Below, in pieces: positions 1 to 64,000 of a stretch of 64,000 nucleotides of DNA. How positions within the stretch are numbered: the stretch's first letter is position 1; every line of letters begins with the position of its first letter. The translations under genes were made by a program, and so were the position numbers. The DNA is from Maritimibacter alkaliphilus (GTDB lineage Bacteria > Pseudomonadota > Alphaproteobacteria > Rhodobacterales > Rhodobacteraceae). The notes beneath the pieces are model-generated. The model had not been told where the DNA came from and did not search any database. It saw only the letters and a list, made by a program, of their open reading frames with translations. The stretch spans positions 992,001-1,056,000 of the forward strand of contig NZ_JAHVIT010000001.1 in the NCBI RefSeq assembly GCF_019801605.1, read 5' to 3'.

Positions 1-122
1 AGCAGTTGGCGGGGGCGATCATCTTCCTGCTGACGGCGACCATCGTGGGGCTGAACTTCGTGACCGACATCGCGCTTGCGCTGATCGACCCGCGGGTCCG
101 GAAATCGGTGATGGGGGGATGA
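1..122 (+). CDS. ABC transporter permease, DppB/OppB family (C-terminal end only)
   Basis: The last 39 codons of an inner-membrane permease run into the window, in frame from base 3 to a TGA at 120-122. The translated tail has a hydrophobic helix followed by LALIDPRVRK, the typical ending of DppB/OppB-type permeases (a 'DPR.R' cytoplasmic tail). It precedes a DppC-type permease and two DppD/F-type ATPases on the same strand, so it is most likely the first permease of that importer. The substrate-binding protein is not visible and would lie to the left. Substrate cannot be judged from this fragment. Confidence 0.8.
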   Translation, partial: QLAGAIIFLLTATIVGLNFVTDIALALIDPRVRKSVMGG

Positions 123-560
123 GGATGCCTATCGCTGATCTGATCGCCCTCCATCTGCCGCGTCGGGCCAGTTCCGAAGGCCGTTGTAGAACGCGACACA
201 CAAATGCACCGCGCTGTGACGCCTCACGGTCGTCCTGCACTGCCTACTATCTGGCACCTCGCGCCCGACCCGAGGGGGGGGGCAGAGCGCCCTCCCTGGG
301 GGGAGGGTCGGGCGCGGCGCAGGGCCTTGGCCCTGCGCTGGGGAGCCACATGGATGGCCCGCAGAAGGGAAGCCGTGCGACGGCACTGCGTGAATGCATC
401 CGCACTGTTCCCTTGCGCACCGCCACCCGTGGCCCCACCCACCGGATCGGGAGGGCCGCGTGATGCACACGATGATGACCCGCGCCGAAGCCCTCTACCT
501 GCCGCTGCCGCGTAGCACCCCGCCGGCCAAGGCCTGCGACACGACCAAGGGAGCCCCGAA
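123..560. other. 438-bp non-coding gap inside the ABC operon, with two GC-rich hairpins
   Basis: No convincing gene is seen; the open frames here are GC-rich frames without ribosome sites. Two adjacent inverted repeats stand out. At 290-307 arms CCCTCCC and GGGAGGG face each other. At 317-338 arms GCGCAGGGCC and GGCCCTGCGC flank a 2-nt TT loop. Neither is followed by a T run, so they look more like REP-type palindromes or mRNA-stability stems than intrinsic terminators. A gap this long is unusual between the two permeases of a Dpp-type operon, whose genes usually touch. Confidence 0.5.
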
Positions 561-1736
561 ATGAGCGAGAAAATCCCCGCCACCACCGGCCCGAACGTCG
601 AGATCGTCGAGACCGAGGACGCCGTCGCCCGCCGCGCCCGCGAGGCCTATTTCACCGCCTCCCAGCGACAGCTCATCTTGGCCCGGTTCAAGAAGAACCG
701 CACCGCCATGGTCGCCGCCACGATCCTCATCGTGCTGGTGCTGATGGGGCTCTTCGCTCCCTTCCTGTCGCCCTACAACCCGACGGTGGCCGGGCGTGAC
801 AAGGACTATACCAACGGCGCACCCCAGATCCCCAAGTTCTGCGATGACCAGGGTTGTTCCATGCGGCCCTTCATCTACGGCGTGACCCGCGAGCGGTCGC
901 TGGCGACCAACTTCCGCTGGGTGACCAAGGTCGATCCGACCGACCGGCGCTATGTGCAGCTCTTCGTGAAGGGCTGGGAGTACGACCTCGGCCCCCTGAC
1001 CTTCGACCGCCACCTCTTCGGCGTGGACAAGGGCTTCATCCACCTCTTCGGCACCGATGACACCGGCAAGGACATCTTCTCGCGCACGCTGCACGCGATC
1101 TATACCTCGCTGGCGGTCGGGACGCTGGGGGTGCTGATCAGCTTCGTGCTGGCGCTGATCATCGGGGGGATATCCGGCTATTTCGGAGGGGTGACCGACG
1201 GGATCATCCAGATGGTGACCGACGCCATCCGAACGGTGCCGATCATCCCGCTCTTCATGGCCATCGCGGCCTTCATCCCGCAGGAATGGTCGTCAGAAAC
1301 GCGGTTCTTCTTCATCTCGATCATCATCGGTTTCATCAACTGGCCAACCCTTGCGCGCCGGGTGCGCACCCACCTGCTGGTGGAGCGGAACCAGGAATAC
1401 GTGCTGGCGGCGCAGCTCTGCGGCGCGCCTGCGGGCCATATCATCCGCAAGCACCTGCTGCCGTCCTTCACCAGCTACATCATCGTCGATCTGGTGATTT
1501 CCTTCCCCTATATCGTGCTGTCCGAAACGGCGCTCAGCTTCATCGGGCTGGGGCTCAAGGACCCGGTCAATTCGCTCGGCGTCATGTTGCAGAACACGAC
1601 CTCCGCCGATGTCCTGCTGAACTATCAATGGTACTTCATCCCCGTGCTCTTCTTCATCGCCCTCGTGATGGCCTTCGTCTACGTGGGTGACGGGCTCAGG
1701 GATGCCGCCGATCCCTACGGAGGGACGAAGAAATGA
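561..1736 (+). CDS. ABC transporter permease, DppC/OppC family with extended first periplasmic loop
   Basis: This 391-residue inner-membrane permease pairs with the DppB-type protein upstream. The cytoplasmic N-terminus (about 1-48) leads to TM1 (about 49-70). A hydrophilic loop of roughly 100 residues follows, with Cys94 and Cys99, before FGTDDTGKDIFSR and the conserved transmembrane core. The EAA-type loop is seen as EYVLAAQLCGAPAGHIIRKHLLP, and the C-terminus ends GDGLRDAADPYG, as in OppC/DppC. Classical DppC is near 300 residues; the extra length sits in the first loop, as in YejE-like permeases. The stop overlaps the next start (ATGA), so translation is coupled. Confidence 0.9.
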   Translation: MSEKIPATTGPNVEIVETEDAVARRAREAYFTASQRQLILARFKKNRTAMVAATILIVLVLMGLFAPFLSPYNPTVAGRDKDYTNGAPQIPKFCDDQGCSMRPFIYGVTRERSLATNFRWVTKVDPTDRRYVQLFVKGWEYDLGPLTFDRHLFGVDKGFIHLFGTDDTGKDIFSRTLHAIYTSLAVGTLGVLISFVLALIIGGISGYFGGVTDGIIQMVTDAIRTVPIIPLFMAIAAFIPQEWSSETRFFFISIIIGFINWPTLARRVRTHLLVERNQEYVLAAQLCGAPAGHIIRKHLLPSFTSYIIVDLVISFPYIVLSETALSFIGLGLKDPVNSLGVMLQNTTSADVLLNYQWYFIPVLFFIALVMAFVYVGDGLRDAADPYGGTKK

Positions 1737-2743
1737 GCCTGATCTCCGTCAAGGACCTGACCATCCGCTTCGCCACGGACGAGGGCCTGATCACCGCGGT
1801 GGACGATGTCTCCTTCGACATCGCGCCGGGGGAAATCCTCGGGCTGGTGGGCGAGAGCGGCTCCGGCAAATCGGTGACCGCCAAGGCGCTGATGCGCCTC
1901 AACGGCGGCAACACGCGCTATGACGAGAGCAGCCAGATCACGCTTGGCGTGCCCGGTGAGGCACCGGTCGATGTGCTCTCGCTCAAGCGCGAGCGCGACA
2001 TGGAGCCGATCCGGGGCGGCGCCGTCTCGATGATCTTCCAGGAGCCGATGGCCTCCTTCGCGCCCGCGATCACCGTGGGCCAGCAGATGGTCGAACAGCT
2101 GCTGATCCACACCGACATGACCAAGGCGCAGGCCAGGAAACACGCCATCGACATGCTGGACCGGGTCGGCATCCCCGATCCCGCGCGCCGGTTCGAACAA
2201 TACGCCTTCGAGTTCTCGGGCGGGATGCGGCAGCGGGCGATGATCGCCATGGCGCTCTCGACCTCGCCCAAGCTGCTGATCGCGGATGAACCGACCACCG
2301 CGCTCGACGTGACCATTCAGGCGCAGGTCATCGACCTGATGAAGGACCTCGTGCGGGAATTCGGCATGGGCATCCTCTTCATCACCCACGACCTCGGCGT
2401 GATCGCCCAGACGGCGGACCGGGTGGCGGTGATGTACCTCGGCAAGCTGGTGGAGACCGGCACCGTACGGCAGGTGATCCGCACGCCGGGGCATCCCTAT
2501 ACCCGCGGCCTGATCGACGCGCTGCCCAAGCTGTCGGACCTCGACGCGCCGCTGACGCCGGTGCCGGGGGATATCCCCTCGCCACTGAACCGGCCGGCGG
2601 GCTGCGTCTTCCACACCCGCTGTTCGATGGCGCGGCCCGGGCTCTGCGATGTCTCGGTGCCGCTGGCCGAAGGGCTGCCGGGCGGGCAGTCCGTGGCCTG
2701 TCACTTCGCGCTCGACATCCGCCAGAAGGAGGGCGCCGCATGA
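1733..2743 (+). CDS. Oligopeptide-type ABC transporter ATP-binding protein (DppD/OppD family)
   Basis: This cytoplasmic ATPase of 336 residues would energise the importer. Walker A is GESGSGKS near residue 41, the signature is FSGGMRQR, Walker B is LLIADEPTTALD, and the switch histidine is in FITHDLG. The C-terminal oligopeptide/dipeptide extension carries the cysteine pattern GCVFHTRCSMARPGLC, typical of DppD/OppD and often an Fe-S or structural site. It overlaps both neighbours by 4 bp (ATGA), showing a tightly coupled operon. Substrate is not set by this subunit. Confidence 0.92.
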   Translation: MSLISVKDLTIRFATDEGLITAVDDVSFDIAPGEILGLVGESGSGKSVTAKALMRLNGGNTRYDESSQITLGVPGEAPVDVLSLKRERDMEPIRGGAVSMIFQEPMASFAPAITVGQQMVEQLLIHTDMTKAQARKHAIDMLDRVGIPDPARRFEQYAFEFSGGMRQRAMIAMALSTSPKLLIADEPTTALDVTIQAQVIDLMKDLVREFGMGILFITHDLGVIAQTADRVAVMYLGKLVETGTVRQVIRTPGHPYTRGLIDALPKLSDLDAPLTPVPGDIPSPLNRPAGCVFHTRCSMARPGLCDVSVPLAEGLPGGQSVACHFALDIRQKEGAA

Positions 2744-3762
2744 GCACAGATCCCGTCATCGAGGCCAAGAACCTCTCGGTCCGCTATCCGCTCGGCAAGG
2801 GGTTCCTCGGGCCGCGTGCCACGCTCGCGGCGGTCGACAACATCTCGCTCAACATCGAGAAGGGCAGTTTCTTCGGGCTCGTGGGCGAAAGCGGCTCGGG
2901 CAAGACGACGCTGGGGCGGGCGCTGCTGAAGGCGGCCCCGATCTCGGAGGGCGAGGTTTTTTTTCGCGACGAGGACGTCAGCCACGACCTGCGCACCATC
3001 AAGGGGCTGGAGCTCAAGGACTACCGCAAGCGGGCGCAGCTGATCTTCCAGGACCCTTACGCCGCGCTGTCCCCGCGCATGACCGTGCGCGACATCATCG
3101 CCGAGCCGCTGGAGGTCATGGGCCTGACCAGGACCCGGGCCGAGACCGACGCCCGCGTGCGCGAGATCGCCGCGAAATGCCGGCTCAACCTCGAACACCT
3201 GCGCCGCTTCCCGCACGCATTCTCGGGCGGGCAGCGGCAGCGGATTTCCATCGCGCGCGCGCTCGTCTCGGGGCCGAAGTTCATCGTGGCGGACGAAAGC
3301 GTCGCGGCGCTCGACGTCTCCATTCAGGCGGACGTGCTGAACCTGCTCAAGACGATCCAGCGCGACATGGGCATTTCCTTCCTCTTCATCAGCCACGACC
3401 TGTCGGTGGTGGCCCATACCTGCGACCACGTGGCGGTGATGTACCTCGGCAACCTCGTGGAGACGGCGCCGACGCGCTCGCTCTTCACCCGGCCGCGGCA
3501 TCCCTATACTTCGGCGCTGCTCTCGGCGATCCCATCGCTCGATCCGGACGACACCCGCGAGGCCGAGAAACTGACCGGCGAGATCCCGTCGCCCGCGAAC
3601 CCGCCCAAGGGCTGCAAATTCCACACCCGCTGCCGCTTTGCCCGCGACGCCTGCACCGCCGAGCGGCCCCAGTTGCGCGAGATGGCCCCCGGTCATATGG
3701 TGGCCTGCCACTTCGCGGAGGAGTTCGATTTCTCCGCGAACGGGGCGCTGCAATCGGCCTGA
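2740..3762 (+). CDS. Oligopeptide-type ABC transporter ATP-binding protein (DppF/OppF family)
   Basis: The second ATPase of the importer has 340 residues. It has Walker A GESGSGKTT, signature FSGGQRQRISIARAL, a Walker B region IVADESVAALD (Ser where DppD has Pro) and the H-loop FISHDLS. The C-terminal extension again has cysteines, in GCKFHTRCRFARDAC. It forms a heterodimer with the preceding ATPase in this family. It is coupled by a 4-bp overlap to the gene before, and a 35-bp spacer separates it from the sulfatase-like gene after it, which suggests co-transcription. Confidence 0.92.
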   Translation: MSTDPVIEAKNLSVRYPLGKGFLGPRATLAAVDNISLNIEKGSFFGLVGESGSGKTTLGRALLKAAPISEGEVFFRDEDVSHDLRTIKGLELKDYRKRAQLIFQDPYAALSPRMTVRDIIAEPLEVMGLTRTRAETDARVREIAAKCRLNLEHLRRFPHAFSGGQRQRISIARALVSGPKFIVADESVAALDVSIQADVLNLLKTIQRDMGISFLFISHDLSVVAHTCDHVAVMYLGNLVETAPTRSLFTRPRHPYTSALLSAIPSLDPDDTREAEKLTGEIPSPANPPKGCKFHTRCRFARDACTAERPQLREMAPGHMVACHFAEEFDFSANGALQSA

Positions 3763-3797
3763 GGGCCGCCCAAGACGGCAGACGAAACGGGGGAGCG

Positions 3798-5291
3798 ATG
3801 ACCAAGGGAAACGTGCTGCTGGTCACGCTGGACCAGCTGTCGGCATCGGTGCTGGACGGGGACCTCGCGGCCCATGTGCCCACGCCCAACCTCGACCGGC
3901 TGCGCGGCGAGGGGACCTATTTCGCCAACCATTTCACGGTGACGGTGCCCTGTGGCCCGGCGCGGGCCAGCCTGCTGACAGGGCTCTATGCCATGAACCA
4001 CCGCGCGGTGCGCAACGGCGCGCCGCTGGCGAAACACCACGCCACCGTGGCGACCGAGGCGCGCAAATCGGGCTACGAGCCGCTGCTCTTCGGCTATTCC
4101 GACGTGATGCCAGACCCCACGGGCATGGACCCGGAGGACCCGGACCTGTCGGTTTACGAGGGCGTCGCGCCGGGCTTTCGCGAGCTGGTGGAGATGCGGC
4201 TGGACTATGGTCGGGAATGGCCCGGCTACCTCGCCTCCAAGGGGTATGACGTCCACATGGGGCCGGGGGACTGGCCCTCGTTCTTCGTGCCCACGGGGGC
4301 AGGCCTGCCTCGCGATCCCGCGCCCTATGCAGCCGAGCATTCCGACACCTGCTATCTGACAGATCGCACGCTGATGGCGCTCGACATACGGCAGCGGCTG
4401 GGGGACGCGTGGTTCGCCCATCTGACCTATATTCGGCCCCATCCGCCGCTTCTGGCACCTGCGCCCTACAACACGCTGGTCGATCCCGCCGCGCTGCCTC
4501 TGCCCGAGCTGCGCGCGCCGGATCATCCCTTCGTCAGCGCATGGTTCTCGCAGCCGGTCTTTGGCGGGCTCTACCACGGGTTCGACGGGGATTGCGCCGG
4601 GATGACAGAGGCGCGGATGGCGGAGCTGCGTGCGGTCTACCTTGGCCTCGTGGCTGAGGTCGATCACCACCTTGGCCGGGTGCTGGACTGGCTCGACGCG
4701 ACGGGGCAGGCGGACAACACGCTGGTCGTCGTCACCGCCGATCATGGCGAGATGCTGGGCGCGAAACGAATGTGGGGCAAGGAAAGCGTCTTTGACCCGG
4801 CCTTCCATGTGCCGCTGATCCTGCGGGTGCCGGGGCAGGCGGGCGGCACCCGCGTCGAGGCGATCACGGAAAGCGTCGATCTCGCGCCCACCGTGCTGGA
4901 CTGGATCGGCCGCGATGCGCCGCCGGCCATGGACGGGCGCTCGCTGCTGCCCTTCATCACCGCTGCGATGCCGGCCGACTGGCGCGATGCCGCGCTGATG
5001 GAGGCCGATTTCGGCAGTCCGACCAAGGTCACGCGCTTCATGGAGAACATGGGGCTGAGCCTTGATCGCGCCGGCGTCTCGATTCTGCGCGAGGCGCGGT
5101 GGAAATACGTGCATTTCGGCGGCGGCGTCCCGCCCATGCTTTTCGATCTGGAGGCCGACCCGCAGGAAACCCGCGATCTCGCCGCCGATCCCGCCCACGC
5201 GGCGGAGGTCTCGCGCATGGCGCGCAAGCTGATCGACCGGATGACGGAACGCCGCGACCGGCGGTTGACGGGCTGGGTACGGGGCGGCTGA
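3798..5291 (+). CDS. Phosphonate monoester hydrolase/phosphodiesterase-like formylglycine enzyme (sulfatase family)
   Basis: A cytoplasmic-looking alkaline-phosphatase-superfamily hydrolase of 497 residues without a signal peptide. The formylglycine motif C-x-P-x-R is present as VPCGPARASLLTG with Cys52. The flanks GLYAMNHRAVRNGAPL, RPHPPLLAPAPYN and TADHGEMLG closely resemble rhizobial phosphonate monoester hydrolase (PMH), which cleaves phosphonate and phosphate diesters and sulfate esters promiscuously. The ATG at 3798 follows a GGGGGAGCG ribosome site. Its place behind a peptide-type importer suggests it processes the imported ester. A plain sulfatase is the alternative; the family is clear, the substrate is not. 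Confidence 0.82.
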   Translation: MTKGNVLLVTLDQLSASVLDGDLAAHVPTPNLDRLRGEGTYFANHFTVTVPCGPARASLLTGLYAMNHRAVRNGAPLAKHHATVATEARKSGYEPLLFGYSDVMPDPTGMDPEDPDLSVYEGVAPGFRELVEMRLDYGREWPGYLASKGYDVHMGPGDWPSFFVPTGAGLPRDPAPYAAEHSDTCYLTDRTLMALDIRQRLGDAWFAHLTYIRPHPPLLAPAPYNTLVDPAALPLPELRAPDHPFVSAWFSQPVFGGLYHGFDGDCAGMTEARMAELRAVYLGLVAEVDHHLGRVLDWLDATGQADNTLVVVTADHGEMLGAKRMWGKESVFDPAFHVPLILRVPGQAGGTRVEAITESVDLAPTVLDWIGRDAPPAMDGRSLLPFITAAMPADWRDAALMEADFGSPTKVTRFMENMGLSLDRAGVSILREARWKYVHFGGGVPPMLFDLEADPQETRDLAADPAHAAEVSRMARKLIDRMTERRDRRLTGWVRGG

Positions 5292-5381
5292 GGCGGGCTG
5301 TCCGGGTGGCGCGCACCTGTTGCCGATGATCTCCCGCGGTGTCGCGCAGGGGAGACGGGCCCTGCGCCTCGGGCCATGAGA

Positions 5382-5412
5382 AAAGCGCCGGGGCCTCGGG
5401 CTCCGGCGCTTT
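5382..5412. terminator. Bidirectional intrinsic terminator between sulfatase-like gene and betA
   Basis: Arms AAAGCGCCGG (5382-5391) and CCGGCGCTTT (5403-5412) form a stem with an 11-nt loop and A/T tracts at each end. It lies between two convergent genes and so can stop transcription from both sides. Confidence 0.8.
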
Positions 5413-5416
5413 CAGA

Positions 5417-7084
5417 TCAGCGGTCGCTGTCCTGCCAGCGGGGATTGATCCACGGCTGGCTTTCGTCGCGCGGCAGCCTGCGGCCAAGGATGTGATCCGC
5501 CGCCTTTTCCCCCACCATGATCGAGGGCGCGTTCAGGTTGCCGTTCGGGATCGAGGGGAAGATCGAACTGTCCGCGACCCGCAGGCCGCTGACGCCGATT
5601 ACGCGGCACTCCTCGTCCACCACGGCGCCCTTGTCGGTGGCGGCGCCCATGCGGCAGGTGCCACAGGGGTGGTAGGCGCTTTCGGCGTGCTCCCGGATGA
5701 AGCCGTCGAGCTCATCGTCGCTTTGCACGTGGCTGCCGGGCTGGATCTCATCGCCGCGGAACGGATCGAAGGCTTTCTGACCGAAGATCTCGCGGGTGAC
5801 GCGGATGCAGTGGCGGAAATCGATCCAGTCCTGTTCCTCGGACATGTAGTTGAAGAAGATCCGCGGCGCGGCCTCCGGGTCTGGCGATTTCAGCGTGATT
5901 TCACCGCGCGAGGGTGAGCGCATCGGCCCGACATGGGCCTGGAAACCATGCCCCTCTGCCGCCGCCTTGCCGTCGTAGCGCACGGCGAAGGGCAGGAAAT
6001 GGAACTGGATGTCGGGGTATTCGACCCCGGGCCGCGAGCGGATGAAGGCCGCGCTCTCGAACTGGTTCGAGGCACCGAGGCCCGACTTGAAGACCATCCA
6101 CTGCGCCCCGGCGAGCGCCTTGCCGAAGAGGTTCCAGTGCTTGTAGAGCGTGATCGGCTGGGTGCAGGCCTGCTGGATGTACAGCTCCAGGTGGTCCTGC
6201 AGGTTCGCGCCCACGCCGGGCCGGTCCGCGATCACCTCGATGCCATGCTCCGCCAGCTGCGCGGCGGGGCCGATGCCCGAATGCATCAGCAGCTTGGGCG
6301 AGTTGATGGAGGAGGCGGCGATGATCACCTCGCGCCGGGCCTTCACCACCTCGATCGCGCTGCCACGCCGGACCTCGACGCCCGTGGCGCGGCCGTTCTC
6401 GATCACGACCTTGCGGGCGAGGCAGCGGTGCAGGGTCAGGTTGGGCCGTTTCAGCGCCGGTTTCAGATAGGCATTGGCCGCGGACCAGCGGCGCCCGCGC
6501 CAGACGGTCTGCTCCATCGGGCCGAAGCCTTCCTGCTTCTCGCCGTTGTAATCATCCGTCGTCTCGAAGCCCGCCTGTTTCCCGGCCTCCACGAAGGCCT
6601 GGTAGAGCGGATTGCGCCGCGGGCCGCGGGTGACATGCAGCGGGCCGTCCGTGCCGCGCCAGTCGTCATCGCCACCGTGGCCGCCGTCGTGCCAATGCTC
6701 CATCCGCTTGAAGTAGGGCAGCACATCGGCATAGGACCAGCCCTTGGCGCCCATCTGGGACCATTGCTCGAAGTCCATGGCGTGGCCGCGCACATAGACC
6801 ATCCCGTTGATGGAAGAGGACCCGCCCACGACCTTGCCGCGCGGCGTCACGAGGGTGCGGTTGTCCAGATGCGGCTCCGGCTCCGTCATGAAGCCCCAGT
6901 CGTAGCGCGACATGTTCATCGGGTAGGAGAGCGCGCCGGGCATCTGGATGAACGGCCCCGCATCGGTGCCGCCGTATTCCAGCACGATCACCGAATGCTG
7001 CCCGCTTTCCGAGAGCCGCGCCGCCAAGGCCGACCCGGCAGAGCCGGAGCCGACGATGACGAAATCCGCTTCCATCTGTGCCAT
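5417..7084 (-). CDS. betA: Choline dehydrogenase (GMC oxidoreductase)
   Basis: A membrane-associated FAD enzyme of 555 residues that oxidises choline to betaine aldehyde. The N-terminal FAD-binding motif [16 protein letters not shown], the GMC signature [20 protein letters not shown], a second GMC signature near [17 protein letters not shown] and the C-terminal active-site region [13 protein letters not shown] are visible. Length equals usual BetA. The start overlaps the betB stop by one base (TGATG), so it is the last gene of a betICBA operon, the order known from Sinorhizobium meliloti. Expression should be choline-inducible through BetI. Confidence 0.95.
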
Positions 7085-8538
7085 CAGAACGCGGCCTCGA
7101 CGTCGCCCATGCAGACATAGACGGATTTCACCTGGGAGTAGTGGTCGAGGGCGGCGCGGGCATTCTCACGGCCGACACCGGACATCTTGTTGCCGCCGAA
7201 GGGGCTTTCCACGGGCGTCAGGTTGTAGGTGTTGATCCAGCAGGTGCCGGCCTCCAGCTGCGCCACGACGCGGTGCGCCCGCTTGATGTCGCGGGTGAAG
7301 AGCCCGGCGGCGAGGCCGAAATCGGTGGCATTGGCGCGCGCGATCACCTCGTCCTCGTCCCGGAAGGTGAGGATCGACATGACGGGGCCAAAGATCTCGT
7401 CCGTGGCGAGGGCCATGTCGTCGGTCACGCCGTCGAAGGCGGCGGGCGTCAGGAAATAGCCCGGGCCCTCGGGGACATCGCCGCCGAAGAGCAGGTTGGC
7501 GCCCGCTTCCTTGCCGGCCTCGATGCAGGCCAGCACCTTCTGGCGCTGCGTGTCCGAGACCATGGGGCCGACGGTGACCTCCGGGTCCAGCGGATCGCCC
7601 AGCTTTGCGGTGGCGGTGCGTTCGGCAAGGCGTTTCACGAAGGCATCGTGGATGTCCTCGTGCACGAAGACGCGCGTGCCGTTGGAGCAGATCTGGCCGG
7701 TAGAATAGAAGTTGGCGTTGATCGCGGCAGAGACGGCATTCTCGATCTCCGCATCCTCGAAGAGGATCAGGGGCGACTTGCCGCCAAGCTCCATGGTCAC
7801 GTGGCGGATGCCATCGGCGGCCGCGGCATAGACCTTGCGCCCCGTCGGCACGGAGCCGGTGAGCGAGACCTTGGCGCAGCGCGGATCGCTGATCAGCGCG
7901 GCACCGACACGGCCCGTCCCCTGAACCACGTTGAAGAGCCCCTCGGGCGCGCCGGCCTCGACGAGGATCTCGGCCAGTTTCAGGGCGGAGAGCGGCGTGA
8001 CCTCGGAGGGTTTGAAGATCATCGCATTGCCTGCGGCAAGCGCGGGCGCGGCCTTCCAGCAGGCGATCTGGATCGGGTAGTTCCACGCGCCGATGCCGAC
8101 GCAGGTGCCGAGCGGCTCGCGGATCGTGTAGACGAAATCCTCCCCCAGCGGCACCGTTTCCCCGGTGACGGCGGCGATCAGACCGCCGAAGTACTCCAGC
8201 GCCTGCGCCCCGGATTCCGCGTCCGCCACCAGCGTTTCCTGGATCGGCTTGCCGGTGTCGATGGTCTCGATCTCCGACAGCTCCTGGTTCCGTTCGCGCA
8301 GGATGTCCGCGGCACGGCGCAGGACGCGGCCGCGTTCCACGGGCGGCAGGGCGGCCCATGTCTTCTGCGCGGCGGCGGCGGCGGTGAAGGCGGCGTCGAT
8401 CTCGGCGTCGGTGGCCTCGTGCAGCCGCGCGGTCACCTCGCCCGTGAAGGGATAGAGGGAGACCATCTCGGGCGCAGAGGTGTCATGGGTATACTGGCCG
8501 CTGATGAAGTGGCTGGCCTTGGGCTGTACGTCGCGCAT
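7084..8538 (-). CDS. betB: Betaine aldehyde dehydrogenase
   Basis: An NAD(P)-dependent aldehyde dehydrogenase of 484 residues that oxidises betaine aldehyde to glycine betaine. The general-base glutamate is in [14 protein letters not shown] and the nucleophilic cysteine in [13 protein letters not shown], with the cofactor stretch [19 protein letters not shown]. It sits between betC and betA with 1-bp spacing or overlap. Its assignment as BetB rather than another ALDH rests on this operon context and the high family resemblance. Confidence 0.95.
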
Positions 8539-8539
8539 C

Positions 8540-10057
8540 TCATTCGCCTCGCGGATAGCGTTTGTTGTCTTCCAGCACGTTCAGGTCCATGTGGTTGCGC
8601 ATGTAGCGCTCCGAGGCCTGTTGCAGCGGCTGGAAATCCCAGGGGAAGTACGACCCGTTGCGCAGCGCCTCGTAGACCACGTGGCGACGGGCCTGAGACT
8701 GGCGCACCTCGGCGTCGAAATCGCCCATGTTCCAATAGGTTGCAAGTTGTTCTTCGAACTTTGCCGCAACCTCTGCATGGGCCGGATCGGCGGCGAGGTT
8801 GGTCAGCTCGTGCGGGTCGTTCTCAAGATCGAAGAGCTGCGGCGGGTCGAGTTCGCAGTGGATGTATTTCCACTGGGCCTGACGCAGCCCCACGAGCGGC
8901 GCGTAGGAGGCCTCGGCGGCGTATTCCATGCGCACCGGCGTGGTGCGCGCGGTGCCGTTGGCCAGAGGGACGAGGCTTTCGCCATCGGTCCAGGGCAGCA
9001 CCTCGGTCAGGTCGATGCCCACCAGATCGGCGATCGTGGGCGAGACATCCATGGTGGAGACCGGCGTTTCGATCAGCCCTGCAGGCATCCCCGGCGCGGC
9101 CACCATCAGCGGCACGCGGGCGGAGCCTTCGAAGAAATTCATCTTGAACCAGAGGCCGCGCTCACCCAGCATGTCGCCGTGGTCCGAGACCAGCAGGACG
9201 ATGGTGTTCTCCACTTGCCGGGTGCCTTCCAGCGCCTCGAAGATCTCGCCGATCTTGTCGTCGAGATAGGAGATGTTGGCGAAATAGGCGCGACGCGAGC
9301 GGCGGATGTCCTCGTCCGTGATGTCGAAGTTGCGCCAGTCGTTGGCGTCGAAGATCCGCTTGGAGTGGTTGTCCTGATCCTCGTAGGGGATCGCGGGCAC
9401 CGTGGGCTCCAGATGCTCGCAATGCTCGTAGAGGTCCCAGTACTTCTTGCGCGCGACATAGGGGTCATGCGGGTGGGTGAAGGAGACGGTCATCATCCAC
9501 GGGCGGTCGTCCAGACGGCGGCCGAGGTCATAGACCTTGGCGCGGGCGTTGTAGGCGACCTCGTCGTCGTATTCCATCTGGTTGGAGATCTCGGCCACGC
9601 CGGCCCCGGTGACGGAGCCCATGTTGTGATACCACCAGTCGATCCGCTCGCCGGGCTTGCGGTAGTCCGGGGTCCAGCCGAAATCGGCGGGGTAGATATC
9701 CGTGGTCAGCCGCTGCTCGAAGCCGTGCAGCTGGTCGGGACCCACGAAATGCATCTTGCCGGACAGGATCGTATGGTATCCGGCGCGGCGCAGGTGGTGC
9801 GCGTAGGTCGGAATGTCCGAGGAGAATTCGGCCGCGTTGTCATAGACCCGGGTGCGGCGCGGCAGCTGGCCCGCCATGTAGGAGGCCCGCGCCGGCGCGC
9901 AGAGCGGCGAGCCGGTGTACGCGTTCTTGAACCGGGTGGAGCGGGCGGCGAGCTTCTTGAGGTTCGGCGCATGCAGCCAGGGGGCAGGGCCGTCGGGGAA
10001 GAGGGTGCCGTTCAGCTGATCCACCATGAGGATCAGTATGTTGGGACGGTCAGCCAC
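8540..10057 (-). CDS. betC: Choline-sulfatase
   Basis: A formylglycine sulfatase that releases sulfate from choline-O-sulfate to feed choline to BetAB. The modification motif [12 protein letters not shown], the N-terminal metal site [20 protein letters not shown] and [13 protein letters not shown] are all present. The GTG at 10057 is preferred over an upstream ATG at 10099 because it follows AAAGGACATCCC and gives the usual short N-terminus ([16 protein letters not shown]); the protein is then 505 residues. It overlaps the betI end by 8 bp. No formylglycine-generating enzyme is encoded in this window, so activation must come from elsewhere. Confidence 0.93.
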
Positions 10058-10640
10058 GGGATGTCCTTTCGAGCCAGAGGGTAAGGTAGTCTTCGACAAG
10101 CGCCTGCGTCTCGCCCCGCTCGGGGGCGCAGTCCTGCAGGGCGTGGCGGATGTAGAAGCCGTCGATCAGGGCGGCGAGGCCCTGTGCCGCGGCATGGGCC
10201 TGCGCCGGATCGAGCAGCGCCTTGAGATTGTACATCAGGTTGGATTGCAGGCGTTTCGAGTAGACCCGCAGCAGCCGGGCCACGTCCTCGGAATGCATCG
10301 CCTGAACGTAGAACGTGAGCCAGGCCGATACGATCTCGTGATCGAACTGGTCATCCGCGAAGCTGGCTGCGATAATGGCCCGCAGTCTTGCTTCGGGCCC
10401 CTCGGCCCGGGCCAGGCGACCGGACACGGAGGCCCCGAAATTCTTGAGGATATGCCGCATGGCCGCCAGGAAGATCTGGTCCTTGGAGCCGAAGTAGTGA
10501 TGCGCGAGAGCAGAGGACATGCCCGCGCGCTTGGCAATCTGGCTGACGGTCACGTCCAGCGATCCGGTCGCGCCGATCTCGGCGATCGTCGCACGGATCA
10601 TTGCCTCCCGCCTCACAGCCTGCATCCCGACCTTGGGCAT
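10050..10640 (-). CDS. betI: TetR-family repressor of choline genes
   Basis: A 196-residue TetR-type repressor. The N-terminal helix-turn-helix is VTVSQIAKRAGMSSALAHHYFGSKDQIF and the remainder is the helical BetI ligand domain. In characterised bacteria BetI represses the bet operon and choline relieves repression. Here it is the first gene of betICBA and divergent from choX, with an AT-rich inverted repeat in the shared intergenic region. It therefore likely controls both operons and its own expression. Confidence 0.94.
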   Translation of the reverse strand: MPKVGMQAVRREAMIRATIAEIGATGSLDVTVSQIAKRAGMSSALAHHYFGSKDQIFLAAMRHILKNFGASVSGRLARAEGPEARLRAIIAASFADDQFDHEIVSAWLTFYVQAMHSEDVARLLRVYSKRLQSNLMYNLKALLDPAQAHAAAQGLAALIDGFYIRHALQDCAPERGETQALVEDYLTLWLERTSRG

Positions 10641-10708
10641 ATGCTCAACTCCCGGTCACTCTCCCGGAAAACCTGTGATTCCGGTTTACTTTTGACGTCT
10701 GTTGGTTT

Positions 10709-10728
10709 TTGATTAACTCATCAATCAA
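10709..10728. promoter_or_regulatory. Putative BetI operator between betI and choX
   Basis: An AT-rich inverted repeat with arms TTGATT (10709-10714) and AATCAA (10723-10728) separated by 8 bp lies in the 157-bp divergent region. BetI sites described in enterobacteria and vibrios contain ATTGA/TCAAT-type half-sites. Its AT-richness against a high-GC background supports a promoter/operator role. A second tract, TTTGACGTCTGTTGG (10691 onward), could be a -35 element but is not convincing. Confidence 0.55.
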
Positions 10729-10797
10729 TAAAAATGCAACCCTGAGGGTCACCCGCTGTGGCGGCCCCGGACCAAGAAAACACCAAGGAGGAACGAT

Positions 10798-11721
10798 ATG
10801 ACTTTCACCAAACGCAGCCTGACCAGTGCCGTGGCCCTGATGGCGATGACCGGTGCCGCTCTGGCGGAGTGTGACGAGGTCACCTTCTCGGATGTCGGCT
10901 GGACCGACATCACCACCACGACCGCGGCCACCAAGCATGTGCTCGAAGCGCTCGGCTACGATGTGGACGTCAAGGTTCTGTCGGTGCCCGTGACCTTCGC
11001 CTCGCTGGAAAGCGATGACGTGGATGTCTTCCTCGGGAACTGGATGCCCGCGCAGACCAGCGCCATCACGCCCTACCTCGACAGCGGCGAGATCGAGAGC
11101 GTCGCGGTGAACCTCGAAGGCACCAAGTACACGCTGGCCGTGCCGGACTACACCTACGAGAAGGGCCTCAAGTCCTATGCCGACATCGCCAAGTTCCGTG
11201 AGGAACTGGACGGCAAGATCTACGGCATCGAGCCCGGCAACGAAGGCAACGCCTACCTGATCTCCCTGACCGAGGAAAACACCCACGGCCTCGAAGGCTT
11301 CGACGTGGTCGAAAGCTCGGAGCAGGGCATGCTGGCACAGGTGGAACGCGCCGTGAAAGCCGACAAGGACGTGGTCTTCCTCGGCTGGGAACCCCATCCC
11401 ATGAACGCGGCCTTCTCGCTGAAATACCTGCCCGGCGGCGAAGAGTTCTTCGGCGGCGAAGGCGTTGTGAACACCGTGACCCGCAAGGGCTTTGCGGCGG
11501 AATGCCCGAACGTCGGCAAGCTGCTGGAAAACCTCAAGTTCACCCTGCCGATGGAAAACGAGATCATGGGCATGATCCTGAACGACGGTGAGGACGCCGG
11601 CGATGCCACCGAAGAGTGGATGAAGGCGAACCCCGACCTGGTCCTGTCCTGGCTGGACGGCGTGACCACGAAGGACGGCGGTGACGCCACCGAAGCGGTC
11701 AAGTCCGAGCTGCTGGACTGA
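10798..11721 (+). CDS. choX: Choline/betaine ABC transporter substrate-binding protein
   Basis: A periplasmic choline-binding protein of 307 residues with a Sec signal peptide (about 1-23, cleavage after ALA). The aromatic cage known from S. meliloti ChoX is recognisable: Trp35, Trp82, Tyr111 and Trp197, plus Asp37 and Asn148. The spacing equals that of the ChoX residues as I remember them (Trp43, Trp90, Tyr119, Trp205, Asp45, Asn156), with a constant offset of 8. AGGAGG upstream gives a strong ribosome site. It starts the choXWV operon and is followed by a hairpin that probably keeps its level above the permease. Confidence 0.95.
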   Translation: MTFTKRSLTSAVALMAMTGAALAECDEVTFSDVGWTDITTTTAATKHVLEALGYDVDVKVLSVPVTFASLESDDVDVFLGNWMPAQTSAITPYLDSGEIESVAVNLEGTKYTLAVPDYTYEKGLKSYADIAKFREELDGKIYGIEPGNEGNAYLISLTEENTHGLEGFDVVESSEQGMLAQVERAVKADKDVVFLGWEPHPMNAAFSLKYLPGGEEFFGGEGVVNTVTRKGFAAECPNVGKLLENLKFTLPMENEIMGMILNDGEDAGDATEEWMKANPDLVLSWLDGVTTKDGGDATEAVKSELLD

Positions 11722-11728
11722 CCCCGCG

Positions 11729-11755
11729 AGGCCCGGCCCCAAGCCGGGCCTTTTT
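11729..11755 (+). terminator. Intercistronic terminator/attenuator after choX
   Basis: Arms AGGCCCGGC and GCCGGGCCT with a short loop are followed by TTTTT (11751-11755). It sits between choX and choW, so it is expected to be leaky, giving more binding protein than permease. Confidence 0.8.
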
Positions 11756-11820
11756 CATGACGGAACTCGGCGGGACGCGGCAGGATGGCCGCGCCCGCTG
11801 CAAGAACAGGGACGAAACGG

Positions 11821-12660
11821 ATGCTGGACTGGCTGACGGATCACAAGATCCCGGTAGGCAAGGTCGCAAAGGCCTTCTTCGACTGGCTGAGAGACAATTT
11901 TTCGGGCTTCTTCGACGCGCTCGCACAGGGCGGCGAACACCTCATCGACGGGCTGTTGTGGCTGCTGCAGACCCCGCACCCGCTGATCATCATTGCCATT
12001 TTCGTGGCCTTCACCTGGTGGATGCAGCGCAACTGGAAGACCTGCCTCTTCGTGGCGCTCGGCTTCCTCTTCATCCTCAACCAGGATTACTGGGAAGAGA
12101 TGACCGAAAGCCTGACGCTGGTGGTCTCCTCCTGTCTGGTCTGCATGGCGATCGGGGTGCCCATCGGCATTCTCTGCGCCCACCGGCCCAAGCTTTATGC
12201 CTGGGTGCAGCCGGTGCTGGACCTGATGCAGACCCTGCCGACCTTCGTCTATCTCATTCCTGCGATTGTCTTCTTCGGCATCGGCATGGTGCCCGGCCTG
12301 ATCGCCACGGTGATCTTCGTGGTGCCCGCGCCGATCCGGCTGACCTATCTCGGGGTCTCCTCCACGCCCACCGCGCTGCTGGAAGCGGCAGAGGCCTTCG
12401 GCGCCACCGGCAGCCAGAAGCTGTGGAAGGTGGAACTGCCCTACGCCACGCCGCAGATCATGGCCGGTCTGAACCAGACCATCATGCTCTCGCTGTCCAT
12501 GGTCGTCGTCGCGGCGCTCGTGGGGGCTGACGGGCTCGGGGTGCCGGTGGTGCGTGCGCTGAACTCGGTGAACACGGCGCTCGGCTTCGAGAGCGGGTTC
12601 ATCATCGTGGTTGTGGCGATCATGCTGGACCGCATGCTGCGGATCGGAGGCCGGAAATGA
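11821..12660 (+). CDS. choW: Choline ABC transporter permease
   Basis: An inner-membrane permease of the ProW/OpuAB family, 279 residues from the ATG at 11821 (ribosome site ACAGGGA); an in-frame ATG at 11785 would add 12 residues and is less likely. An amphipathic N-terminus precedes several transmembrane helices, and the EAA loop is LLEAAEAFGATGSQKLWKVELPYA. It lies between choX and choV and overlaps choV by 4 bp. Together they form a binding-protein-dependent choline importer. Confidence 0.93.
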   Translation: MLDWLTDHKIPVGKVAKAFFDWLRDNFSGFFDALAQGGEHLIDGLLWLLQTPHPLIIIAIFVAFTWWMQRNWKTCLFVALGFLFILNQDYWEEMTESLTLVVSSCLVCMAIGVPIGILCAHRPKLYAWVQPVLDLMQTLPTFVYLIPAIVFFGIGMVPGLIATVIFVVPAPIRLTYLGVSSTPTALLEAAEAFGATGSQKLWKVELPYATPQIMAGLNQTIMLSLSMVVVAALVGADGLGVPVVRALNSVNTALGFESGFIIVVVAIMLDRMLRIGGRK

Positions 12661-13691
12661 GCCAACAGAAGAAAATCGCGGTCAACTTCGACAAGGTCTC
12701 TATCGTGTTCGGGGACGACCCGGACGATGCTCTGCCGCTGATGGACAAGGGGCTCAGCCGCCCCGAGATCCAGCAGAAGACCGGGCAGGTGCTGGGGGTG
12801 CATGATTGCGACCTCAGCGTCGAGGAGGGCGAGATCCTCGTGCTCATGGGCCTCTCGGGCTCGGGCAAGTCGACGCTGCTGCGCGCGGTGAACGGGCTCA
12901 ACCCCGTGGTGCGCGGCAAGGTCGAGGTCCACGACGGCACCGGCATGACCGACATCACCCATTGCGACAAGGGCACGCTGCGCAAGATGCGGCTGAACCG
13001 GATTGCGATGGTCTTCCAGCAGTTCGGCCTGCTGCCGTGGCGCGACGTGCGTGACAATGTCGGTCTCGGCCTCGAACTGGCGGGGATGAGCCGGGCCGAG
13101 CGCGACAAGCTCGCCGACGAGAAGCTGGAGATGGTGGGCCTGACCGACTGGGCCGACCGCAAGGTCAGCGAGCTCTCGGGCGGGATGCAGCAGCGGGTGG
13201 GGCTCGCCCGCGCCTTTGCCACCGACGCGCCGATCCTGCTGATGGACGAGCCCTTCTCGGCGCTCGATCCGCTGATCCGGGCTCGGTTGCAGGACGAGTT
13301 GCTGGAGCTTCAGAACAAGCTGCAACGCACGATCATCTTCGTGAGCCACGATCTCGACGAGGCCTTCAAGCTGGGCAACCGCATCGCCATCATGGAGGGC
13401 GGGCGGATCGTCCAGTGCGGCACGCCGCAGCAGATCATCGCCAACCCGGTGAACGACTACGTGGCGGATTTCGTGGCCCACATGAACCCGCTCGGGGTGC
13501 TGCGCGCCATGGACATCATGAGCGAGGGCCCCGCCGCCGCCGGTGCGCCGCATGTGCCGGCCGAGGCGCTGGTGACGGAGGTCATGGACGCGCTGAAGGC
13601 CGGTGCCTCCGAGGTGCAGGTGGTGGACGCCGAAGGCGCGCCGGTCGGCCGTATCTCCCAGGGGGATGTGATCCGCGGCCTCACCGGCTGA
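12657..13691 (+). CDS. choV: Choline ABC transporter ATP-binding protein
   Basis: A cytoplasmic ATPase of 344 residues, OpuAA/ProV type. It shows Walker A GLSGSGKST, an extended Q-loop region MVFQQFGLLPWRDV, signature LSGGMQQRVGLARA, Walker B ILLMDEPFSALDP and H-loop VSHDLDEA. After residue 285 a short CBS-like tail (VTEVMDALKAGASEVQVVDAEG) remains, as in ChoV. Its start overlaps the choW stop. It is the last gene of choXWV and is followed at once by a strong terminator. Confidence 0.94.
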   Translation: MSQQKKIAVNFDKVSIVFGDDPDDALPLMDKGLSRPEIQQKTGQVLGVHDCDLSVEEGEILVLMGLSGSGKSTLLRAVNGLNPVVRGKVEVHDGTGMTDITHCDKGTLRKMRLNRIAMVFQQFGLLPWRDVRDNVGLGLELAGMSRAERDKLADEKLEMVGLTDWADRKVSELSGGMQQRVGLARAFATDAPILLMDEPFSALDPLIRARLQDELLELQNKLQRTIIFVSHDLDEAFKLGNRIAIMEGGRIVQCGTPQQIIANPVNDYVADFVAHMNPLGVLRAMDIMSEGPAAAGAPHVPAEALVTEVMDALKAGASEVQVVDAEGAPVGRISQGDVIRGLTG

Positions 13692-13715
13692 GCCATCCCC
13701 GCAGCGACAACGACA

Positions 13716-13748
13716 GGGCGCGGCGCCATTGGGGGCCGCGCCCTTTTT
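13716..13748 (+). terminator. Intrinsic terminator of choXWV
   Basis: Arms GGGCGCGGC (13716-13724) and GCCGCGCCC (13735-13743) are followed by TTTTT at 13744-13748. Confidence 0.9.
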
Positions 13749-13800
13749 CGTGCCGTCCGCCCGGAGGCAGCCGAGGTGCGCGCCCGTCGCGGGCTTGCCC

Positions 13801-13842
13801 GTTTTCTTCGAAGAAAACGGATCGGAAAATGCGCATTTTCCG
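13801..13842. repeat. Two adjacent perfect palindromes
   Basis: GTTTTCTTCGAAGAAAAC (13801-13818) and CGGAAAATGCGCATTTTCCG (13823-13842) are each perfect dyads, separated by only 4 bp and markedly more AT-rich than their surroundings. They sit between a terminator and a tandem repeat in the 304-bp gap between choV and the convergent kinase gene. They could be REP-like elements or protein-binding sites; nothing in the window decides this. Confidence 0.7.
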
Positions 13843-13850
13843 GACAGGTC

Positions 13851-13963
13851 GGAGGGGGACGGTTCTGTCGGAGGGGGACGGTTCTGTCGGAGGGGGACGG
13901 TTCTGTCGGAGGGGGCAGGTTCGGTCGCAGGGGGACGGTTCGGTCGGAGGGGCAGGCGCTGTC
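13851..13963. repeat. Tandem repeat, 19-bp unit, about six copies
   Basis: The unit GGAGGGGGACGGTTCTGTC is exact at 13851, 13870 and 13889, then degenerates in copies at 13908, 13927 and 13946 (the last is 18 bp). Units abut without spacers. No ribosome site or coding signal supports translation of the region. It ends 32 bp before the stop codon of the hybrid kinase gene. Nineteen bases is not a multiple of three, again against a protein repeat. Confidence 0.9.
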
Positions 13964-13995
13964 GGGAACGGGGCCCGGTGGACGGGCGCGGGGCC

Positions 13996-16900
13996 TCAGG
14001 GCAGGGCGCGACGCAGCCCGCCGGGGCGGGGCGTGTCGGCGGCGGCGGCCTCGACCCAGGCCTCCAGCGCCTCGCGCGTGGGGGGCCAGAGCGTCTCGGC
14101 GGCGGCGATGGCGGCGTCGCAGCCCTCCCTGTCCCCGGCCCGCGCGGCGGCCTCGGCCCGGTGCAGCTGCGACAGCAGCCGCATGGCCCCGAAGGTGGCG
14201 GAGCTGCCGGCGAACCGGTGCAGCCCTTCGGCCAGCGTGTCGAGGTCCGGGAGGCTGGAGGCCTCCACCGGACCGGCGGGGCGCGGGGGCCGGGCCTGCC
14301 AGTCGGCCCGCAGGCGCTCACCCTCCGCGATGAAGCTGCGCACCAGGTCGCGGGCCTTGGCCGTCCCGGTGGCGGCCTGCAGCTCCTCCAGCACCCGCCG
14401 GTTCAGTGGCGTCGGTTGCGGGCTGGCCCGGAGCACGCGCCGCAGGTCGCGCCAGCGGAGCGGTTTGGAGAGCACCTCGTCTAGGCCATGGGCGTGCAGT
14501 TCCTGCGCCACGCCCTCGCCGATATGGGCGGTCAGCGCGACGATCCGGGTGCTGCGGCAGGGGCCGTCGCCGGTGCGGATGTGGCGCGTGGCGGTGGTGC
14601 CGTCCATCACCGGCATCGAGACATCCATCAGGATCACGTCATAGGCCCGCTCGCGCGCGGCCTGCAGGCCTGCAGCGCCGTCATGGGCCTCGGTCACCCG
14701 GTGGCCGTCCCGTTCCAGCATCTTGCGGGCCACGAGGCGGTTGGTGGCGTTGTCCTCCACCAGCAGGATGTCGAGGGCGGGCAGGGCGCCGGTCTCGGTC
14801 TCCTCGGCGGGGGCGGGATCAGACGCCGCCTCGGTCATGGGCAGGGGCAGGCGGACCCAGAACAGGCTGCCCTGGCCCTCCTCGCTCTCGACGCCGATGT
14901 CGCCCCCCATGGCCCGGGCCAGCTGTCGCGCGATCCCGAGGCCAAGGCCGGTGCCCTGCACCTGCTCGCGCAGGGCGCTGTCAAGGCGCACGAAATCCTC
15001 GAAGATGCGGGTGACGTCGGTGGGCGACATGCCGATGCCCGTGTCGCTGACCTGGAACTCCACCTGCTCCCGGCCGACGCGGGCGGCGTCGAGGGTGATC
15101 TCGCCCTCCCGGGTGAATTTCACGGCATTGGAGACGAGGTTGAGCAGGATCTGCCGCAGGCGGGCCCGGTCGCCGTTGACCCAGCCGAGGGTCGGGGCCC
15201 CCGGCGTGCGCATCAGCTGGTTGTCCCTGGCCTGGGCGCGGGGCACCTCGCTGTCGATGATCTCGGACAGGAGTTGATCGAGGTCGAAGGGCGCCGCAGT
15301 CAGCTGCGTCCCGCCGCCCTCGATCTGGGTCAGGTCGAGGACGTCATTCACGAGACCCAGCAGCACCTGCGCCGAATTGCGCAGCACCGGCAGCAGGGCG
15401 CTCCGGCTGGCCTCGTCGCTGTCGTCCATCAGTTCGATCGTGCCGAGGATCCCGTTGAGCGGGGTGCGCATCTCGTGGCTGATCACCCCGAGGAAGCGCG
15501 CCTTGGCCCGTTCGCCCGCGCGGGCCTGATCACGGCTTTCCACGAGCGCTGCCTCGGTCTCGGCCTGGTGCGAGATGTCGCGGATCATGCAGACCAGCAC
15601 CGCCCGGTCGTCCCGCCGGGCCATGTCCATCGACAGTTCGACCGGGAAGGTGCGCCCGTCGGAATGGCGCCCGGTCAGCCGATAGCCGCGCTTGCGCCCC
15701 TCGGCGCAGGCGTCGGTCAGTTCCTTGCCGGAGACCGGACGGGCGCCATCCTGCCCGGGGGAGCGCAGCAGCGCTCCGATCCGCTCGCCGATGGCGCCGT
15801 CGCCCTCCAGCCCGAACATCTGCCGACCGGCGTCGTTCAGGCTCTCCACCACGCCGCGCGGCGTCAGCACGGCGATCGCGTCCTGCGAGGTCTCGACGAT
15901 GGTCGCCAGCCGGGCCGTGGTGGCCGAGACCTCCGAGGCCCGCCGCCCGCTCAGCACCGCGAGGCGCAGCGAAATCACCACCAGAGACGTCAGCGCGAGC
16001 AGCAACACGGCGCTGACGAGCGCCAGCCTGTAGAGCACGTTGGCGACGTCGCGCCGGGCTGCGTCGGACTGGGATACGAGGGCCTGGTTGCCGATCGACA
16101 TGATGCTGCGGATCTCGCGACGCGTGCTCTCGACCCGGCCACCCAGGCTCTCGACCGTGGCGATCAGCGCCGGGTCGGGCAGGTCGATGATCCGGGCCCA
16201 GTCATAGATTTCCTGCGCTGCCCGTCGGAAGGCACCGTCCATCCGCGGGGAATCGAGCGCGGGGGTGTAGAGCGGGCTGTTCATCAGCGTGTCCACGCGG
16301 CTGTAGAGGATGTCGTAGCGGCGTTTCATTTCCTTGAGCGCAGTGGCAAGGGCATAGTCCGCAGGATGTGCCGCCGGATAGCTGGGGGGATGCGGGTAGT
16401 CCACGCGTGCAGCGGGTTGGGGGGAGGTCCCGGCGTTTGCCCCGGTTCCGGCATCGGGTCGGGCGCCGGTTTGGGCCTCGGTTTGGAAATTGGGTTGGGC
16501 GTCCTCTCGCTGGTTCGGTTGGGACCCGGGTTGATCGGTGTTTTCTGTCCCGGGCAGGACGTTCCCTCGGGGACTGGATTGCGCGTTCGGCCCGGCCAAT
16601 GCTTGGGGTCCGGCCTGCGGCTGTGACCGCTCTTCTGTCCGAGGGGCCTCCGTGCCGCTCTGCGCAGGTCCGGCACCATCTTGCTGTCCGCGCGGCACCA
16701 GCGGGGGCGATGTGCTCTCGTCCATCGGTCCCTCCGGAGGGGAGCCGGTCGGCGCGGCGGCCGGCGCCACCTGTTCGGCAGTCGGCAGAACCGACGGTGA
16801 AAGGGGGCCGACGGCGGAGCCCTGCGCAACGGGCCCTCCGGGCGCACCCGGTGCGGGGGGGCTCTGGGGGGCGGCTTGTCCCGGTTGGGCCTGAGAGTTG

Positions 16901-17364
16901 TCGATGCCAGCCGGGCCCTGAGGCGCATCAGGCATTGGTGGGGCAATCCCCGGCGAGGCTTGGGACGGGATGACGCCCTGCAACCCCTGCGGCGGGGCCG
17001 CACCTGTCGGGCCCTGCGGTGGCACGGCCCCCGTTGGTGGGCCGTTGGGCGGCCATGGCCCCGGGGGGGGCGGCGGCGGACGGCGCTGCTCTGGGCCGTT
17101 CGCGCGGATTTCGGCAAGGCGACTGGTGACGTGGTCGAGCGCTCCGGAAAACTCCAGGTACTCGACCTCCAGCTGGCTCAGGGTCCACTGGACGTTGTCG
17201 GAGGGGGAGGAGGAGAGCTCCGAGAGTTTGCTGCGCACCTCGGTCAGCAGGTAGAAAATCACGACAAGGCAGAGCGCAGAGACCAGGGCAAGGCCGACTG
17301 CGCGGACGATCCGCCAGTTGATCTGACGCCGAAAGCGCGTCAGGTCACTCGTGTCGGTCCCCAT
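13996..17364 (-). CDS. Hybrid sensor histidine kinase with PAS, HisKA, HATPase, receiver and HPt domains
   Basis: A 1122-residue membrane kinase. TM1 is about 22-40; a Pro/Gly/Gln-rich low-complexity stretch spans about 92-320; a helical periplasmic part and TM2 (about 443-467) follow. Next come PAS (about 480-600), HisKA with His630 (GVISHEMRTPLNGIL), HATPase (NAVKF, DTGIGM, GTGLGLG), receiver with Asp914 and an HPt with His1049 (EGLHRFAGSSATFGA). The full phosphorelay His-Asp-His is present. The ATG at 17364 is chosen for GGAGG 7 nt upstream; a GTG at 17406 is less likely. Its probable output is the divergent NarL-type regulator. The long disordered insert is unusual. Confidence 0.9.
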   Translation of the reverse strand: MGTDTSDLTRFRRQINWRIVRAVGLALVSALCLVVIFYLLTEVRSKLSELSSSPSDNVQWTLSQLEVEYLEFSGALDHVTSRLAEIRANGPEQRRPPPPPPGPWPPNGPPTGAVPPQGPTGAAPPQGLQGVIPSQASPGIAPPMPDAPQGPAGIDNSQAQPGQAAPQSPPAPGAPGGPVAQGSAVGPLSPSVLPTAEQVAPAAAPTGSPPEGPMDESTSPPLVPRGQQDGAGPAQSGTEAPRTEERSQPQAGPQALAGPNAQSSPRGNVLPGTENTDQPGSQPNQREDAQPNFQTEAQTGARPDAGTGANAGTSPQPAARVDYPHPPSYPAAHPADYALATALKEMKRRYDILYSRVDTLMNSPLYTPALDSPRMDGAFRRAAQEIYDWARIIDLPDPALIATVESLGGRVESTRREIRSIMSIGNQALVSQSDAARRDVANVLYRLALVSAVLLLALTSLVVISLRLAVLSGRRASEVSATTARLATIVETSQDAIAVLTPRGVVESLNDAGRQMFGLEGDGAIGERIGALLRSPGQDGARPVSGKELTDACAEGRKRGYRLTGRHSDGRTFPVELSMDMARRDDRAVLVCMIRDISHQAETEAALVESRDQARAGERAKARFLGVISHEMRTPLNGILGTIELMDDSDEASRSALLPVLRNSAQVLLGLVNDVLDLTQIEGGGTQLTAAPFDLDQLLSEIIDSEVPRAQARDNQLMRTPGAPTLGWVNGDRARLRQILLNLVSNAVKFTREGEITLDAARVGREQVEFQVSDTGIGMSPTDVTRIFEDFVRLDSALREQVQGTGLGLGIARQLARAMGGDIGVESEEGQGSLFWVRLPLPMTEAASDPAPAEETETGALPALDILLVEDNATNRLVARKMLERDGHRVTEAHDGAAGLQAARERAYDVILMDVSMPVMDGTTATRHIRTGDGPCRSTRIVALTAHIGEGVAQELHAHGLDEVLSKPLRWRDLRRVLRASPQPTPLNRRVLEELQAATGTAKARDLVRSFIAEGERLRADWQARPPRPAGPVEASSLPDLDTLAEGLHRFAGSSATFGAMRLLSQLHRAEAAARAGDREGCDAAIAAAETLWPPTREALEAWVEAAAADTPRPGGLRRALP

Positions 17365-17508
17365 GATCAGGCCTCCGACCTTGTCCCGCATTTTCTTGTC
17401 CGGCACGCGCCCCTAAAGAGCGGGTCCAGCGTCCAGCCCGGTGTCCGGTGCAGGCGCTCCCTCAAGAGGCCCCGGTCCCGCAGCGCGGCACCGCGCCAGA
17501 GGCCAAGG

Positions 17509-18180
17509 CTAGCGGGAGAACCGGATATGGTCCAGCTGCCAGATCGAGTTGGCATAGACGACCTCTGTCCGGTAGGCGGCGTCTGAATCGTAGGGGTAGA
17601 CCAGCCAGAGAGGCCCCTTGTCCCGCAGGCTCATCTCCCTTCCGTTGCGCAGATGCGCGAGGACAGCCCCGCCGATCGACGGCTGGTCGAGGGGAATCCG
17701 GATCTCGTAGCCATTGGCGGCAGTCAGCACCGCGACGCGCCCCTCGGCGCCAAGCGCGTCGATCAGCCCGGTCAGGGCCACGCCCGAGAACTGCTGCACG
17801 CCCTCGGTCCAGATCGTGGAGGTCTCAATCACGGTCTGGGGCAGGCTGTCCAGCATGGCCCGGTCGAGCGTCACGTCACCCCCGTCCGGCAGCGTCACCG
17901 TCAGAAGTGTGTGCCCGGTCTGCGCGGGCCAGTCGGCGCGCCGCTCTGCGGTCACGGGCCCATCGGCGCCCTGCGCGGTCAGCTCCGCCGAAGCCTGAGC
18001 CATCTTCGACGCGCCGGCCTCTTTACCCGGGGTGCCAGCCCCCGTTGGCACGTCCTGCGCCGTCGCGGGCAACATCAGCCCGCAAAGCGCAAGCAGCGCC
18101 GTCATTGCAAGCCTCAGACACAGCGCAGCAGGGCTGGCCCGTCCGGGCAGGCTCGAGGCCGTGGGCCGTCTGTCGTGCAT
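17509..18180 (-). CDS. Secreted molybdopterin-oxidoreductase-fold protein lacking the metal-ligand cysteine
   Basis: A 223-residue exported protein: the signal peptide ends near LMLPATA-QD, then a variable linker, then a domain resembling the sulfite-oxidase Mo-cofactor fold (TSTIWTEGVQQFSGVALTGLI, SLRDKGPLWLVYPYD, VWQL-like end). The mature part contains no cysteine at all, and the site where SUOX/YedY proteins carry the Mo-ligating Cys reads TIWTEG, so catalysis is unlikely. It is upstream of, and co-directional with, the hybrid kinase; a role as periplasmic sensory partner is inferred. Three ATGs are in tandem; the third (18180) has the best spacing from AGGAG. Confidence 0.75.
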   Translation of the reverse strand: MHDRRPTASSLPGRASPAALCLRLAMTALLALCGLMLPATAQDVPTGAGTPGKEAGASKMAQASAELTAQGADGPVTAERRADWPAQTGHTLLTVTLPDGGDVTLDRAMLDSLPQTVIETSTIWTEGVQQFSGVALTGLIDALGAEGRVAVLTAANGYEIRIPLDQPSIGGAVLAHLRNGREMSLRDKGPLWLVYPYDSDAAYRTEVVYANSIWQLDHIRFSR

Positions 18181-18411
18181 CATCATCTCCTGCGCAGCCT
18201 GTACACATCTCTATCCGGGGCCGTAGGGCGCGGCAAGCGCGGCACCGGCCCCCTCCGTGGCGTCCCATCCGCAAGCCCTGCCACACACCTGCCGTGACTC
18301 TGGTCTACGGCTCTATTCTTGCCAAGGTGTGAAGGCCCGGGATATTCACTGCGGACAGGCCGGGCCATGGCCTTTATACTCCCGACGGGAGCAGGGAAAC
18401 AGGATTGGCCA

Positions 18412-18996
18412 ATGCGCAGAATACTGCTGGCAGACGACCACAACCTGGTCCGCGAGACCTTGGCAGCCTACCTGCGCGAGGCTGGCGGCTTCGACGTGGA
18501 GGACGTCGAGACCCTCGAGGAGGCCTGCGCGCGGATCGCGGATGAGGGGCCTTACGACCTGATTCTGCTGGATTTCCGGATGCCCGGGCTGAACGGGCTG
18601 GAGGCGCTTCGTCAGGCGGTGGCGCTGGACCGGGGACCGGTCGGGCTGATCTCGGGCTCTGCGCCCCTGGGCCTGCCGGAACAGGCGCTGGAGGCCGGGG
18701 CGATCGGCTTCCTGCCTAAGACGCTCTCGCCGGACGAAACCATCGCCGCGGTGCGCCAGATGCTCGACGGCATCCCGTTCCTTGAACAGAAGAGCGACAC
18801 GCCGGGTCCGCTGACGCCCCGGGAACTCGACGTGGTACGGGCGATCGCGGCAGGCGATTCCAACAAGGAGATCGCGCGCAGCCTCGGGGTGCAGGAAGTG
18901 ACGGTCAAGCTGCACGTCAAGACGCTGAGCCGCAAGCTCAACGCCAGAAACCGGACACACGCAGCCATGCTGGCGCGGGATCTGCGGCTGATCTGA
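18412..18996 (+). CDS. NarL/FixJ-family response regulator
   Basis: A 194-residue cytoplasmic DNA-binding regulator. The receiver domain has the acidic pair ADDH, phospho-acceptor Asp54 (LILLDFRMPG) and Lys in FLPKT; the C-terminal LuxR-type helix-turn-helix is TPRELDVVRAIAAGDSNKEIARSLGVQEVTVKLHVKTLSRKL. It is divergent from the Mo-fold protein and kinase genes, so it is the natural acceptor for the kinase HPt. The ATG at 18412 follows AGGATTGG; an in-frame ATG at 18367 would add residues unlike the family. The 231-bp divergent region probably holds promoters for both directions. Confidence 0.88.
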   Translation: MRRILLADDHNLVRETLAAYLREAGGFDVEDVETLEEACARIADEGPYDLILLDFRMPGLNGLEALRQAVALDRGPVGLISGSAPLGLPEQALEAGAIGFLPKTLSPDETIAAVRQMLDGIPFLEQKSDTPGPLTPRELDVVRAIAAGDSNKEIARSLGVQEVTVKLHVKTLSRKLNARNRTHAAMLARDLRLI

Positions 18997-19237
18997 ACCA
19001 GCGCGGGTTGGCGCCTGAACGAGATGCTTTGCGTGAGGATGGTATTTTAACCGTCTGATATAGATATCATTTTTCGGATTTTGCCTGTCAGGGTGCCCGA
19101 CGGGCATGGCACCTCGCTGCCCTTGATGCCCGAACCGCTCGACTGGTTGGCAGCGCTTAAACCTATCTTCATTCCTGCCGGGTCTTATCCCTCTGCGTGG
19201 CGGTACCTGCGCCGCGTCCGCAGAAAGAGGGTATGGA

Positions 19238-22087
19238 ATGCGTCTCCATCACGTCCGCCTTGCACTGCTTCTACCGGCAGCCCTGGTGACCGTCAGCGCG
19301 CTGCTGCTTGGTGCGATGGCGGTGCTCAGTTCCCAAACGGCGCGCGAGTCCCTTCTGGCGAAGGAACTCGCGGCGATGGAGCTTGAGACACAGGCCCGGG
19401 CCGACCGTCTGTCGCTCTGGTTCGAACAGTTCGAAAGCGAGCTTGCATTCTTCGCTGACAGTCCCGGCGTCGCCGATGCAGCCCGGGCGTTTCAAGGTGT
19501 GCGGCCCGGCGCTGTTGCGATCGAGGGCGGTGCCCCGGCCTCGCTGACCCGGGTCATGGAACGCTACGATCCCTTCCTGCAAAGGCTGCGCGAGGCGCAT
19601 GATCTGGACGAATTGCTGCTCGTCGCGCCCACGGGCGATGTCCTCTACAGCACGTCCGGGGACGCGGTCCCGGAGGCGGCCGTCAGTGCGGCCCTGCGCC
19701 GCGCTCTCGCAGAGGGGGCCGCACAATCCGGCGCGCGCCCGCAGATGGAAACCCTCTCGGCCGAGGCCGGGCCCGCCATCCTCGGTTTCGCCCCGGTGCA
19801 AAACCCCTTTGGTGCCCCGCAGGGCATCCTGGTGTTTCGCGTCGATGGCAGCAGCCTGCGAAAGCACCTGCCGCAGTCCGGGCGCAGCGCGGTGCTCCTC
19901 ATCGGGCCCGATGGGACATCCGTCGGGGCACCGCCTGTGACAGCGGGTGCCCAGATCGGATCGGTGATTGGGGCGGAGACTGGAGCGCCCTCCGGGTCAG
20001 GGGGCGTCCTCACACCGGATGGCGAGGCGGTGGCCTGGGCTTCCGTGGCGCAGGCTCGGGGCTGGCGGGTCGCAAGCCGTCGGGAATTGTCGGAGATCCT
20101 CTCCACCGCGGGCGAGGTCCGGCAGCGGATGTTCCTCTACGGCGGTGGGGCCGTGGCGCTCTTCGCGCTCTTCGGAACGGTGCTGTCACGCTATCTCCTT
20201 CGCCCGCTCGGGCGGCAGCGCGCAGCGATGGAGGCGATCGCCAGTGGCGATGCGGCGCGGTCCGTTCCGGACACGCACCGTGGCGATGAACTCGGCGCCA
20301 TGGCGCGCGGCCTTGATGCCGTGCGCCAGGCGCAGGCGGCGGCCGCCAAGATCGCTGGGGAGAACCGATTCAAGGGCGCGGCGCTCGAGACCACGACGGC
20401 GGCCCTGATGATGACCGACGCCGATTTCAACGTCATCTATCTCAACGGGGCAATCCGAGAAATGATGGAGCGGTTGAGCGGTGATTTCTCACGGGTGGTG
20501 AAGGACTTCAGCCCCGAGTCTCTGATCGGGCGGAACATGGATGGCTTTCATGCCGATCCGGGGCGCATTCGCGGGCTGCTCGACGATCCGGCCAAGCTTC
20601 CGTTCCGCACTGATATCCCGATCGGGAACGCCCGGTTGCAGATCGACGTGAGCGCAGTGCGCGACGAGGACGGCACGCTCGTAGGCATGGTGATCGAATG
20701 GGTCGATGTGACTTCGGAGCGTCGCGACCAGGCCGTGCTCGCCGCGATTGAGAACAACCAAGTGAAGGCGGAGTTCGATCTCTCCGGTCGTCTTGTCGGC
20801 AGCAATGCGAATTTCCTCCAGTGCTGCGGCGTGGACGAGGAAACCCTGCGGCGCCTGTCCTTTGCCGACTGGATCGTGGACACCGGCAGCACCCCTGAGA
20901 TTGCCCCGCTGCGCGAGCGGCTCGGAAAGGGCGCGGCGGTTCATGGCCGGTTCTGCCTCACCCCGGGCGCGACGAGTTCTGTGAAGTTCGTCGAGGGAGG
21001 GTTCTCCCCGGTCCTCAACCGGAAGGGCGGCGCGGCTGGCTTCGTTCTGATCGGCAGCGACGTGACCGAGGCACAGCAACACCTCGCGGCCGGGGAAGCG
21101 GCGCGACAGAGGATGGAGGCCGATCAGCATGCGGTGGTGGAGTCCCTGCGCGTTGGGCTGCGCAACATGTCCGACGGTGATCTGAGTGTCCGGCTGATGA
21201 CCCCCTTCTCCGAGGAGTATGAAGGCCTGCGCCGTGATTTCAACGAGGCATTGCAGCGCCTCGGCGATGCCCTGCGGGATATCGCGCTCGAAACGATCTC
21301 GATGCAGCAGGAAACGGGCGAAATTTCCAAGGCCGCGGATGAGATGTCGCGCCGGACCGAACGGCAGGCCCTGACGCTGCAGTCCACCGCCGTCCGGCTC
21401 GACGAGGTCACCAAGCACGTGGCAGGCGCGGCCGAAGGGGCCACCCGTGCCGACCGTGTCGTTGCCGAGGCGCGCGATAGCGCCGAGCGCAGCGGGACCG
21501 TCGTCGACGAGGCAGAGGGCGCCATGGCGGCCATCGCCACCTCCTCGCGCGAGGTTGTGAAGGTCGTCGAGGTGATCGAGGATATTGCCTTCCAGACCAG
21601 CCTGTTGGCCCTCAATGCGGGCGTGGAGGCCGCGCGCGCGGGCGAAGCCGGTCGGGGCTTCGCCGTGGTCGCCACCGAGGTGCGGGCCCTGGCACAGCGC
21701 TGCTCCAATGCTGCGGCAGAGATCGGGACGCTGATATCGTCCTCCGGGCGTCACGTGGACCGCGGGGTTGCGTTGGTGGGCCAGACCGGGGAGGCGCTGA
21801 AGCGGATCGTCGGCTCGATCACCGAGATCGCGGACTATATCGGTGAAGTGGCGCGCGCGGGAGAGGAGCAGTCACTTGGGCTTGCGGAGGTGAACAGGGC
21901 CGTCACGCAGATCGATCAGGTCACGCAGGAAACGGCAGCCATGTTCGAGGAGACGAACTCCGCCGCACACGCCCTTGCCGATCGGGCCCAAGGGCTGGCC
22001 AGGACAGCCGAGCATTTCCGGCTCGACGGGACAGACGCCGGTGATGTGCCAGGCGCCAGGCCTAGCCGCCGCCGGGAGGCCTCCTGA
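19238..22087 (+). CDS. Methyl-accepting chemotaxis protein with two PAS domains
   Basis: A 949-residue chemoreceptor. TM1 is about 7-30, an extracytoplasmic sensor about 31-297, TM2 about 298-320, then HAMP, two PAS-like domains (about 378-495 and 500-610), a second HAMP-like region (about 630-685) and the signalling domain. The conserved hairpin tip is IAFQTSLLALNAGVEAARAG near residue 783. The C-terminus lacks a visible CheR-tethering pentapeptide. The gene is immediately followed by cheB and cheD, suggesting this receptor is their main substrate. The ligand is unknown; the periplasmic part resembles a Cache-type sensor only in general layout. Confidence 0.92.
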   Translation: MRLHHVRLALLLPAALVTVSALLLGAMAVLSSQTARESLLAKELAAMELETQARADRLSLWFEQFESELAFFADSPGVADAARAFQGVRPGAVAIEGGAPASLTRVMERYDPFLQRLREAHDLDELLLVAPTGDVLYSTSGDAVPEAAVSAALRRALAEGAAQSGARPQMETLSAEAGPAILGFAPVQNPFGAPQGILVFRVDGSSLRKHLPQSGRSAVLLIGPDGTSVGAPPVTAGAQIGSVIGAETGAPSGSGGVLTPDGEAVAWASVAQARGWRVASRRELSEILSTAGEVRQRMFLYGGGAVALFALFGTVLSRYLLRPLGRQRAAMEAIASGDAARSVPDTHRGDELGAMARGLDAVRQAQAAAAKIAGENRFKGAALETTTAALMMTDADFNVIYLNGAIREMMERLSGDFSRVVKDFSPESLIGRNMDGFHADPGRIRGLLDDPAKLPFRTDIPIGNARLQIDVSAVRDEDGTLVGMVIEWVDVTSERRDQAVLAAIENNQVKAEFDLSGRLVGSNANFLQCCGVDEETLRRLSFADWIVDTGSTPEIAPLRERLGKGAAVHGRFCLTPGATSSVKFVEGGFSPVLNRKGGAAGFVLIGSDVTEAQQHLAAGEAARQRMEADQHAVVESLRVGLRNMSDGDLSVRLMTPFSEEYEGLRRDFNEALQRLGDALRDIALETISMQQETGEISKAADEMSRRTERQALTLQSTAVRLDEVTKHVAGAAEGATRADRVVAEARDSAERSGTVVDEAEGAMAAIATSSREVVKVVEVIEDIAFQTSLLALNAGVEAARAGEAGRGFAVVATEVRALAQRCSNAAAEIGTLISSSGRHVDRGVALVGQTGEALKRIVGSITEIADYIGEVARAGEEQSLGLAEVNRAVTQIDQVTQETAAMFEETNSAAHALADRAQGLARTAEHFRLDGTDAGDVPGARPSRRREAS

Positions 22088-23158
22088 GTGACGGGCGAGG
22101 CGCCTCTCGGCTGGAAGGATCGCCCCGTGCGCGTGCTCGTGGTAGATGACTCCGTGGCCATCCAATCGGTCATGCGGCACGTCCTGTCGCGCGATCCGCG
22201 CCTCGAGGTCGTAGCCACCGCCCGGGATGCCTTCGAAGCGCGCGCGTTGATCAAGCGCTACAACCCCGATGTCCTGACGCTCGACATCGAGATGCCGGGG
22301 ATGAACGGCCTCGACTTCCTGGAACGGCTGATGCGTCTGCGTCCGATGCCCGTGGTGATGCTCTCCGGCTATACGCAAGCCGGCAGTGATGCTGCGATTC
22401 AGGCGCTCGCGCTTGGCGCAATGGATTGCGTGCCGAAGCCCTCCGCGGGACTGACTGAGCCAGTGCTCCGTGACATGGCGGATCGGATCGTGGCTGCCTC
22501 TCAGGGGCGGGTCCTCCCGCAGGAGACCGGGCCGCGCCGTCCTGCACCGCCCCTGCACCGCACATGGAGCGGGCGCATCGTTCTGATCGGCGCCTCCACC
22601 GGCGGCGTTGCTGCTGTCGAAACGGTCCTCGCGGGTATGCCGGTAGATTGTCCTCCGATTGTGGTTTCGCAACACATGCCCCCGGCTTTCCTCAAGAGTT
22701 TCGTCGACCGGCTCGAAGCGCGGTTTCCCCAATCGGTCGCACTTGCCCTGGACGGTGTCGAACTCCTCCCGGGGCGGGTACTGTTCTCCCCGGGCGGCGA
22801 TGCCCATACGGGCGTGGACCGCCGCGGCAGTGGTCTGATCTGCAGACGCATAGAGGGTCCGCGGCGCAATGGGCATTACCCCTCCGTCGACGTCCTTTTC
22901 GAGGCGGCTCTACCCTTTGCCGACCGAGTCAGTGCGGTCCTTCTCACGGGCCTTGGTCAGGACGGTGCGCATGGGATGAAGCAATTGCGCGACCGCGGGG
23001 CATTTTGCATCGGGCAGGACGAAGCCAGTTCGGTCGTCTATGGCATGCCCCGGGCGGCAGCCGATCTGGGCGCCATCGATGTGCAACTTCCCCTGGAGAC
23101 GATCGCGGATGAGCTGTGCCGTCGCCGACCGGTTCCAAGCAAAGGGAGCCTGACGTGA
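22088..23158 (+). CDS. cheB: Chemotaxis response regulator protein-glutamate methylesterase
   Basis: A 356-residue enzyme that removes methyl groups from, and deamidates, receptor glutamates during adaptation. The receiver domain has Asp66 (VLTLDIEMPGMNG). The methylesterase domain has Ser170 (IGASTGGV), His196 (VSQHMPPAF) and Asp292 (TGLGQDGAHGM) in the family order. The start is GTG directly after the receptor stop codon, and the end overlaps cheD by 4 bp (GTGA), so the three genes form one translationally coupled operon. Confidence 0.95.
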   Translation: MTGEAPLGWKDRPVRVLVVDDSVAIQSVMRHVLSRDPRLEVVATARDAFEARALIKRYNPDVLTLDIEMPGMNGLDFLERLMRLRPMPVVMLSGYTQAGSDAAIQALALGAMDCVPKPSAGLTEPVLRDMADRIVAASQGRVLPQETGPRRPAPPLHRTWSGRIVLIGASTGGVAAVETVLAGMPVDCPPIVVSQHMPPAFLKSFVDRLEARFPQSVALALDGVELLPGRVLFSPGGDAHTGVDRRGSGLICRRIEGPRRNGHYPSVDVLFEAALPFADRVSAVLLTGLGQDGAHGMKQLRDRGAFCIGQDEASSVVYGMPRAAADLGAIDVQLPLETIADELCRRRPVPSKGSLT

Positions 23159-23685
23159 GACGCGCGCGAGAGACCGGCATGAATACGACGATCACTCAGG
23201 ACGAATTCGCAGCCTCGGACCGGGAGGGCGCGACGATCTCGACAATCCTGGGATCCTGCGTCGCGACCTGTCTCTGGGATCCGGTGGCGAAGGTGGGGGG
23301 GATGAACCATATCCTCGTGGCCCATACGGGAACTGGGGCGACCCGGAGCGATCTGGCCGGGATCAACGCGATGGAGCTGGTGATCAACGCGATGATCCGC
23401 CTTGGCGCCAGCCGCGGGAACCTCCGGGCGAAGGTGTTCGGCGGGGCAAAGATGATCTCAGGGCTTTCGGATATCGGGCTTGGCAATGGGCGTTTTGCCC
23501 TGGATTTCCTCGAGCGCGAGGGTATTCCCTGTCTGGGCCATAGCCTGGGTGGAACGGCGGCACGGCAAATTCGGTTTTATCCGGCCGAGGGTCGGGTCTT
23601 GATGAGATTGGTCTCCGCAGCGCCCGAGGTGCTTAGGCCTACGCCCCGAGCAGAGCCGAGGGGCAATGATGTCGAACTTTTCTGA
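23155..23685 (+). CDS. cheD: Chemoreceptor glutamine deamidase
   Basis: A 176-residue deamidase that converts receptor glutamines to glutamates and in some bacteria works with CheC. The active-site motif ILGSCVATCLWDP holds Cys35 and GGMNHILVAH holds His52; the third residue of the triad maps to Ser29/Thr30. The GTG at 23155 (AAAGGGAG upstream) overlaps the cheB stop. No cheC is seen in this window. The last 20 residues are variable and run up to a lower-GC convergent gap. Confidence 0.93.
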   Translation: MRRARETGMNTTITQDEFAASDREGATISTILGSCVATCLWDPVAKVGGMNHILVAHTGTGATRSDLAGINAMELVINAMIRLGASRGNLRAKVFGGAKMISGLSDIGLGNGRFALDFLEREGIPCLGHSLGGTAARQIRFYPAEGRVLMRLVSAAPEVLRPTPRAEPRGNDVELF

Positions 23686-23949
23686 GCCCGTCGCCGCCCG
23701 GACCTGTTTGCGGCAGGCCCCGCAGATTGCACCAAACCCGTCGTGAAACTCCGAGAATGGCACGGTTTTCACGGTGTAGCTGGTCAAATAACCAGACTGA
23801 TAGAACTTGAAAGTATTGACCTTGCCAAGGCCAATGGGGTTCAGAGCCTCCCATCCGGCGTGCTCCCACACCTAGAAACCCTATCTTTGAACTTACGAAC
23901 TGGCGAAGGGACACTGCTTTGGCATTCTCTCGCGTAAGATATGCGGCGA
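23686..23949. other. Lower-GC convergent gap between cheD and the minus-strand chemotaxis operon
   Basis: About 264 bp with visibly lower GC than the flanks. Open frames exist on both strands (for example plus 23743-23937), but none has a ribosome site or a recognisable family. No clear intrinsic terminator is seen. The composition suggests inserted or decayed sequence; I could not match it to a known element. Confidence 0.4.
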
Positions 23950-24348
23950 TCAAAGCCAGACTTCTGGTTCGTCTCCGCACTCAGGGTGTTGGGCGACACG
24001 AGGGGAGAAAAAGCTATCCACACTCGCGTGCATGATGACAGCCGCGCGCAATCTCTCCTCGTGGGGGACGTATCCGGGCTGCCAAGCCAAGCCCGGGGCT
24101 ACGTTCGCGAGGATGATTTCGATGTCTTTCAGGGATTGTCTCATGAAATCCAGACGCTGGAGGCTTCGCAGGCCTTCGGGTGTGAGCGGTTCCGCCTGAC
24201 AGAGTTCCTGCGCGAGGGTGGCTTCGAGCATGGTCGCGACGTCGTGTAGAACAGAGACTTGGTCGCAGATGACCCGCGCGAAGGATTCCGCAGTTGGCGC
24301 CTCGTCTGGCGCGGGTTCGTCGCCCGCACGTGCCGTCTGTGACATCAC
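23950..24348 (-). CDS. Hypothetical helical protein, last gene of the cheA operon
   Basis: A 132-residue protein of unknown function. It is predicted to be largely alpha-helical and acidic in its first two thirds (ESFARVICDQVSVLHDVATMLEATLAQ, then LRSLQRLDFMRQSLKDIEIIL). No transmembrane segment or signal peptide is seen. Its start overlaps the upstream cheY stop (ATGA), so it is co-translated with chemotaxis proteins. A small helical protein in this position could be a CheY partner such as a phosphatase or adaptor, but no CheZ or CheX/CheC signature is visible. Function unassigned. Confidence 0.7.
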   Translation of the reverse strand: MMSQTARAGDEPAPDEAPTAESFARVICDQVSVLHDVATMLEATLAQELCQAEPLTPEGLRSLQRLDFMRQSLKDIEIILANVAPGLAWQPGYVPHEERLRAAVIMHASVDSFFSPRVAQHPECGDEPEVWL

Positions 24349-24731
24349 AGGCGCCCCACAACCGCCTCAATGCAGCTGCGCAGGTCGTTGGGGTCAAAGG
24401 GTTTCTTCAGGAAGTTGTTCATGCCGAGTTTGCGACCTTGATCAATGATGTCTTTGTCCGCCTTGCCGGTGATCAGGATGAACCCGACGCCTTTGGTCTT
24501 CGGGCCGGCGCGCAGCTGTTGGAGGAGCTGCAGGCCATCCATCTGCGGCATGTTGAAATCCGAAATCACCAGGTGAACCGGGGCGGTCGCGAGCGCCTTC
24601 AGGGCGGAGGGCCCATCACTGGCGCTTGCCACATTCCGAATACCGAAGGCATCCAGTGCCTGTGTGATAACGCCGCGGCTCGTCGACATGTCGTCGACCA
24701 CCATGACCCGTAATTGATCACGCAATGCCAT
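24345..24731 (-). CDS. cheY: CheY-type response regulator
   Basis: A single-domain receiver of 128 residues. The acidic pocket is VVDD, phospho-acceptor Asp58 (VISDFNMPQMDG), Thr in ITGKA and the conserved Lys in FLKKPF. It lies between cheR and a hypothetical gene and is one of two stand-alone CheY proteins in this cluster. One may bind the flagellar motor and the other serve as a phosphate sink, as known for several alphaproteobacteria; which is which cannot be told here. Confidence 0.92.
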   Translation of the reverse strand: MALRDQLRVMVVDDMSTSRGVITQALDAFGIRNVASASDGPSALKALATAPVHLVISDFNMPQMDGLQLLQQLRAGPKTKGVGFILITGKADKDIIDQGRKLGMNNFLKKPFDPNDLRSCIEAVVGRL

Positions 24732-24743
24732 GTTGAAAGTCCT

Positions 24744-25634
24744 TCATCTTGCGACGGCCGTGGTTGGGCGATAGGCGGTCATGCCGATCGAGGTGAAGAG
24801 CGCATGGGCATTTTCAGACACACGCTCCGAATGGCCTAGGAACAACCAGCCGTCTGGCTGAAGCGCCGCGTGGAACCGGGGCCAGAGACCTGCCTGCGTT
24901 GCGGTATCGAAATAGATCACCACATTGCGGCAGAAGATGACATCGAATGGTCGGCGCATGGGCCATTGTCCCAGCAGGTTCAGTTGGCGCAGCGATACGA
25001 GTTGGCACACCGGACGTGCCACCCTGACCGTGTCGGGCGTGGGGCCGGTCAGAAGGTACCTTTGGCGCAGCGGCTCTGGCAGTCCTGAGATTTGTTGAAC
25101 GCTGTAGACGGCCTCCTCTGCACGGGCGAGGATTGCTTCGTCGATGTCGCTGGCCAGGATCCGGATATCATAGCGGGCAATGTCAGGCGCGGCTTCAAGC
25201 AGGCACATTGCGATCGAGTAGGGCTCCTGCCCGCTGGAACAGCCGGCGGACCATATGCGAATACGCTCACCGCGGCGCGCCCGGGCGAGCAGCCCGGGCA
25301 GGACCTGATTGCGGAGAATCTCGAAATGATGTCCTTCGCGGAAGAAGTGGGAGACATTCGTGGTGAGCGCGGAAATCATGCTCTTGCGTTCGGCCTCGCC
25401 CTCCCGCGAGGAGACGAAGGAGACGTAACTGTCGAAATCCTCGATCCCGATGGCGAGCAGTCGCTTGCGGAGCCGGGATTGGACCATCGTCATCTTGCCG
25501 ACCGGCAGGATGAGGCCGGCCTCTGATTTGGCCAGCCCGGAGATGGCGGTAAAAGCGGCATCGCTCATCGACGCGCCAACCTGGGCGCGGGAGGACTGGA
25601 CCGCGGAAGCGAGAGGGGGATGCGTGCCGGTCAT
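24744..25634 (-). CDS. cheR: Chemotaxis protein methyltransferase
   Basis: A SAM-dependent methyltransferase of 296 residues that methylates receptor glutamates. The N-terminal helical CheR domain is followed by the catalytic domain with IRIWSAGCSSGQEPYSIAM (SAM site), DIRILASDID and FDVIFCRNVVIYFD. The start overlaps cheW by 4 bp. It balances the CheB encoded in the convergent operon, so adaptation enzymes are split between the two transcripts. Confidence 0.95.
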   Translation of the reverse strand: MTGTHPPLASAVQSSRAQVGASMSDAAFTAISGLAKSEAGLILPVGKMTMVQSRLRKRLLAIGIEDFDSYVSFVSSREGEAERKSMISALTTNVSHFFREGHHFEILRNQVLPGLLARARRGERIRIWSAGCSSGQEPYSIAMCLLEAAPDIARYDIRILASDIDEAILARAEEAVYSVQQISGLPEPLRQRYLLTGPTPDTVRVARPVCQLVSLRQLNLLGQWPMRRPFDVIFCRNVVIYFDTATQAGLWPRFHAALQPDGWLFLGHSERVSENAHALFTSIGMTAYRPTTAVAR

Positions 25635-26086
25635 GCGACCTCATCCGTTGTGCGCGGGACGACAGCGCCGAGGTCGAGAACGCGGATCATGCGGTCGTCG
25701 ATCACCGTCAGCGCACGGACGACAGACATCTGCGGATCGGAGGCGATGTCCGGGGGAGGCTGCAGATCCTCTTCGGACATGGCGACGATATCCGAGACGG
25801 CGTCGACCAAAAGGCCGGTCAGCGTTCCGTTCATCTTCACCACGATTATGACATTGCGATCATTGGTTTCCTGCGAGGGCAAGTTGAGGCGCCGGGCAAG
25901 GTCCATGACCGGCAGGACGGTGCCCCGGAGGTTGATGACGCCGCGCATGTAATCGGGCGCATGGGGCATCGGCGTGGTGCGGGTCCAGCCTCGGATCTCG
26001 CGGACGGACATGATGTCGAGGGAATACTCCTGCTCGGCAACCCGGAAGGTGAGCAGTTCGAGCCCGCGGGGGGAAGCGTCGCTCAT
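25631..26086 (-). CDS. cheW: Chemotaxis coupling protein
   Basis: A 151-residue adaptor that links receptors to the CheA kinase. The CheW fold is recognisable from ELLTFRVAEQEYSLDIMSVREI, the loop PDYMRGVINLRGTVLPVMDLARRL, and IVVKMNGTLTGLLVDAVSDIV. Located between cheA and cheR with a 3-bp gap and 4-bp overlap respectively. Length is typical. Confidence 0.95.
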   Translation of the reverse strand: MSDASPRGLELLTFRVAEQEYSLDIMSVREIRGWTRTTPMPHAPDYMRGVINLRGTVLPVMDLARRLNLPSQETNDRNVIIVVKMNGTLTGLLVDAVSDIVAMSEEDLQPPPDIASDPQMSVVRALTVIDDRMIRVLDLGAVVPRTTDEVA

Positions 26087-26089
26087 GGG

Positions 26090-28285
26090 TCAAACTCCTT
26101 GTGTGAGGGCCAATTCGGCACCGCGAAGCGGGCCTTCGGCCGCGATGATGTCCGCGGGATCGAGGATCAGCGCGATCTGTCCGTCGCCGAGGATCGTGGC
26201 TGCGGCGATGCCAGGCGCGCGGTAGAAGGAATCGTCGAGTCCCTTGATCACCACCTGTCGCTGGTCCTGGATGGCATCGATGACGAGTGCAGCGCGGTTG
26301 CCGTCATCCAGCGAGATCAGCAGGACGATCGCCCCCTGATGGGTGTCGCGCGCGGGGCGATAGCCCAGCATCACACCGAGATCGTAGAGCGGGACGAAGC
26401 CGCCGCGGACCCGGACCACATGGGCTCCGGGGCGCAGCATCTGCACGTCGTCGGGACCGAGCGAAAGCGTTTCCACCACGACGTTGAGGGGCAGGACGAG
26501 GGTCTCTCCGGCGACATTCACCACCATCCCGTCCAGAACCGCCAGCGTAAGCGGCAGGCTGATGGAGAAGGTGGTGCCGCGGCCCCTTTCTGACTGGATC
26601 GAGATCCGCCCGCCGAGGGACTGGATCGAGGTCTTGACCACATCCATGCCCACGCCGCGGCCGGAGAGGCTCGAGACCTGGCTGGCGGTCGAAAAACCTG
26701 GCAGGAAGAGAAGGTTATCGATCTCGTTGTCGCTGAGCGGCAGGTCCGGGGGGACCAGCCCCTTGCTGATCGCGACCTGGTGCACCTTCTTTCGGTCTAT
26801 CCCGCCACCGTCGTCGGAGACCTCGATCACCACGCGGCCCGAGCGATGCGCCGCCGTAAGGCGCACGGTGCCCTGCGGTGGCTTTCCCGCTGCGCGACGG
26901 CTGTCCGGCGATTCCAGCCCGTGATCGACCGAGTTGCGGATCATGTGGGTCAGAGGATCGGCGAGGCGTTCGATGACTGTCTTGTCGACCTCGGTGGATT
27001 CCCCTTCGGTCACGAGGCGGACATCCTTGCGGACCGCGGCGGAGCTTTCGCGCACGATGCGGGACATGCGTTGAAACAGGGATTTCACCGGCTGTGCCCG
27101 GATCATCATCACGGAGTCCTGGATGTCCCGTGTCAGGCGCTGGAACTCTTCGAGCCCGTTCATCGCGTCGGAGTGGGGCGAGAGGCCAGCCTCGCCCAGG
27201 CTTTGCGAAAGCATCGCCTGGTTGATCACCAACTCGCCCACGAGGTTCACCAGCCGTTCGATCCGTTCGAGATCGACGCGGACGACGGATTTGGCGCCCG
27301 TCTCCTTCGACTTGCGTGCTGGGGTGTCCGCGCCGTCCTCGACTGGGGGCGGTGCGGCATCGGTGAGGGCCGGCGCAGATTGAGGCGGCGCGGCCTCCGG
27401 CGCGGGGACGGCGGCCGGGGTCGCAGGGGGCGGGGCGATCTCGAGCGTCCGTGCTTGCCCGGCCGCCTCCAAGGGAGCGGCACCTGCGCGCCGGATCGAC
27501 AGTTCGCACAGCCCGTCGACAAATTCGAAGACCTCCCGCAATTCGCCTTCATCGGAGGTGGTGCTGAGGCTGATCGTCCAGCATAGATAGGGGGTTTCCG
27601 GGGCGAGGCGGTCGAGCGACGGCAGGTCGGACAGGTCGCAGGTGACCGTGGCCTCGCCAAGGGCGCAGAGGTTCCGGATCAGCATCTGCGGCTCGTTGCC
27701 GGTGTCGAAGAGCTCCGCCTCGGGTTTGAAGCGGATGATCCAGCCGTCGCCCGCGGCCTCTGCGGGGGCGTCATGATCCGTCTCGCCGGTGCCGTCGGCC
27801 GCCTCCATGTCCGAGAGATCCGGCAGGTCGAGGGAGAGCGTCACGCCGAGGGGTTCGAAATCCTCCGGGCGCACTTCCTCGTCGGGGAGGTCGCCGAGGA
27901 GCGCCTCGAGGCTGGTGAGCAGCCGGTCACTTTCGGCCACGGGCATCGGCAGGTCATCGCGGGACGCGCGGACGAGGTCTGAGAGGTGATCTGCGGCGGC
28001 GAAGAAGAGCTTGTGCGCCTCGCTGTCGGCGTCGAGCCGGTGGGCGCGCACCTCGTCCAGGACGGTTTCATAGCGGTGCGCAAAGCGGACCAGTTCCTCC
28101 AGCCCGAAGGCCCCGGCGCCGCCCTTGATGGAATGCACGGCCCGGAAGACGACGTTGATCGTCTCGGGGTCTTCGCTGCCTTCGTCCATCTCCTGCAGGC
28201 CGTCCTGCAGGCTCTCCAGGAGTTCCTCGCATTCGATGAAGAAGGAGGCCTTGATCTCGGCCATGGGATCGTTGTGATCGGTCAT
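26090..28285 (-). CDS. cheA: Chemotaxis histidine kinase
   Basis: A 731-residue cytoplasmic kinase. The N-terminal HPt (P1) has His51 in FRAVHSIKGGAGAFG; a P2-like region and a Pro/Ala-rich linker (about 275-320) follow. Then come the dimerisation helices, the HATPase domain (HMIRNSVDHGLE, VSDDGGGID, GRGVGMDVVKTSI) and the C-terminal CheW-like P5 domain. It receives signals from the receptor through CheW and phosphorylates the CheY proteins and CheB. Confidence 0.96.
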   Translation of the reverse strand: MTDHNDPMAEIKASFFIECEELLESLQDGLQEMDEGSEDPETINVVFRAVHSIKGGAGAFGLEELVRFAHRYETVLDEVRAHRLDADSEAHKLFFAAADHLSDLVRASRDDLPMPVAESDRLLTSLEALLGDLPDEEVRPEDFEPLGVTLSLDLPDLSDMEAADGTGETDHDAPAEAAGDGWIIRFKPEAELFDTGNEPQMLIRNLCALGEATVTCDLSDLPSLDRLAPETPYLCWTISLSTTSDEGELREVFEFVDGLCELSIRRAGAAPLEAAGQARTLEIAPPPATPAAVPAPEAAPPQSAPALTDAAPPPVEDGADTPARKSKETGAKSVVRVDLERIERLVNLVGELVINQAMLSQSLGEAGLSPHSDAMNGLEEFQRLTRDIQDSVMMIRAQPVKSLFQRMSRIVRESSAAVRKDVRLVTEGESTEVDKTVIERLADPLTHMIRNSVDHGLESPDSRRAAGKPPQGTVRLTAAHRSGRVVIEVSDDGGGIDRKKVHQVAISKGLVPPDLPLSDNEIDNLLFLPGFSTASQVSSLSGRGVGMDVVKTSIQSLGGRISIQSERGRGTTFSISLPLTLAVLDGMVVNVAGETLVLPLNVVVETLSLGPDDVQMLRPGAHVVRVRGGFVPLYDLGVMLGYRPARDTHQGAIVLLISLDDGNRAALVIDAIQDQRQVVIKGLDDSFYRAPGIAAATILGDGQIALILDPADIIAAEGPLRGAELALTQGV

Positions 28286-28294
28286 CCGCCCCTC

Positions 28295-28660
28295 CTATCC
28301 CGCGACCATCTGCAGAGCCTTGACCAGCTTTGTCGGATCGAAGGGCTTCACGATCCAGCCGGTCGCGCCGGCCTGCCGGGCCCGGGATTTCATTTCCGGC
28401 GCGCTCTCCGTCGTCAGAACGAGGATCGGCACACCCCGGCGGCGCTCCTGTGCCCGCACGGCGTCGATGAAGCCGAACCCGTCCATGCGGGGCATGTTGA
28501 TGTCGGTGATGATCGCGTCCGGTTCGATCCCGTCGAGCACTTCGAGCCCGTCGATCCCATCCTCCGCGACGTGGACGGTGAACCCGGCGGGAAGCAGCGC
28601 CATCCGGATCATGTCGCGCATGGTGCGGCTGTCGTCGACGGCCAGAACGGTCAGGCTCAC
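28295..28660 (-). CDS. cheY: CheY-type response regulator (second copy)
   Basis: A 121-residue single receiver domain with VDD acidic pocket, Asp53 (AIITDINMPRMDG), Thr in VLTTES and Lys in IVKPFDP. The GTG at 28660 overlaps the stop of the STAS gene (GTGA) and follows GGAGGG. It sits 9 bp before cheA, an arrangement seen for the principal CheY in many alphaproteobacterial clusters. Confidence 0.92.
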   Translation of the reverse strand: MSLTVLAVDDSRTMRDMIRMALLPAGFTVHVAEDGIDGLEVLDGIEPDAIITDINMPRMDGFGFIDAVRAQERRRGVPILVLTTESAPEMKSRARQAGATGWIVKPFDPTKLVKALQMVAG

Positions 28661-28938
28661 GGCTTGCCCTCCGCGATGGTTTCGGGCGTGAAGCCCATGA
28701 ACCGCGCCTGGTCGAGGACACGGTCGCTCATCTGGATCAGGCGGAAGCCGCGCCCGGCCTCCCGGGCCGAGGTGGCGGCGGCCAGCAGCACCTGCAGGCA
28801 GAGGGCGCCGAGGTGCGAGACGGGCCCCGCGTCGATCACGAGGTCCTCCGCCGCGGCGAGGCGGCTGCGCAATTCCTCGGCCAGGGGGCCGGCGGCGGCC
28901 ACGTCCAGCCGCGGGGGCAGGGTCACATTCACTGTCAT
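28657..28938 (-). CDS. STAS-domain protein, first gene of the cheA operon
   Basis: A 93-residue soluble protein with the STAS (anti-sigma-factor antagonist) fold: PPRLDVAAAGPLAEELRSRLAAAEDLVIDAG, then GALCLQVLLAAATSARE. Such proteins sense or bind partners, often regulated by serine phosphorylation; the stretch VSHLGALCL replaces the usual DS(S/T) phosphorylation site, so classical phospho-switching is doubtful. It heads the operon and is translationally coupled to cheY. Its role in chemotaxis is not defined. Confidence 0.85.
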   Translation of the reverse strand: MTVNVTLPPRLDVAAAGPLAEELRSRLAAAEDLVIDAGPVSHLGALCLQVLLAAATSAREAGRGFRLIQMSDRVLDQARFMGFTPETIAEGKP

Positions 28939-29091
28939 CTGGGGGACTCCCCCCGGCGCTTCTGGCAGGGCATCGACCGGCCATCCCCTTGCTGCGTTCC
29001 GTCCCCGGTGTTCTAGGGGGCGGTCCGTTAAGACGGGGTTACGCAGGGCAGGAGAATTCGCAGAAGACCGCGCCCCGTGGGCGCGGGGGGC

Positions 29092-30024
29092 TCAGGCAGC
29101 CATGAGCGCCGTGAGGCAGAGCGCGGTGCCGAGCAGCGGCAGGTCCGGGCTGTCGAGCAGCGTGACGGCAGTTGCCTCCAAGAGCTCCTCGTAAGGCCCG
29201 CGGCGCAGGAATGTCTCGATAAAATAGGGGCTTGCGAGTTCGGCCTGAAGTCCCGTGGCCACGCTGCCGACGAGGAAGATGCCGCCCGTGGGCCTGTGGA
29301 TCATGGCCAGATCGGCCAGCACCCGGGCGGTGATCCGGGCGGCCAGGCGACGCGCCGCCCGGGCGGACTCATCCTGATCGGTGGCGATGTCGGGGGCGCG
29401 GCGCGGGCCGGTGCCGCAGAACCGCCCGAGGGATTCGAGGCCGCGGCCCGAGAGCAGGTCCTCCACCACCGGCAGGCGTCCGATCTCGGCGATGAGGTGA
29501 TCGCGCAGGGGCTCTTCGCCGGGTGCGAAGGCCATGCGGAAGAAACCGGCCTCGGCGGCGGGCACGAGGGCGCCGGCCGGCGCAGGATACCAGGGCGCGA
29601 TATTGAACCCGGTGCCGAGGTTGACGGCCAGCCGGGGTCCGGCGGGGTCGGGCGCACCGGGGTGCAGCACACGGCCCGCGGGCGGCGCGGCGAGGGCATG
29701 TCCCACGGCTTGCAGATCGTTGAGCAGCACCACCAGGTCGAGGCCCGGCAGCGCCTGCCGAAGCCCGTCGGCGGTGATCGTCCAGGGATGGTTCGTCAGG
29801 GTGACACTGTCGCCCGAGACCGGACCGGCGGCGGCAAAACACAGCGCCTCGGGCTGCCACGGACCCGTGGCGGCGAGCAGGCTTTCGAGGCTCGGGAAAT
29901 CGGCGTTGCGGTGGCGGGTGACCGGGCCGAGACGCGGCAGGACCTCGCCGGGACGCGGCGGCGCCGCGGGGGCCAGGCGGGTATTGGTGCCGCCGATATC
30001 GGCAAGCAGGTAGGGGTAGTGCAT
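29092..30024 (-). CDS. glk: Glucokinase
   Basis: A cytoplasmic ASKHA-fold sugar kinase of 310 residues that phosphorylates glucose with ATP. The N-terminal phosphate motif is LLADIGGTNTRLA; PVSGDSVTLTNHPW and LLNDLQAVGHAL hold the catalytic Asp region, and AVNLGTGFN the second phosphate motif. GlcNAc-kinase-type zinc cysteines of ROK proteins are absent, favouring Glk. The ribosome site is CCGGAGGAGAGG. It stands alone between the chemotaxis operon and the one-carbon operon. Confidence 0.9.
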   Translation of the reverse strand: MHYPYLLADIGGTNTRLAPAAPPRPGEVLPRLGPVTRHRNADFPSLESLLAATGPWQPEALCFAAAGPVSGDSVTLTNHPWTITADGLRQALPGLDLVVLLNDLQAVGHALAAPPAGRVLHPGAPDPAGPRLAVNLGTGFNIAPWYPAPAGALVPAAEAGFFRMAFAPGEEPLRDHLIAEIGRLPVVEDLLSGRGLESLGRFCGTGPRRAPDIATDQDESARAARRLAARITARVLADLAMIHRPTGGIFLVGSVATGLQAELASPYFIETFLRRGPYEELLEATAVTLLDSPDLPLLGTALCLTALMAA

Positions 30025-30132
30025 CGGCCTCTCCTCCGGTCGTGGTCGGAGACTAGACCGGGCAGGCTGCAGGGGAAAGAGGGCGTGGGCTACGGCCCGG
30101 GGTCAGGCGCGCGCAGGGCCCGCGACAGGCAA

Positions 30133-30150
30133 GGGGCCCCGCGGGGCCCC
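30133..30150. terminator. GC-only hairpin between glk and the one-carbon operon
   Basis: A perfect 18-bp dyad, GGGGCCCC-GC-GGGGCCCC, lies after the end of the minus-strand one-carbon operon (stop at 30174). There is only a TT after it on the minus strand, so it would be a weak or factor-assisted terminator. Confidence 0.45.
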
Positions 30151-30173
30151 CTCTGAACTTCTGGACACCGGCT

Positions 30174-31133
30174 TCAGGCGCGGCGGCGGCGGCGCCCGCC
30201 ACGTCCCGCGCCGGCGGCAGCCGCGGCCTTGGCGGCCTCGGGGAAGGTCGCGCCTTCGGCCACCGCGTCGAGGATGCGGGAGAAGCCGATCCATTCGGCG
30301 CCATGCGCATCGTGGTTCATCAGCAGGTTGGCGGCCTTGATCGCCTCCATCTCCACCTGCCGCACGGGGTTCATGATCGCCGAGGTCATGCCCGCGCCGA
30401 TCGCCATCGGCAGGAAGGCGGCGTTGATGCCATGGCGGTTGGGCAGGCCGAAGGAGATGTTGGAGGCGCCGCAGGTGGTGTTCACCCCCAGCTCCTCGCG
30501 CAGGCGGCGCACGAGGGCAAAAACCTGCTGCCCGGCGGTGGCCATGGCCCCCACGGGCATCACCAGCGGGTCCACGACGATGTCATGGGCGGGAATGCCG
30601 AAGTCGGCGGCCCGCTCGACGATCTTCTTGGCCACGGCAAAGCGGACGTCCGGATCCTCCGAGATGCCGGTGTCGTCGTTGGAGATCGCCACCACGGGGA
30701 CGTTGTATTTCTTCACCAGCGGCAGGACGAGCTCCAGCCGCTCTTCCTCTCCGGTGACGGAGTTCAGCAGCGGGCGGCCCTCGGCGGCAGCAAGGCCGGC
30801 CTCCAGCGCGGCGGGCACGGAGCTGTCGATGCAGAGCGGCACATCCACGAGGCCCTGCACCAGCTCGATCACCTTGGTCATCAGCGGCGGCTCGGTCTCG
30901 TTGGGGTTGGGGTTGGAGTTGTAGACCACGCCCGCGTTCACATCGAGCACCATGGCCCCGCAGGCCACCTGCTCCAGCGCGTCCTTCTCCACGGTGGAGA
31001 AATCGCCCGCCTCCAGCTCGGCGGCCAGCTTCTTGCGCCCCGTGGGGTTGATCCGCTCGCCGATCACGCAGAACGGCTCGTCAAAGCCGATGGTGACGGT
31101 CTTGGTCTTCGATTCAAGGACGGTCCGGGTCAT
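30174..31133 (-). CDS. Methyltetrahydrofolate methyltransferase, DHPS-like pterin-binding TIM barrel
   Basis: A 319-residue cytoplasmic protein of the pterin-binding family (AcsE/MtgA-like), which moves methyl groups between a corrinoid protein and THF. Visible marks are VIGERINPTGRKKL, VLDVNAGV, PLCIDSSVPAALEAGL, LLNSVTGEEERL and TTCGASNISFGLPNR. In betaine- and methylamine-demethylating systems such an enzyme takes the methyl group from the corrinoid carrier. No corrinoid protein or MttB-type methyltransferase is in this window. The C-terminus ends in an odd Arg-rich tail (GRGGRRRRRA). Its start overlaps the HAD gene stop. Confidence 0.85.
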   Translation of the reverse strand: MTRTVLESKTKTVTIGFDEPFCVIGERINPTGRKKLAAELEAGDFSTVEKDALEQVACGAMVLDVNAGVVYNSNPNPNETEPPLMTKVIELVQGLVDVPLCIDSSVPAALEAGLAAAEGRPLLNSVTGEEERLELVLPLVKKYNVPVVAISNDDTGISEDPDVRFAVAKKIVERAADFGIPAHDIVVDPLVMPVGAMATAGQQVFALVRRLREELGVNTTCGASNISFGLPNRHGINAAFLPMAIGAGMTSAIMNPVRQVEMEAIKAANLLMNHDAHGAEWIGFSRILDAVAEGATFPEAAKAAAAAGAGRGGRRRRRA

Positions 31134-31792
31134 GCGTGTGCTTCTCTCCTAAGTCCCGTCAGGGTCTCCAGCACGGGATCGGTGTAGTCGGTGATGACAT
31201 GGTCGGCGCCCTCTGCCCGCAGGCGGTCGGGCGACAGGCCGGTGGCAAGGCCAATGACGGTGCAACCCGCGGCGCGCGCGGCGGCAAGGCCCGAGGGGCT
31301 GTCCTCGAAGGCGAGCGCCCGGGCGGGATCGACGCCGATGCGGCGGGCGGCCTCGCGGTAGACATCGGGGGCAGGCTTGGGCTGCGGCACCTGATCGGCG
31401 CAGACGACGACCGGGAACCGGTGGCGCAGGCCGATGGCCGCGAGCATCGCCTCGGCGTTCTCTTCCGCCGCGTTGGTGGCAATGGCCATGGGCAGGCCCG
31501 CGGCCTCGGCCCGGTCCAGAAGCGCGGTCAGGCCGGGCAGGGGCGTGGCACCCTCGCGGGCCAGCAGGCGGCGGAAGCGGGCTTCCTTCTCCACGTCCCA
31601 CCACGCCGCATCCGCGCCGGGCAACAGCTCGGCGAAGGTGTCGAGGTTGTGGCGACCGTGGATATGGCAGGCATAGAAGGCCTCGTCCACGACCCGGCCC
31701 GTGGGGGCGAGGATCTCGTCAAAGACACGGCGGTGCAGCGGGTCGCTCATCAGCAGCGTGCCGTCGAGGTCGAAGAGCAGCCCCGCGATCAT
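31130..31792 (-). CDS. HAD-superfamily hydrolase (phosphatase-like)
   Basis: A 220-residue haloacid-dehalogenase-fold protein. Motif I is LLFDLDGTLL, motif II lies in MAIATNAAEEN, and motifs III/IV in QPKPAPDVYREAARRIG and LAFEDSPSGLAAARAAG, the pattern of phosphoglycolate/beta-phosphoglucomutase-like phosphatases. It is coupled by a 4-bp overlap to the methyl-THF methyltransferase gene, but its substrate in one-carbon metabolism is unknown. The ATG at 31792 is preferred over a GTG at 31810; neither has a clear ribosome site. Confidence 0.85.
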   Translation of the reverse strand: MIAGLLFDLDGTLLMSDPLHRRVFDEILAPTGRVVDEAFYACHIHGRHNLDTFAELLPGADAAWWDVEKEARFRRLLAREGATPLPGLTALLDRAEAAGLPMAIATNAAEENAEAMLAAIGLRHRFPVVVCADQVPQPKPAPDVYREAARRIGVDPARALAFEDSPSGLAAARAAGCTVIGLATGLSPDRLRAEGADHVITDYTDPVLETLTGLRREAHA

Positions 31793-31871
31793 GCCACGGG
31801 TCCGCGGCACTGCCAGCCACGCGCGCGGACCGCCCGCGCGTCAGGGCCCCCGTCCTCGGTCATGTGCGCGG

Positions 31872-32807
31872 TCATTTGCGCGCCGTCTCGAGTGCCGAAC
31901 GCGCGGCGGAGGGCGCCAGCTGGCCGTTGGCAAACGCGGCGCAGGTCCTGATCCCGCCGAGGGGGAAGAGATGCACCTGCTCGATCAGCGCGCCACGGCC
32001 GATGGCCTGACCGGCGGCGAGATCGGCCAGCACCTCGGTCGGTTCGTAGGGCAGCATCAGCTTGGTCACGTCCATCGCCCGTTTCTGCAGCACCTTCAGC
32101 GAGGGGCCGACACCGCAGGCAATGGCGAACTTGATCAGCGTCTGGAGCTTGGCCGGACCTGCGATGCCGAGGTGGATCGGCAGGGCGATGCCTTCGGCCT
32201 TCAGCCGGTCGGCCCAGTCGAGGATCGGCCCGGCCTCGAAGGCGAATTGCGTGGCCATGGCCATCTCCGCGTCGGTCCGTTCGGCAAAGGCCTGCTTCCA
32301 GCGCAGCGCCTCCATCACCGCGCGATCGCCGCCGTCGGGGTCGATGTCGCGGTTGCCCTCGGGATGGCCCGCGACATGCAGACGCTTGAACCCGTGGGCA
32401 TCGAAGAGCCCGGTCTCCATCAGTTGCATGGAGCTGTCGAAGGCGCCGTGCGGCTGCGCGACGCCGCCCGCAAGCAGCAGCGCCTGATCGACGCCGGCCT
32501 CGCCCTGATAGCGCTTGATCCAGTCCGCCAGCGTCGCCTTGTCCTTGATGATCCGCGCGGGGAAATGCGGCATCACCGGGAAGCCGTCCGCGGCCAGCCG
32601 TTTCGCGGTGGCGACCATTTCGTCGATCGGGGTGCCCTCGATATGGGCGATGTAGACGCGCGTGCCCTCGGGCAGGAGCGCGCGGAAGTCCTCCACGTTG
32701 GCCGCCGTGCGCGGCATGACCTCGATCGAGTAGCCCGACAGGACGCCGGAGAGGTCGGCAGGTGCGTCCGATCCGCCTTTGCGGCGGGTGAAGTTCAGCA
32801 GAGCCAT
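31872..32807 (-). CDS. Methylenetetrahydrofolate reductase-like flavoprotein (divergent MetF)
   Basis: A 311-residue MTHFR-fold protein that would interconvert methyl-THF and methylene-THF. The catalytic Glu region reads YSIEVMPRTAANVEDF (compare SFEFFPP in MetF). The loop that in E. coli MetF is LRGD, carrying the FAD-binding Asp120, here reads LLAGGVAQPHG, so that residue is missing. It lies in a one-carbon operon rather than near methionine genes, so it probably serves methyl-THF oxidation. The ATG at 32807 has GGGAGG 5 nt upstream; the longer frame to 32843 lacks a site. Confidence 0.82.
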   Translation of the reverse strand: MALLNFTRRKGGSDAPADLSGVLSGYSIEVMPRTAANVEDFRALLPEGTRVYIAHIEGTPIDEMVATAKRLAADGFPVMPHFPARIIKDKATLADWIKRYQGEAGVDQALLLAGGVAQPHGAFDSSMQLMETGLFDAHGFKRLHVAGHPEGNRDIDPDGGDRAVMEALRWKQAFAERTDAEMAMATQFAFEAGPILDWADRLKAEGIALPIHLGIAGPAKLQTLIKFAIACGVGPSLKVLQKRAMDVTKLMLPYEPTEVLADLAAGQAIGRGALIEQVHLFPLGGIRTCAAFANGQLAPSAARSALETARK

Positions 32808-32833
32808 CACGGCCTCCCTTATGCCCCGGGCGC

Positions 32834-33130
32834 TCAGGCCCATCCGTCCTTCGCAATCAGGGCCTTGAGCCGGTCCTGATCGTATTCTGCCTCGATCCGC
32901 GCGGCCTCTGCCGCGGCGATCTCGGAGGGGTCACCCTCCACCGGATAGGGGGATGCCTTGCGCCATTCGGCGAGGTAGGCATCGGTCTCGGCGGCACCGG
33001 CCTTCATGGCGGCGCGGTCGATGGCCTGTTCGAACCGTTCGGCCAGCACCTGCTTGGTCCCGCGGCGGCCCTTGCCGACGATCACCTGCGCGGGGATATC
33101 CCGCCAGTAGACGATGGTGACCTCGGGCAT
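32834..33130 (-). CDS. Small 'virulence factor' domain protein of one-carbon operons
   Basis: A 98-residue protein starting MPEVTIVYWRDIPAQVIVGKGRRGTKQVLAERFEQAIDRAAMKAG, a pattern known from the Pfam 'Virulence_fact' family. The family name is historical; homologues in Rhodobacterales occur beside MetF-like and methyltransferase genes. No catalytic residues can be named. It is the first gene of this minus-strand operon and has a strong GGAGAGAGGAA ribosome site. A role as a small partner of the MetF-like reductase is a guess from context. Confidence 0.75.
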   Translation of the reverse strand: MPEVTIVYWRDIPAQVIVGKGRRGTKQVLAERFEQAIDRAAMKAGAAETDAYLAEWRKASPYPVEGDPSEIAAAEAARIEAEYDQDRLKALIAKDGWA

Positions 33131-33422
33131 GGGCGATTCCTCTCTCCGGTGACCTATTGGTAAGCGAGTGATGCCCCGCACCCTGGACCAATATCGACAT
33201 CACAGGTCCCGCGGGCGACGTGCAGGGCGGTGCAGGGGCCTTCTGCAGCCTAGCCGCCGGGGCCGCCTCTGGCCACTGCAAGGGCCCGGTGGCCGAAGTC
33301 TCCCGCTTATTGGGCAGTCCGCAGGGCGCTCGGGCGCCGCAGGGCGCATGGCGGCGGGGCTGCCCTTCCAAGTCCCGATGCAGGGGTCTATGCCCATCCC
33401 CAAGCGCAAGAAGGAAGCCCCC
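33131..33422. other. 292-bp divergent region upstream of the M20 peptidase
   Basis: GC-rich sequence between two divergent genes, rich in CAGGGC-type short repeats. No clear operator, terminator or additional coding sequence is seen. It must contain promoters for both directions. Confidence 0.4.
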
Positions 33423-34631
33423 ATGAGCGACAGCATTTCCCAGATCCTCGAGACCCCCGCCGTCAAGGAGGCGCTCGCGCATCTGCGGGCCAACCACGAC
33501 CGTATGGTCGAAGAAATCATCACCCTGACCGAGATCCCGGCGCCGCCGTTCAAGGAAGAGGTCCGCGCCGCCGCCTATGAAAAGATGATGGCCGAGACCG
33601 GGCTGGAGGAGGTTGCAACCGACGGCATCGGCAATGTCACCGGCATCTACCGCGGCACCGGCAACGGCAACCTCGTCGCCGTGGCGGCGCATCTCGACAC
33701 GGTCTTCCCGGAGGGCACCGACGTGACCGTGCGCCGCGAGGGGACAAAGCTCTTTGCCCCCGGCGTGGGGGACGACACCCGCGGCCTTGCCGTGAACCTC
33801 GCGATCATGCGCGCCCTGAAGGCGGCGGGCGTGAAGACCCGCGCCGACATCCTCTTCGTCGGCAACGTGGGCGAGGAGGGTATCGGCGACCTGCGAGGCG
33901 TGCGCTACCTCTTCGAGCAGAACGCCTATGGCCCGAAGATCGAGAGTTTCTTCACCGTCGACGGGCTGGAGACCGAGGACCTCACCGGCGAGGCCGTGGG
34001 CTCCTACCGCTACCGCGTCACCTTCAAGGGGCCGGGCGGCCACAGCTATGGCCAGTTCGGCACGGTGAACCCCGCCAACGCCCTTGCGGAGTTCGGCGCG
34101 GGCATGGCCCGGCTGGAGGTGCCCTCGCAGCCCAAGACCACCTTCAACCTCTCGATCCTGGGCGGCGGCACCTCGATTAACGCGATCCCGGAGGAGGTCT
34201 TCGTGGACATCGACCTGCGCTCGGTCAGCCAGGCGGAGCTCGACAGGCTCGACACCACGATGAAACGGCTGATGGCCGAGGCGGTGGCGGCCGAGAATGC
34301 GCGCAACAACACCCGGTTCGGCGAGATTTCCGCGACGCTCACGCAGCTCGGCAACCGGCCCGCGGGCAAGACCGCCGAGGACGCGCGCATCGTGGCAGAG
34401 ACGACCGCCGCCGTGACGGCCTTCGGCTTCGCGCCGTCCTGGTCGCCCTCCTCGACGGATGCGAACATCCCGATCAGCCGGGGTATCCCGGCGATCAAGA
34501 TCGGTTCCGGCGGCACCGGCGGGCGGGCGCATTCGCTCGACGAATGGATCGACACCGAGCCGGAACTGAGCCTGCGCGGCATGTCCGCGGTGCTGGTGTC
34601 TGTCCTCGCCGCCGCCGGTCTGGCGGAATAA
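33423..34631 (+). CDS. M20-family metallopeptidase (PepT-like)
   Basis: A cytoplasmic di-zinc hydrolase of 402 residues. The metal-binding motifs are AVAAHLDTVFPEG, GVGDDTRG, FVGNVGEEGIGD, FTVDGLE and the C-terminal GGRAHSLDEW; the lid/dimerisation domain has the conserved His in GPGGHSYGQFG. It resembles tripeptide aminopeptidase or related acyl-amino-acid hydrolases; exact substrate unknown. The ATG at 33423 follows AAGAAGGAAG. It stands alone with its own terminator. Confidence 0.85.
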   Translation: MSDSISQILETPAVKEALAHLRANHDRMVEEIITLTEIPAPPFKEEVRAAAYEKMMAETGLEEVATDGIGNVTGIYRGTGNGNLVAVAAHLDTVFPEGTDVTVRREGTKLFAPGVGDDTRGLAVNLAIMRALKAAGVKTRADILFVGNVGEEGIGDLRGVRYLFEQNAYGPKIESFFTVDGLETEDLTGEAVGSYRYRVTFKGPGGHSYGQFGTVNPANALAEFGAGMARLEVPSQPKTTFNLSILGGGTSINAIPEEVFVDIDLRSVSQAELDRLDTTMKRLMAEAVAAENARNNTRFGEISATLTQLGNRPAGKTAEDARIVAETTAAVTAFGFAPSWSPSSTDANIPISRGIPAIKIGSGGTGGRAHSLDEWIDTEPELSLRGMSAVLVSVLAAAGLAE

Positions 34632-34705
34632 GCGGCGCCTCGGCGGCCCTGCGGTCGCCGGCGCATCCCGCCCTCCGGCGCCGTGGGGCGCGGGACCGGA
34701 AAACC

Positions 34706-34740
34706 GAAACGCCGGCCTCTGGGTGAAGGCCGGCGTTTTC
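34706..34740. terminator. Bidirectional intrinsic terminator after the M20 peptidase
   Basis: Arms GAAACGCCGGCCT (34706-34718) and AGGCCGGCGTTTTC (34727-34740) with an 8-nt loop and A/T-rich ends lie between convergent genes. Confidence 0.85.
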
Positions 34741-34782
34741 TCGTTTTACCAATCGGATACAGGGCGGGGCTGATGTCCCGCC

Positions 34783-35712
34783 TTATGTCTGTTGACGCAG
34801 CTTCAGGGCCGCGATCAGGGCCGCGTCGCGTTCGGCTTCCAGCTCGGGGATCGTGCGCCCGGCGGCCTCGGCCTCGACGCCTGCGACCAGCATGGCGCAG
34901 ACCTCGGGCGTCAACTCGGGCGTGCCGAGCGTGGCCCAGCGGGCCTGCTGGCTGGGGCCGAGATGGGCGAGGTAGTGCTGGATGCCGCCGGGGCCGCCGC
35001 CCATGTGATAGGCCAGGTGCGCCCCGGTGACCGACCACCGCAGGCCGGGACCGTTGACCAGCGCGCGGTCCACCTCTTCCACGTCGGCGATGCCTTCGGC
35101 GACGATGTTCACCGCCTCGCGCCAGAGCGCCGAGGCCAGCCGGTTGGCGATATGGCCCACGGCATCCTTGCGCAGGATGACCACGGCGCGGCCAAGCCCC
35201 TCGTAGAAGGCCCGCGTGCGCGCGGCCAACTCGGGCGTGGCGGCGTAGAGCTCCACCAGCGGCATCAGGTGCGGCGGGTTGAAGGGATGGGCCGTGATCA
35301 GCCGGGCGGGCTCCGCCATGCCCTCGGACAGCGCGGACCACGTCAGCGAGGAGGTCGAGGAGGAGATCACCGCCTGCGCCGGGGCCGCGGCCACCACCTC
35401 GGCATAGAGCGCCTGCTTCAGCGGCACGTTCTCCGGCGCGTTTTCCTGCACGAGGTCGGCGGCGGACACGGCCTCGGCCAGCGTGTCGCAGAGCGTGAGC
35501 GTGCCGCCTGCGGGCAGGTCGGGCGTGATCTCGCGCAGCTGTGCCAACGGGCCTGCGACCTTCGCGGCAAAGCCCGCGCGGGCCTCGGCGTCCGGGTCCC
35601 ACGCGGTGACGTCGTGGCCGTGCGCAAGGCAGAGCGCGGCCCAGCTGGCGCCGATCAGGCCGCAGCCGAGGATGGCGACCGCGCGGATCGGGGGAAGGGT
35701 GTCTTGGGTCAT
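34783..35712 (-). CDS. 3-hydroxyacyl-CoA dehydrogenase-family NAD enzyme (carnitine/L-gulonate dehydrogenase-like)
   Basis: A 309-residue cytoplasmic dehydrogenase. The Rossmann motif is VAILGCGLIGASWA, the catalytic Ser/His/Asn region is ISSSTSSLTWSAL ... ITAHPFNPPHLMPLVEL, and the helical C-terminal domain is GPGLRWSVTGAHLAYHMGGGPGG. It lacks a hydratase domain and is close in length to lambda-crystallin/L-gulonate 3-dehydrogenase and the dehydrogenase half of carnitine dehydrogenase, which favours a hydroxy-acid over an acyl-CoA. It is in line with the DASS transporter, so an imported hydroxy-acid is a plausible substrate. Confidence 0.8.
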   Translation of the reverse strand: MTQDTLPPIRAVAILGCGLIGASWAALCLAHGHDVTAWDPDAEARAGFAAKVAGPLAQLREITPDLPAGGTLTLCDTLAEAVSAADLVQENAPENVPLKQALYAEVVAAAPAQAVISSSTSSLTWSALSEGMAEPARLITAHPFNPPHLMPLVELYAATPELAARTRAFYEGLGRAVVILRKDAVGHIANRLASALWREAVNIVAEGIADVEEVDRALVNGPGLRWSVTGAHLAYHMGGGPGGIQHYLAHLGPSQQARWATLGTPELTPEVCAMLVAGVEAEAAGRTIPELEAERDAALIAALKLRQQT

Positions 35713-35765
35713 GAGGGTCTCCTTGCGGCGGGTCTATCGGGGCCGGGCGGGCAGGTCCATCGGCG

Positions 35766-37139
35766 TCAGATCACGCCCAGCAATTTCCACCACAGGAAGT
35801 CGAGGGGGATCAGGATCACGAAGGTCAGCAGCGTCATCAGCAGCGTCAGCCGGATCATCGAGCGGACGTGTTCACCCGCCAGCCCCATGGCCACCAGAAG
35901 TGGCGGCGCCTGATAGGGAAAGACCACGGTGGAGAAGCCGAGCACCTGGCTCATCAGCACCGCTTCGGTCGAGAAGCCGGTCGCCTGGGCGAGATCCTGG
36001 GTCAGCGGCGTCATCACCGCGGGGACCCCGGGCATGGTGGTCAGGATCGAGGTCAGGGTGCCGAGGGCGGCCAGCGAGAAGAAGTTCGTCAGGTCGCGGC
36101 CCGGCGCCAGCGGCAGCGCGGCGGTCACGACGGCGGCCAGCCGGTCGCCGAGGCCCGCGCTCGTCACCACGACGCCAAGGGCCAGCACGCCCGCCACGAG
36201 GAGCAGCGTGCCGAAGTCCACGGCGCCGCGGAACTGTTGCTGGTTCAGGAAACCGATGCCGGGCATCAGCAGCAGCACGGCGGCGGCAAGGCCGACCCAT
36301 GCGGCCGGCAGCCCGTGCAGCCAGTCCGTCGCCCAGAGGGCCAGCGTCACCAGCAGGATCGTCAGCAGCCAGCCGTGGCGGCCGCTGCCCTCGACCGGGG
36401 TGAAGGCCGCGTCCTCGCTCTTCTGCGCCTTTGCAGGGCAGAGGAAGAGGATCGCCGCCACCATCAGCGCCGATTTCAGCAGGCCGAGGACCGGGAAATG
36501 CAGCAGCAGGTAGTCGGTATAGCCGATGTGGATATCCAGCAGGTTTTCCGCCGTGCCGCTGAGCACCATGTTGGGCACGTTGGCGGGCAGGATCGTGAAA
36601 CCGGGCACGTTGGTCGACATGGCGATGGCAAGCGCCACGCCGGTGCGGCCCTTGGTGCCCTTCCTGAAGCCCAGCACGTCCGCAAGCGCCATGCCCACGG
36701 GCACCAGCACCATGGCGCGCCCCATGGAGGAGGGCATCAGGAAGCTGAGCCCCATGCCAAGCCCCACCATGCCCGCGACCAGCATCGGATAGCTGCGCGA
36801 CAGGTGCGGCGCCACGTGGGCGCCAATCTTCTGGCCGAGCCCCGATTGCCCGATCGCCGCCCCGATGACGAAGCCCGAGACCACCAGCCACATGGCAGTG
36901 GAGGTGAAGCCCGAGAAGACGACAGACTTGTCCACCAGCCCGAAGAGCAGCAGTGCGGTGAAGAACATCAGCGAGGTCAGGTAGGCCGGTAGCAGCCCCG
37001 TGGCCCAAAGTCCCAGCGTCATCAGCACGATGGCAAGGATCTGCGCCTGGTCTGGCGTCAGCCCGCCCGGTGCCGTCACCGCCACGACAGCGGCCAGAAG
37101 CGCGATCAGACCGAACAGGATATGCTTGCCGTAGGCCAT
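35766..37139 (-). CDS. SLC13/DASS-family carboxylate transporter
   Basis: A 457-residue inner-membrane protein with about 11-12 hydrophobic segments in the two-halves layout of the divalent anion/sodium symporter family. Recognisable stretches include FSGFTSTAMWLVVSGFVIGAAIGQSGLG and STNVPGFTILPANVPNMVL in the first half and TMPGVPAVMTPLTQDLAQATG in the second. The family imports di- and tricarboxylates or sulfate. The ATG at 37139 has AAGGGAGAGG upstream; the longer frame is not supported. The neighbouring hydroxy-acid dehydrogenase is transcribed after it. Confidence 0.85.
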   Translation of the reverse strand: MAYGKHILFGLIALLAAVVAVTAPGGLTPDQAQILAIVLMTLGLWATGLLPAYLTSLMFFTALLLFGLVDKSVVFSGFTSTAMWLVVSGFVIGAAIGQSGLGQKIGAHVAPHLSRSYPMLVAGMVGLGMGLSFLMPSSMGRAMVLVPVGMALADVLGFRKGTKGRTGVALAIAMSTNVPGFTILPANVPNMVLSGTAENLLDIHIGYTDYLLLHFPVLGLLKSALMVAAILFLCPAKAQKSEDAAFTPVEGSGRHGWLLTILLVTLALWATDWLHGLPAAWVGLAAAVLLLMPGIGFLNQQQFRGAVDFGTLLLVAGVLALGVVVTSAGLGDRLAAVVTAALPLAPGRDLTNFFSLAALGTLTSILTTMPGVPAVMTPLTQDLAQATGFSTEAVLMSQVLGFSTVVFPYQAPPLLVAMGLAGEHVRSMIRLTLLMTLLTFVILIPLDFLWWKLLGVI

Positions 37140-37495
37140 CGGCCTCTCCCTTGCCGCAGACCGGGACAGCCCCGGCGCGACAGGGATAACGCGGGGTGCT
37201 GGCAGGGGAAAGGCGGATCGGGGTCCGGGTGCCCGCGAATGTGCGCCCGCGATTTTTCCCGCGATTTCAAAGGCGCATTTCAGGGCGTTTCCCGAGGCGT
37301 TTCCCGAGGCGTTTCCCCCGGCGGTTCGGTCCTCCGGCACCCGGCCGCACCGGCGCGGACCGGGCCGCCGCCCGGTGGGCCGCGGCGCGCGGCGCAGGGA
37401 AAGGGACGCCTTTGCATGCAGCACAGGGGAGCCTGCGCGACGTCCCCGTGCTGCCACCGCTTGACGCCGCCCTTGGGCGCGATTAGCTGGCGCTC
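37140..37495. other. 356-bp divergent gap with a 12-bp triple repeat
   Basis: The unit GGCGTTTCCCGA occurs at 37284, 37296 and 37308 (last copy ends CCC). The rest is GC-rich and shows no supported gene; open frames that extend the flanking transporter gene into it lack ribosome sites and known homology. Promoters for the transporter and the ABC-F gene should lie here, but no consensus is convincing. Confidence 0.55.
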
Positions 37496-39331
<1,836 letters not shown>

Positions 39332-39364
39332 GCCGTCCGCGAAAGTCCAGTCTTATCAAACAGA

Positions 39365-39399
39365 AACGCGCCGCTGATGAAGCGGCGCGTTCTCTTTTT
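39365..39399 (+). terminator. Intrinsic terminator after uup
   Basis: Arms AACGCGCCGCT (39365-39375) and AGCGGCGCGTT (39381-39391) with loop GATGA are followed by a TTTTT tract at 39395-39399. Confidence 0.88.
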
Positions 39400-39446
39400 C
39401 GGCTGTCACGAGAGGGCGTCTGTTTGGGCGTCCGTTCCGGGGGCCG

Positions 39447-40517
39447 TCAGTCCAGCCCGCGTTTCTCGGCAAAGCGCCAGGCCAGCGGCATCTCGATGAT
39501 GGTCAGCACGATCCGGTAGATGTGGTGCAGGGTCACGAAGGCCGGGTTCACCTGAAGCGACAGCGCCACCAGCGCCATCTCGGTCACGCCGCCGGGGGCG
39601 AAGGAGATCAGCAGCACGTCGAAATGCTCGCCCGTGATCGGGCGCAGCAGCATCGCCATGATCCCGCCCACGACGAGCATCGAGCCGACCGAGGTCAGGG
39701 CGAGCCCCATGCCCTTGATCAGCATGGCGGGCCGGATGCCCACGAACCGCGCCCCCAGCGAGGCCCCGATCACCACCTGCGCGCCGGAGATCATGTAGCT
39801 GGGCACCTCGATGACCAGCAGTCCGGTCAGGGTGCAGGCCATGCCCACCAGCATCGGCCCCACCAGCTGACCGGCGGGCAGATGCGGTACGCGGCTCAGC
39901 AGGACGCCGGCGGTCAGGGCGAGGATCACCTCGGGGAAATGGTGCAGGTCCGCGCCCGCGCGGCTGAGGCTGATCCCGCTGGCCGAGCCCACGGGATGTC
40001 CGTACCAGAGCGACAGGCCCACCGGCAGCAGGGTCACCACGGTGATGATCCGCAGGAACTGCTGCATGGTCAGCAGCCGGATGTCGGCGCCGCGGCCTTC
40101 GCCCATGAGGATCGATTCCATCAGCCCGCCGGGCGTGGCGGCAAAGAAGGCGGTGGGGTGATCGTAGCGGCCGATCTTGCGGAAGATCGTGTAGTTGATC
40201 CCGTGCACCAGCGGCACGAAGAGCGTCAGCGCGGCGAAGGAGTAGATCGCGGAGGGCAGCGAGGCCACCACCTCGCGCGTGATGCTGGCGCCGATGGACA
40301 GGCCGACGAGCCCGATGAAGATCTTCCGGAAGTCGTTCGGGAAGCGATAGCCTTCGGGCAGGGTCTGGGGCCGGGTCGTGGCCACGAGGGCCGTGGCCAG
40401 CAGAGCGCCCAGCATATAGGGCAGCGGCAGGCCTGCGACCTTGGCCAGAAGGCCGCCAACGGCGCCGAGGGCAATGACGAAAGCGGTAGGGAGGACGGTC
40501 TTGCGGAAGAAGGTCAC
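39447..40517 (-). CDS. AbrB-family membrane protein (putative transporter)
   Basis: A hydrophobic protein with about ten membrane segments and internal duplication, of the 'AbrB / putative ammonia monooxygenase' family (the name is a misnomer). Two related blocks, LGALLATALVATTRP...IGLVGLSIGASITREV and LVGPMLVGMACTLTGLLVIEVPSYMISGAQVVIGASLGARF, and FFAATPGGLMESILMGEGRGADIRLL with ISFAPGGVTEMALVALSL are diagnostic. Function is unproven; transport is inferred. The start is uncertain: GTG at 40517 places the first helix near the N-terminus, ATG at 40577 adds 20 residues; neither has a good ribosome site. Confidence 0.8.
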   Translation of the reverse strand: MTFFRKTVLPTAFVIALGAVGGLLAKVAGLPLPYMLGALLATALVATTRPQTLPEGYRFPNDFRKIFIGLVGLSIGASITREVVASLPSAIYSFAALTLFVPLVHGINYTIFRKIGRYDHPTAFFAATPGGLMESILMGEGRGADIRLLTMQQFLRIITVVTLLPVGLSLWYGHPVGSASGISLSRAGADLHHFPEVILALTAGVLLSRVPHLPAGQLVGPMLVGMACTLTGLLVIEVPSYMISGAQVVIGASLGARFVGIRPAMLIKGMGLALTSVGSMLVVGGIMAMLLRPITGEHFDVLLISFAPGGVTEMALVALSLQVNPAFVTLHHIYRIVLTIIEMPLAWRFAEKRGLD

Positions 40518-40681
40518 GTGGGGTCTGGTCTTGCAATGAAAGGGCGGCCCGATGCGGCCCGCCCCTATTAGATGCATTTGTCATGCTTTGTCACGCCCCC
40601 GTTGGAGCCTCCCGCCACGGAATGCGCCCTTGCGGCGGAGTTGCGGCGGAACTGCCGCTGCCGCGCGCGAAATCCATGCGT

Positions 40682-41986
40682 TCAGCGCAAGAGATCAGGC
40701 AGGAACATCACCACCGGCGGCAGGGCGACGACGAGAACGATCACCAGCAGGTCCATCAGGATGAAGGGCAGCACACCGCCGAAGACCTGCGCGATGGTCA
40801 CGTATTTCCCCGCCACGTTCTTGATGACGAAGACGTTCATGCCCACCGGCGGGGTGATCATCCCGATCTCCAGCAGCTTGACCACCAGCACCCCGAACCA
40901 GACGAGGCTGATGTCCTCGGCGCGCAGGATCGGCAGGAAGATCGGCAGGGTGATCAGCATCGCGCCGAAGGGCTCCATGAAGGTGCCAAGGGCGAGGTAG
41001 ATCAGCACGATCACCAGCATCAGCTGCACATAGCTCAGGTCCGCGCCCGCCACGAAGGAGGAGAGGAAGTTGGACAGCCCGCTGATCCCGAGGAAGCGGG
41101 TGAACATTGCCGCGCCCACGCCGATGATGAAGAGCGCCCCGGTGGAGGTCACGGTTTCCATCAGCGAGCGCCCGATGGCCTGTCTCGTCAGCTTGCCGGT
41201 CACGCCGGCGAGGATCAGCGTGCCGAGGGCCCCGACGGCCCCGGCCTCGGTCGCGGTGAAGAGCCCCGAGAAGAGCCCGCCGAAGATCACCAGCACGAGG
41301 GCCGTGATCGGCAGCACCCGCAGGATCGCGGCCCAGCCTTCCTCGCTCACCGGCGCGGTGTCGCGCGCCGGGATCAGGTCGGGCCGCAGCAGCGAGATCA
41401 GCACCACGACGATGCAGTAGCCCACGGCGGTGATCACCCCGATGCCGATGCCGCCCACGAAGACCTGCGTGACCGAGGTCTCGGCGAAGACGCCGTAGAT
41501 GATCATCAGGATCGAGGGCGGGATCAGCGCGCCGATGGTGCCGCCCGCCGCGATGGCGCCTGCGGCGATGGAGGGGCGGTAGCCCGCCGCGACCATCTCG
41601 GGGATGGCGATCCGGCCCATGGCGGCGGCGCAGGCCAGCGAGGAGCCGGAGACCGCCGCAAAGCCTGAGCAGGCGAAGATCGAGGAGATCGCGAGCCCCC
41701 CGGGCAGCCGTCTCAGCACCACCTTGGCCGCTTCGAAGAGCCCGCCGGTCAGGCCCGTATGGAACGCGATGAACCCCATTAGCAGGAACATCGGCACCGC
41801 CGACATGGTCCAGCTGGCAACGAAGGAATAGGGCGTGTTCTGCAACACGCCGAGCGCCGGGCCCATGCCGATCAGCGCGGTGATCCCCCCGAAGGAGACC
41901 GCCACCAGCGCCATGGCCACCGGCACCCGCAGCACCAGCAGCACGATCAGGACGCCGACGCCCCAGAAACCGGCCTCGACGTTCAT
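40682..41986 (-). CDS. dctM: TRAP transporter large permease (DctM)
   Basis: A 434-residue inner-membrane protein of the DctM/ion-transporter superfamily, about 12 helices. Marks are LFLLMGFIAFHTG, FAAVSGSSLACAAAMGRIAIPEM, TIGALIPPSILMIIYG, GTFMEPFGAMLITLPIFLP and EIGMITPPVGMNVFVIKNV. It couples sodium entry to uptake of the anionic substrate held by DctP. The ATG at 41986 has GGGAGGAG upstream and overlaps the small-subunit stop by 4 bp. It belongs to the operon running from the crotonase gene to here. Confidence 0.92.
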   Translation of the reverse strand: MNVEAGFWGVGVLIVLLVLRVPVAMALVAVSFGGITALIGMGPALGVLQNTPYSFVASWTMSAVPMFLLMGFIAFHTGLTGGLFEAAKVVLRRLPGGLAISSIFACSGFAAVSGSSLACAAAMGRIAIPEMVAAGYRPSIAAGAIAAGGTIGALIPPSILMIIYGVFAETSVTQVFVGGIGIGVITAVGYCIVVVLISLLRPDLIPARDTAPVSEEGWAAILRVLPITALVLVIFGGLFSGLFTATEAGAVGALGTLILAGVTGKLTRQAIGRSLMETVTSTGALFIIGVGAAMFTRFLGISGLSNFLSSFVAGADLSYVQLMLVIVLIYLALGTFMEPFGAMLITLPIFLPILRAEDISLVWFGVLVVKLLEIGMITPPVGMNVFVIKNVAGKYVTIAQVFGGVLPFILMDLLVIVLVVALPPVVMFLPDLLR

Positions 41987-42486
41987 GCGGTCTCCTCCCT
42001 TGGGGGCCACAGGTAGGTGAGCGCAAGGATCACGCAGGCGAAGGCCGCGAGGCTGAAGCCGATGGGCGGCAGGAAGTAGCTGTGCCAGACCGGCATCTTG
42101 AAGGTGACGAGTTCCACGTAGGTCCCGCTGCGGTAGTTGGAGAACGCGGCCTTCCATGTCGGCCAGGCGAGGCCCGCGTAGACCGCCGCCGAGATCAGGC
42201 AGACAAGCGCATCGGAGAGGCGCAGCAGCCGGGGCGGCATGGCGAAGTCGATCAGCTCGACCGAGACCATCTCGCGCCTCAGCTCCAGCCAGGACAGAGG
42301 CAGGAAGGCGATCAGCACCATGTAGTAGCGAGAGACCATCTCGGCCGTCACATGGATCGAGATCCGGAACAGGTTGCGCAGCAGGACGTCGAGGCTGATG
42401 TGGATCATCATCGCCACGACGCCCGCGGCACCGATCAGGGCAAGCACACGGGCAATGCCCGTGGCCAGCCGGAGAAGTGCGGTCAT
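41983..42486 (-). CDS. dctQ: TRAP transporter small permease (DctQ)
   Basis: A 167-residue inner-membrane protein with four hydrophobic segments in the DctQ layout. The conserved LDVLLRNLFR region follows TM1, and FLPLSWLELRREMVSVELI follows TM2. It is needed with DctM for TRAP transport. It is separated from dctP by a 202-bp spacer with strong stem-loops. The ATG at 42486 is used because it places TM1 correctly and has a CGGAG ribosome site; the frame upstream is spacer. Confidence 0.88.
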   Translation of the reverse strand: MTALLRLATGIARVLALIGAAGVVAMMIHISLDVLLRNLFRISIHVTAEMVSRYYMVLIAFLPLSWLELRREMVSVELIDFAMPPRLLRLSDALVCLISAAVYAGLAWPTWKAAFSNYRSGTYVELVTFKMPVWHSYFLPPIGFSLAAFACVILALTYLWPPREETA

Positions 42487-42516
42487 CTTGGGCTCCGGCA
42501 GAGGCGTCAGGGGGCG

Positions 42517-42601
42517 CGGCCCCGGAGGGGCCGGGCAGGTGGCGCAATCAGGCGTGACCGGGCAGGGTGCGTGGGGGACCGGGCCATGGAGGCCCGGTCC
42601 C
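42517..42601. promoter_or_regulatory. Intercistronic stem-loops between dctP and dctQ
   Basis: A perfect 11-bp stem (GGGACCGGGCC at 42575-42585, GGCCCGGTCCC at 42591-42601, loop ATGGA) and a 7-bp stem (CGGCCCC/GGGGCCG, 42517-42533) lie between dctP and dctQ. There is no T run. Such stems downstream of a binding-protein gene commonly protect its mRNA 3' end or reduce read-through, raising DctP over DctQM. Confidence 0.7.
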
Positions 42602-42688
42602 GAGGCCCGGCGCCGGTATCCGATCCCGGCGCCGGGTCCCGCGTCAGGTCCCGGATCAGGATCACGGCACCGGGTCGCGCCCGCAACT

Positions 42689-43777
42689 TCAGAGCCCGTA
42701 GGTCGCGAAGTCGATCTTGGACCAGAGTTCCTCCTTGATCCGCGCGGCGAGCGCATCGGGATCGTCGCCCACGTCCTCGGCGATGGCGGTCCATTTCTCC
42801 ACCAGCTCGCCGAAGTAGACCGCCTGTTCGCCCGACATCTCGGTCCGGCTGGCCACGTCTTCCCTGGCGAAGGCCTCGGAGGCCTCGAGGAAGGCCGGAT
42901 CGGGCTCGATCACCTCGATGGAACTGCCCGCAAGCGCCTCGTCCGCCTTGGCCGGCAGCTGGAAGGCCCAGCGGTCGGTCAGATCGAAGTTGGCGCGGGC
43001 GGCGGCCATGCCGACCTGTTCGCGTTCCTCGGGGCTCATGCCCTGCCATGTGCTCAGGCCCACGGTGAAGTTCGAGGTGACGTGATAGGTGCCGATCGGG
43101 ATCAGCGTCACGTATTTCGCGATGTCGATCAGCCGGTAGGACAGCAGGTCGACCTTGGAGGCCATGGTGCCGTCGATGGTGCCCTGGCTGATCGCCTCGA
43201 ACTGGTCGCCCACGCCCATGTTGACGGGTGTGGCGCCGAAGTTCTCGGCCCAGCGGGAATAGGGGGCGCCGCCGGTGCGCAGGCGCAGGCCCTTCAGGTC
43301 CTCGGCGGTGCGCACGGGCTTGGTGGTGATCAGGTTGTAGACGTTGGACGAGCCCGCGCCGAGGAAGACCATCCCCAGTTTCTTGAACTCTGCCTGGCAG
43401 GGTTCACAGGTCATGCCGAACTCGGTCATCGCCATGGCCATGGCATGCGGATTGCGCCCGGCAAGCGCCAGATCGCCCGCGATCCCCGTCACCTCCATGT
43501 CGGCGGGGAAGTAGAGCGGCAGCGTGTTGCCGACCTCGGCCAGCCCGGTCTGAAGCGCATCCTTCATCTGCGGCAGCGATACGACCTCGGGGCCCATGAT
43601 CGTGCCGGTGATCGCCCCGCCTGAGATCTCCTTCAGGTTCTCGGCGAAATGTTCGTACATGTAGTGCGCCGGGTGGGCCGGCGGTGCGGCGGGGGCAAGG
43701 CGCAGCTCGCGCGCCTGAGCGGCCCCCGTTGCCATGATCCCGGCGATTGCCAGGGCAACGAAACTGGTGGTCTTCAT
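42689..43777 (-). CDS. dctP: TRAP transporter substrate-binding protein (DctP)
   Basis: A periplasmic binding protein of 362 residues with signal peptide (MKTTSFVALAIAGIMATGAAQA). The family core is seen in LKGLRLRTGGAPYSRWAENFGATPVNMG, with the Arg that pairs with the substrate carboxylate in family members, and ISQGTIDGTMAS. The ATG at 43777 follows TTAGGGAGGAG. It lies in an operon with crotonase, MarR and amidohydrolase genes and is divergent from a feruloyl-CoA-synthetase-like gene, so a phenylpropenoate or related aromatic acid is the likely ligand. A CEPC pair (FGMTCEPCQAEF) in the middle is unusual. Confidence 0.88.
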   Translation of the reverse strand: MKTTSFVALAIAGIMATGAAQARELRLAPAAPPAHPAHYMYEHFAENLKEISGGAITGTIMGPEVVSLPQMKDALQTGLAEVGNTLPLYFPADMEVTGIAGDLALAGRNPHAMAMAMTEFGMTCEPCQAEFKKLGMVFLGAGSSNVYNLITTKPVRTAEDLKGLRLRTGGAPYSRWAENFGATPVNMGVGDQFEAISQGTIDGTMASKVDLLSYRLIDIAKYVTLIPIGTYHVTSNFTVGLSTWQGMSPEEREQVGMAAARANFDLTDRWAFQLPAKADEALAGSSIEVIEPDPAFLEASEAFAREDVASRTEMSGEQAVYFGELVEKWTAIAEDVGDDPDALAARIKEELWSKIDFATYGL

Positions 43778-43819
43778 GAACTCCTCCCTAAGGTTCAATT
43801 GACGTCCGTTTTCAGTGGT

Positions 43820-44695
43820 TCAAAGCGACAGCAGCTGCCTCGCGTTCTCCTTCAGAAGCAGCGGTCGGACCTCCTCCTTGATGTCGATCTGTTCGAAATC
43901 CGCCAGCCAGCGGTCCGGCGTGATCGCCGGCCAGTCCGAGCCGAAGAGCAGTTTGTGCTTGAGCAGCGAGTTCGCGTATTTCACGAGGATCGGCGGGAAA
44001 TACTTCGGGCTCCAGCCGCTCAGGTCGATGTAGACGTTGGGCTTGTGCTGCGCGACGGCCAGCGCCTCCTCCTGCCAGGGGAAGGAGGGATGGGCCGCGA
44101 TGATCTTGAGGTCTGGAAAATCCACGGCCACGTCATCGAGGCACATGGGGTGGCTGTATTTCAGCCGCATCCCCATCCCGCCGCGCATCCCTGATCCGAC
44201 GCCGGTCTGCCCGGTGTGGAAGAGCGCGATGCCGCCCTCGGCCTCGATCGCCTCGTAGAGGCCATAGGCCATGCGGTCGTTGGGGTAGAAGCCCTGGAAC
44301 GTCGGATGGAACTTGAAGCCCCGCACGCCATGGTCGCGCATCAGGGTCCGGGCCTCGCGCACGCCCATCTTGCCCTTGGCCGGGTCGATGGAGGCGAAGG
44401 GGATCATGATGTCGCTGTTCTCGGCGGCGATCTCGGCCACTTCGTAGTTGGAATAGCGCCGGAAGCCGGTCTCGCGTTCCGCATCCACCGGGAAGATCAC
44501 GCAGCCGATCTTGCGCTCGCGGAAGTAGGCTGCCGTCTCCTGCACCGTGGGCAGCATGCCCTGCGCGCCGGCGGGGTTCTTGAAGTACTTGGCCATACCG
44601 GCCTGGAACTCGTTGTAGCCATCGTCCCGGTGGGTGCAGCAGGGCTCCTCGGCGTGGACGTGGATGTCGATGGCGATCAGGTCGTCGATATTCAT
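43820..44695 (-). CDS. Amidohydrolase-family protein (COG2159, ACMSD/LigJ-like)
   Basis: A 291-residue metal-dependent TIM-barrel enzyme. The HxH metal site is IDIHVHAEE (His12, His14), a further His is in IIAAHPSFPW, and the metal Asp in LLFGSDWPAITPDRW. The family includes aromatic decarboxylases (ACMSD, 5-carboxyvanillate and resorcylate types) and the hydratase LigJ. Its operon with a MarR regulator, crotonase and TRAP genes suggests action on an aromatic acid or ring-cleavage product; which reaction cannot be decided. Nine bases separate it from the MarR gene. Confidence 0.82.
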   Translation of the reverse strand: MNIDDLIAIDIHVHAEEPCCTHRDDGYNEFQAGMAKYFKNPAGAQGMLPTVQETAAYFRERKIGCVIFPVDAERETGFRRYSNYEVAEIAAENSDIMIPFASIDPAKGKMGVREARTLMRDHGVRGFKFHPTFQGFYPNDRMAYGLYEAIEAEGGIALFHTGQTGVGSGMRGGMGMRLKYSHPMCLDDVAVDFPDLKIIAAHPSFPWQEEALAVAQHKPNVYIDLSGWSPKYFPPILVKYANSLLKHKLLFGSDWPAITPDRWLADFEQIDIKEEVRPLLLKENARQLLSL

Positions 44696-44704
44696 GGGTC
44701 TCCC

Positions 44705-45175
44705 TCAGCCCTCGAACCCGTTGTACTTCCTCAGCAGCCGCGCCAGCGTGGCGGCTTCCTCCTCGCTCAGGTCGTGGGTGTTGTAGGCGTTCTCTCCAAG
44801 AAAGTTCGGGCGGTTCCGGGCCACGAAGGCCTCGCCCTTGTCGGTCAGCCGCAGCAGGACCGAGCGCCGGTCGCTGTCGGGGATCTGCCGCTCCACGAGG
44901 CCGTTGTCCTCGAAGCGGCGCACGGTCTTGGTCATGTGCGCGGGCTTGATCCGCAGCGCCTGCGCCAGCATGCCCTGCTTGATGCCGGGATTGCGGTGCA
45001 TGACCCAGAGCATCGAGAATTCGCCCGGGCGCAGGTCCTCGTCGCCGAACCGGTCATAGAACTGGTCGTAGACGCGCACCTGTGCCACCCGCAGCAGGAA
45101 GCCCAGCGACTGCCCGAGATCGCCCAGATCGACGTCCTCGATGGCCTGCGGGGTAAGGCGCGGGTCCTGTCCCAT
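44705..45175 (-). CDS. MarR-family transcriptional regulator
   Basis: A 156-residue winged-helix regulator. The DNA-binding part is GMLAQALRIKPAHMTKTVRRFEDNGLVERQIPDSDRRSVLLRLTDKGEAFV. It is encoded between the crotonase gene (1-bp gap) and the amidohydrolase. In hydroxycinnamate clusters, MarR proteins (CouR, FerC) repress the CoA-dependent pathway and are released by the aroyl-CoA thioester; the same logic is inferred here. A candidate operator is in the divergent region near 46012-46038. Confidence 0.88.
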   Translation of the reverse strand: MGQDPRLTPQAIEDVDLGDLGQSLGFLLRVAQVRVYDQFYDRFGDEDLRPGEFSMLWVMHRNPGIKQGMLAQALRIKPAHMTKTVRRFEDNGLVERQIPDSDRRSVLLRLTDKGEAFVARNRPNFLGENAYNTHDLSEEEAATLARLLRKYNGFEG

Positions 45176-45176
45176 C

Positions 45177-45971
45177 TCAGTTGCCCCCCGGGATCGCGAC
45201 CTTGGCCGCGCGCTTCTCGAGGAAGGCCGTCAGCCGGGCCTCGGCCTCGGGCGAGGTGGCGGTGAAGGAGGAGATGAAGCTCTCGACGAAGAGACCGTCG
45301 TCGCGGCTCATCTCCATGATCCGGGGCAGCGCGTTGATGACGGAGTAGTTCGACAGCTCCGCGTTGGTCGCGGCCTTGGAAGCCAGTTCCAAAGCTTTCT
45401 CAACGGCTTGCCCGGCGGGGACAACGTATTGCGCAAGATTCCATGCCTCGCCCTGACGGGCATCGACGGAGCGGCCGGTCAGCATCATGTCGGTCATCCG
45501 TGCGACACCCATCAGCCGCGCGGTCCGGACCGATCCGCCGCCGCCCACGAAGATGCCGCGCTGTCCCTCCGGCAGGGCGAAGAAGGTCGTCTCGTCCGCA
45601 ACGCGCACCTGCGTGGCCGAGGCCAGTTCCAGCCCGCCGCCCACGACGGCGCCATGGAGCGCGCTGAACCACGGGATCGGGCCGAACTCGATCCGGCCGA
45701 AGACCTCGTGCCAGCGGCGCGAGCCGTGCACCCCCTCGAAGGGTGTCTTCTTGACGTGTTCGCCGAGGTCGAGCCCGGCGCAGAAATGCGTGCCGTGGCC
45801 GAAGAGCACCGCCGCCTTCGCCTCGCCGCGGGCGCGTTCCACCGCGCGGCCGATCTCCTCGATGAAGCGGTCGCTGACGGCGTTGCGTTTCTCCGGCCGG
45901 TTCAGCCCCACGAGGGCCACGTCGCCGCGCATCTCGTAGGTGACGAAATCTGCCGTGTCCGTGCTGCTCAC
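45177..45971 (-). CDS. Enoyl-CoA hydratase/crotonase-family protein
   Basis: A 264-residue crotonase. The CoA and oxyanion-hole regions are NRPEKRNAVSD, HFCAGLDLGEH and GAVVGGGLELASATQVRVAD, with Glu in GGGLE and PEGQRGI at the usual catalytic positions. In a feruloyl/coumaroyl pathway it would hydrate the side-chain double bond, with or without retro-aldol cleavage. It does not match the typical hydroxycinnamoyl-CoA hydratase-lyase (HCHL) sequence I know, and the SDR next door fits hydration followed by oxidation. The GTG at 45971 has AAGGAAGGA upstream. Confidence 0.87.
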   Translation of the reverse strand: MSSTDTADFVTYEMRGDVALVGLNRPEKRNAVSDRFIEEIGRAVERARGEAKAAVLFGHGTHFCAGLDLGEHVKKTPFEGVHGSRRWHEVFGRIEFGPIPWFSALHGAVVGGGLELASATQVRVADETTFFALPEGQRGIFVGGGGSVRTARLMGVARMTDMMLTGRSVDARQGEAWNLAQYVVPAGQAVEKALELASKAATNAELSNYSVINALPRIMEMSRDDGLFVESFISSFTATSPEAEARLTAFLEKRAAKVAIPGGN

Positions 45972-46011
45972 TTGTCTGGTTCCTTCCTTGCTCGAATAGG
46001 ATCTATGCACA

Positions 46012-46038
46012 AAAATATTTTACGTGTAAACAATATTT
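46012..46038. promoter_or_regulatory. Candidate MarR operator in the divergent phenylpropanoid promoter
   Basis: An AT-rich imperfect dyad in the 112-bp divergent region: AATATT at 46014-46019 and 46032-46037 flanking TACGTGTA (46021-46028). The half-sites AAATATTTTAC and GTAAACAATATTT are near mirror images. The contrast with the GC-rich flanks and the position between the regulator operon and the ligase gene support an operator. Confidence 0.6.
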
Positions 46039-46083
46039 GGGCGAACGGTTTCGTTCGTGGAGGAGAAAATCGAGGGAGGATCC

Positions 46084-47949
46084 ATGTCATCCATGGAGAA
46101 GATGCGGCCTGTCCGCGTCTGGGAGCCCCGTATCCGCGTGGAGGAGCGCGCGGACGGAAGCAGCCTGATATGGCAGGAAGACCCGCTGGGGGACTATCCC
46201 GACAGGCTGTCGGATCGCATCCACCACTGGGCCGCCACCGCGCCCACACGGGTCTGGATGGCCGAGAGGGGCCCGGGCGGTCACTGGATTAAGGTGACCT
46301 ATGCGGACCTGCTGGATCAGATGCGGCGGGTGGGGAGTTTCCTGCTGCAACAGGGGCTGTCGCTGGAGCGCCCGCTGCTGATCCTGTCGGAGAATTCGCT
46401 GGATCACGCCGTGGCGGCCCTTGCGGCGCAATACGTGGGCGTGCCCTCGGCCGCCGTGGCGCCGGCCTATTCGCTCATCGGCGCGGGCCATGGCAAGCTG
46501 CGCGATATCGCCGAACAGGTGACGCCCGGCGCGGTCTTCGCGAAGCACGCCGACCGGTTCGCGCCGGCGATCCGCGATGTCTTCGCGCCCGAGGTGCCCC
46601 TGATCCTCTCCGGCGGCGCGGTGGCGGGCCGGGAGGCGCATCGCTGGGAGGATGTGCTCGCCACGCCGGTGGACGCGGCGGCAGATGCGGCCAACCGCGC
46701 CACCGGGCCCGAGACGGTGGCGAAGTTCCTCTTCACCTCCGGCACCACGGGCAGCCCGAAGGCGGTGATCCTGACCCAGCGGATGCTCTGCGCCAACATG
46801 GTGCAGGTGCTGGATTGCTACCGCTTCCTAGAGGACGAGCCGCCGGTGCTGGTGGACTGGGCGCCATGGAACCACGTCGCGGCGGGCAACAAGGTCTTCA
46901 ACCTCACGCTCTGGAACGGCGGCACCTATTACATCGACGCGGGCAAGCCGACGCCGGAGGGCATGCAGGAGACGATCCGCAACCTGCGCGAGGTCTCTCC
47001 GACATGGTATTTCAACGTCCCCGTCGGCTACGAGATGCTCTGCGAGGCGATGGAGCAGGACGCGGAGCTGCGCGACAGCTTCTACCGTGACCTCAGGATG
47101 ATCGTCTACGCGGGGGCGGGCATGGCCAGCCACACCTGGCACCACCTGCTGGAGCTGTCCGAGCGCAGCACCGGCGCCCGCACGCTGATGGGATCGGGCC
47201 TCGGCTCCACTGAAACGGCGCCCTTCGCCATGTTCTGTACCGAACCGCAGGAGGAACCGGGCAATTGCGGCGTGCCGGTGCGCGGGATGACCATGAAGCT
47301 GGTGCCCACGGGCGGCAAGCTGGAGGTCCGCTTCAAGGGGCCCAACATCACGCCGGGCTACTGGCGCCGCCCCGACCTGACCGCCAAGGCCTTCGACGAG
47401 GAGGGTTTCTACAACATGGGCGATGCCATGCGCCCCGCGGTCCCCGGCGATCCGGCGCGCGGCTTCGTCTTCGACGGGCGCACGGCGGAGAACTTCAAGC
47501 TTCAGACCGGCACATGGGTCGCCGTCGGCGCGATGCGGGCCCAGCTGGTCGACGCGATGGAGGGGCTGATCCGTGACGCGGTGATCACCGGCGAGAACCA
47601 GATGGAGATGGGCGCGCTGATGCTGCCCGTCCGGCCAAGGATCGAGCGGCTGGTGGAGGGCGGCGCGGCGCTGTCCGACGCTGAACTCTATGCTCGGCCC
47701 GAGGTCGAGGCACGGCTGGCGGCGTTGTTGTCACAGCTGGCGGAGGGCGCCACCGGGTCGTCGAACCGCATTGCGCGGGCGCTGCTGCTGGTGGCGCCGC
47801 TCGACCTCGCGAAGGGCGAGGTGACGGACAAGGGCTCGGTCAACCAGCGGGCGGTGCTGGCGCATCGCGGCGATCTGGTGGCGCGGCTTTACGAGGGCGG
47901 GCCGGGGGTGATCCTGGCGCGCAAGGCAGAGACACAGAGGGCGGGCTGA
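46084..47949 (+). CDS. Acyl-CoA synthetase, feruloyl-CoA synthetase-like
   Basis: A 621-residue AMP-forming ligase that would activate ferulate or a related hydroxycinnamate to its CoA thioester. The AMP-binding signature is FLFTSGTTGSPKAVILTQ; further motifs are GSGLGSTETAPF and GYWRRPDLTAKAFDEEGFYNMGD. Length and the absence of a short C-terminal lysine motif of the usual 4CL type match bacterial FerA/FCS-like proteins near 620 residues. The ATG at 46084 follows GAGGGAGGATCC. It heads a plus-strand operon with SDR and acyl-CoA dehydrogenase genes and is divergent from the MarR/crotonase operon. Confidence 0.85.
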   Translation: MSSMEKMRPVRVWEPRIRVEERADGSSLIWQEDPLGDYPDRLSDRIHHWAATAPTRVWMAERGPGGHWIKVTYADLLDQMRRVGSFLLQQGLSLERPLLILSENSLDHAVAALAAQYVGVPSAAVAPAYSLIGAGHGKLRDIAEQVTPGAVFAKHADRFAPAIRDVFAPEVPLILSGGAVAGREAHRWEDVLATPVDAAADAANRATGPETVAKFLFTSGTTGSPKAVILTQRMLCANMVQVLDCYRFLEDEPPVLVDWAPWNHVAAGNKVFNLTLWNGGTYYIDAGKPTPEGMQETIRNLREVSPTWYFNVPVGYEMLCEAMEQDAELRDSFYRDLRMIVYAGAGMASHTWHHLLELSERSTGARTLMGSGLGSTETAPFAMFCTEPQEEPGNCGVPVRGMTMKLVPTGGKLEVRFKGPNITPGYWRRPDLTAKAFDEEGFYNMGDAMRPAVPGDPARGFVFDGRTAENFKLQTGTWVAVGAMRAQLVDAMEGLIRDAVITGENQMEMGALMLPVRPRIERLVEGGAALSDAELYARPEVEARLAALLSQLAEGATGSSNRIARALLLVAPLDLAKGEVTDKGSVNQRAVLAHRGDLVARLYEGGPGVILARKAETQRAG

Positions 47950-47952
47950 AAG

Positions 47953-48723
47953 ATGAAGATCGACGGAATGGGGGCGCTGGTCACCGGCGGCGGATCGGGA
48001 CTGGGCGAGGCCACAGCGCGGGCGCTTGCCGCGCGCGGCGCGCAGGTGACAGTGCTGGATCTGAACGCCGAGGCCGCCGCGCGGGTCGCGGGCGAGATCG
48101 GGGGGCTGGCCACCAGCGGCGACGTGACGGACGAGGCGGCGGTGACCACCGCGCTGGACGCGGCGGAGGCGGCCCATGGCCCGCTGCGCATCGTGGTGAA
48201 CTGCGCGGGCATCGGCACCGCGGGCCGTGTCGTCGGCCGCGAGGGGCCGATGCCGCTGGCGGAGTTCGAGCGGGTGCTGCGGGTGAACCTCTTCGGCACC
48301 TTCAATGTCCTGCGGCTGGCGGCCTATCGCATGTCACTCTCCGATCCGCTGCCCGAGGGCGCGGGCGAGGGACGCGGGGTGGTGATCAACACCGCCTCGG
48401 TCGCGGCCTTCGACGGGCAGATCGGGCAGGCGGCCTACGCGGCCTCCAAGGGGGGCATCGTCTCCATGGCGCTGCCGATCGCGCGGGAATTCGGGCGCTT
48501 CGGCGTGCGGGTCAACACGGTGGCGCCGGGGGTCTTCCTGACGCCCTTGCTCTACACGCTGCCCGAGGCGGCGCAGCAGGCGCTTGCGCAGGGCATCCCC
48601 TTTCCGCCGCGCCTCGGCGACCCGGATGAATTCGCCCGCACGGTGATCTTCTGCGCCGAGATGGATTATCTCAACGGCGAGGTGATCCGTCTCGACGGGG
48701 CCAACCGGCTGCCGCCGAAATAG
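47953..48723 (+). CDS. Short-chain dehydrogenase, 3-hydroxyacyl-CoA dehydrogenase-like
   Basis: A 256-residue NAD(H) enzyme. The cofactor motif is ALVTGGGSGLGEATARALAARGA, followed by NCAG, the catalytic Ser in VVINTASVAAFDGQIGQ and YAASKGG with catalytic Tyr and Lys. The overall pattern matches 17-beta-HSD10/3-hydroxyacyl-CoA dehydrogenase-type SDRs. It starts 3 bp after the ligase gene. In a beta-oxidative shortening of the aromatic side chain it would oxidise the 3-hydroxy-3-arylpropionyl-CoA formed by the crotonase. Confidence 0.87.
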   Translation: MKIDGMGALVTGGGSGLGEATARALAARGAQVTVLDLNAEAAARVAGEIGGLATSGDVTDEAAVTTALDAAEAAHGPLRIVVNCAGIGTAGRVVGREGPMPLAEFERVLRVNLFGTFNVLRLAAYRMSLSDPLPEGAGEGRGVVINTASVAAFDGQIGQAAYAASKGGIVSMALPIAREFGRFGVRVNTVAPGVFLTPLLYTLPEAAQQALAQGIPFPPRLGDPDEFARTVIFCAEMDYLNGEVIRLDGANRLPPK

Positions 48724-48732
48724 GGGCCACCC

Positions 48733-50334
48733 ATGGGAGAGACGAGCGACCAGCAGCGCCGCAGCCTCGCGGCGCTCGCCGCCACACCCGGCTGGGCCGG
48801 CGTCTGCGCGGCCAGCGGCATGGATGACGAGACGGCGGCGGCAGTGCTCTCTGCCGCCGGCCAACTGGCCGAGGGGGTGATGATCCCCCTCGACGTGACG
48901 GCGGACCGGGAGGGCTGCCGGATGGAGGGCGGACGGGTCAGGGTGCCCGGTGCCTACCATGGCGCCTGGGCGGCCTATGCGGCGGGGGGCTGGATCGGCC
49001 TCGACCTGCCGGAGGCGCTCGGCGGCAGCGGCCTGCCGGTCTCGCTTCAGGCGATGGCGGCGCAGATCTTCGACCGGTCCTGCCCGGCCTTCAACATGGC
49101 CACCGGCGCCAGCCGCTCCGGCGCGGTGCTGCTGGCGGAGCGGGCGCCGGACCTCGCGGCGGAGTGGGTGCCCGCGCTGATCGCGGGGGAGCGGGCGGCG
49201 ACGATCTGCATCAGCGAACCGGGCGCGGGATCGGACGTGGGACGCCTGCGGACCCGGGCCGTGCGGGAGGATGGTGTCTGGCGCGTGACGGGGCAGAAGA
49301 TCTGGATTTCCTTCGGGGATCATGACCTCGTGCCGCGGATCGGGCATTGCCTGCTGGCGCGGACCTCGGACCAGCCGGGCACGCGGGGGATCAGCCTCTT
49401 CCTCGTGCCGAACCTGCGCGCGGATGGCGGTGACAACGGCGTGACCCCGGTCCGGATCGAGGAGAAAATGGGCCTGCATGGCTCACCCACCTGCGTGCTG
49501 GCCTTCGAGGGCGCCGAGGCGCATCTGATCGGCGAGGTCGATCGTGGCCTGCCGCAGCTTTTCACCATGATCGAGCTGATGCGGCTTCAGACCGGCGGGC
49601 AGGGCCTTGGCCTTGCCACCCGGGCCTGCGACGTGGCCGAGGCCTATGCGCAGGAGCGCGCACAGGGCGGCGACCCTCGCCTGCCGCCGGTGCCGATCGC
49701 CCGCCATCCCGATGTGCAGCGGCAACTGGCGCAGATGCGGGCGCGGACCGAGGTGCTGCGCGCGGCCGTGGCGGAGCTGGGCTGCACCATGGACCTTGCG
49801 CGGGCCGATCCGGCGGGCAGATATCCGGATGCGGGTGCCTATGCCGCCTTCCTGCTGCCGCTGATCAAGGCTTTCGGCGCCGAGACGGGCTTCGACGTTG
49901 CCAACCGGGGGATACAGGTGCTGGGCGGTGCGGGCTACACCGCGGAGTGGCCGTTGGAGCGGGCGGCGCGCGATGCCCGCGTGCTCTCGATCTACGAGGG
50001 GACGACGGGGATGCAGGCGCTCGACTTCCTCGAACGGCGCACGGTGAAGGACCGCGCGGGGCTCGACGCTTTCCTGTCCCGCGCCGAGGCGCTGGAGGGA
50101 CCGGGGGCCGAGGTGATCACGCGGTTCGCCGCGCTCGCGAGGGCGCTGCCCGGGGCGCTGCCGGACGGGCGGCTCTGGATCGCGGATGACTGGCTGCGCT
50201 GCGGCTGGCTGGCGCTGACGGCGCTGCTTGCGCCCCGGGTGGCGCAGTGGGACGCGACGGCGGCAGAGGCCGCCACGGCGCAGATCGTCGAGCGGTTCGA
50301 GGTTCATGCGAGCGCGGTGCGGGCGGCACTCTGA
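48733..50334 (+). CDS. Acyl-CoA dehydrogenase
   Basis: A 533-residue FAD enzyme with the acyl-CoA dehydrogenase layout: N-terminal helices, GWIGLDLPEALGGSGLP, the FAD/substrate motif CISEPGAGSDVGRLRTRA, KIWISFGDHD and a C-terminal helical domain ending in a DmdC/AidB-like extension (GYTAEWPLERAARDARVLSIYEGTTGMQALDFLERR). Its extra length and tail place it with DmdC-like 3-methylmercaptopropionyl/arylpropionyl-CoA dehydrogenases. In this operon it may desaturate dihydro-hydroxycinnamoyl-CoA, letting saturated side chains enter the same route. Confidence 0.85.
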   Translation: MGETSDQQRRSLAALAATPGWAGVCAASGMDDETAAAVLSAAGQLAEGVMIPLDVTADREGCRMEGGRVRVPGAYHGAWAAYAAGGWIGLDLPEALGGSGLPVSLQAMAAQIFDRSCPAFNMATGASRSGAVLLAERAPDLAAEWVPALIAGERAATICISEPGAGSDVGRLRTRAVREDGVWRVTGQKIWISFGDHDLVPRIGHCLLARTSDQPGTRGISLFLVPNLRADGGDNGVTPVRIEEKMGLHGSPTCVLAFEGAEAHLIGEVDRGLPQLFTMIELMRLQTGGQGLGLATRACDVAEAYAQERAQGGDPRLPPVPIARHPDVQRQLAQMRARTEVLRAAVAELGCTMDLARADPAGRYPDAGAYAAFLLPLIKAFGAETGFDVANRGIQVLGGAGYTAEWPLERAARDARVLSIYEGTTGMQALDFLERRTVKDRAGLDAFLSRAEALEGPGAEVITRFAALARALPGALPDGRLWIADDWLRCGWLALTALLAPRVAQWDATAAEAATAQIVERFEVHASAVRAAL

Positions 50335-50353
50335 CGGTCAGATGACACGAAAA

Positions 50354-50378
50354 GAGACGGCGCGGGCAGCGCCGTCTC
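50354..50378. terminator. Intrinsic terminator between the acyl-CoA dehydrogenase and folB
   Basis: Arms GAGACGGCGC and GCGCCGTCTC with a 5-nt loop. On the minus strand the stem is followed by TTTT, so it best serves the folD-folB operon, but it can fold from either side. Confidence 0.8.
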
Positions 50379-50398
50379 CGGACCGGGGGCGGAGGGCC

Positions 50399-50752
50399 TC
50401 AGTCGTCCTTGGCCAGCACCACCTCACAGCCCGCCATGCCGTTGTCCAGCGCCATGGGCTTGCGCAGGCGCACCTTGGCGGCGGTCACAAGCGGGCTGTC
50501 CAGCAGATGCGAGGCGAGCCGGTGGGCAAAGACCTCCACCAGCCCGATCTGGCCGGAGGCGAGATCCTGCGCGATGACGCCCACGGCGCGGTAGTCGAAG
50601 GCCTGAGCGATGTCATCGGCCACGGGCGGGATCACGTCCAGCTCGATATCGAGGAACAGCGGCTGACGCTTGGCCTGCTCGTGTTCGAGGATCCCGATCA
50701 GGGCCTCGATCTCGAGGTCGTTGACGAAGACCTTGGTGGTGTTCTGCGCCAT
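50399..50752 (-). CDS. folB: Dihydroneopterin aldolase
   Basis: A 117-residue cytoplasmic enzyme of folate synthesis that cleaves dihydroneopterin to hydroxymethyl-dihydropterin and glycolaldehyde. The tunnelling-fold pattern is VFVNDLEIEALIGILEHEQAKRQPLFLDIELDV, YRAVG, VEVFAHRLASHLL and VRLRKPMAL with the conserved Lys. It lies 15 bp after folD, far from other folate-synthesis genes. A folB-folD pair beside a THF-consuming demethylase suggests support of the cofactor pool. Confidence 0.9.
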   Translation of the reverse strand: MAQNTTKVFVNDLEIEALIGILEHEQAKRQPLFLDIELDVIPPVADDIAQAFDYRAVGVIAQDLASGQIGLVEVFAHRLASHLLDSPLVTAAKVRLRKPMALDNGMAGCEVVLAKDD

Positions 50753-50767
50753 GGCGTGCCTGACCGC

Positions 50768-51670
50768 TTACGCGGTCAGCCCCTCGGGTTCGGGCAGGCC
50801 CGCGCTGCGGCAGGCGGCGGTGACGGTGTTGGCCAGCAGGCAGGCGATGGTCATCGGCCCCACGCCACCGGGGACGGGGGTGATGGCACCGGCCACCTCG
50901 GCGGCGGAGGCATAGTCCACGTCGCCCACGAGGCGCGTCTTGCCTTCGCCGCGTTCCGGCGCGGGAATGCGGTTGATGCCCACGTCGATGACGGTGGCGC
51001 CGGGCTTGATCCAGTCGCCGGTCACCATCTCGGGGCGGCCCACGGCGGCCACGAGGATGTCGGCGCCACGCGCCACCTCGGCGAGGTTCTTGGTGCGGCT
51101 GTGGGCGATGGTCACGGTGGCATTGGCCCCCAGCAGCAGCTGCGCCATGGGCTTGCCCACGATGTTGGAGCGCCCGATGACCACGGCGTTGAGGCCCGAG
51201 AGATCGCCGAGGTGATCCTTCAGCATCAGGAGGCAGCCGAGCGGCGTGCAGGGCACCATGGCCTTCTGCCCGGTGGAGAGCAGGCCGACGTTCGAGATGT
51301 GGAAGCCGTCGACATCCTTGGCCGGGTCGATGGCAGCCAGCACCTTGGGCTCTTCGATATGCTTGGGCAGCGGCAGCTGGACGAGGATGCCATGCACCGC
51401 CGGATCGGCGTTCAGCTGGTCGATCAGCGCCAGCAGCTCGGCCTCGGGCGTCTCCTCGGGCAGGCGGTGCTCGTAGGAGTTCATGCCCGCCTCAAGGGTC
51501 TGGCGGTTCTTGGAGCCGACGTAGACCTCGGAGGCCGGGTCATTGCCCACCAGCACCACGGCGAGGCCGGGGGTCAGGTCATTCTCGGATTTCAGGCGGG
51601 CGACATGGGCCGCCACCTTTTCACGCAGGCCGGCCGCAAAGGCCTTGCCGTCAATTCTCGTCGCCGTCAC
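50768..51670 (-). CDS. folD: Bifunctional methylene-THF dehydrogenase/methenyl-THF cyclohydrolase
   Basis: A 300-residue cytoplasmic enzyme interconverting methylene-, methenyl- and 10-formyl-THF with NADP. The signatures [15 protein letters not shown] (with catalytic Lys), [28 protein letters not shown] and [15 protein letters not shown] are present. It is transcribed ahead of folB. With LigM and PurU in the right-hand island it can carry methyl-derived carbon to formyl-THF. Confidence 0.96.
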
Positions 51671-51967
51671 GTTCTGGCTCCCTCGAAGCGATGGAAGGGC
51701 AGGCGGGCCGCAGGGGCGGCCCGTCGTCGAGTCGTCGGATAGCGCATTTGTCCGGGGGTTCCCAGCCCGGGGGCGACACGCCGCGCAAGGGGAGCGACAG
51801 GCCGGGGCCGAAGCGCGGGGCGGCCATGGCCCATCCTGCGGGCCATCCGCAGGGCGCCGGTCCCGTCAGGCTGCCGATCCGCGATGGTGCGGCACGCGGG
51901 ACCCGACCGACCCGCATCCGGACCCCGGACACGGGCCCTGCCGCGGCCCCGCGGGCGCGGCCCGCGT
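51671..51967. other. 297-bp non-coding GC-rich gap with a hairpin after the ligAB operon
   Basis: No gene is supported. Directly after the YciI-like stop (minus strand) a stem with arms CGCGGGC and GCCCGCG and loop GCG lies at 51950-51966; without a T tract it would be a weak or factor-dependent terminator. The folD promoter should lie near the left end, but no motif is clear. Confidence 0.45.
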
Positions 51968-52300
51968 TCAGCCGATGCTCAGCCGGGGGCTCATCGGATC
52001 GGTGATCCGCTGCGCCTGGAACGTATCGGGCAGGGGCGTCACCTCGATGGAGGAGACGATGCCCGCGCCGTTGAAGGGATCGCCCTGAGCAAAGGCAGTG
52101 GCATCCGCGAGGCTGCGGGCCTCCAGCACGCCGAAGTTGCCGATGCTGGCGCCGCCCGCATCCACCAGCGCCGAGCCGATCAGCACCGATGCCAGACCGT
52201 CCCCGCCGGAGCCCACCCACTGGCGGTGGGTCGGGCGGGTCTCGTCGCGCAGGGCGTCCATGCCGGGATGGTGCAGGCAGCGCATCAGGAAGAAGGCCAT
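51968..52300 (-). CDS. YciI-family small protein, last gene of the ligAB operon
   Basis: A 110-residue protein with the ferredoxin-like alpha+beta fold suggested by MAFFLMRCLHHPG, RPTHRQWVGSGG, ALVDAGGASIGNFGVLEARSLADATAFAQGDPFNGAGIVSSIEVTPL. Related YciI and muconolactone-isomerase-type proteins act in aromatic degradation or remain unassigned. The His-Asp pair typical of YciI is not obvious. Its start overlaps the ligB stop by 1 bp (TGATG), so it is made together with the dioxygenase. Isomerisation of a ring-cleavage product is a possible role, unproven. Confidence 0.8.
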   Translation of the reverse strand: MAFFLMRCLHHPGMDALRDETRPTHRQWVGSGGDGLASVLIGSALVDAGGASIGNFGVLEARSLADATAFAQGDPFNGAGIVSSIEVTPLPDTFQAQRITDPMSPRLSIG

Positions 52301-53139
52301 CAGGCGTTCTCCAGCACGACCATGCCGGCCCCGGTCATCGAGGCGGGAGCGTAGTAATGCTTGTGCTTCAGCTCGACCTTGTCATCCATGGCCGCGCGCA
52401 TCACCAGCCACATGATCAGCTCCGCGCCTTCCGAGCCGAACTGCTCGACATAGTCCTCGCGGGTCATGTCGCGGTATTTCTCGTAGTCGTTCGCGATCCC
52501 GTCGAGCCAGGCCTGATCCGCCTCGCGGTTGATGAAGCCCGCGCGCGAGCCCTGCAACTGGTGCGACAGGCCGCCGGTGCCCATGATCACCACGCGCTCG
52601 TCGCCGGGGAAGCTCTCGATCGCCTTGCGCAGCAGCTTGCCCATCTCCCAGCAGCGCTGCGGGGTGGGGATCGGGTACTGGATCGTGTTCACCCAGATCG
52701 GGACGACCTTCACCGGCCAGTGCTCGGGCCGGCCGAAGAAGAGCTCCATCGGGACCTGAAGCCCGTGGTCCACCTCGATCTCGCGGCAGACCATCGGGTC
52801 GAAGTGGTTATCGACCAGCTGGTCGACGAGATGCCACGACAGGTCCACGGCGCCCTCGAAATCGGGCACGGCGCGGGGGCCCCAGCCCTCGTCCACGGGG
52901 GTGTAGCTCTCGGCCACGCCCACGGCGAAGGTCGGCACCCGGTCGAGGAAGAAGGTATTGCCATGGTCGTTGAAGATCACGACCGCCACGTCGGGCTTCT
53001 TGTCCGCCATCCACTGCTTGCCGGGGATGTAACCGTCGAAGAAGGGTTTCCAATCGGGGGTGTCGACAAGGCCCTTGTCGATGGCAATCCCGATGGAAGG
53101 TACGTGGCTGGTGCCCACGCCGCCAATGATCTCGGCCAT
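52300..53139 (-). CDS. ligB: Class III extradiol dioxygenase beta subunit (LigB-like)
   Basis: A 279-residue catalytic subunit that opens 4,5-dihydroxybenzoates with Fe(II). Counterparts of the Sphingobium LigB iron ligands His12, His61 and Glu242 are His12 (GTSHVPS), His59 (FNDHGN) and Glu240 (SEGAEL). The catalytic/acid residues His127 and His195 correspond to His125 (EVDHGL) and His193 (LSHQLQG). These LigB numbers are from memory. The ATG at 53139 overlaps the ligA stop by one base. Protocatechuate, gallate or 3-O-methylgallate are possible substrates. Confidence 0.93.
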   Translation of the reverse strand: MAEIIGGVGTSHVPSIGIAIDKGLVDTPDWKPFFDGYIPGKQWMADKKPDVAVVIFNDHGNTFFLDRVPTFAVGVAESYTPVDEGWGPRAVPDFEGAVDLSWHLVDQLVDNHFDPMVCREIEVDHGLQVPMELFFGRPEHWPVKVVPIWVNTIQYPIPTPQRCWEMGKLLRKAIESFPGDERVVIMGTGGLSHQLQGSRAGFINREADQAWLDGIANDYEKYRDMTREDYVEQFGSEGAELIMWLVMRAAMDDKVELKHKHYYAPASMTGAGMVVLENA

Positions 53140-53480
53140 CACTCTTTCCCCAGTCGCTGTTTCAGGAAATCCGCATGTTCCATCTGCGCCTGCGCGGCGC
53201 CGATCTCGGTCATCACCGCCGGGTCGACGGCGGCGATCTTGAGGATGAAGAAGAGGTTTCCGCCAAGGGCCACCATGCGGTGCCAGTCGCGGGCCATGAC
53301 GGCGGCCTTCTCCTCGGCGCTCAGGCCGTAGCTGTCGAGAAAGGCCTCCTCGTCGGCCTTGAAGGCGGCGCGGTTCTCGGGCTTGCCCAGGGACATGGCC
53401 ATCTTGTTCATCCGGTAGCCCTGCTTCGACCTTTCGCGGTCGAAGAGCGGGGTTTCGGGGATCTGCGTCGGATCAGACAT
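53139..53480 (-). CDS. ligA: Extradiol dioxygenase alpha subunit (LigA-like)
   Basis: A 113-residue small helical subunit that covers the LigB active site. Family marks are YRMNKMAMSLGKPENRAAFKADEEAFLDSYGLSAEEKAAVMARDWHRMVALGGNLFFILKIAA. The second of two nearby ATGs (53480) is chosen because GGAGG lies 6 nt upstream, inside the end of the hydrolase gene, which it overlaps by 8 bp. A separate LigA subunit points to PCA 4,5-dioxygenase-type enzymes rather than the fused GalA type. Confidence 0.92.
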   Translation of the reverse strand: MSDPTQIPETPLFDRERSKQGYRMNKMAMSLGKPENRAAFKADEEAFLDSYGLSAEEKAAVMARDWHRMVALGGNLFFILKIAAVDPAVMTEIGAAQAQMEHADFLKQRLGKE

Positions 53481-54183
53481 CCACATCCTCCTTGTGGCGG
53501 TTGAGCCAGCCGGTCACGGCGGCATTCGTCTCCTGCGCGCGCTCGCGGGGCAGGAAGTGGCCGGCGCCGTCGATCACCTCGACCTCGGCACGGGGCAATA
53601 CCTCGGCGATCTCGCGATGCTGCTTCTCGGGCGACCAGCCGTCCTGTGCGCCGGTGATCAGCAGCACGGGGCCGCGGAAGCCGCCGATGTAGGTCAGCGC
53701 ATCGGGGCGGTCCATCAGCGCGCGGATCTGGCGTTCGTGGATGTCAGGGCCCGCGGCCAGCACCATTTCGGTGAGATCCGCCACCAGTGCCGGATCCGGC
53801 TCACGGTCATTGGCGAGCATCGGCGGCAGCCACTCGGCGGCAAGGGCTGTCATGTCCTCGTGCCCGCGGGCGATCTTGGCCAGCCGCTTGGGGGCCTCGT
53901 CGGGCTTGCGGCCGTCATGGCCAGTGTTGGCAAGGACAAGCGCCACGATCCGCTCCGGCGCCTGACGCGCCATCTCCATGGCGACGCGGCCGCCCATGGA
54001 GTGCCCGACCGGGATCAGCGGCCCGTCATGCTCGGCCAACAGCGTGGCGGCCATGCTCTCGATCGTGGGATCGCGGGTGACATCCGCATCGGCGGTGGAG
54101 AGCCACTCCGGCGCGGCCTCGGCCAGCGGACGCCATACACGGGCATCTGACACAAGACCGGGGATCAGTAGCAATGTCGTCAT
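53473..54183 (-). CDS. Alpha/beta hydrolase, first gene of the ligAB operon
   Basis: A 236-residue cytoplasmic serine hydrolase. The nucleophile elbow is VGHSMGGRVAM, the acid Asp lies in ITGAQDGWSP and the His in GAGHFLPRERA. It resembles small carboxylesterases and meta-cleavage-product hydrolases. Its end overlaps ligA and carries the ligA ribosome site, so the two are made together. In a 3-O-methylgallate route an esterase is needed to remove the methyl ester left after ring cleavage; this gene is a natural candidate. Strong TTAGGGAGGG ribosome site. Confidence 0.85.
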   Translation of the reverse strand: MTTLLLIPGLVSDARVWRPLAEAAPEWLSTADADVTRDPTIESMAATLLAEHDGPLIPVGHSMGGRVAMEMARQAPERIVALVLANTGHDGRKPDEAPKRLAKIARGHEDMTALAAEWLPPMLANDREPDPALVADLTEMVLAAGPDIHERQIRALMDRPDALTYIGGFRGPVLLITGAQDGWSPEKQHREIAEVLPRAEVEVIDGAGHFLPRERAQETNAAVTGWLNRHKEDVDV

Positions 54184-54206
54184 GAACGGCCCTCCCTAAA
54201 CCAGCT

Positions 54207-54222
54207 CGTGAATACATTCACG
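54207..54222. promoter_or_regulatory. Candidate GntR operator in front of the ligAB operon
   Basis: The dyad CGTGAAT-AC-ATTCACG lies 24 bp before the hydrolase start on the minus strand. It shares the ATACATT core with the sites before the GntR gene and before ligM, and a related AATG-cata-CATT element is at 54272-54283. Confidence 0.6.
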
Positions 54223-54344
54223 GGGCTGGGTTAGCCGGGATTCAAGGGAATCACAAGATTAAGCTGGTCCTAATGCATACATTTTGGCAGTTTGGCTGCC
54301 ATGTCGTGCGTTCCGTACGGCAAAGATTGGCGGACGGCACTTCC

Positions 54345-54354
54345 GTGTATACAC
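54345..54354. promoter_or_regulatory. Candidate GntR operator in front of its own gene
   Basis: The perfect palindrome GTGTATACAC lies 28 bp before the GntR start codon, suitable for autoregulation. It matches the ATGTATACAT element before ligM in 8 of 10 positions. Confidence 0.65.
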
Positions 54355-54381
54355 TGGCCGAAGCCCGGACCGGAGAGACGA

Positions 54382-55137
54382 ATGGCCAGCCAGACGACCG
54401 CAAAGACCCATACCATGCGTGCCCTCGTGGAATTGCGCAAGCGGATCATAGACGGGGACATCCCCGGCGGGACGCGGCTGTTCGAGGTGGCGCTTGCGGA
54501 AGACCTGCAGATCTCGCGCACACCCGTTCGCGAGGCGATGTCGCGCCTCGCCGAGGAGGGGCTGCTGGAGCGCGCCCGCTCCGGCGGGTTCCTCGTGCGC
54601 AGCTTCGCCTATGCGGATGTGATCGACACGATCGAACTGCGCGGCGTGCTGGAGGGGACCGCGGCACGGCTCGCAGCCGAGCGCGGCGTATCGGATGCCA
54701 AGCTGAAGGAGATCGGCGCCATCGTGCAGAAGCTAGATCTCTGCATTGGGGAAACGCCGGACGATGTTGATTTCACGGGCTATTCCGAGCTGAACAGCGA
54801 GTTTCACGAGGTCCTTGCGGCGCTGCCCGGCAGTGCCACGCTGGAACGCGAGCTGGACCGCGCCAAGCGGCTGCCCTTTGCCTCGCCCTCGGCCTTCCTG
54901 CCGGACAAGACGCAATTGTCGAAGTTCCGCCGTTCGCTCCATGTGGCGCAGGAACAGCATCGCGAGATCGTGACCGCCATCCACCGGCGCGAGGGCGCGC
55001 GGGCCGAGGCGCTGGCGCGGGAACATGCACAGGCCGCCCGGCGGAACCTCGAATACATCTTTTCCAAGGATCGCAGCCTCGTCTCCTCGGTGCCCGGCCT
55101 TGCGCTCGTGGCGTCTGATGGGCCCGAGGACGTCTGA
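54382..55137 (+). CDS. GntR-family transcriptional regulator (FadR/FCD subfamily)
   Basis: A 251-residue regulator. The N-terminal winged helix is RIIDGDIPGGTRLFEVALAEDLQISRTPVREAMSRLAEEGLLERARSGGFLV; the C-terminal FCD ligand domain has candidate metal histidines in NSEFHEVL, QEQHREIV and AREHAQAARRN. Carboxylate ligands are usual for the subfamily. It lies between the divergent ligAB operon and ligM, flanked by TGTATACA-type palindromes on both sides, so it most likely controls both. The ATG at 54382 follows CCGGAGAGACGA. Confidence 0.9.
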   Translation: MASQTTAKTHTMRALVELRKRIIDGDIPGGTRLFEVALAEDLQISRTPVREAMSRLAEEGLLERARSGGFLVRSFAYADVIDTIELRGVLEGTAARLAAERGVSDAKLKEIGAIVQKLDLCIGETPDDVDFTGYSELNSEFHEVLAALPGSATLERELDRAKRLPFASPSAFLPDKTQLSKFRRSLHVAQEQHREIVTAIHRREGARAEALAREHAQAARRNLEYIFSKDRSLVSSVPGLALVASDGPEDV

Positions 55138-55227
55138 CCGCAGGCCGGGTCTCTCCCCGATCAATCGCAAAAATCCGCGCGGGAGGAAAATTCTTCCCTT
55201 GCTTTCTGCGCGCCGAGTCGCAATGTC

Positions 55228-55237
55228 ATGTATACAT
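55228..55237. promoter_or_regulatory. Candidate GntR operator in front of ligM
   Basis: The palindrome ATGTATACAT, set within a wider CAATG...CATTG dyad (55221-55239), lies 27 bp before the ligM start codon. Another GTATAC core occurs just inside the gene at 55349-55354. Confidence 0.65.
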
Positions 55238-55264
55238 TGTGACTGCTAAAGGGAGGAACCTGAG

Positions 55265-56674
55265 ATGGCAGGCCAAAGCCTTAGCTCTGTTTTGCAGGGC
55301 GTTTCGAACCCCGTGGAGCTTCTCCGCAATTCGCGTGGTGGTATCTATGTATACCCGGTCGTGGCGCCTGAATTCTCCAACTGGCGCAGCGAGCAGATGG
55401 CATGGCGCCATTCCGCGGTGCTCTTCGACCAGACCCACCACATGGATGAGCTGATCGTCGAAGGCCCCGACGCCGAGGCCTTCCTCGCCTACGTGGGGAT
55501 CAACGCCTTCGGCAACTTCGACCTGAACCGCGCCAAGCACTTCGTGCCCGTGACCCCCGCGGGCCACGTGATCGGCGACATGATCATCTTCCGCGAGCGG
55601 GAGGACAAATTCGTCCTCGTCGGGCGCCAGCCCACCGCCAACTGGACCAAGTTCCAGGCCGCGATCGGCAAGTGGAAGGTGCGCCTGATCCATGATCCGC
55701 GCTCCGACAGCCGCCCCGAAGGCGAGCGCGTGCTGCGCACCCATTACCGCTTCCAGATCCAGGGCCCCGACGCCAACAAGATCTTCGACGAGATCAACGG
55801 CGGGCCGGTGCCGGACATCAAGTTCTTCCATGTCGACTGGATCAACGTCGGCTCCAAGAAGGTGCAGGCGCTGCGTCACGGCATGGCCGGCGCGCCGGGG
55901 CTGGAGATCTGGGGCCCGTATTCCGACAAGGCCTATGTGCTCTCGACGATCCTCGAGGCGGCCGAGAAGGTCGGCGTCGACCTGCGCCGCGTGGGCAGCC
56001 GGGCCTATTCCACGAACACGGTCGAGTCGGGCTGGATTCCCTCGCCGCTGCCGGGGATCTACTCGGGCGACGGCATGATGCAGGAATACCGCGACTGGCT
56101 GGGCGCAGACGCCTACGAGGCCGTGGGTTCGATCGGCGGCTCCTTTGTCTCCGACAACGTCGAAGACTACTACACGAACCCCTTCGAACTGGGCTACGGC
56201 TTCTACATCGGGTGGAAGAAGGACGGCTTCATCGGCAAGGACGCCCTGAGCAAGCTGAAGGACGCGCCCACCAACCGCAAGAAGGTCACCTTCGAGTGGA
56301 ACCCAGAGGACGTGATGAAGGTCATCCAGTCGAACTTCGAGGAGGGCACGCCCTACAAGTGGATCGACTTCCCGCAGCCAAACTATGCCTCGTCCTCCGC
56401 GGACATGATCATGGACGGCGACAAGATGGTCGGCATGTCGATGTTCAACGGCTACTCCTACAACGAGCGCCGTCTGCTCTCGCTCGGCGTGGTGAGCCAG
56501 GACGTCAACGTGGGCGACGTGCTGACCCTCAAGTGGGGCGAGCCGGACGAGACCCAGAAGACCTCGACCGAGAAGCACAGGCAGGCCGACATCCGGGTCC
56601 GTATCGCGCCCACGCCCTATGCGGCCGAAGCGCGCGAGAACTACGCCGACAGCTGGCGCACGAAGGGCAGCTGA
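55265..56674 (+). CDS. ligM: THF-dependent aromatic O-demethylase, LigM/DesA-like
   Basis: A 469-residue cytoplasmic enzyme of the aminomethyltransferase (GcvT) fold that moves the methoxy methyl group of vanillate, 3-O-methylgallate or syringate to THF, giving methyl-THF. The length matches LigM (471) and DesA (about 460) of Sphingobium SYK-6. Family features include FDQTHHMDELIVEGPDAEAFL, RFQIQGPDANKIFDEINGG, GLEIWGPYSDK, ESGWIPSPLPGIYSGD and FELGYGFYIGWKKDGFIGKDAL. LigM and DesA preferences cannot be separated by eye. It has a GGGAGG ribosome site and a palindromic operator just upstream; no oxygenase-type (VanAB) demethylase is in the window. Confidence 0.9.
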   Translation: MAGQSLSSVLQGVSNPVELLRNSRGGIYVYPVVAPEFSNWRSEQMAWRHSAVLFDQTHHMDELIVEGPDAEAFLAYVGINAFGNFDLNRAKHFVPVTPAGHVIGDMIIFREREDKFVLVGRQPTANWTKFQAAIGKWKVRLIHDPRSDSRPEGERVLRTHYRFQIQGPDANKIFDEINGGPVPDIKFFHVDWINVGSKKVQALRHGMAGAPGLEIWGPYSDKAYVLSTILEAAEKVGVDLRRVGSRAYSTNTVESGWIPSPLPGIYSGDGMMQEYRDWLGADAYEAVGSIGGSFVSDNVEDYYTNPFELGYGFYIGWKKDGFIGKDALSKLKDAPTNRKKVTFEWNPEDVMKVIQSNFEEGTPYKWIDFPQPNYASSSADMIMDGDKMVGMSMFNGYSYNERRLLSLGVVSQDVNVGDVLTLKWGEPDETQKTSTEKHRQADIRVRIAPTPYAAEARENYADSWRTKGS

Positions 56675-57053
56675 GCCTTCGCGCGACGGCCCCTGGTGCG
56701 CGCTCGAGGAGGGGCGCGCATCGGCTGGCCGATCAATCTGCCCGTGGCGGAAACTGTTGCTTGCGGGAATGATTGACCATGTTACCTTCCGAGGGCGGCC
56801 ACGTGCCGCACCGGCCGTCCTCGAACAGGCAGATGCAGAAAATCAATTTTGCGTTTGTCGTGAAAGTTCAATTTTTCCTGTGGGTAAGGCTCCATCGCTC
56901 CTCGTGAGGGGAAGGGGCGTGTTGCGGAAAGTTTATACCGCTCCCAGGAATTGAATTTGAGGCGCACAGGGCTTTGACCCATGTTTCGGCCTGCATGGAG
57001 GCCGGTTCGGGGATGTGTGCCGGTTCTATCCATGAAACTCGGGAGGAAGACAC
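56675..57053. other. 379-bp gap before the second TRAP operon
   Basis: No gene is supported. The middle is AT-richer, with two TCAATTTT direct repeats 25 bp apart (56843-56850, 56868-56875), a fit for an activator or repressor site of the downstream operon. A 61-codon frame starts at 56769 (MIDHVTFRG, like the start of VOC proteins) and ends at 56954 without further similarity. No TGTATACA site and no clear terminator after ligM were seen. Confidence 0.5.
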
Positions 57054-58040
57054 ATGATTCACAAATCCATCAGCAGGCTTGCGATCTCTGCCGCGCTGGT
57101 CGTCGGCGGCGCCACTGCCGCCATGGCGGAGGAGTTGTCCTTCGCGCATTTCGTGCCGCCGCAGCACACGCTGACCGGCTCGGTCATCGAGCCTTTGCAG
57201 GAGGGGCTGAAGGAGGAGCTGGGCGACGACCTGACGGTGCGCGTCTATCCGGGCGGTGAGCTCGGCAAGGGTCCGCTGGAGCAATACGTCCGCGTGGTGC
57301 AGGGCGTGGCCGACATCGTCTGGGGCCTGCCGGGCTATACCTCGTCGCAGTTCTCCAAGACCATGGTCGCCGAGATGCCGGGCGTGATCCCCGTTGGCGA
57401 GCCGGGCTATCCCGCGATCTGGAAGTCGATGGACCTGATCAAGGACGAATTCCCCGCCACCAAGCCGCTGGCGCTTTGGACCTCCGAGCCGAACATCTTC
57501 ATCATGAAGGACAAGGAAATCCGCACCCCGGATGACCTGAAGGGCCTGAAGATGCGGGTCGCAGGGTCGACCTCGGCCGCCGTGATCGAGGCGCTTGGCG
57601 CGACGCCGGTGCAGATGCCCGCGGGCGAGATCTACAACTCGCTCCAGACCGGCCTGATTGACGGTGTGGTGACCGGGGCCTCCGCCGTGGCGGACTTCAA
57701 GCTCTCGGAAGTGGCGAACAAGTACACCGTCGGCGCGCCGCTCGGGCGTCTGACCTTCTATGTCGTCATGAACCAGGGCCGCTATGACGGGCTGACCGAC
57801 GACCAGAAGGCCGCGATCGACAAGTTCGCCGGCGAATACCTCTCCAAGAGCGCCGAGACCGCGTGGAACAAGCGCGCGACCGAAACCATCGCCGAGCTGG
57901 ATGCCGATCCCAACAAGACCGTCATCACCCTGACCGACGACGAGGCCGCCGCCTTTGGCGAGCTGACGATCCCGGTGACCGAGAAGGTCGTGGGCGAGCT
58001 GGGGGCAGAGGACGTCCTCACCTCCATGCGTGGCGAGTAA
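57054..58040 (+). CDS. dctP: TRAP transporter substrate-binding protein (DctP, second system)
   Basis: A periplasmic binding protein of 328 residues with signal peptide (ends TAAMA-EE). Core motifs are VVQGVADIVWGLPGYT, LKGLKMRVAGSTSAAVIEALGATPVQMPAGEIYNSLQTGLIDGVVTG, including the conserved Arg. GGGAGGAAG gives a strong ribosome site. It is followed by dctQ and dctM and then by ring-cleavage genes, so an aromatic or pathway dicarboxylate such as gallate, vanillate or protocatechuate is the likely ligand. Confidence 0.9.
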   Translation: MIHKSISRLAISAALVVGGATAAMAEELSFAHFVPPQHTLTGSVIEPLQEGLKEELGDDLTVRVYPGGELGKGPLEQYVRVVQGVADIVWGLPGYTSSQFSKTMVAEMPGVIPVGEPGYPAIWKSMDLIKDEFPATKPLALWTSEPNIFIMKDKEIRTPDDLKGLKMRVAGSTSAAVIEALGATPVQMPAGEIYNSLQTGLIDGVVTGASAVADFKLSEVANKYTVGAPLGRLTFYVVMNQGRYDGLTDDQKAAIDKFAGEYLSKSAETAWNKRATETIAELDADPNKTVITLTDDEAAAFGELTIPVTEKVVGELGAEDVLTSMRGE

Positions 58041-58050
58041 GGCCACCGGC

Positions 58051-58563
58051 ATGCTTGCCATTCTACGCAAGACCGCGGACGGGCTCATCAGCCTGTCCGC
58101 CTTCGCCGGCACCCTCGGCCTGCTCTTCGTGACGGGCGTGGTGCTGGTGGATGTCATCGGCCGGGCCTTCGGCGCGCCCCTGCGGGGCGGGCAGGACTTC
58201 TACCAGATGGGCATGGTCATCATCGTCTTCGGGGGTATGGCGCTTTGCGACAAGCTGGGCGGCCACGTCTCGGTCGATATCTTCGAACGCCACTTCCCGG
58301 ACCGCTTCAATCACGTCGTGGACATCCTCGCGGCCCTGCTGGGCGCGGCGATCTTCGCGGGGATCGCCTACACGGTCTATGACAGTTCCAAGCTGAGCCA
58401 GATGCTGAAACTCGCCACCAATATCGTGAAGCTGCCCAAGTGGTACTTCCAGTGGGTGCTCTGCGTCATGGCGCTGATCACCGCCTTCGGCATGGTCCTG
58501 CGCGCGGTCGAACTGGCGCTGTCGGGCCCCTATGCCCGCGCCGACAAGGAGATCCGGGAATGA
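58051..58563 (+). CDS. dctQ: TRAP transporter small permease (DctQ, second system)
   Basis: A 170-residue membrane protein with four hydrophobic segments. FVTGVVLVDVIGRAFGAPLRGGQDFYQMG and the short cytoplasmic linkers match DctQ. The ATG at 58051 is 10 bp after dctP; an overlapping in-frame GTG at 58030 is less likely. It overlaps dctM by 4 bp. Unlike the first TRAP operon there is no spacer or stem-loop between dctP and dctQ. Confidence 0.88.
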   Translation: MLAILRKTADGLISLSAFAGTLGLLFVTGVVLVDVIGRAFGAPLRGGQDFYQMGMVIIVFGGMALCDKLGGHVSVDIFERHFPDRFNHVVDILAALLGAAIFAGIAYTVYDSSKLSQMLKLATNIVKLPKWYFQWVLCVMALITAFGMVLRAVELALSGPYARADKEIRE

Positions 58564-59864
58564 GCGGCGAACTGGTCGGCCTCATCGGCATCCTCGCGCT
58601 CTTCGGGCTGCTGATCATCCGCGTGCCCGTCGCGATCTCGATGTTCGCCGTGGGTTTCGCGGGCATCTGGGCGCTGCGCGACCTCAAATCGGCCATGAGC
58701 CTCATGGCCTCGGAAAGTTTCACGCTCGCCTCCTCGGCCGAGCTGGTGGTGGTGCCGCTCTTCATCCTGATGGGCAACGTCGCCTCGGTCACGGGGATGA
58801 GCGCGCGGCTCTATGACGCCGCCTATGCGATCATCGGACGGTTCCGCGGCGGGCTAGCCTCGGCCACGGTGCTGGGCTGTGCGGGCTTTGCCGCGCTCTC
58901 GGGCTCCTCGGTGGCCTCGGCGCTGACCATGGGCAAGGTCTCCATGGCCGAGATGGACCGCTTCAACTACGACAACCGCCTCTCCACCGGGGTGGTGGCC
59001 GCGGGCGGCACGTTGGGCATCCTGATCCCGCCCTCCACCGGCTTCGTGATCTACGCGATCCTCACCCAACAGAGCATCGGGCGGCTGTTCCTCGCGGGCG
59101 TCCTGCCGGGGCTGCTGCTGCTGGCGATGTTCATTGCCACCATCGCGGTGCTGTGCTGGCTACGTCCGGGCTTCGGCCCCGCCGGCCCTCGCACCACGAT
59201 AAGCGAGAAGACCAGGAAACTCGTCGGCGCGCTGCCCGTGCTGGCGGTAGTGATCCTGACCATCGGCGGCATCTACACCGGGATCTTCTCGCCCGTGGAG
59301 GCCTCCGCCGTGGGGGCCGGGCTGATCATCGTGATCGGGGCGCTGATGGGCAAGCTGACCCTGTCGAGTTTCTGGGCCGCGGCCAAGGACTCGGTCGTCA
59401 CCACGGCGACGGTGATGCTGATCCTGATCTCGGCGCACATGCTGAACCCCTTCCTCGCGCTGACCCATATCCCGTCGCTGGTGGGCGATTTCCTGGCCGG
59501 GCTGGACGTGGGGCCGATGGCGATCCTCGGGCTGATCCTGCTGACCTACCTGGTCCTGGGGTGCTTCCTCGAAGGTTTCGCCATGCTGGTGCTGACCATG
59601 CCGATCTACTTCCCGGTGATCACCCAGTTGGGCCTCGACCCGATCTGGTTCGGCGTGCTGGTGGTGCTGACGCTGGAGATGGGGCTGATCTCACCGCCTG
59701 TGGGGGTCAACGTCTTCATCGTGAAATCGGTGGCCAAGGACGTGCCGCTGGGGCGGATCTTCGCGGGCGTGACGCCGTTCTGGTTCGCGATGTTGCTGAC
59801 GTTGGTGGTGCTGGTGATCTTCCCACAGATCTCGCTGCTCTTGCCAAACACGATGATGAATTGA
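58560..59864 (+). CDS. dctM: TRAP transporter large permease (DctM, second system)
   Basis: A 434-residue permease, same length as the first DctM in the window but clearly distinct in sequence. Marks are VVPLFILMGNVASVTGMSARLYDAA, GFAALSGSSVASALTMGKVSMAEM, TLGILIPPSTGFVIYAILT, GCFLEGFAMLVLTMPIYFPVI and EMGLISPPVGVNVFIVKSVAKDVP. The start overlaps the dctQ stop (ATGA). The next gene, a dioxygenase, follows after 13 bp, so transport and catabolism are co-transcribed. Confidence 0.92.
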   Translation: MSGELVGLIGILALFGLLIIRVPVAISMFAVGFAGIWALRDLKSAMSLMASESFTLASSAELVVVPLFILMGNVASVTGMSARLYDAAYAIIGRFRGGLASATVLGCAGFAALSGSSVASALTMGKVSMAEMDRFNYDNRLSTGVVAAGGTLGILIPPSTGFVIYAILTQQSIGRLFLAGVLPGLLLLAMFIATIAVLCWLRPGFGPAGPRTTISEKTRKLVGALPVLAVVILTIGGIYTGIFSPVEASAVGAGLIIVIGALMGKLTLSSFWAAAKDSVVTTATVMLILISAHMLNPFLALTHIPSLVGDFLAGLDVGPMAILGLILLTYLVLGCFLEGFAMLVLTMPIYFPVITQLGLDPIWFGVLVVLTLEMGLISPPVGVNVFIVKSVAKDVPLGRIFAGVTPFWFAMLLTLVVLVIFPQISLLLPNTMMN

Positions 59865-59877
59865 GGAGGCACGCATC

Positions 59878-60840
59878 ATGACCGACCCCTGTTACGATGT
59901 CGCCCATCTCGGCCATGTCGAGATCTACACCGACAAGTTCGAGGAGAGCCTCGACTTCTTCACCCGGGTCTACGGGCTCAAGCTCAGCGGGCAGGACGAG
60001 ACATCGGCCTACCTGCGGGCCTGGGAGGACTACGAGCTCCACACCCTGAAGCTCACCCGGCACGAGACCACGGGCGTGGGGCACATCGGCTACCGCGTCT
60101 CCTCGCCGGAGGCGCTGGAGCGCCGGGTCGCCGCGATCGAGGCCAGCGACTACACCTCGCTGGGCTGGGTCGAGGGCGACATGGGCCATGGCCGCGCCTA
60201 TCGGTTCGAGGATCCCTTCGGCCACGTGTTCGAGCTTTACTGGGACACCCACCGCTATGTGCCTGACGAGGCGGACAAACCCGCGCTCAAGAACATGGCC
60301 AGCCGCTACACCGGGCAGGGTGCCGCGCCCCGGCGCCTCGACCATGTGAACCTGCTGTCCTCGGATGTGACAGCCTTCCGCGACTTCATGCAGACCTGTC
60401 TCGGCTCCCGCGTGACCGAACAGATCCTTCTGGATAACGGGCGGTTGGGGGGCTGCTGGTTCACGGTCAACAACAAGACCTACGACCTGGCCTGCACGGA
60501 GGAGCACGGCGGCGGCGACGCCCGCCTGCATCACGTCACCTATGCCACCGATCAGCGCGAGGACATCCTGCGCGCGGCGGATATCTTCCTCGAGAACGGG
60601 GTGCACATCGAGACCGGGCCGCACAAGCACGCGATCCAGGGCACCTTCTTCCTCTACGTCTGGGAGCCGGCGGGCAACCGGGTGGAACTGGCCAATGCCG
60701 GCGCCCGCCTGATCCTCGCCCCCGACTGGGAAACCGTCACCTGGACCGAGGCCGAGCGCAAGCGCGGCCAGGCCTGGGGCCTGAAGACGATCGAGACATT
60801 CCATACCCACGGCACGCCCCCCGTCAGGGCGGCCGAGTAA
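59878..60840 (+). CDS. VOC-superfamily (type I) extradiol ring-cleavage dioxygenase
   Basis: A 320-residue two-domain VOC protein of the catechol 2,3-dioxygenase/BphC type. Iron ligand candidates are His156 (RRLDHVNLL), His218/His219 (RLHHVTYAT) and Glu269 (GNRVELAN). A second-shell His248/250 and Tyr259 lie in TGPHKHAIQGTFFLYVW. All ligands being present, it should be active. It is unrelated in fold to LigB, so the island encodes two kinds of ring cleaver. Its neighbours (GalB-, GalC- and GalD-like) process oxalomesaconate; which phenol it opens is unknown. Confidence 0.85.
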   Translation: MTDPCYDVAHLGHVEIYTDKFEESLDFFTRVYGLKLSGQDETSAYLRAWEDYELHTLKLTRHETTGVGHIGYRVSSPEALERRVAAIEASDYTSLGWVEGDMGHGRAYRFEDPFGHVFELYWDTHRYVPDEADKPALKNMASRYTGQGAAPRRLDHVNLLSSDVTAFRDFMQTCLGSRVTEQILLDNGRLGGCWFTVNNKTYDLACTEEHGGGDARLHHVTYATDQREDILRAADIFLENGVHIETGPHKHAIQGTFFLYVWEPAGNRVELANAGARLILAPDWETVTWTEAERKRGQAWGLKTIETFHTHGTPPVRAAE

Positions 60841-60882
60841 TCGCGGGCGGGCCCGCGTGCCTGCCGAGAGAAGGAGAGACCT

Positions 60883-61611
60883 ATGTCCAAGACGGCACTG
60901 GTGATCAGCGCCCATTCGGCGGATTTCGTCTGGCGCTGTGGCGGCGCGATCGCGCTGCACGAGGAGAAGGGCTATGACGTCACCGTCGTCTGCCTGTCCT
61001 ACGGCGAGCGGGGCGAGAGCGCCAAGCTCTGGAAGCAGGAGGGCATGACCCTCGATGGCGTGAAGACCGCCCGCCGCAAGGAGGCCGAGAATGCCGCCGC
61101 CGCCCTGGGTGTCAGCGACATCCAGTTCCTCGACCTCGGCGATTATCCCCTGATGCTGGAGCGCGAGGACAAGTACAGGCTCGTCGACATCATCCGCAAG
61201 GTGCAGCCCAGCTTCATGCTGAGTCATTCGCACTACGACCCCTACAACACCGACCACATGTATGCGACCTCGGTCGCGCTGGAGACGCGGATGATCGCGC
61301 AGGCCTGGGGCCACAACCCCGGCGAGAAGGTGCTGGGGGCGCCGCAGCTCTACCTCTTCGAGCCGCATCAGACCGAGCAGATGGGCTGGAAACCCGACAC
61401 CTTCCTCGACATCACCCCGGTCTGGGAGAAGAAGCGCGCGGCCATCGAATGCATGGAGGGGCAGCAGCACCTCTGGCACTATTACACCAACGTGGCCGAG
61501 AACCGCGGCAACCACTTCCGCCGCAACTCCGGCGGCCAGTCCGGCGGGCGCGATGCGAAATACGCGGAAGGCTTCCAGTCGGTCTTCCCGCGCACGGTGG
61601 ATGAACTCTGA
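60883..61611 (+). CDS. galB: 4-oxalomesaconate hydratase, GalB-like (PIG-L deacetylase fold)
   Basis: A 242-residue zinc enzyme of the PIG-L/LmbE fold. The metal site that in deacetylases reads AHPDDE is [12 protein letters not shown] here, which is the GalB form known from Pseudomonas putida, where this fold hydrates 4-oxalomesaconate to 4-carboxy-4-hydroxy-2-oxoadipate. The second metal region is [15 protein letters not shown]. The following gene overlaps by 1 bp and is the aldolase of the next step, which supports the assignment. It replaces the unrelated hydratase LigJ used by sphingomonads. Confidence 0.85.
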
Positions 61612-62285
61612 TGGGCGGCGTGGTTGTACAGAACATCGAGCGCGCCGATCCGGAAGTGGTGCGCAAACTGGGCGAAGCGGGCGTGGCCACGGTGCACGAG
61701 GCGCAGGGCCGCAAGGGGCTGATGGCGCCCTACATGACGCCGATCTACGCGGGCGCCATGGTCGGCGCCTCGGCGGTCACGATCTCGGCCCCGCCGGGCG
61801 ACAACTGGATGGTCCATGTGGCGATCGAGCAGTTGCAGGCGGGCGATATCCTGCTGCTGGCGCCGACCTCGCCCTGCGATGACGGCTACTTCGGTGACCT
61901 GCTGGCGACCTCGGCCATGGCGCGGGGCTGCAAGGGGCTGATCATCGACGCGGGCGTGCGCGACGTGCGCGACCTGACGGCCATGGGCTTCCCGGTCTGG
62001 TCGAAGTCGGTCCATGCGCAGGGCACGATCAAGGAGACTGTCGGCTCGGTCAACGTGCCGGTGGTCTGTGCGGGCGCCTACGTCCGGCCCGGGGACATCA
62101 TCGTGGCCGATGACGACGGCGTCTGCGTCGTGGCCCGGGAAGAGGCCGAAGCGGTGCTGGAGAAGACCGAGGCCCGCCTTGCCGCCGAAGAGGGCAAGCG
62201 CCAGCGACTGGCTGCGGGCGAGCTGGGGCTCGACATATACGACATGCGCGGACGGCTGGAGGCCAAGGGCCTCAAGTACATCTGA
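61611..62285 (+). CDS. ligK: 4-carboxy-4-hydroxy-2-oxoadipate aldolase, RraA fold (GalC/LigK-like)
   Basis: A 224-residue class II aldolase that splits 4-carboxy-4-hydroxy-2-oxoadipate into pyruvate and oxaloacetate with a divalent metal. The RraA/HMG-aldolase motif is [28 protein letters not shown], holding the Arg-Asp pair, and [31 protein letters not shown] is typical for the aldolase branch rather than the RNase E inhibitor RraA. Its ATG overlaps the galB-like stop (TGATG). Confidence 0.9.
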
Positions 62286-62400
62286 CGCACCCCGGCGCGC
62301 GTCTGCCGCGCCGGACCACCTGACATCACGCCCCCCGCCGAAGGCGGGGCCCCGGACGCCTGCGCGCCCGGACCGGTGAGGCTTTGCCGAGGAGGACACA

Positions 62401-63465
62401 ATGGACGGGATAGACGTTGTCTGGATGCGGGGCGGCACCTCCAAGGGGGGCTATTTCCTCGCCTCCGACCTGCCGCAGGACGTGGCCGCGCGGGATGCGC
62501 TGCTGCTCGGCGTCATGGGCTCGCCGGATCCGCGCCAGATCGACGGGATGGGCGGCGCGGACCCGCTGACCTCCAAGGTGGCGGTGGTGCGCCGCTCGGA
62601 CCGTGCGGAGGCGGATGTGGACTATCTCTTCCTGCAGGTCTTCGTGGACCGCGCCATCGTCACCGATGCGCAGAACTGCGGCAATATCCTCGCAGGTATC
62701 GGCCCCTTCGCCATCGAGCGCGGGCTGGTTCCGGCACAGGACGGCGAAACACCCGTACGGATCTGGATGGAGAACACCGGCCAGCTGGCGGTGGCGCGGG
62801 TGAAGACCCCCGGCGGCCGCGTGACCTATGCCGGCGCGGCGCGGATCGACGGCGTGCCGGGAACCGCGGCGCCGGTTCCGATCGCCTTCCGCGAAACGGC
62901 GGGGTCCTCCTGCGGGGCGCTTCTGCCGACGGGCAGGGCGGTGGACGTGATCGACGGCGTGGCCTGCACGCTGATCGACAACGGGATGCCCTGTGTCGTC
63001 ATGCGTGCCGATGCCTTCGGCCTGACCGGGACGGAAAACCCCGAGGAACTGGAGGCCAACGGGGCCTTGCGGGCGCGGCTGGAGGCGATCCGCCTCAAGG
63101 CCGGACCGATGATGGCCCTCGCAGATGTCAGCGAGAAATCGGTGCCCAAGATGACGCTGGTCAGCGCGCCGGGGCAGGGCGGCGCAATCGCCACCCGGAC
63201 CTTCATCCCGCACCGCTGCCACAAGGCCATCGGTGTCCTCGGCGCCGTCTCCGTCGCCACCGCCTGCCTGCTGCCCGAGGGGCCCGGGGCGGAGCTGGCG
63301 GTGATCCCGGAGGGAGATGAAAAATCCCTCTCGGTCGAACATCCCACCGGCGAGATGACGGTGATCGCCACTGTGCAGGATGGCGAGGTGACCGAGGCCG
63401 CGATCCTGCGCACCGCGCGCAAGCTGATGGAGGGGCGGGTGTTTCCCGCACCTATAGGGGGATGA
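62401..63465 (+). CDS. galD: 4-oxalomesaconate tautomerase, PrpF fold (GalD/LigU-like)
   Basis: A 354-residue isomerase with the DapF/PrpF fold. WMRGGTSKGGYFLASDLP, the DPLTSKVAVV loop and IVTDAQNCGNILAGIGPFAIERGL are diagnostic for GalD/LigU, which converts the ring-cleavage product to the tautomer used by the hydratase. C-terminal HRCHKAIGVLGAVSVATACLLPEG also fits. GAGGAGGACAC gives a strong ribosome site. A 115-bp spacer separates it from the aldolase gene. A PrpF-type aconitate isomerase is the alternative, but the neighbours argue for GalD/LigU. Confidence 0.9.
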   Translation: MDGIDVVWMRGGTSKGGYFLASDLPQDVAARDALLLGVMGSPDPRQIDGMGGADPLTSKVAVVRRSDRAEADVDYLFLQVFVDRAIVTDAQNCGNILAGIGPFAIERGLVPAQDGETPVRIWMENTGQLAVARVKTPGGRVTYAGAARIDGVPGTAAPVPIAFRETAGSSCGALLPTGRAVDVIDGVACTLIDNGMPCVVMRADAFGLTGTENPEELEANGALRARLEAIRLKAGPMMALADVSEKSVPKMTLVSAPGQGGAIATRTFIPHRCHKAIGVLGAVSVATACLLPEGPGAELAVIPEGDEKSLSVEHPTGEMTVIATVQDGEVTEAAILRTARKLMEGRVFPAPIGG

Positions 63466-63672
63466 GGCCGAAAGTCGCCCCCTGACGACGCCCCTGACGA
63501 CGCCGGGTACTTCCGCCCGGTGCACACACCCAGACACCGCGAGCCCGCCGGAGGGGCCCGCAGACGGCCTTGGCCGACCCCAGACCCACGCCCGCGCGCC
63601 CCTGTAGGCGTCCGCAGGCCCATGACCTTCCCGCGCTGACGCGCCCGCACACCGATCCGGAGGAGACCCGAG

Positions 63673-64000
63673 ATGACGTCCTATGTCCTGACCCTGCAAT
63701 GCGCCAACCGCCCCGGTATCGTGGCCGCGGTCGCCAATGTCCTTGCCGCCGCCAGCGGCAACATCACCGAGGCGCGCCAGTTCGACGACAGCACCAGCGG
63801 CACCTTCTTCATGCGCGTCGCGGTCGACTACCCGGGGGCCGAGGCCGATCTGCGGCAGCAGATGGAGGGGCTCGCCACGGAGTACGGCATGACCTGGGAA
63901 CTCTGGCACAGGGGCGCACGGCCGAAGGTGCTGCTCATGGTGTCGAAGTTCGACCATTGCCTCGGCGATCTGCTCTACCGCAACCGCATCGGAGAGCTGA
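63673..64000 (+). CDS. purU: Formyltetrahydrofolate deformylase (N-terminal part, runs off the window)
   Basis: The first 109 codons are visible. An N-terminal ACT domain (YVLTLQCANRPGIVAAVANVLAAASGNITEARQFDD ... FFMRVAVD) leads into the start of the formyltransferase-fold domain (RPKVLLMVSKFDHCLGDLLYR), the arrangement of PurU. It hydrolyses 10-formyl-THF to THF and formate. GGAGGAG precedes the ATG. Its position behind THF-dependent demethylation genes suggests it regenerates free THF for LigM. The catalytic part lies outside the window. Confidence 0.92.
   Translation, partial: MTSYVLTLQCANRPGIVAAVANVLAAASGNITEARQFDDSTSGTFFMRVAVDYPGAEADLRQQMEGLATEYGMTWELWHRGARPKVLLMVSKFDHCLGDLLYRNRIGEL

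Follow-up and report, generated by a model that had tools for sequence, protein, structure and literature searches.

The window, i.e., the 64,000-nt stretch of Maritimibacter alkaliphilus DNA analysed here, holds an aromatic ring-cleavage island near its end. Four genes on the reverse strand, each overlapping its neighbour, form one operon. It comprises an alpha/beta hydrolase that is a candidate for hydrolysing the methyl ester formed when 3-O-methylgallate is cleaved (53473..54183; Ser62 within GHSMGG), a LigA-type small subunit (53139..53480; PF07746 99.3 bits), a LigB-type catalytic subunit (52300..53139; PF02900 202 bits) and, as last gene, a YciI-like protein (51968..52300; PF03795 33.5 bits vs. 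a cut-off of 24). The coordinates bear out the 8-bp overlap of hydrolase and ligA reported by the first-pass annotation; ligA/ligB as well as ligB and the YciI gene overlap, too. Beside the island, the same strand carries folD for C1-H4folate recycling (50768..51670; NF010785 519.7 bits vs. 396).

Divergent from the hydrolase operon, i.e., on the forward strand, lies a GntR-FCD regulator (54292..55137; PF00392 and PF07729 over cut-off). Its position is kept in most loci, and its real start may be internal. The adjacent gene encodes a LigM-type H4folate-dependent vanillate/3-O-methylgallate O-demethylase (55265..56674; NF047885 609.5 bits vs. 580; 5x1i), which scores 546.7 bits on the DesA model (cut-off 800). 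It is followed on the same strand by a DctP-DctQ-DctM TRAP transporter (57054..59864; PF03480; TRAP_S1; DctM TIGR00786 319 bits vs. 268) that probably serves aromatic-acid uptake. Here, DctQ has no NCBIfam match and is named from its position and conservation. Further along this strand are a type I (VOC) extradiol-type ring-cleavage dioxygenase (59878..60840; PF00903 82.8 bits), which is a candidate gallate dioxygenase, a GalB-type 4-oxalomesaconate hydratase of the PIG-L family (60883..61611; PF02585 83.9 bits; 60-84% identity to genes of loci L005-L009 that carry a PIG-L or galB annotation), a GalC/LigK aldolase (61611..62285; TIGR02798 379 bits vs. 304.5) and a GalD/LigU 4-oxalomesaconate tautomerase (62401..63465; NF033377 534.5 bits vs. 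440). The start of purU (formyl-H4folate deformylase), which is the C1 disposal for LigM, is found at 63673..63999 (forward strand; NF004684 102.8 bits over the present part) and continues past the window end. The first-pass names for LigA, LigB, the LigM-like protein, GalB, GalC/LigK and GalD/LigU are confirmed by the profile scores; that annotation mentioned neither the VOC dioxygenase nor what kind of protein the YciI-like gene encodes.

The active-site stretches of LigB align with those of SYK-6 LigB (1b4u_B), whose catalytic residues we assigned partly following the accessible part of PMC3962378. LigA misses the TIGR02792 equivalog cut-off (88.9 vs. 108.6 bits). As GalA/DesB, LigAB stays below cut-off as well (NF009904, 312 vs. 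412 bits), and it consists of two subunits vs. the single chain of GalA/DesB. According to the part of PMC3962378 available, gallate is selected in DesB by Glu377 of the LigA-like domain, the LigAB counterpart of which is Phe. Leu80 of LigA aligns to Glu377, and Leu occupies this position in 17/17 distinct LigA' sequences vs. Glu in the GalA of locus L155; the register of this sequence alignment is uncertain, since it gives Ser for SYK-6 LigA where the published LigAB residue is Phe.

The LigBs of the hydrolase-linked type (LigB') form one clade with support 100/100 in a tree that left out rows below 240 aa (including L018 and L022). Their sister group (92/89, not starred) consists of LigI-linked LigBs and one plasmid row. 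To study the neighbourhood, we used 80 galD loci, which were chosen by GalD similarity; related genomes stand behind the linkage counts. In this set, none of 10 LigB' loci carries ligC or ligI. Of the 22 loci with another LigB, 21 carry ligC (LigB' vs. LigC alone: p 0.054).

The first-pass annotation had found neither LigC nor LigI in the window, and this extends to the whole genome, which is 99.7% complete. LigC is not recognisable (best match to the Paraburkholderia LigC reference 28% over 141 aa, E 2e-4), and none of three PF04909 proteins is a close LigI: two show 27-28% identity to the LigI reference and the third has no match at threshold. For contrast, LigI of at least 50% identity to the same reference occurs in 31/80 galD loci. 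Only one PF02900 gene is present genome-wide. We found pcaGH over cut-off, to which protocatechuate would be directed in this genome. No PF19112 match, i.e., no VanA (VanA1B1-type syringate demethylase), was detected in the genome, and a second LigM/DesA-like protein remains under both cut-offs; the conversion of syringate to 3-O-methylgallate thus has no assigned gene, a point against the explanation favoured below.

The gene order hydrolase-LigA-LigB-YciI is kept in 17/17 distinct loci (18 module pieces, with L018 and L121 being one contig). YciI adjoins this LigB type in 17/18 pieces; the exception, L018, is cut off, and L121 from the same contig has YciI. Furthermore, 13 hydrolase-LigA fusions occur among the 120 homologues listed (645 in total), and eight of these fusions were aligned. 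Besides Rhodobacterales, in which the first-pass annotation proposed a compact pathway, Rhizobiales carry the module.

What the hydrolase cuts can be approached from its relatives. Among the fold matches listed for the hydrolase-LigA fusion model, alpha/beta hydrolases take all of the first 50 places with esterases leading, and a feruloyl esterase, an enol-lactonase and BioH are included. The gene of a 40% relative overlaps that of a true DesA, which scores 901 bits (cut-off 800); another relative of 39% is part of a Roseomonas LigA-LigB-hydrolase-VOC operon near VanA. Alternatively, LigAB and hydrolase could act on another substituted protocatechuate, the hydrolase breaking a C-C bond within the meta-cleavage product, as BphD/HsaD do. 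Weak sequence similarity to HsaD/BphD fits this, as does one genome (G001) with the module but without LigM or gal genes nearby. Given the esterases as best fold matches, the enol-lactonase among the first 50 listed and the links of the module to LigM, DesA and VanA, we regard this alternative as quite improbable.

LigAB plus hydrolase is best read as 3-O-methylgallate cleavage with on-the-spot methyl-ester hydrolysis, because LigC and a close LigI are missing, the genome has its own pcaGH, the linkage is complete (17/17) and LigA fusions exist. Two observations count against this reading. Hydrolase relatives (44-47%) on Sinorhizobium and Sphingomonas plasmids lie apart from LigAB, and the LigI-linked LigABs of L054 and L086 also have a hydrolase, near a PobA-like gene (recognised by eye), which would point to protocatechuate.

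With regard to the VOC protein, the fold and the His-His-Glu metal ligands (His156, His219, Glu270) are present. Compared to HPCD, Tyr202 replaces His200 and Thr is found at the position of Arg243. Tyr202 is kept in 56/56 distinct VOC sequences of at least 70% identity (repeats removed from 61 loci); three more distant homologues, which are not gal-linked, have His. The closest protein by sequence, PDB 9wgj ('Catechol 1,2-dioxygenase'), also has Tyr at the His200 position and is absent among the fold matches listed, which are headed by the RHA1 dihydroxybiphenyl dioxygenase and AphC. Current annotations call the enzyme a catechol 2,3-dioxygenase or a VOC family protein; it misses the catechol 2,3-dioxygenase equivalog cut-off (TIGR03211, 307.2 vs. 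320.2 bits).

Next, we consider the linkage of the VOC gene to gal genes. Among the 80 galD loci, VOC is found in 36 and ligC in 22, but never both together. In 35/36 VOC-bearing loci, VOC shares its strand with galB or galC at a distance of at most 176 bp, and 26/36 carry LigM. In 27/36, neither LigB kind nor a hydrolase of this family occurs within the locus DNA examined; therefore, the VOC product would have to enter GalD without this esterase, unless it is encoded elsewhere. Gal genes also accompany 7/9 plasmid-borne Tyr-type VOC genes in the stretch examined (L005-L009, L150, L153), once together with a tannase. Since no tannase (0/80) was found near the galD loci at 35% identity to the Agrobacterium tannase, the link to tannase comes from a single plasmid type. 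Within 387 genomes of the class, five, among them that of M. alkaliphilus, encode a VOC with at least 70% identity and 5/5 have GalD, vs. 54/387 overall. Two of them (G110, G175) combine VOC and GalD with no LigB match at E 1e-40. On account of such genomes and of the VOC gene in the gal operon, we rejected LigAB as the only ring-opener.

The VOC protein is therefore best read as a candidate gallate dioxygenase unrelated to GalA/DesB. Some loci count against this: 21/80 galD loci (8 of them full 21-kb pieces) have no ring-opener at the thresholds used, gal genes are absent 9 kb either side of the Chimaeribacter VOC, galBCD are absent in the 15 kb examined around the Roseomonas VOC, and a genome with a 61% VOC (G389) has no GalD match.

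Two other distributions of substrates were weighed. LigAB might open both gallate and 3-O-methylgallate, with VOC taking, e.g., pyrogallol or a catechol by-product. The top score of VOC on the catechol 2,3-dioxygenase model and its best folds agree with this, and so does the promiscuity of the Novosphingobium LigAB and LigAB2, which act on 3-O-methylgallate (3MGA), gallate and protocatechuate according to the accessible part of PMC8091115. We consider it unlikely given the VOC position between or beside galB and galC, the two genomes without LigB match, the tannase near one VOC-gal operon and, if the register holds, Leu80 in LigA vs. Glu in GalA and DesB. Conversely, VOC might open 3-O-methylgallate with the hydrolase handling its product, leaving gallate to LigAB. 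While the LigM gene in most VOC loci and the Roseomonas hydrolase directly between LigB and VOC are in line with this, the methyl ester would be stranded in the 27 hydrolase-free loci (unless a hydrolase is found elsewhere) and the fusion partner of the hydrolase is LigA, which makes this distribution quite improbable. From the first-pass proposal that LigAB opens gallate or 3-O-methylgallate, we thus retain the latter, with the methyl-ester hydrolase, and disfavour gallate.

What was observed is which genes are present and in what order, how they are conserved and fused, and which families and active-site residues they show; from this we infer substrates, products and channelling. By a narrow balance, we favour that syringyl-type acids are degraded by two ring-opening modules sharing GalD, GalB and GalC. 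In the first, LigM would demethylate 3-O-methylgallate to gallate, with MetF-like, FolD and PurU recycling the C1 units, and the VOC dioxygenase would open gallate to 4-oxalomesaconate. In the second, LigAB would cleave 3-O-methylgallate directly to the methyl-ester product CHMOD, from which the hydrolase would take the methyl group before cyclisation to 2-pyrone-4,6-dicarboxylate (PDC). No LigI to act on PDC is recognisable in this genome. YciI possibly contributes an isomerase/tautomerase step, i.e., it may assist product isomerisation.

It is conceivable, with somewhat less than an even chance, that VOC founds a second, unrelated gallate dioxygenase family (Tyr for His200) with possibly intradiol cleavage at the His-His-Glu site, and that the hydrolase bound or fused to LigA hands over the unstable methyl ester within the complex. 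Intradiol and extradiol cleavage of gallate yield the same product, so the extradiol-directing His would no longer be needed. Gallate is a main tannin product and an intermediate of syringyl lignin. The bacterial gallate dioxygenases described in the open-access literature consulted are LigB-type; we found no type I/VOC one there, nor in the accessible part of PMC12311729. If true, the VOC enzyme would explain GalD genomes without LigB match. A Bacillus type I enzyme is inactive on pyrogallol or protocatechuate (PMC8671467, accessible part); therefore, activity on such substrates is no general property of the superfamily. The hydrolase-LigA fusions are a natural test case for substrate channelling. 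PDC, the loss product at the CHMOD step, is wanted as a polymer precursor, and hydrolase removal should turn such strains into PDC producers, as in Pseudomonas NGC7.

Finally, we compare the island with its closest known systems. An ester-hydrolysis route of this kind is already published for Pseudomonas sp. NGC7 (MgaABC; PMC12314914, on the accessible part of which the NGC7 details rest), where mgaC deletion leads to PDC build-up and about 70 min is given as the half-life of CHMOD. In MgaAB-MgaC-MgaD with GalDBC, as in the island, the dioxygenase has separate alpha and beta subunits, the operon includes an alpha/beta hydrolase, the regulator is of the GntR type, GalBCD are present and LigI is lacking. 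However, NGC7 demethylates by VanA1B1, which has no counterpart found here, its extra protein is the SnoaL-like MgaD instead of YciI, and its MgaAB is GalA-like (47/41%), whereas LigB here belongs to the clade sister to LigI-linked LigBs. The VOC dioxygenase is additional here, as is the hydrolase-LigA fusion in some relatives. Likened by proposed reaction, Novosphingobium aromaticivorans DesC/DesD would convert CHMOD to oxalomesaconate after LigAB cleavage of 3MGA; in contrast to our genome, LigI is retained in that strain, whose LigAB serves to open protocatechuate as well (PMC8091115, as far as accessible). Pseudomonas putida GalA and Sphingobium SYK-6 DesB resemble the candidate VOC role in that they feed gallate into the oxalomesaconate steps, but are single-chain LigB-type enzymes, while the VOC protein is of an unrelated superfamily. 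Within the type I extradiol enzymes (AphC, catechol 2,3-dioxygenases, HPCD), it is set apart by Tyr at HPCD His200, Thr at Arg243 and its gal operon setting.

All genes named by the first-pass annotation are present with open reading frames in the region 51968-63465. On the minus strand, the alpha/beta hydrolase gene (53473-54183) is the first of four genes and shares 8 bp with ligA (53139-53480), followed by ligB (52300-53139) and a YciI-like gene (51968-52300). Since all three junctions overlap, the four genes look translationally coupled. The plus-strand set comprises a GntR regulator, LigM, a TRAP transporter, a VOC superfamily dioxygenase (59878-60840), GalB, GalC, GalD and the start of purU; the VOC gene was absent from that annotation. 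FolD and FolB lie left of the island, and a distant MetF-like gene (L131:589-1569, a piece of the same genome; 24 bits to the MetF model) lies to its right. FolD, PurU and MetF are C1 enzymes needed by a tetrahydrofolate-dependent demethylase. A second distant MetF-like protein near the island (31872-32843) was recognised by eye from its first residues. L131 also encodes a LysR regulator of ~390 aa (1651-2829) with two separate LysR-model matches, as if it had two tandem DNA-binding domains; proteins alike by eye occur in L019, L045, L122, L124 and L127. Adjoining the island, 43820-50334 encodes an amidohydrolase, MarR, a crotonase (PRK08150, above cut-off), an acyl-CoA synthetase (PRK12582, below cut-off), an SDR (by eye) and an acyl-CoA dehydrogenase. 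This cluster looks like a hydroxycinnamate-type CoA pathway and could feed the island.

We studied the linkage of the VOC gene in 80 loci surrounding the top-ranking GalD relatives from public genomes, where each gene was sought at fixed thresholds (VOC: at least 65% identity). VOC is found in 36/80 and LigC in 22/80 loci, while no locus has both. In 35/36 VOC loci, no more than 176 bp separate the gene from a galB or galC of the same orientation; the exception, L059, has it 6.3 kb from the nearest gal gene. LigM accompanies 26/36 VOC loci compared to 0/22 loci with other LigB types, and 27/36 VOC loci are without LigB of either kind in the locus DNA examined. At the thresholds used, 21/80 loci show no ring-opener (13 shorter pieces, 8 full 21-kb pieces). 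Whichever ring-opener is present, a DUF1932 NAD-binding oxidoreductase recurs (L045:11072-11950; L005, L006, L011, L148, L155). Of nine plasmid loci read that encode this VOC type, 7 have gal genes within the stretch (two from Agrobacterium and one each from Thioclava, Roseibium, Pantoea, a Paracoccaceae and the actinobacterium Nonomuraea). One Agrobacterium cluster reads galB-VOC-galC-galD-tannase, 6 kb separate VOC and gal genes in Pantoea, and the stretches read from Chimaeribacter and Roseomonas show no gal genes.

Among 387 genomes drawn evenly from the class, 5 (including the window's own) have a VOC protein of at least 70% identity. All 5 have GalD, compared to 54/387 overall (p 3e-4 with the window's own genome left out and kinship ignored). 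For two of them (G110, G175) no LigB match was obtained at E 1e-40, i.e., VOC is the only candidate found there for the ring-opening step. A further genome with a 61% VOC relative (G389) has no GalD match. Given this linkage, the VOC protein quite probably acts on gallate.

The VOC/gal and hydrolase-LigAB modules can occur apart. Of 22 genomes of the genus, 13 have VOC and 9 the hydrolase-linked LigB type (window's own genome counted in each), with all 9 among the 13 (chance 0.0014, kinship ignored). In one genome (G015), the hydrolase operon forms a unit with GntR, LigM and TRAP far from VOC, and in another (G001) neither LigM nor gal genes accompany it over the 20 kb examined. A Rhodobacteraceae gal cluster (L023) lacks VOC, which is found elsewhere in that genome.

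The window's genome (4.9 Mb, 20 contigs, 99.7% complete) has one PF02900 gene; the closest GalD relative among the matches listed is from Pseudooceanicola nanhaiensis (94%). LigC was not found using a Paraburkholderia reference. A close LigI is absent, since of three PF04909 amidohydrolases two show 27-28% identity to LigI and the third no match. The idea that LigAB opens gallate or 3-O-methylgallate, with the hydrolase removing the methyl ester, thus survives the proposed genome search for ligC and ligI, as neither was recognised. Consequently, the recognised enzymes of this genome are insufficient to complete the protocatechuate 4,5-route. Protocatechuate has a 3,4-cleavage route, since pcaG (205, cut-off 126) and pcaH (343, cut-off 296) both pass. 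A profile search found no VanA_C protein. There are two LigM/DesA-like demethylases; the second (G000:C2:473285-474631, L129; 41% identity to the window's LigM) is neither DesA nor LigM by model rules, scoring 554 (cut-off 800) and 499 (cut-off 580), respectively. It is a candidate for the missing syringate step.

All 18 pieces that contain this LigB type, 10 from the set of 80 galD loci and 8 stretches from the same genus, keep the order hydrolase-LigA-LigB. YciI follows in 17/18; the exception, L018, is truncated at its end and is one contig with L121, which leaves 17 distinct loci, each with YciI. A maximum likelihood LigB tree (61 rows; rows <240 aa dropped) splits almost wholly by partner, i.e., into LigC-, LigI- and hydrolase-linked clades. 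The last one (17 rows including the window, support 100/100) is sister to the LigI-linked rows plus a LigC-linked plasmid row, L011 (92/89, not starred). The hydrolase is also present with two LigI-linked rows (L054, L086), and the hydrolase-associated LigB of Roseomonas groups with GalA on a long branch, such that the coupling is seen in three places of the tree. The Roseomonas plasmid reads LigA-LigB-hydrolase-VOC, then transporter, VanA (PF19112, 170 bits), GntR and VanB. In Sphingobium, a 40% hydrolase relative overlaps a true DesA gene (901 bits, cut-off 800). Two other plasmids encode hydrolase relatives (44-47%) away from LigAB, which counts against the link. In addition, five alphaproteobacterial gal clusters (L049, L054, L055, L057, L058) have two LigABs from separate clades, one LigC-side and one LigI-side; the copy on the LigI side may act on 3-O-methylgallate and produce 2-pyrone-4,6-dicarboxylate.

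Hydrolase and LigA are also found as single chains (335-352 aa; 13 among the best 120 of 645 hydrolase homologues, eight aligned). In a structure model of one such chain, a poorly ordered linker (236-252) separates the alpha/beta-hydrolase portion from a helical LigA portion, the latter predicted with moderate confidence. The first 50 fold matches listed for this model are alpha/beta hydrolases, with esterases at the top; they include a feruloyl esterase, BioH and an enol-lactonase. A hand-over from dioxygenase to hydrolase would be expected to show in overlapping and fused genes.

Taken together, the first-pass interpretation is supported in part: comparison favours a methyl-ester route on 3-O-methylgallate for LigAB and the hydrolase, while gallate opening fits VOC better than LigAB. 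DesB is described to select gallate via a Glu (PMC3962378). The window's LigA aligns a Leu where GalA and DesB have this Glu, which would fit a division in which the VOC enzyme handles gallate, although the alignment register is uncertain. We consider it fairly likely that LigAB and the hydrolase act on 3-O-methylgallate, and the chance that both assignments hold is just above even. Of these two claims, that of VOC as a gallate dioxygenase is the newer and broader one, albeit not proven, while the ester route is a variant of an already published pathway.

For that pathway, in Pseudomonas sp. NGC7, PMC12314914 describes that MgaAB opens 3-O-methylgallate to the methyl-ester product CHMOD, from which the alpha/beta hydrolase MgaC removes the methyl group. 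According to the same source, CHMOD cyclises with a half-life of ~70 min, and mgaC deletion converts syringate almost quantitatively to 2-pyrone-4,6-dicarboxylate. By analogy, LigAB would open 3-O-methylgallate and the adjoining hydrolase would demethylate CHMOD before the pyrone forms. A hydrolase beside the dioxygenase makes sense, because an organism without LigI cannot use the pyrone. YciI might take the role of MgaD, a guess from gene position alone.
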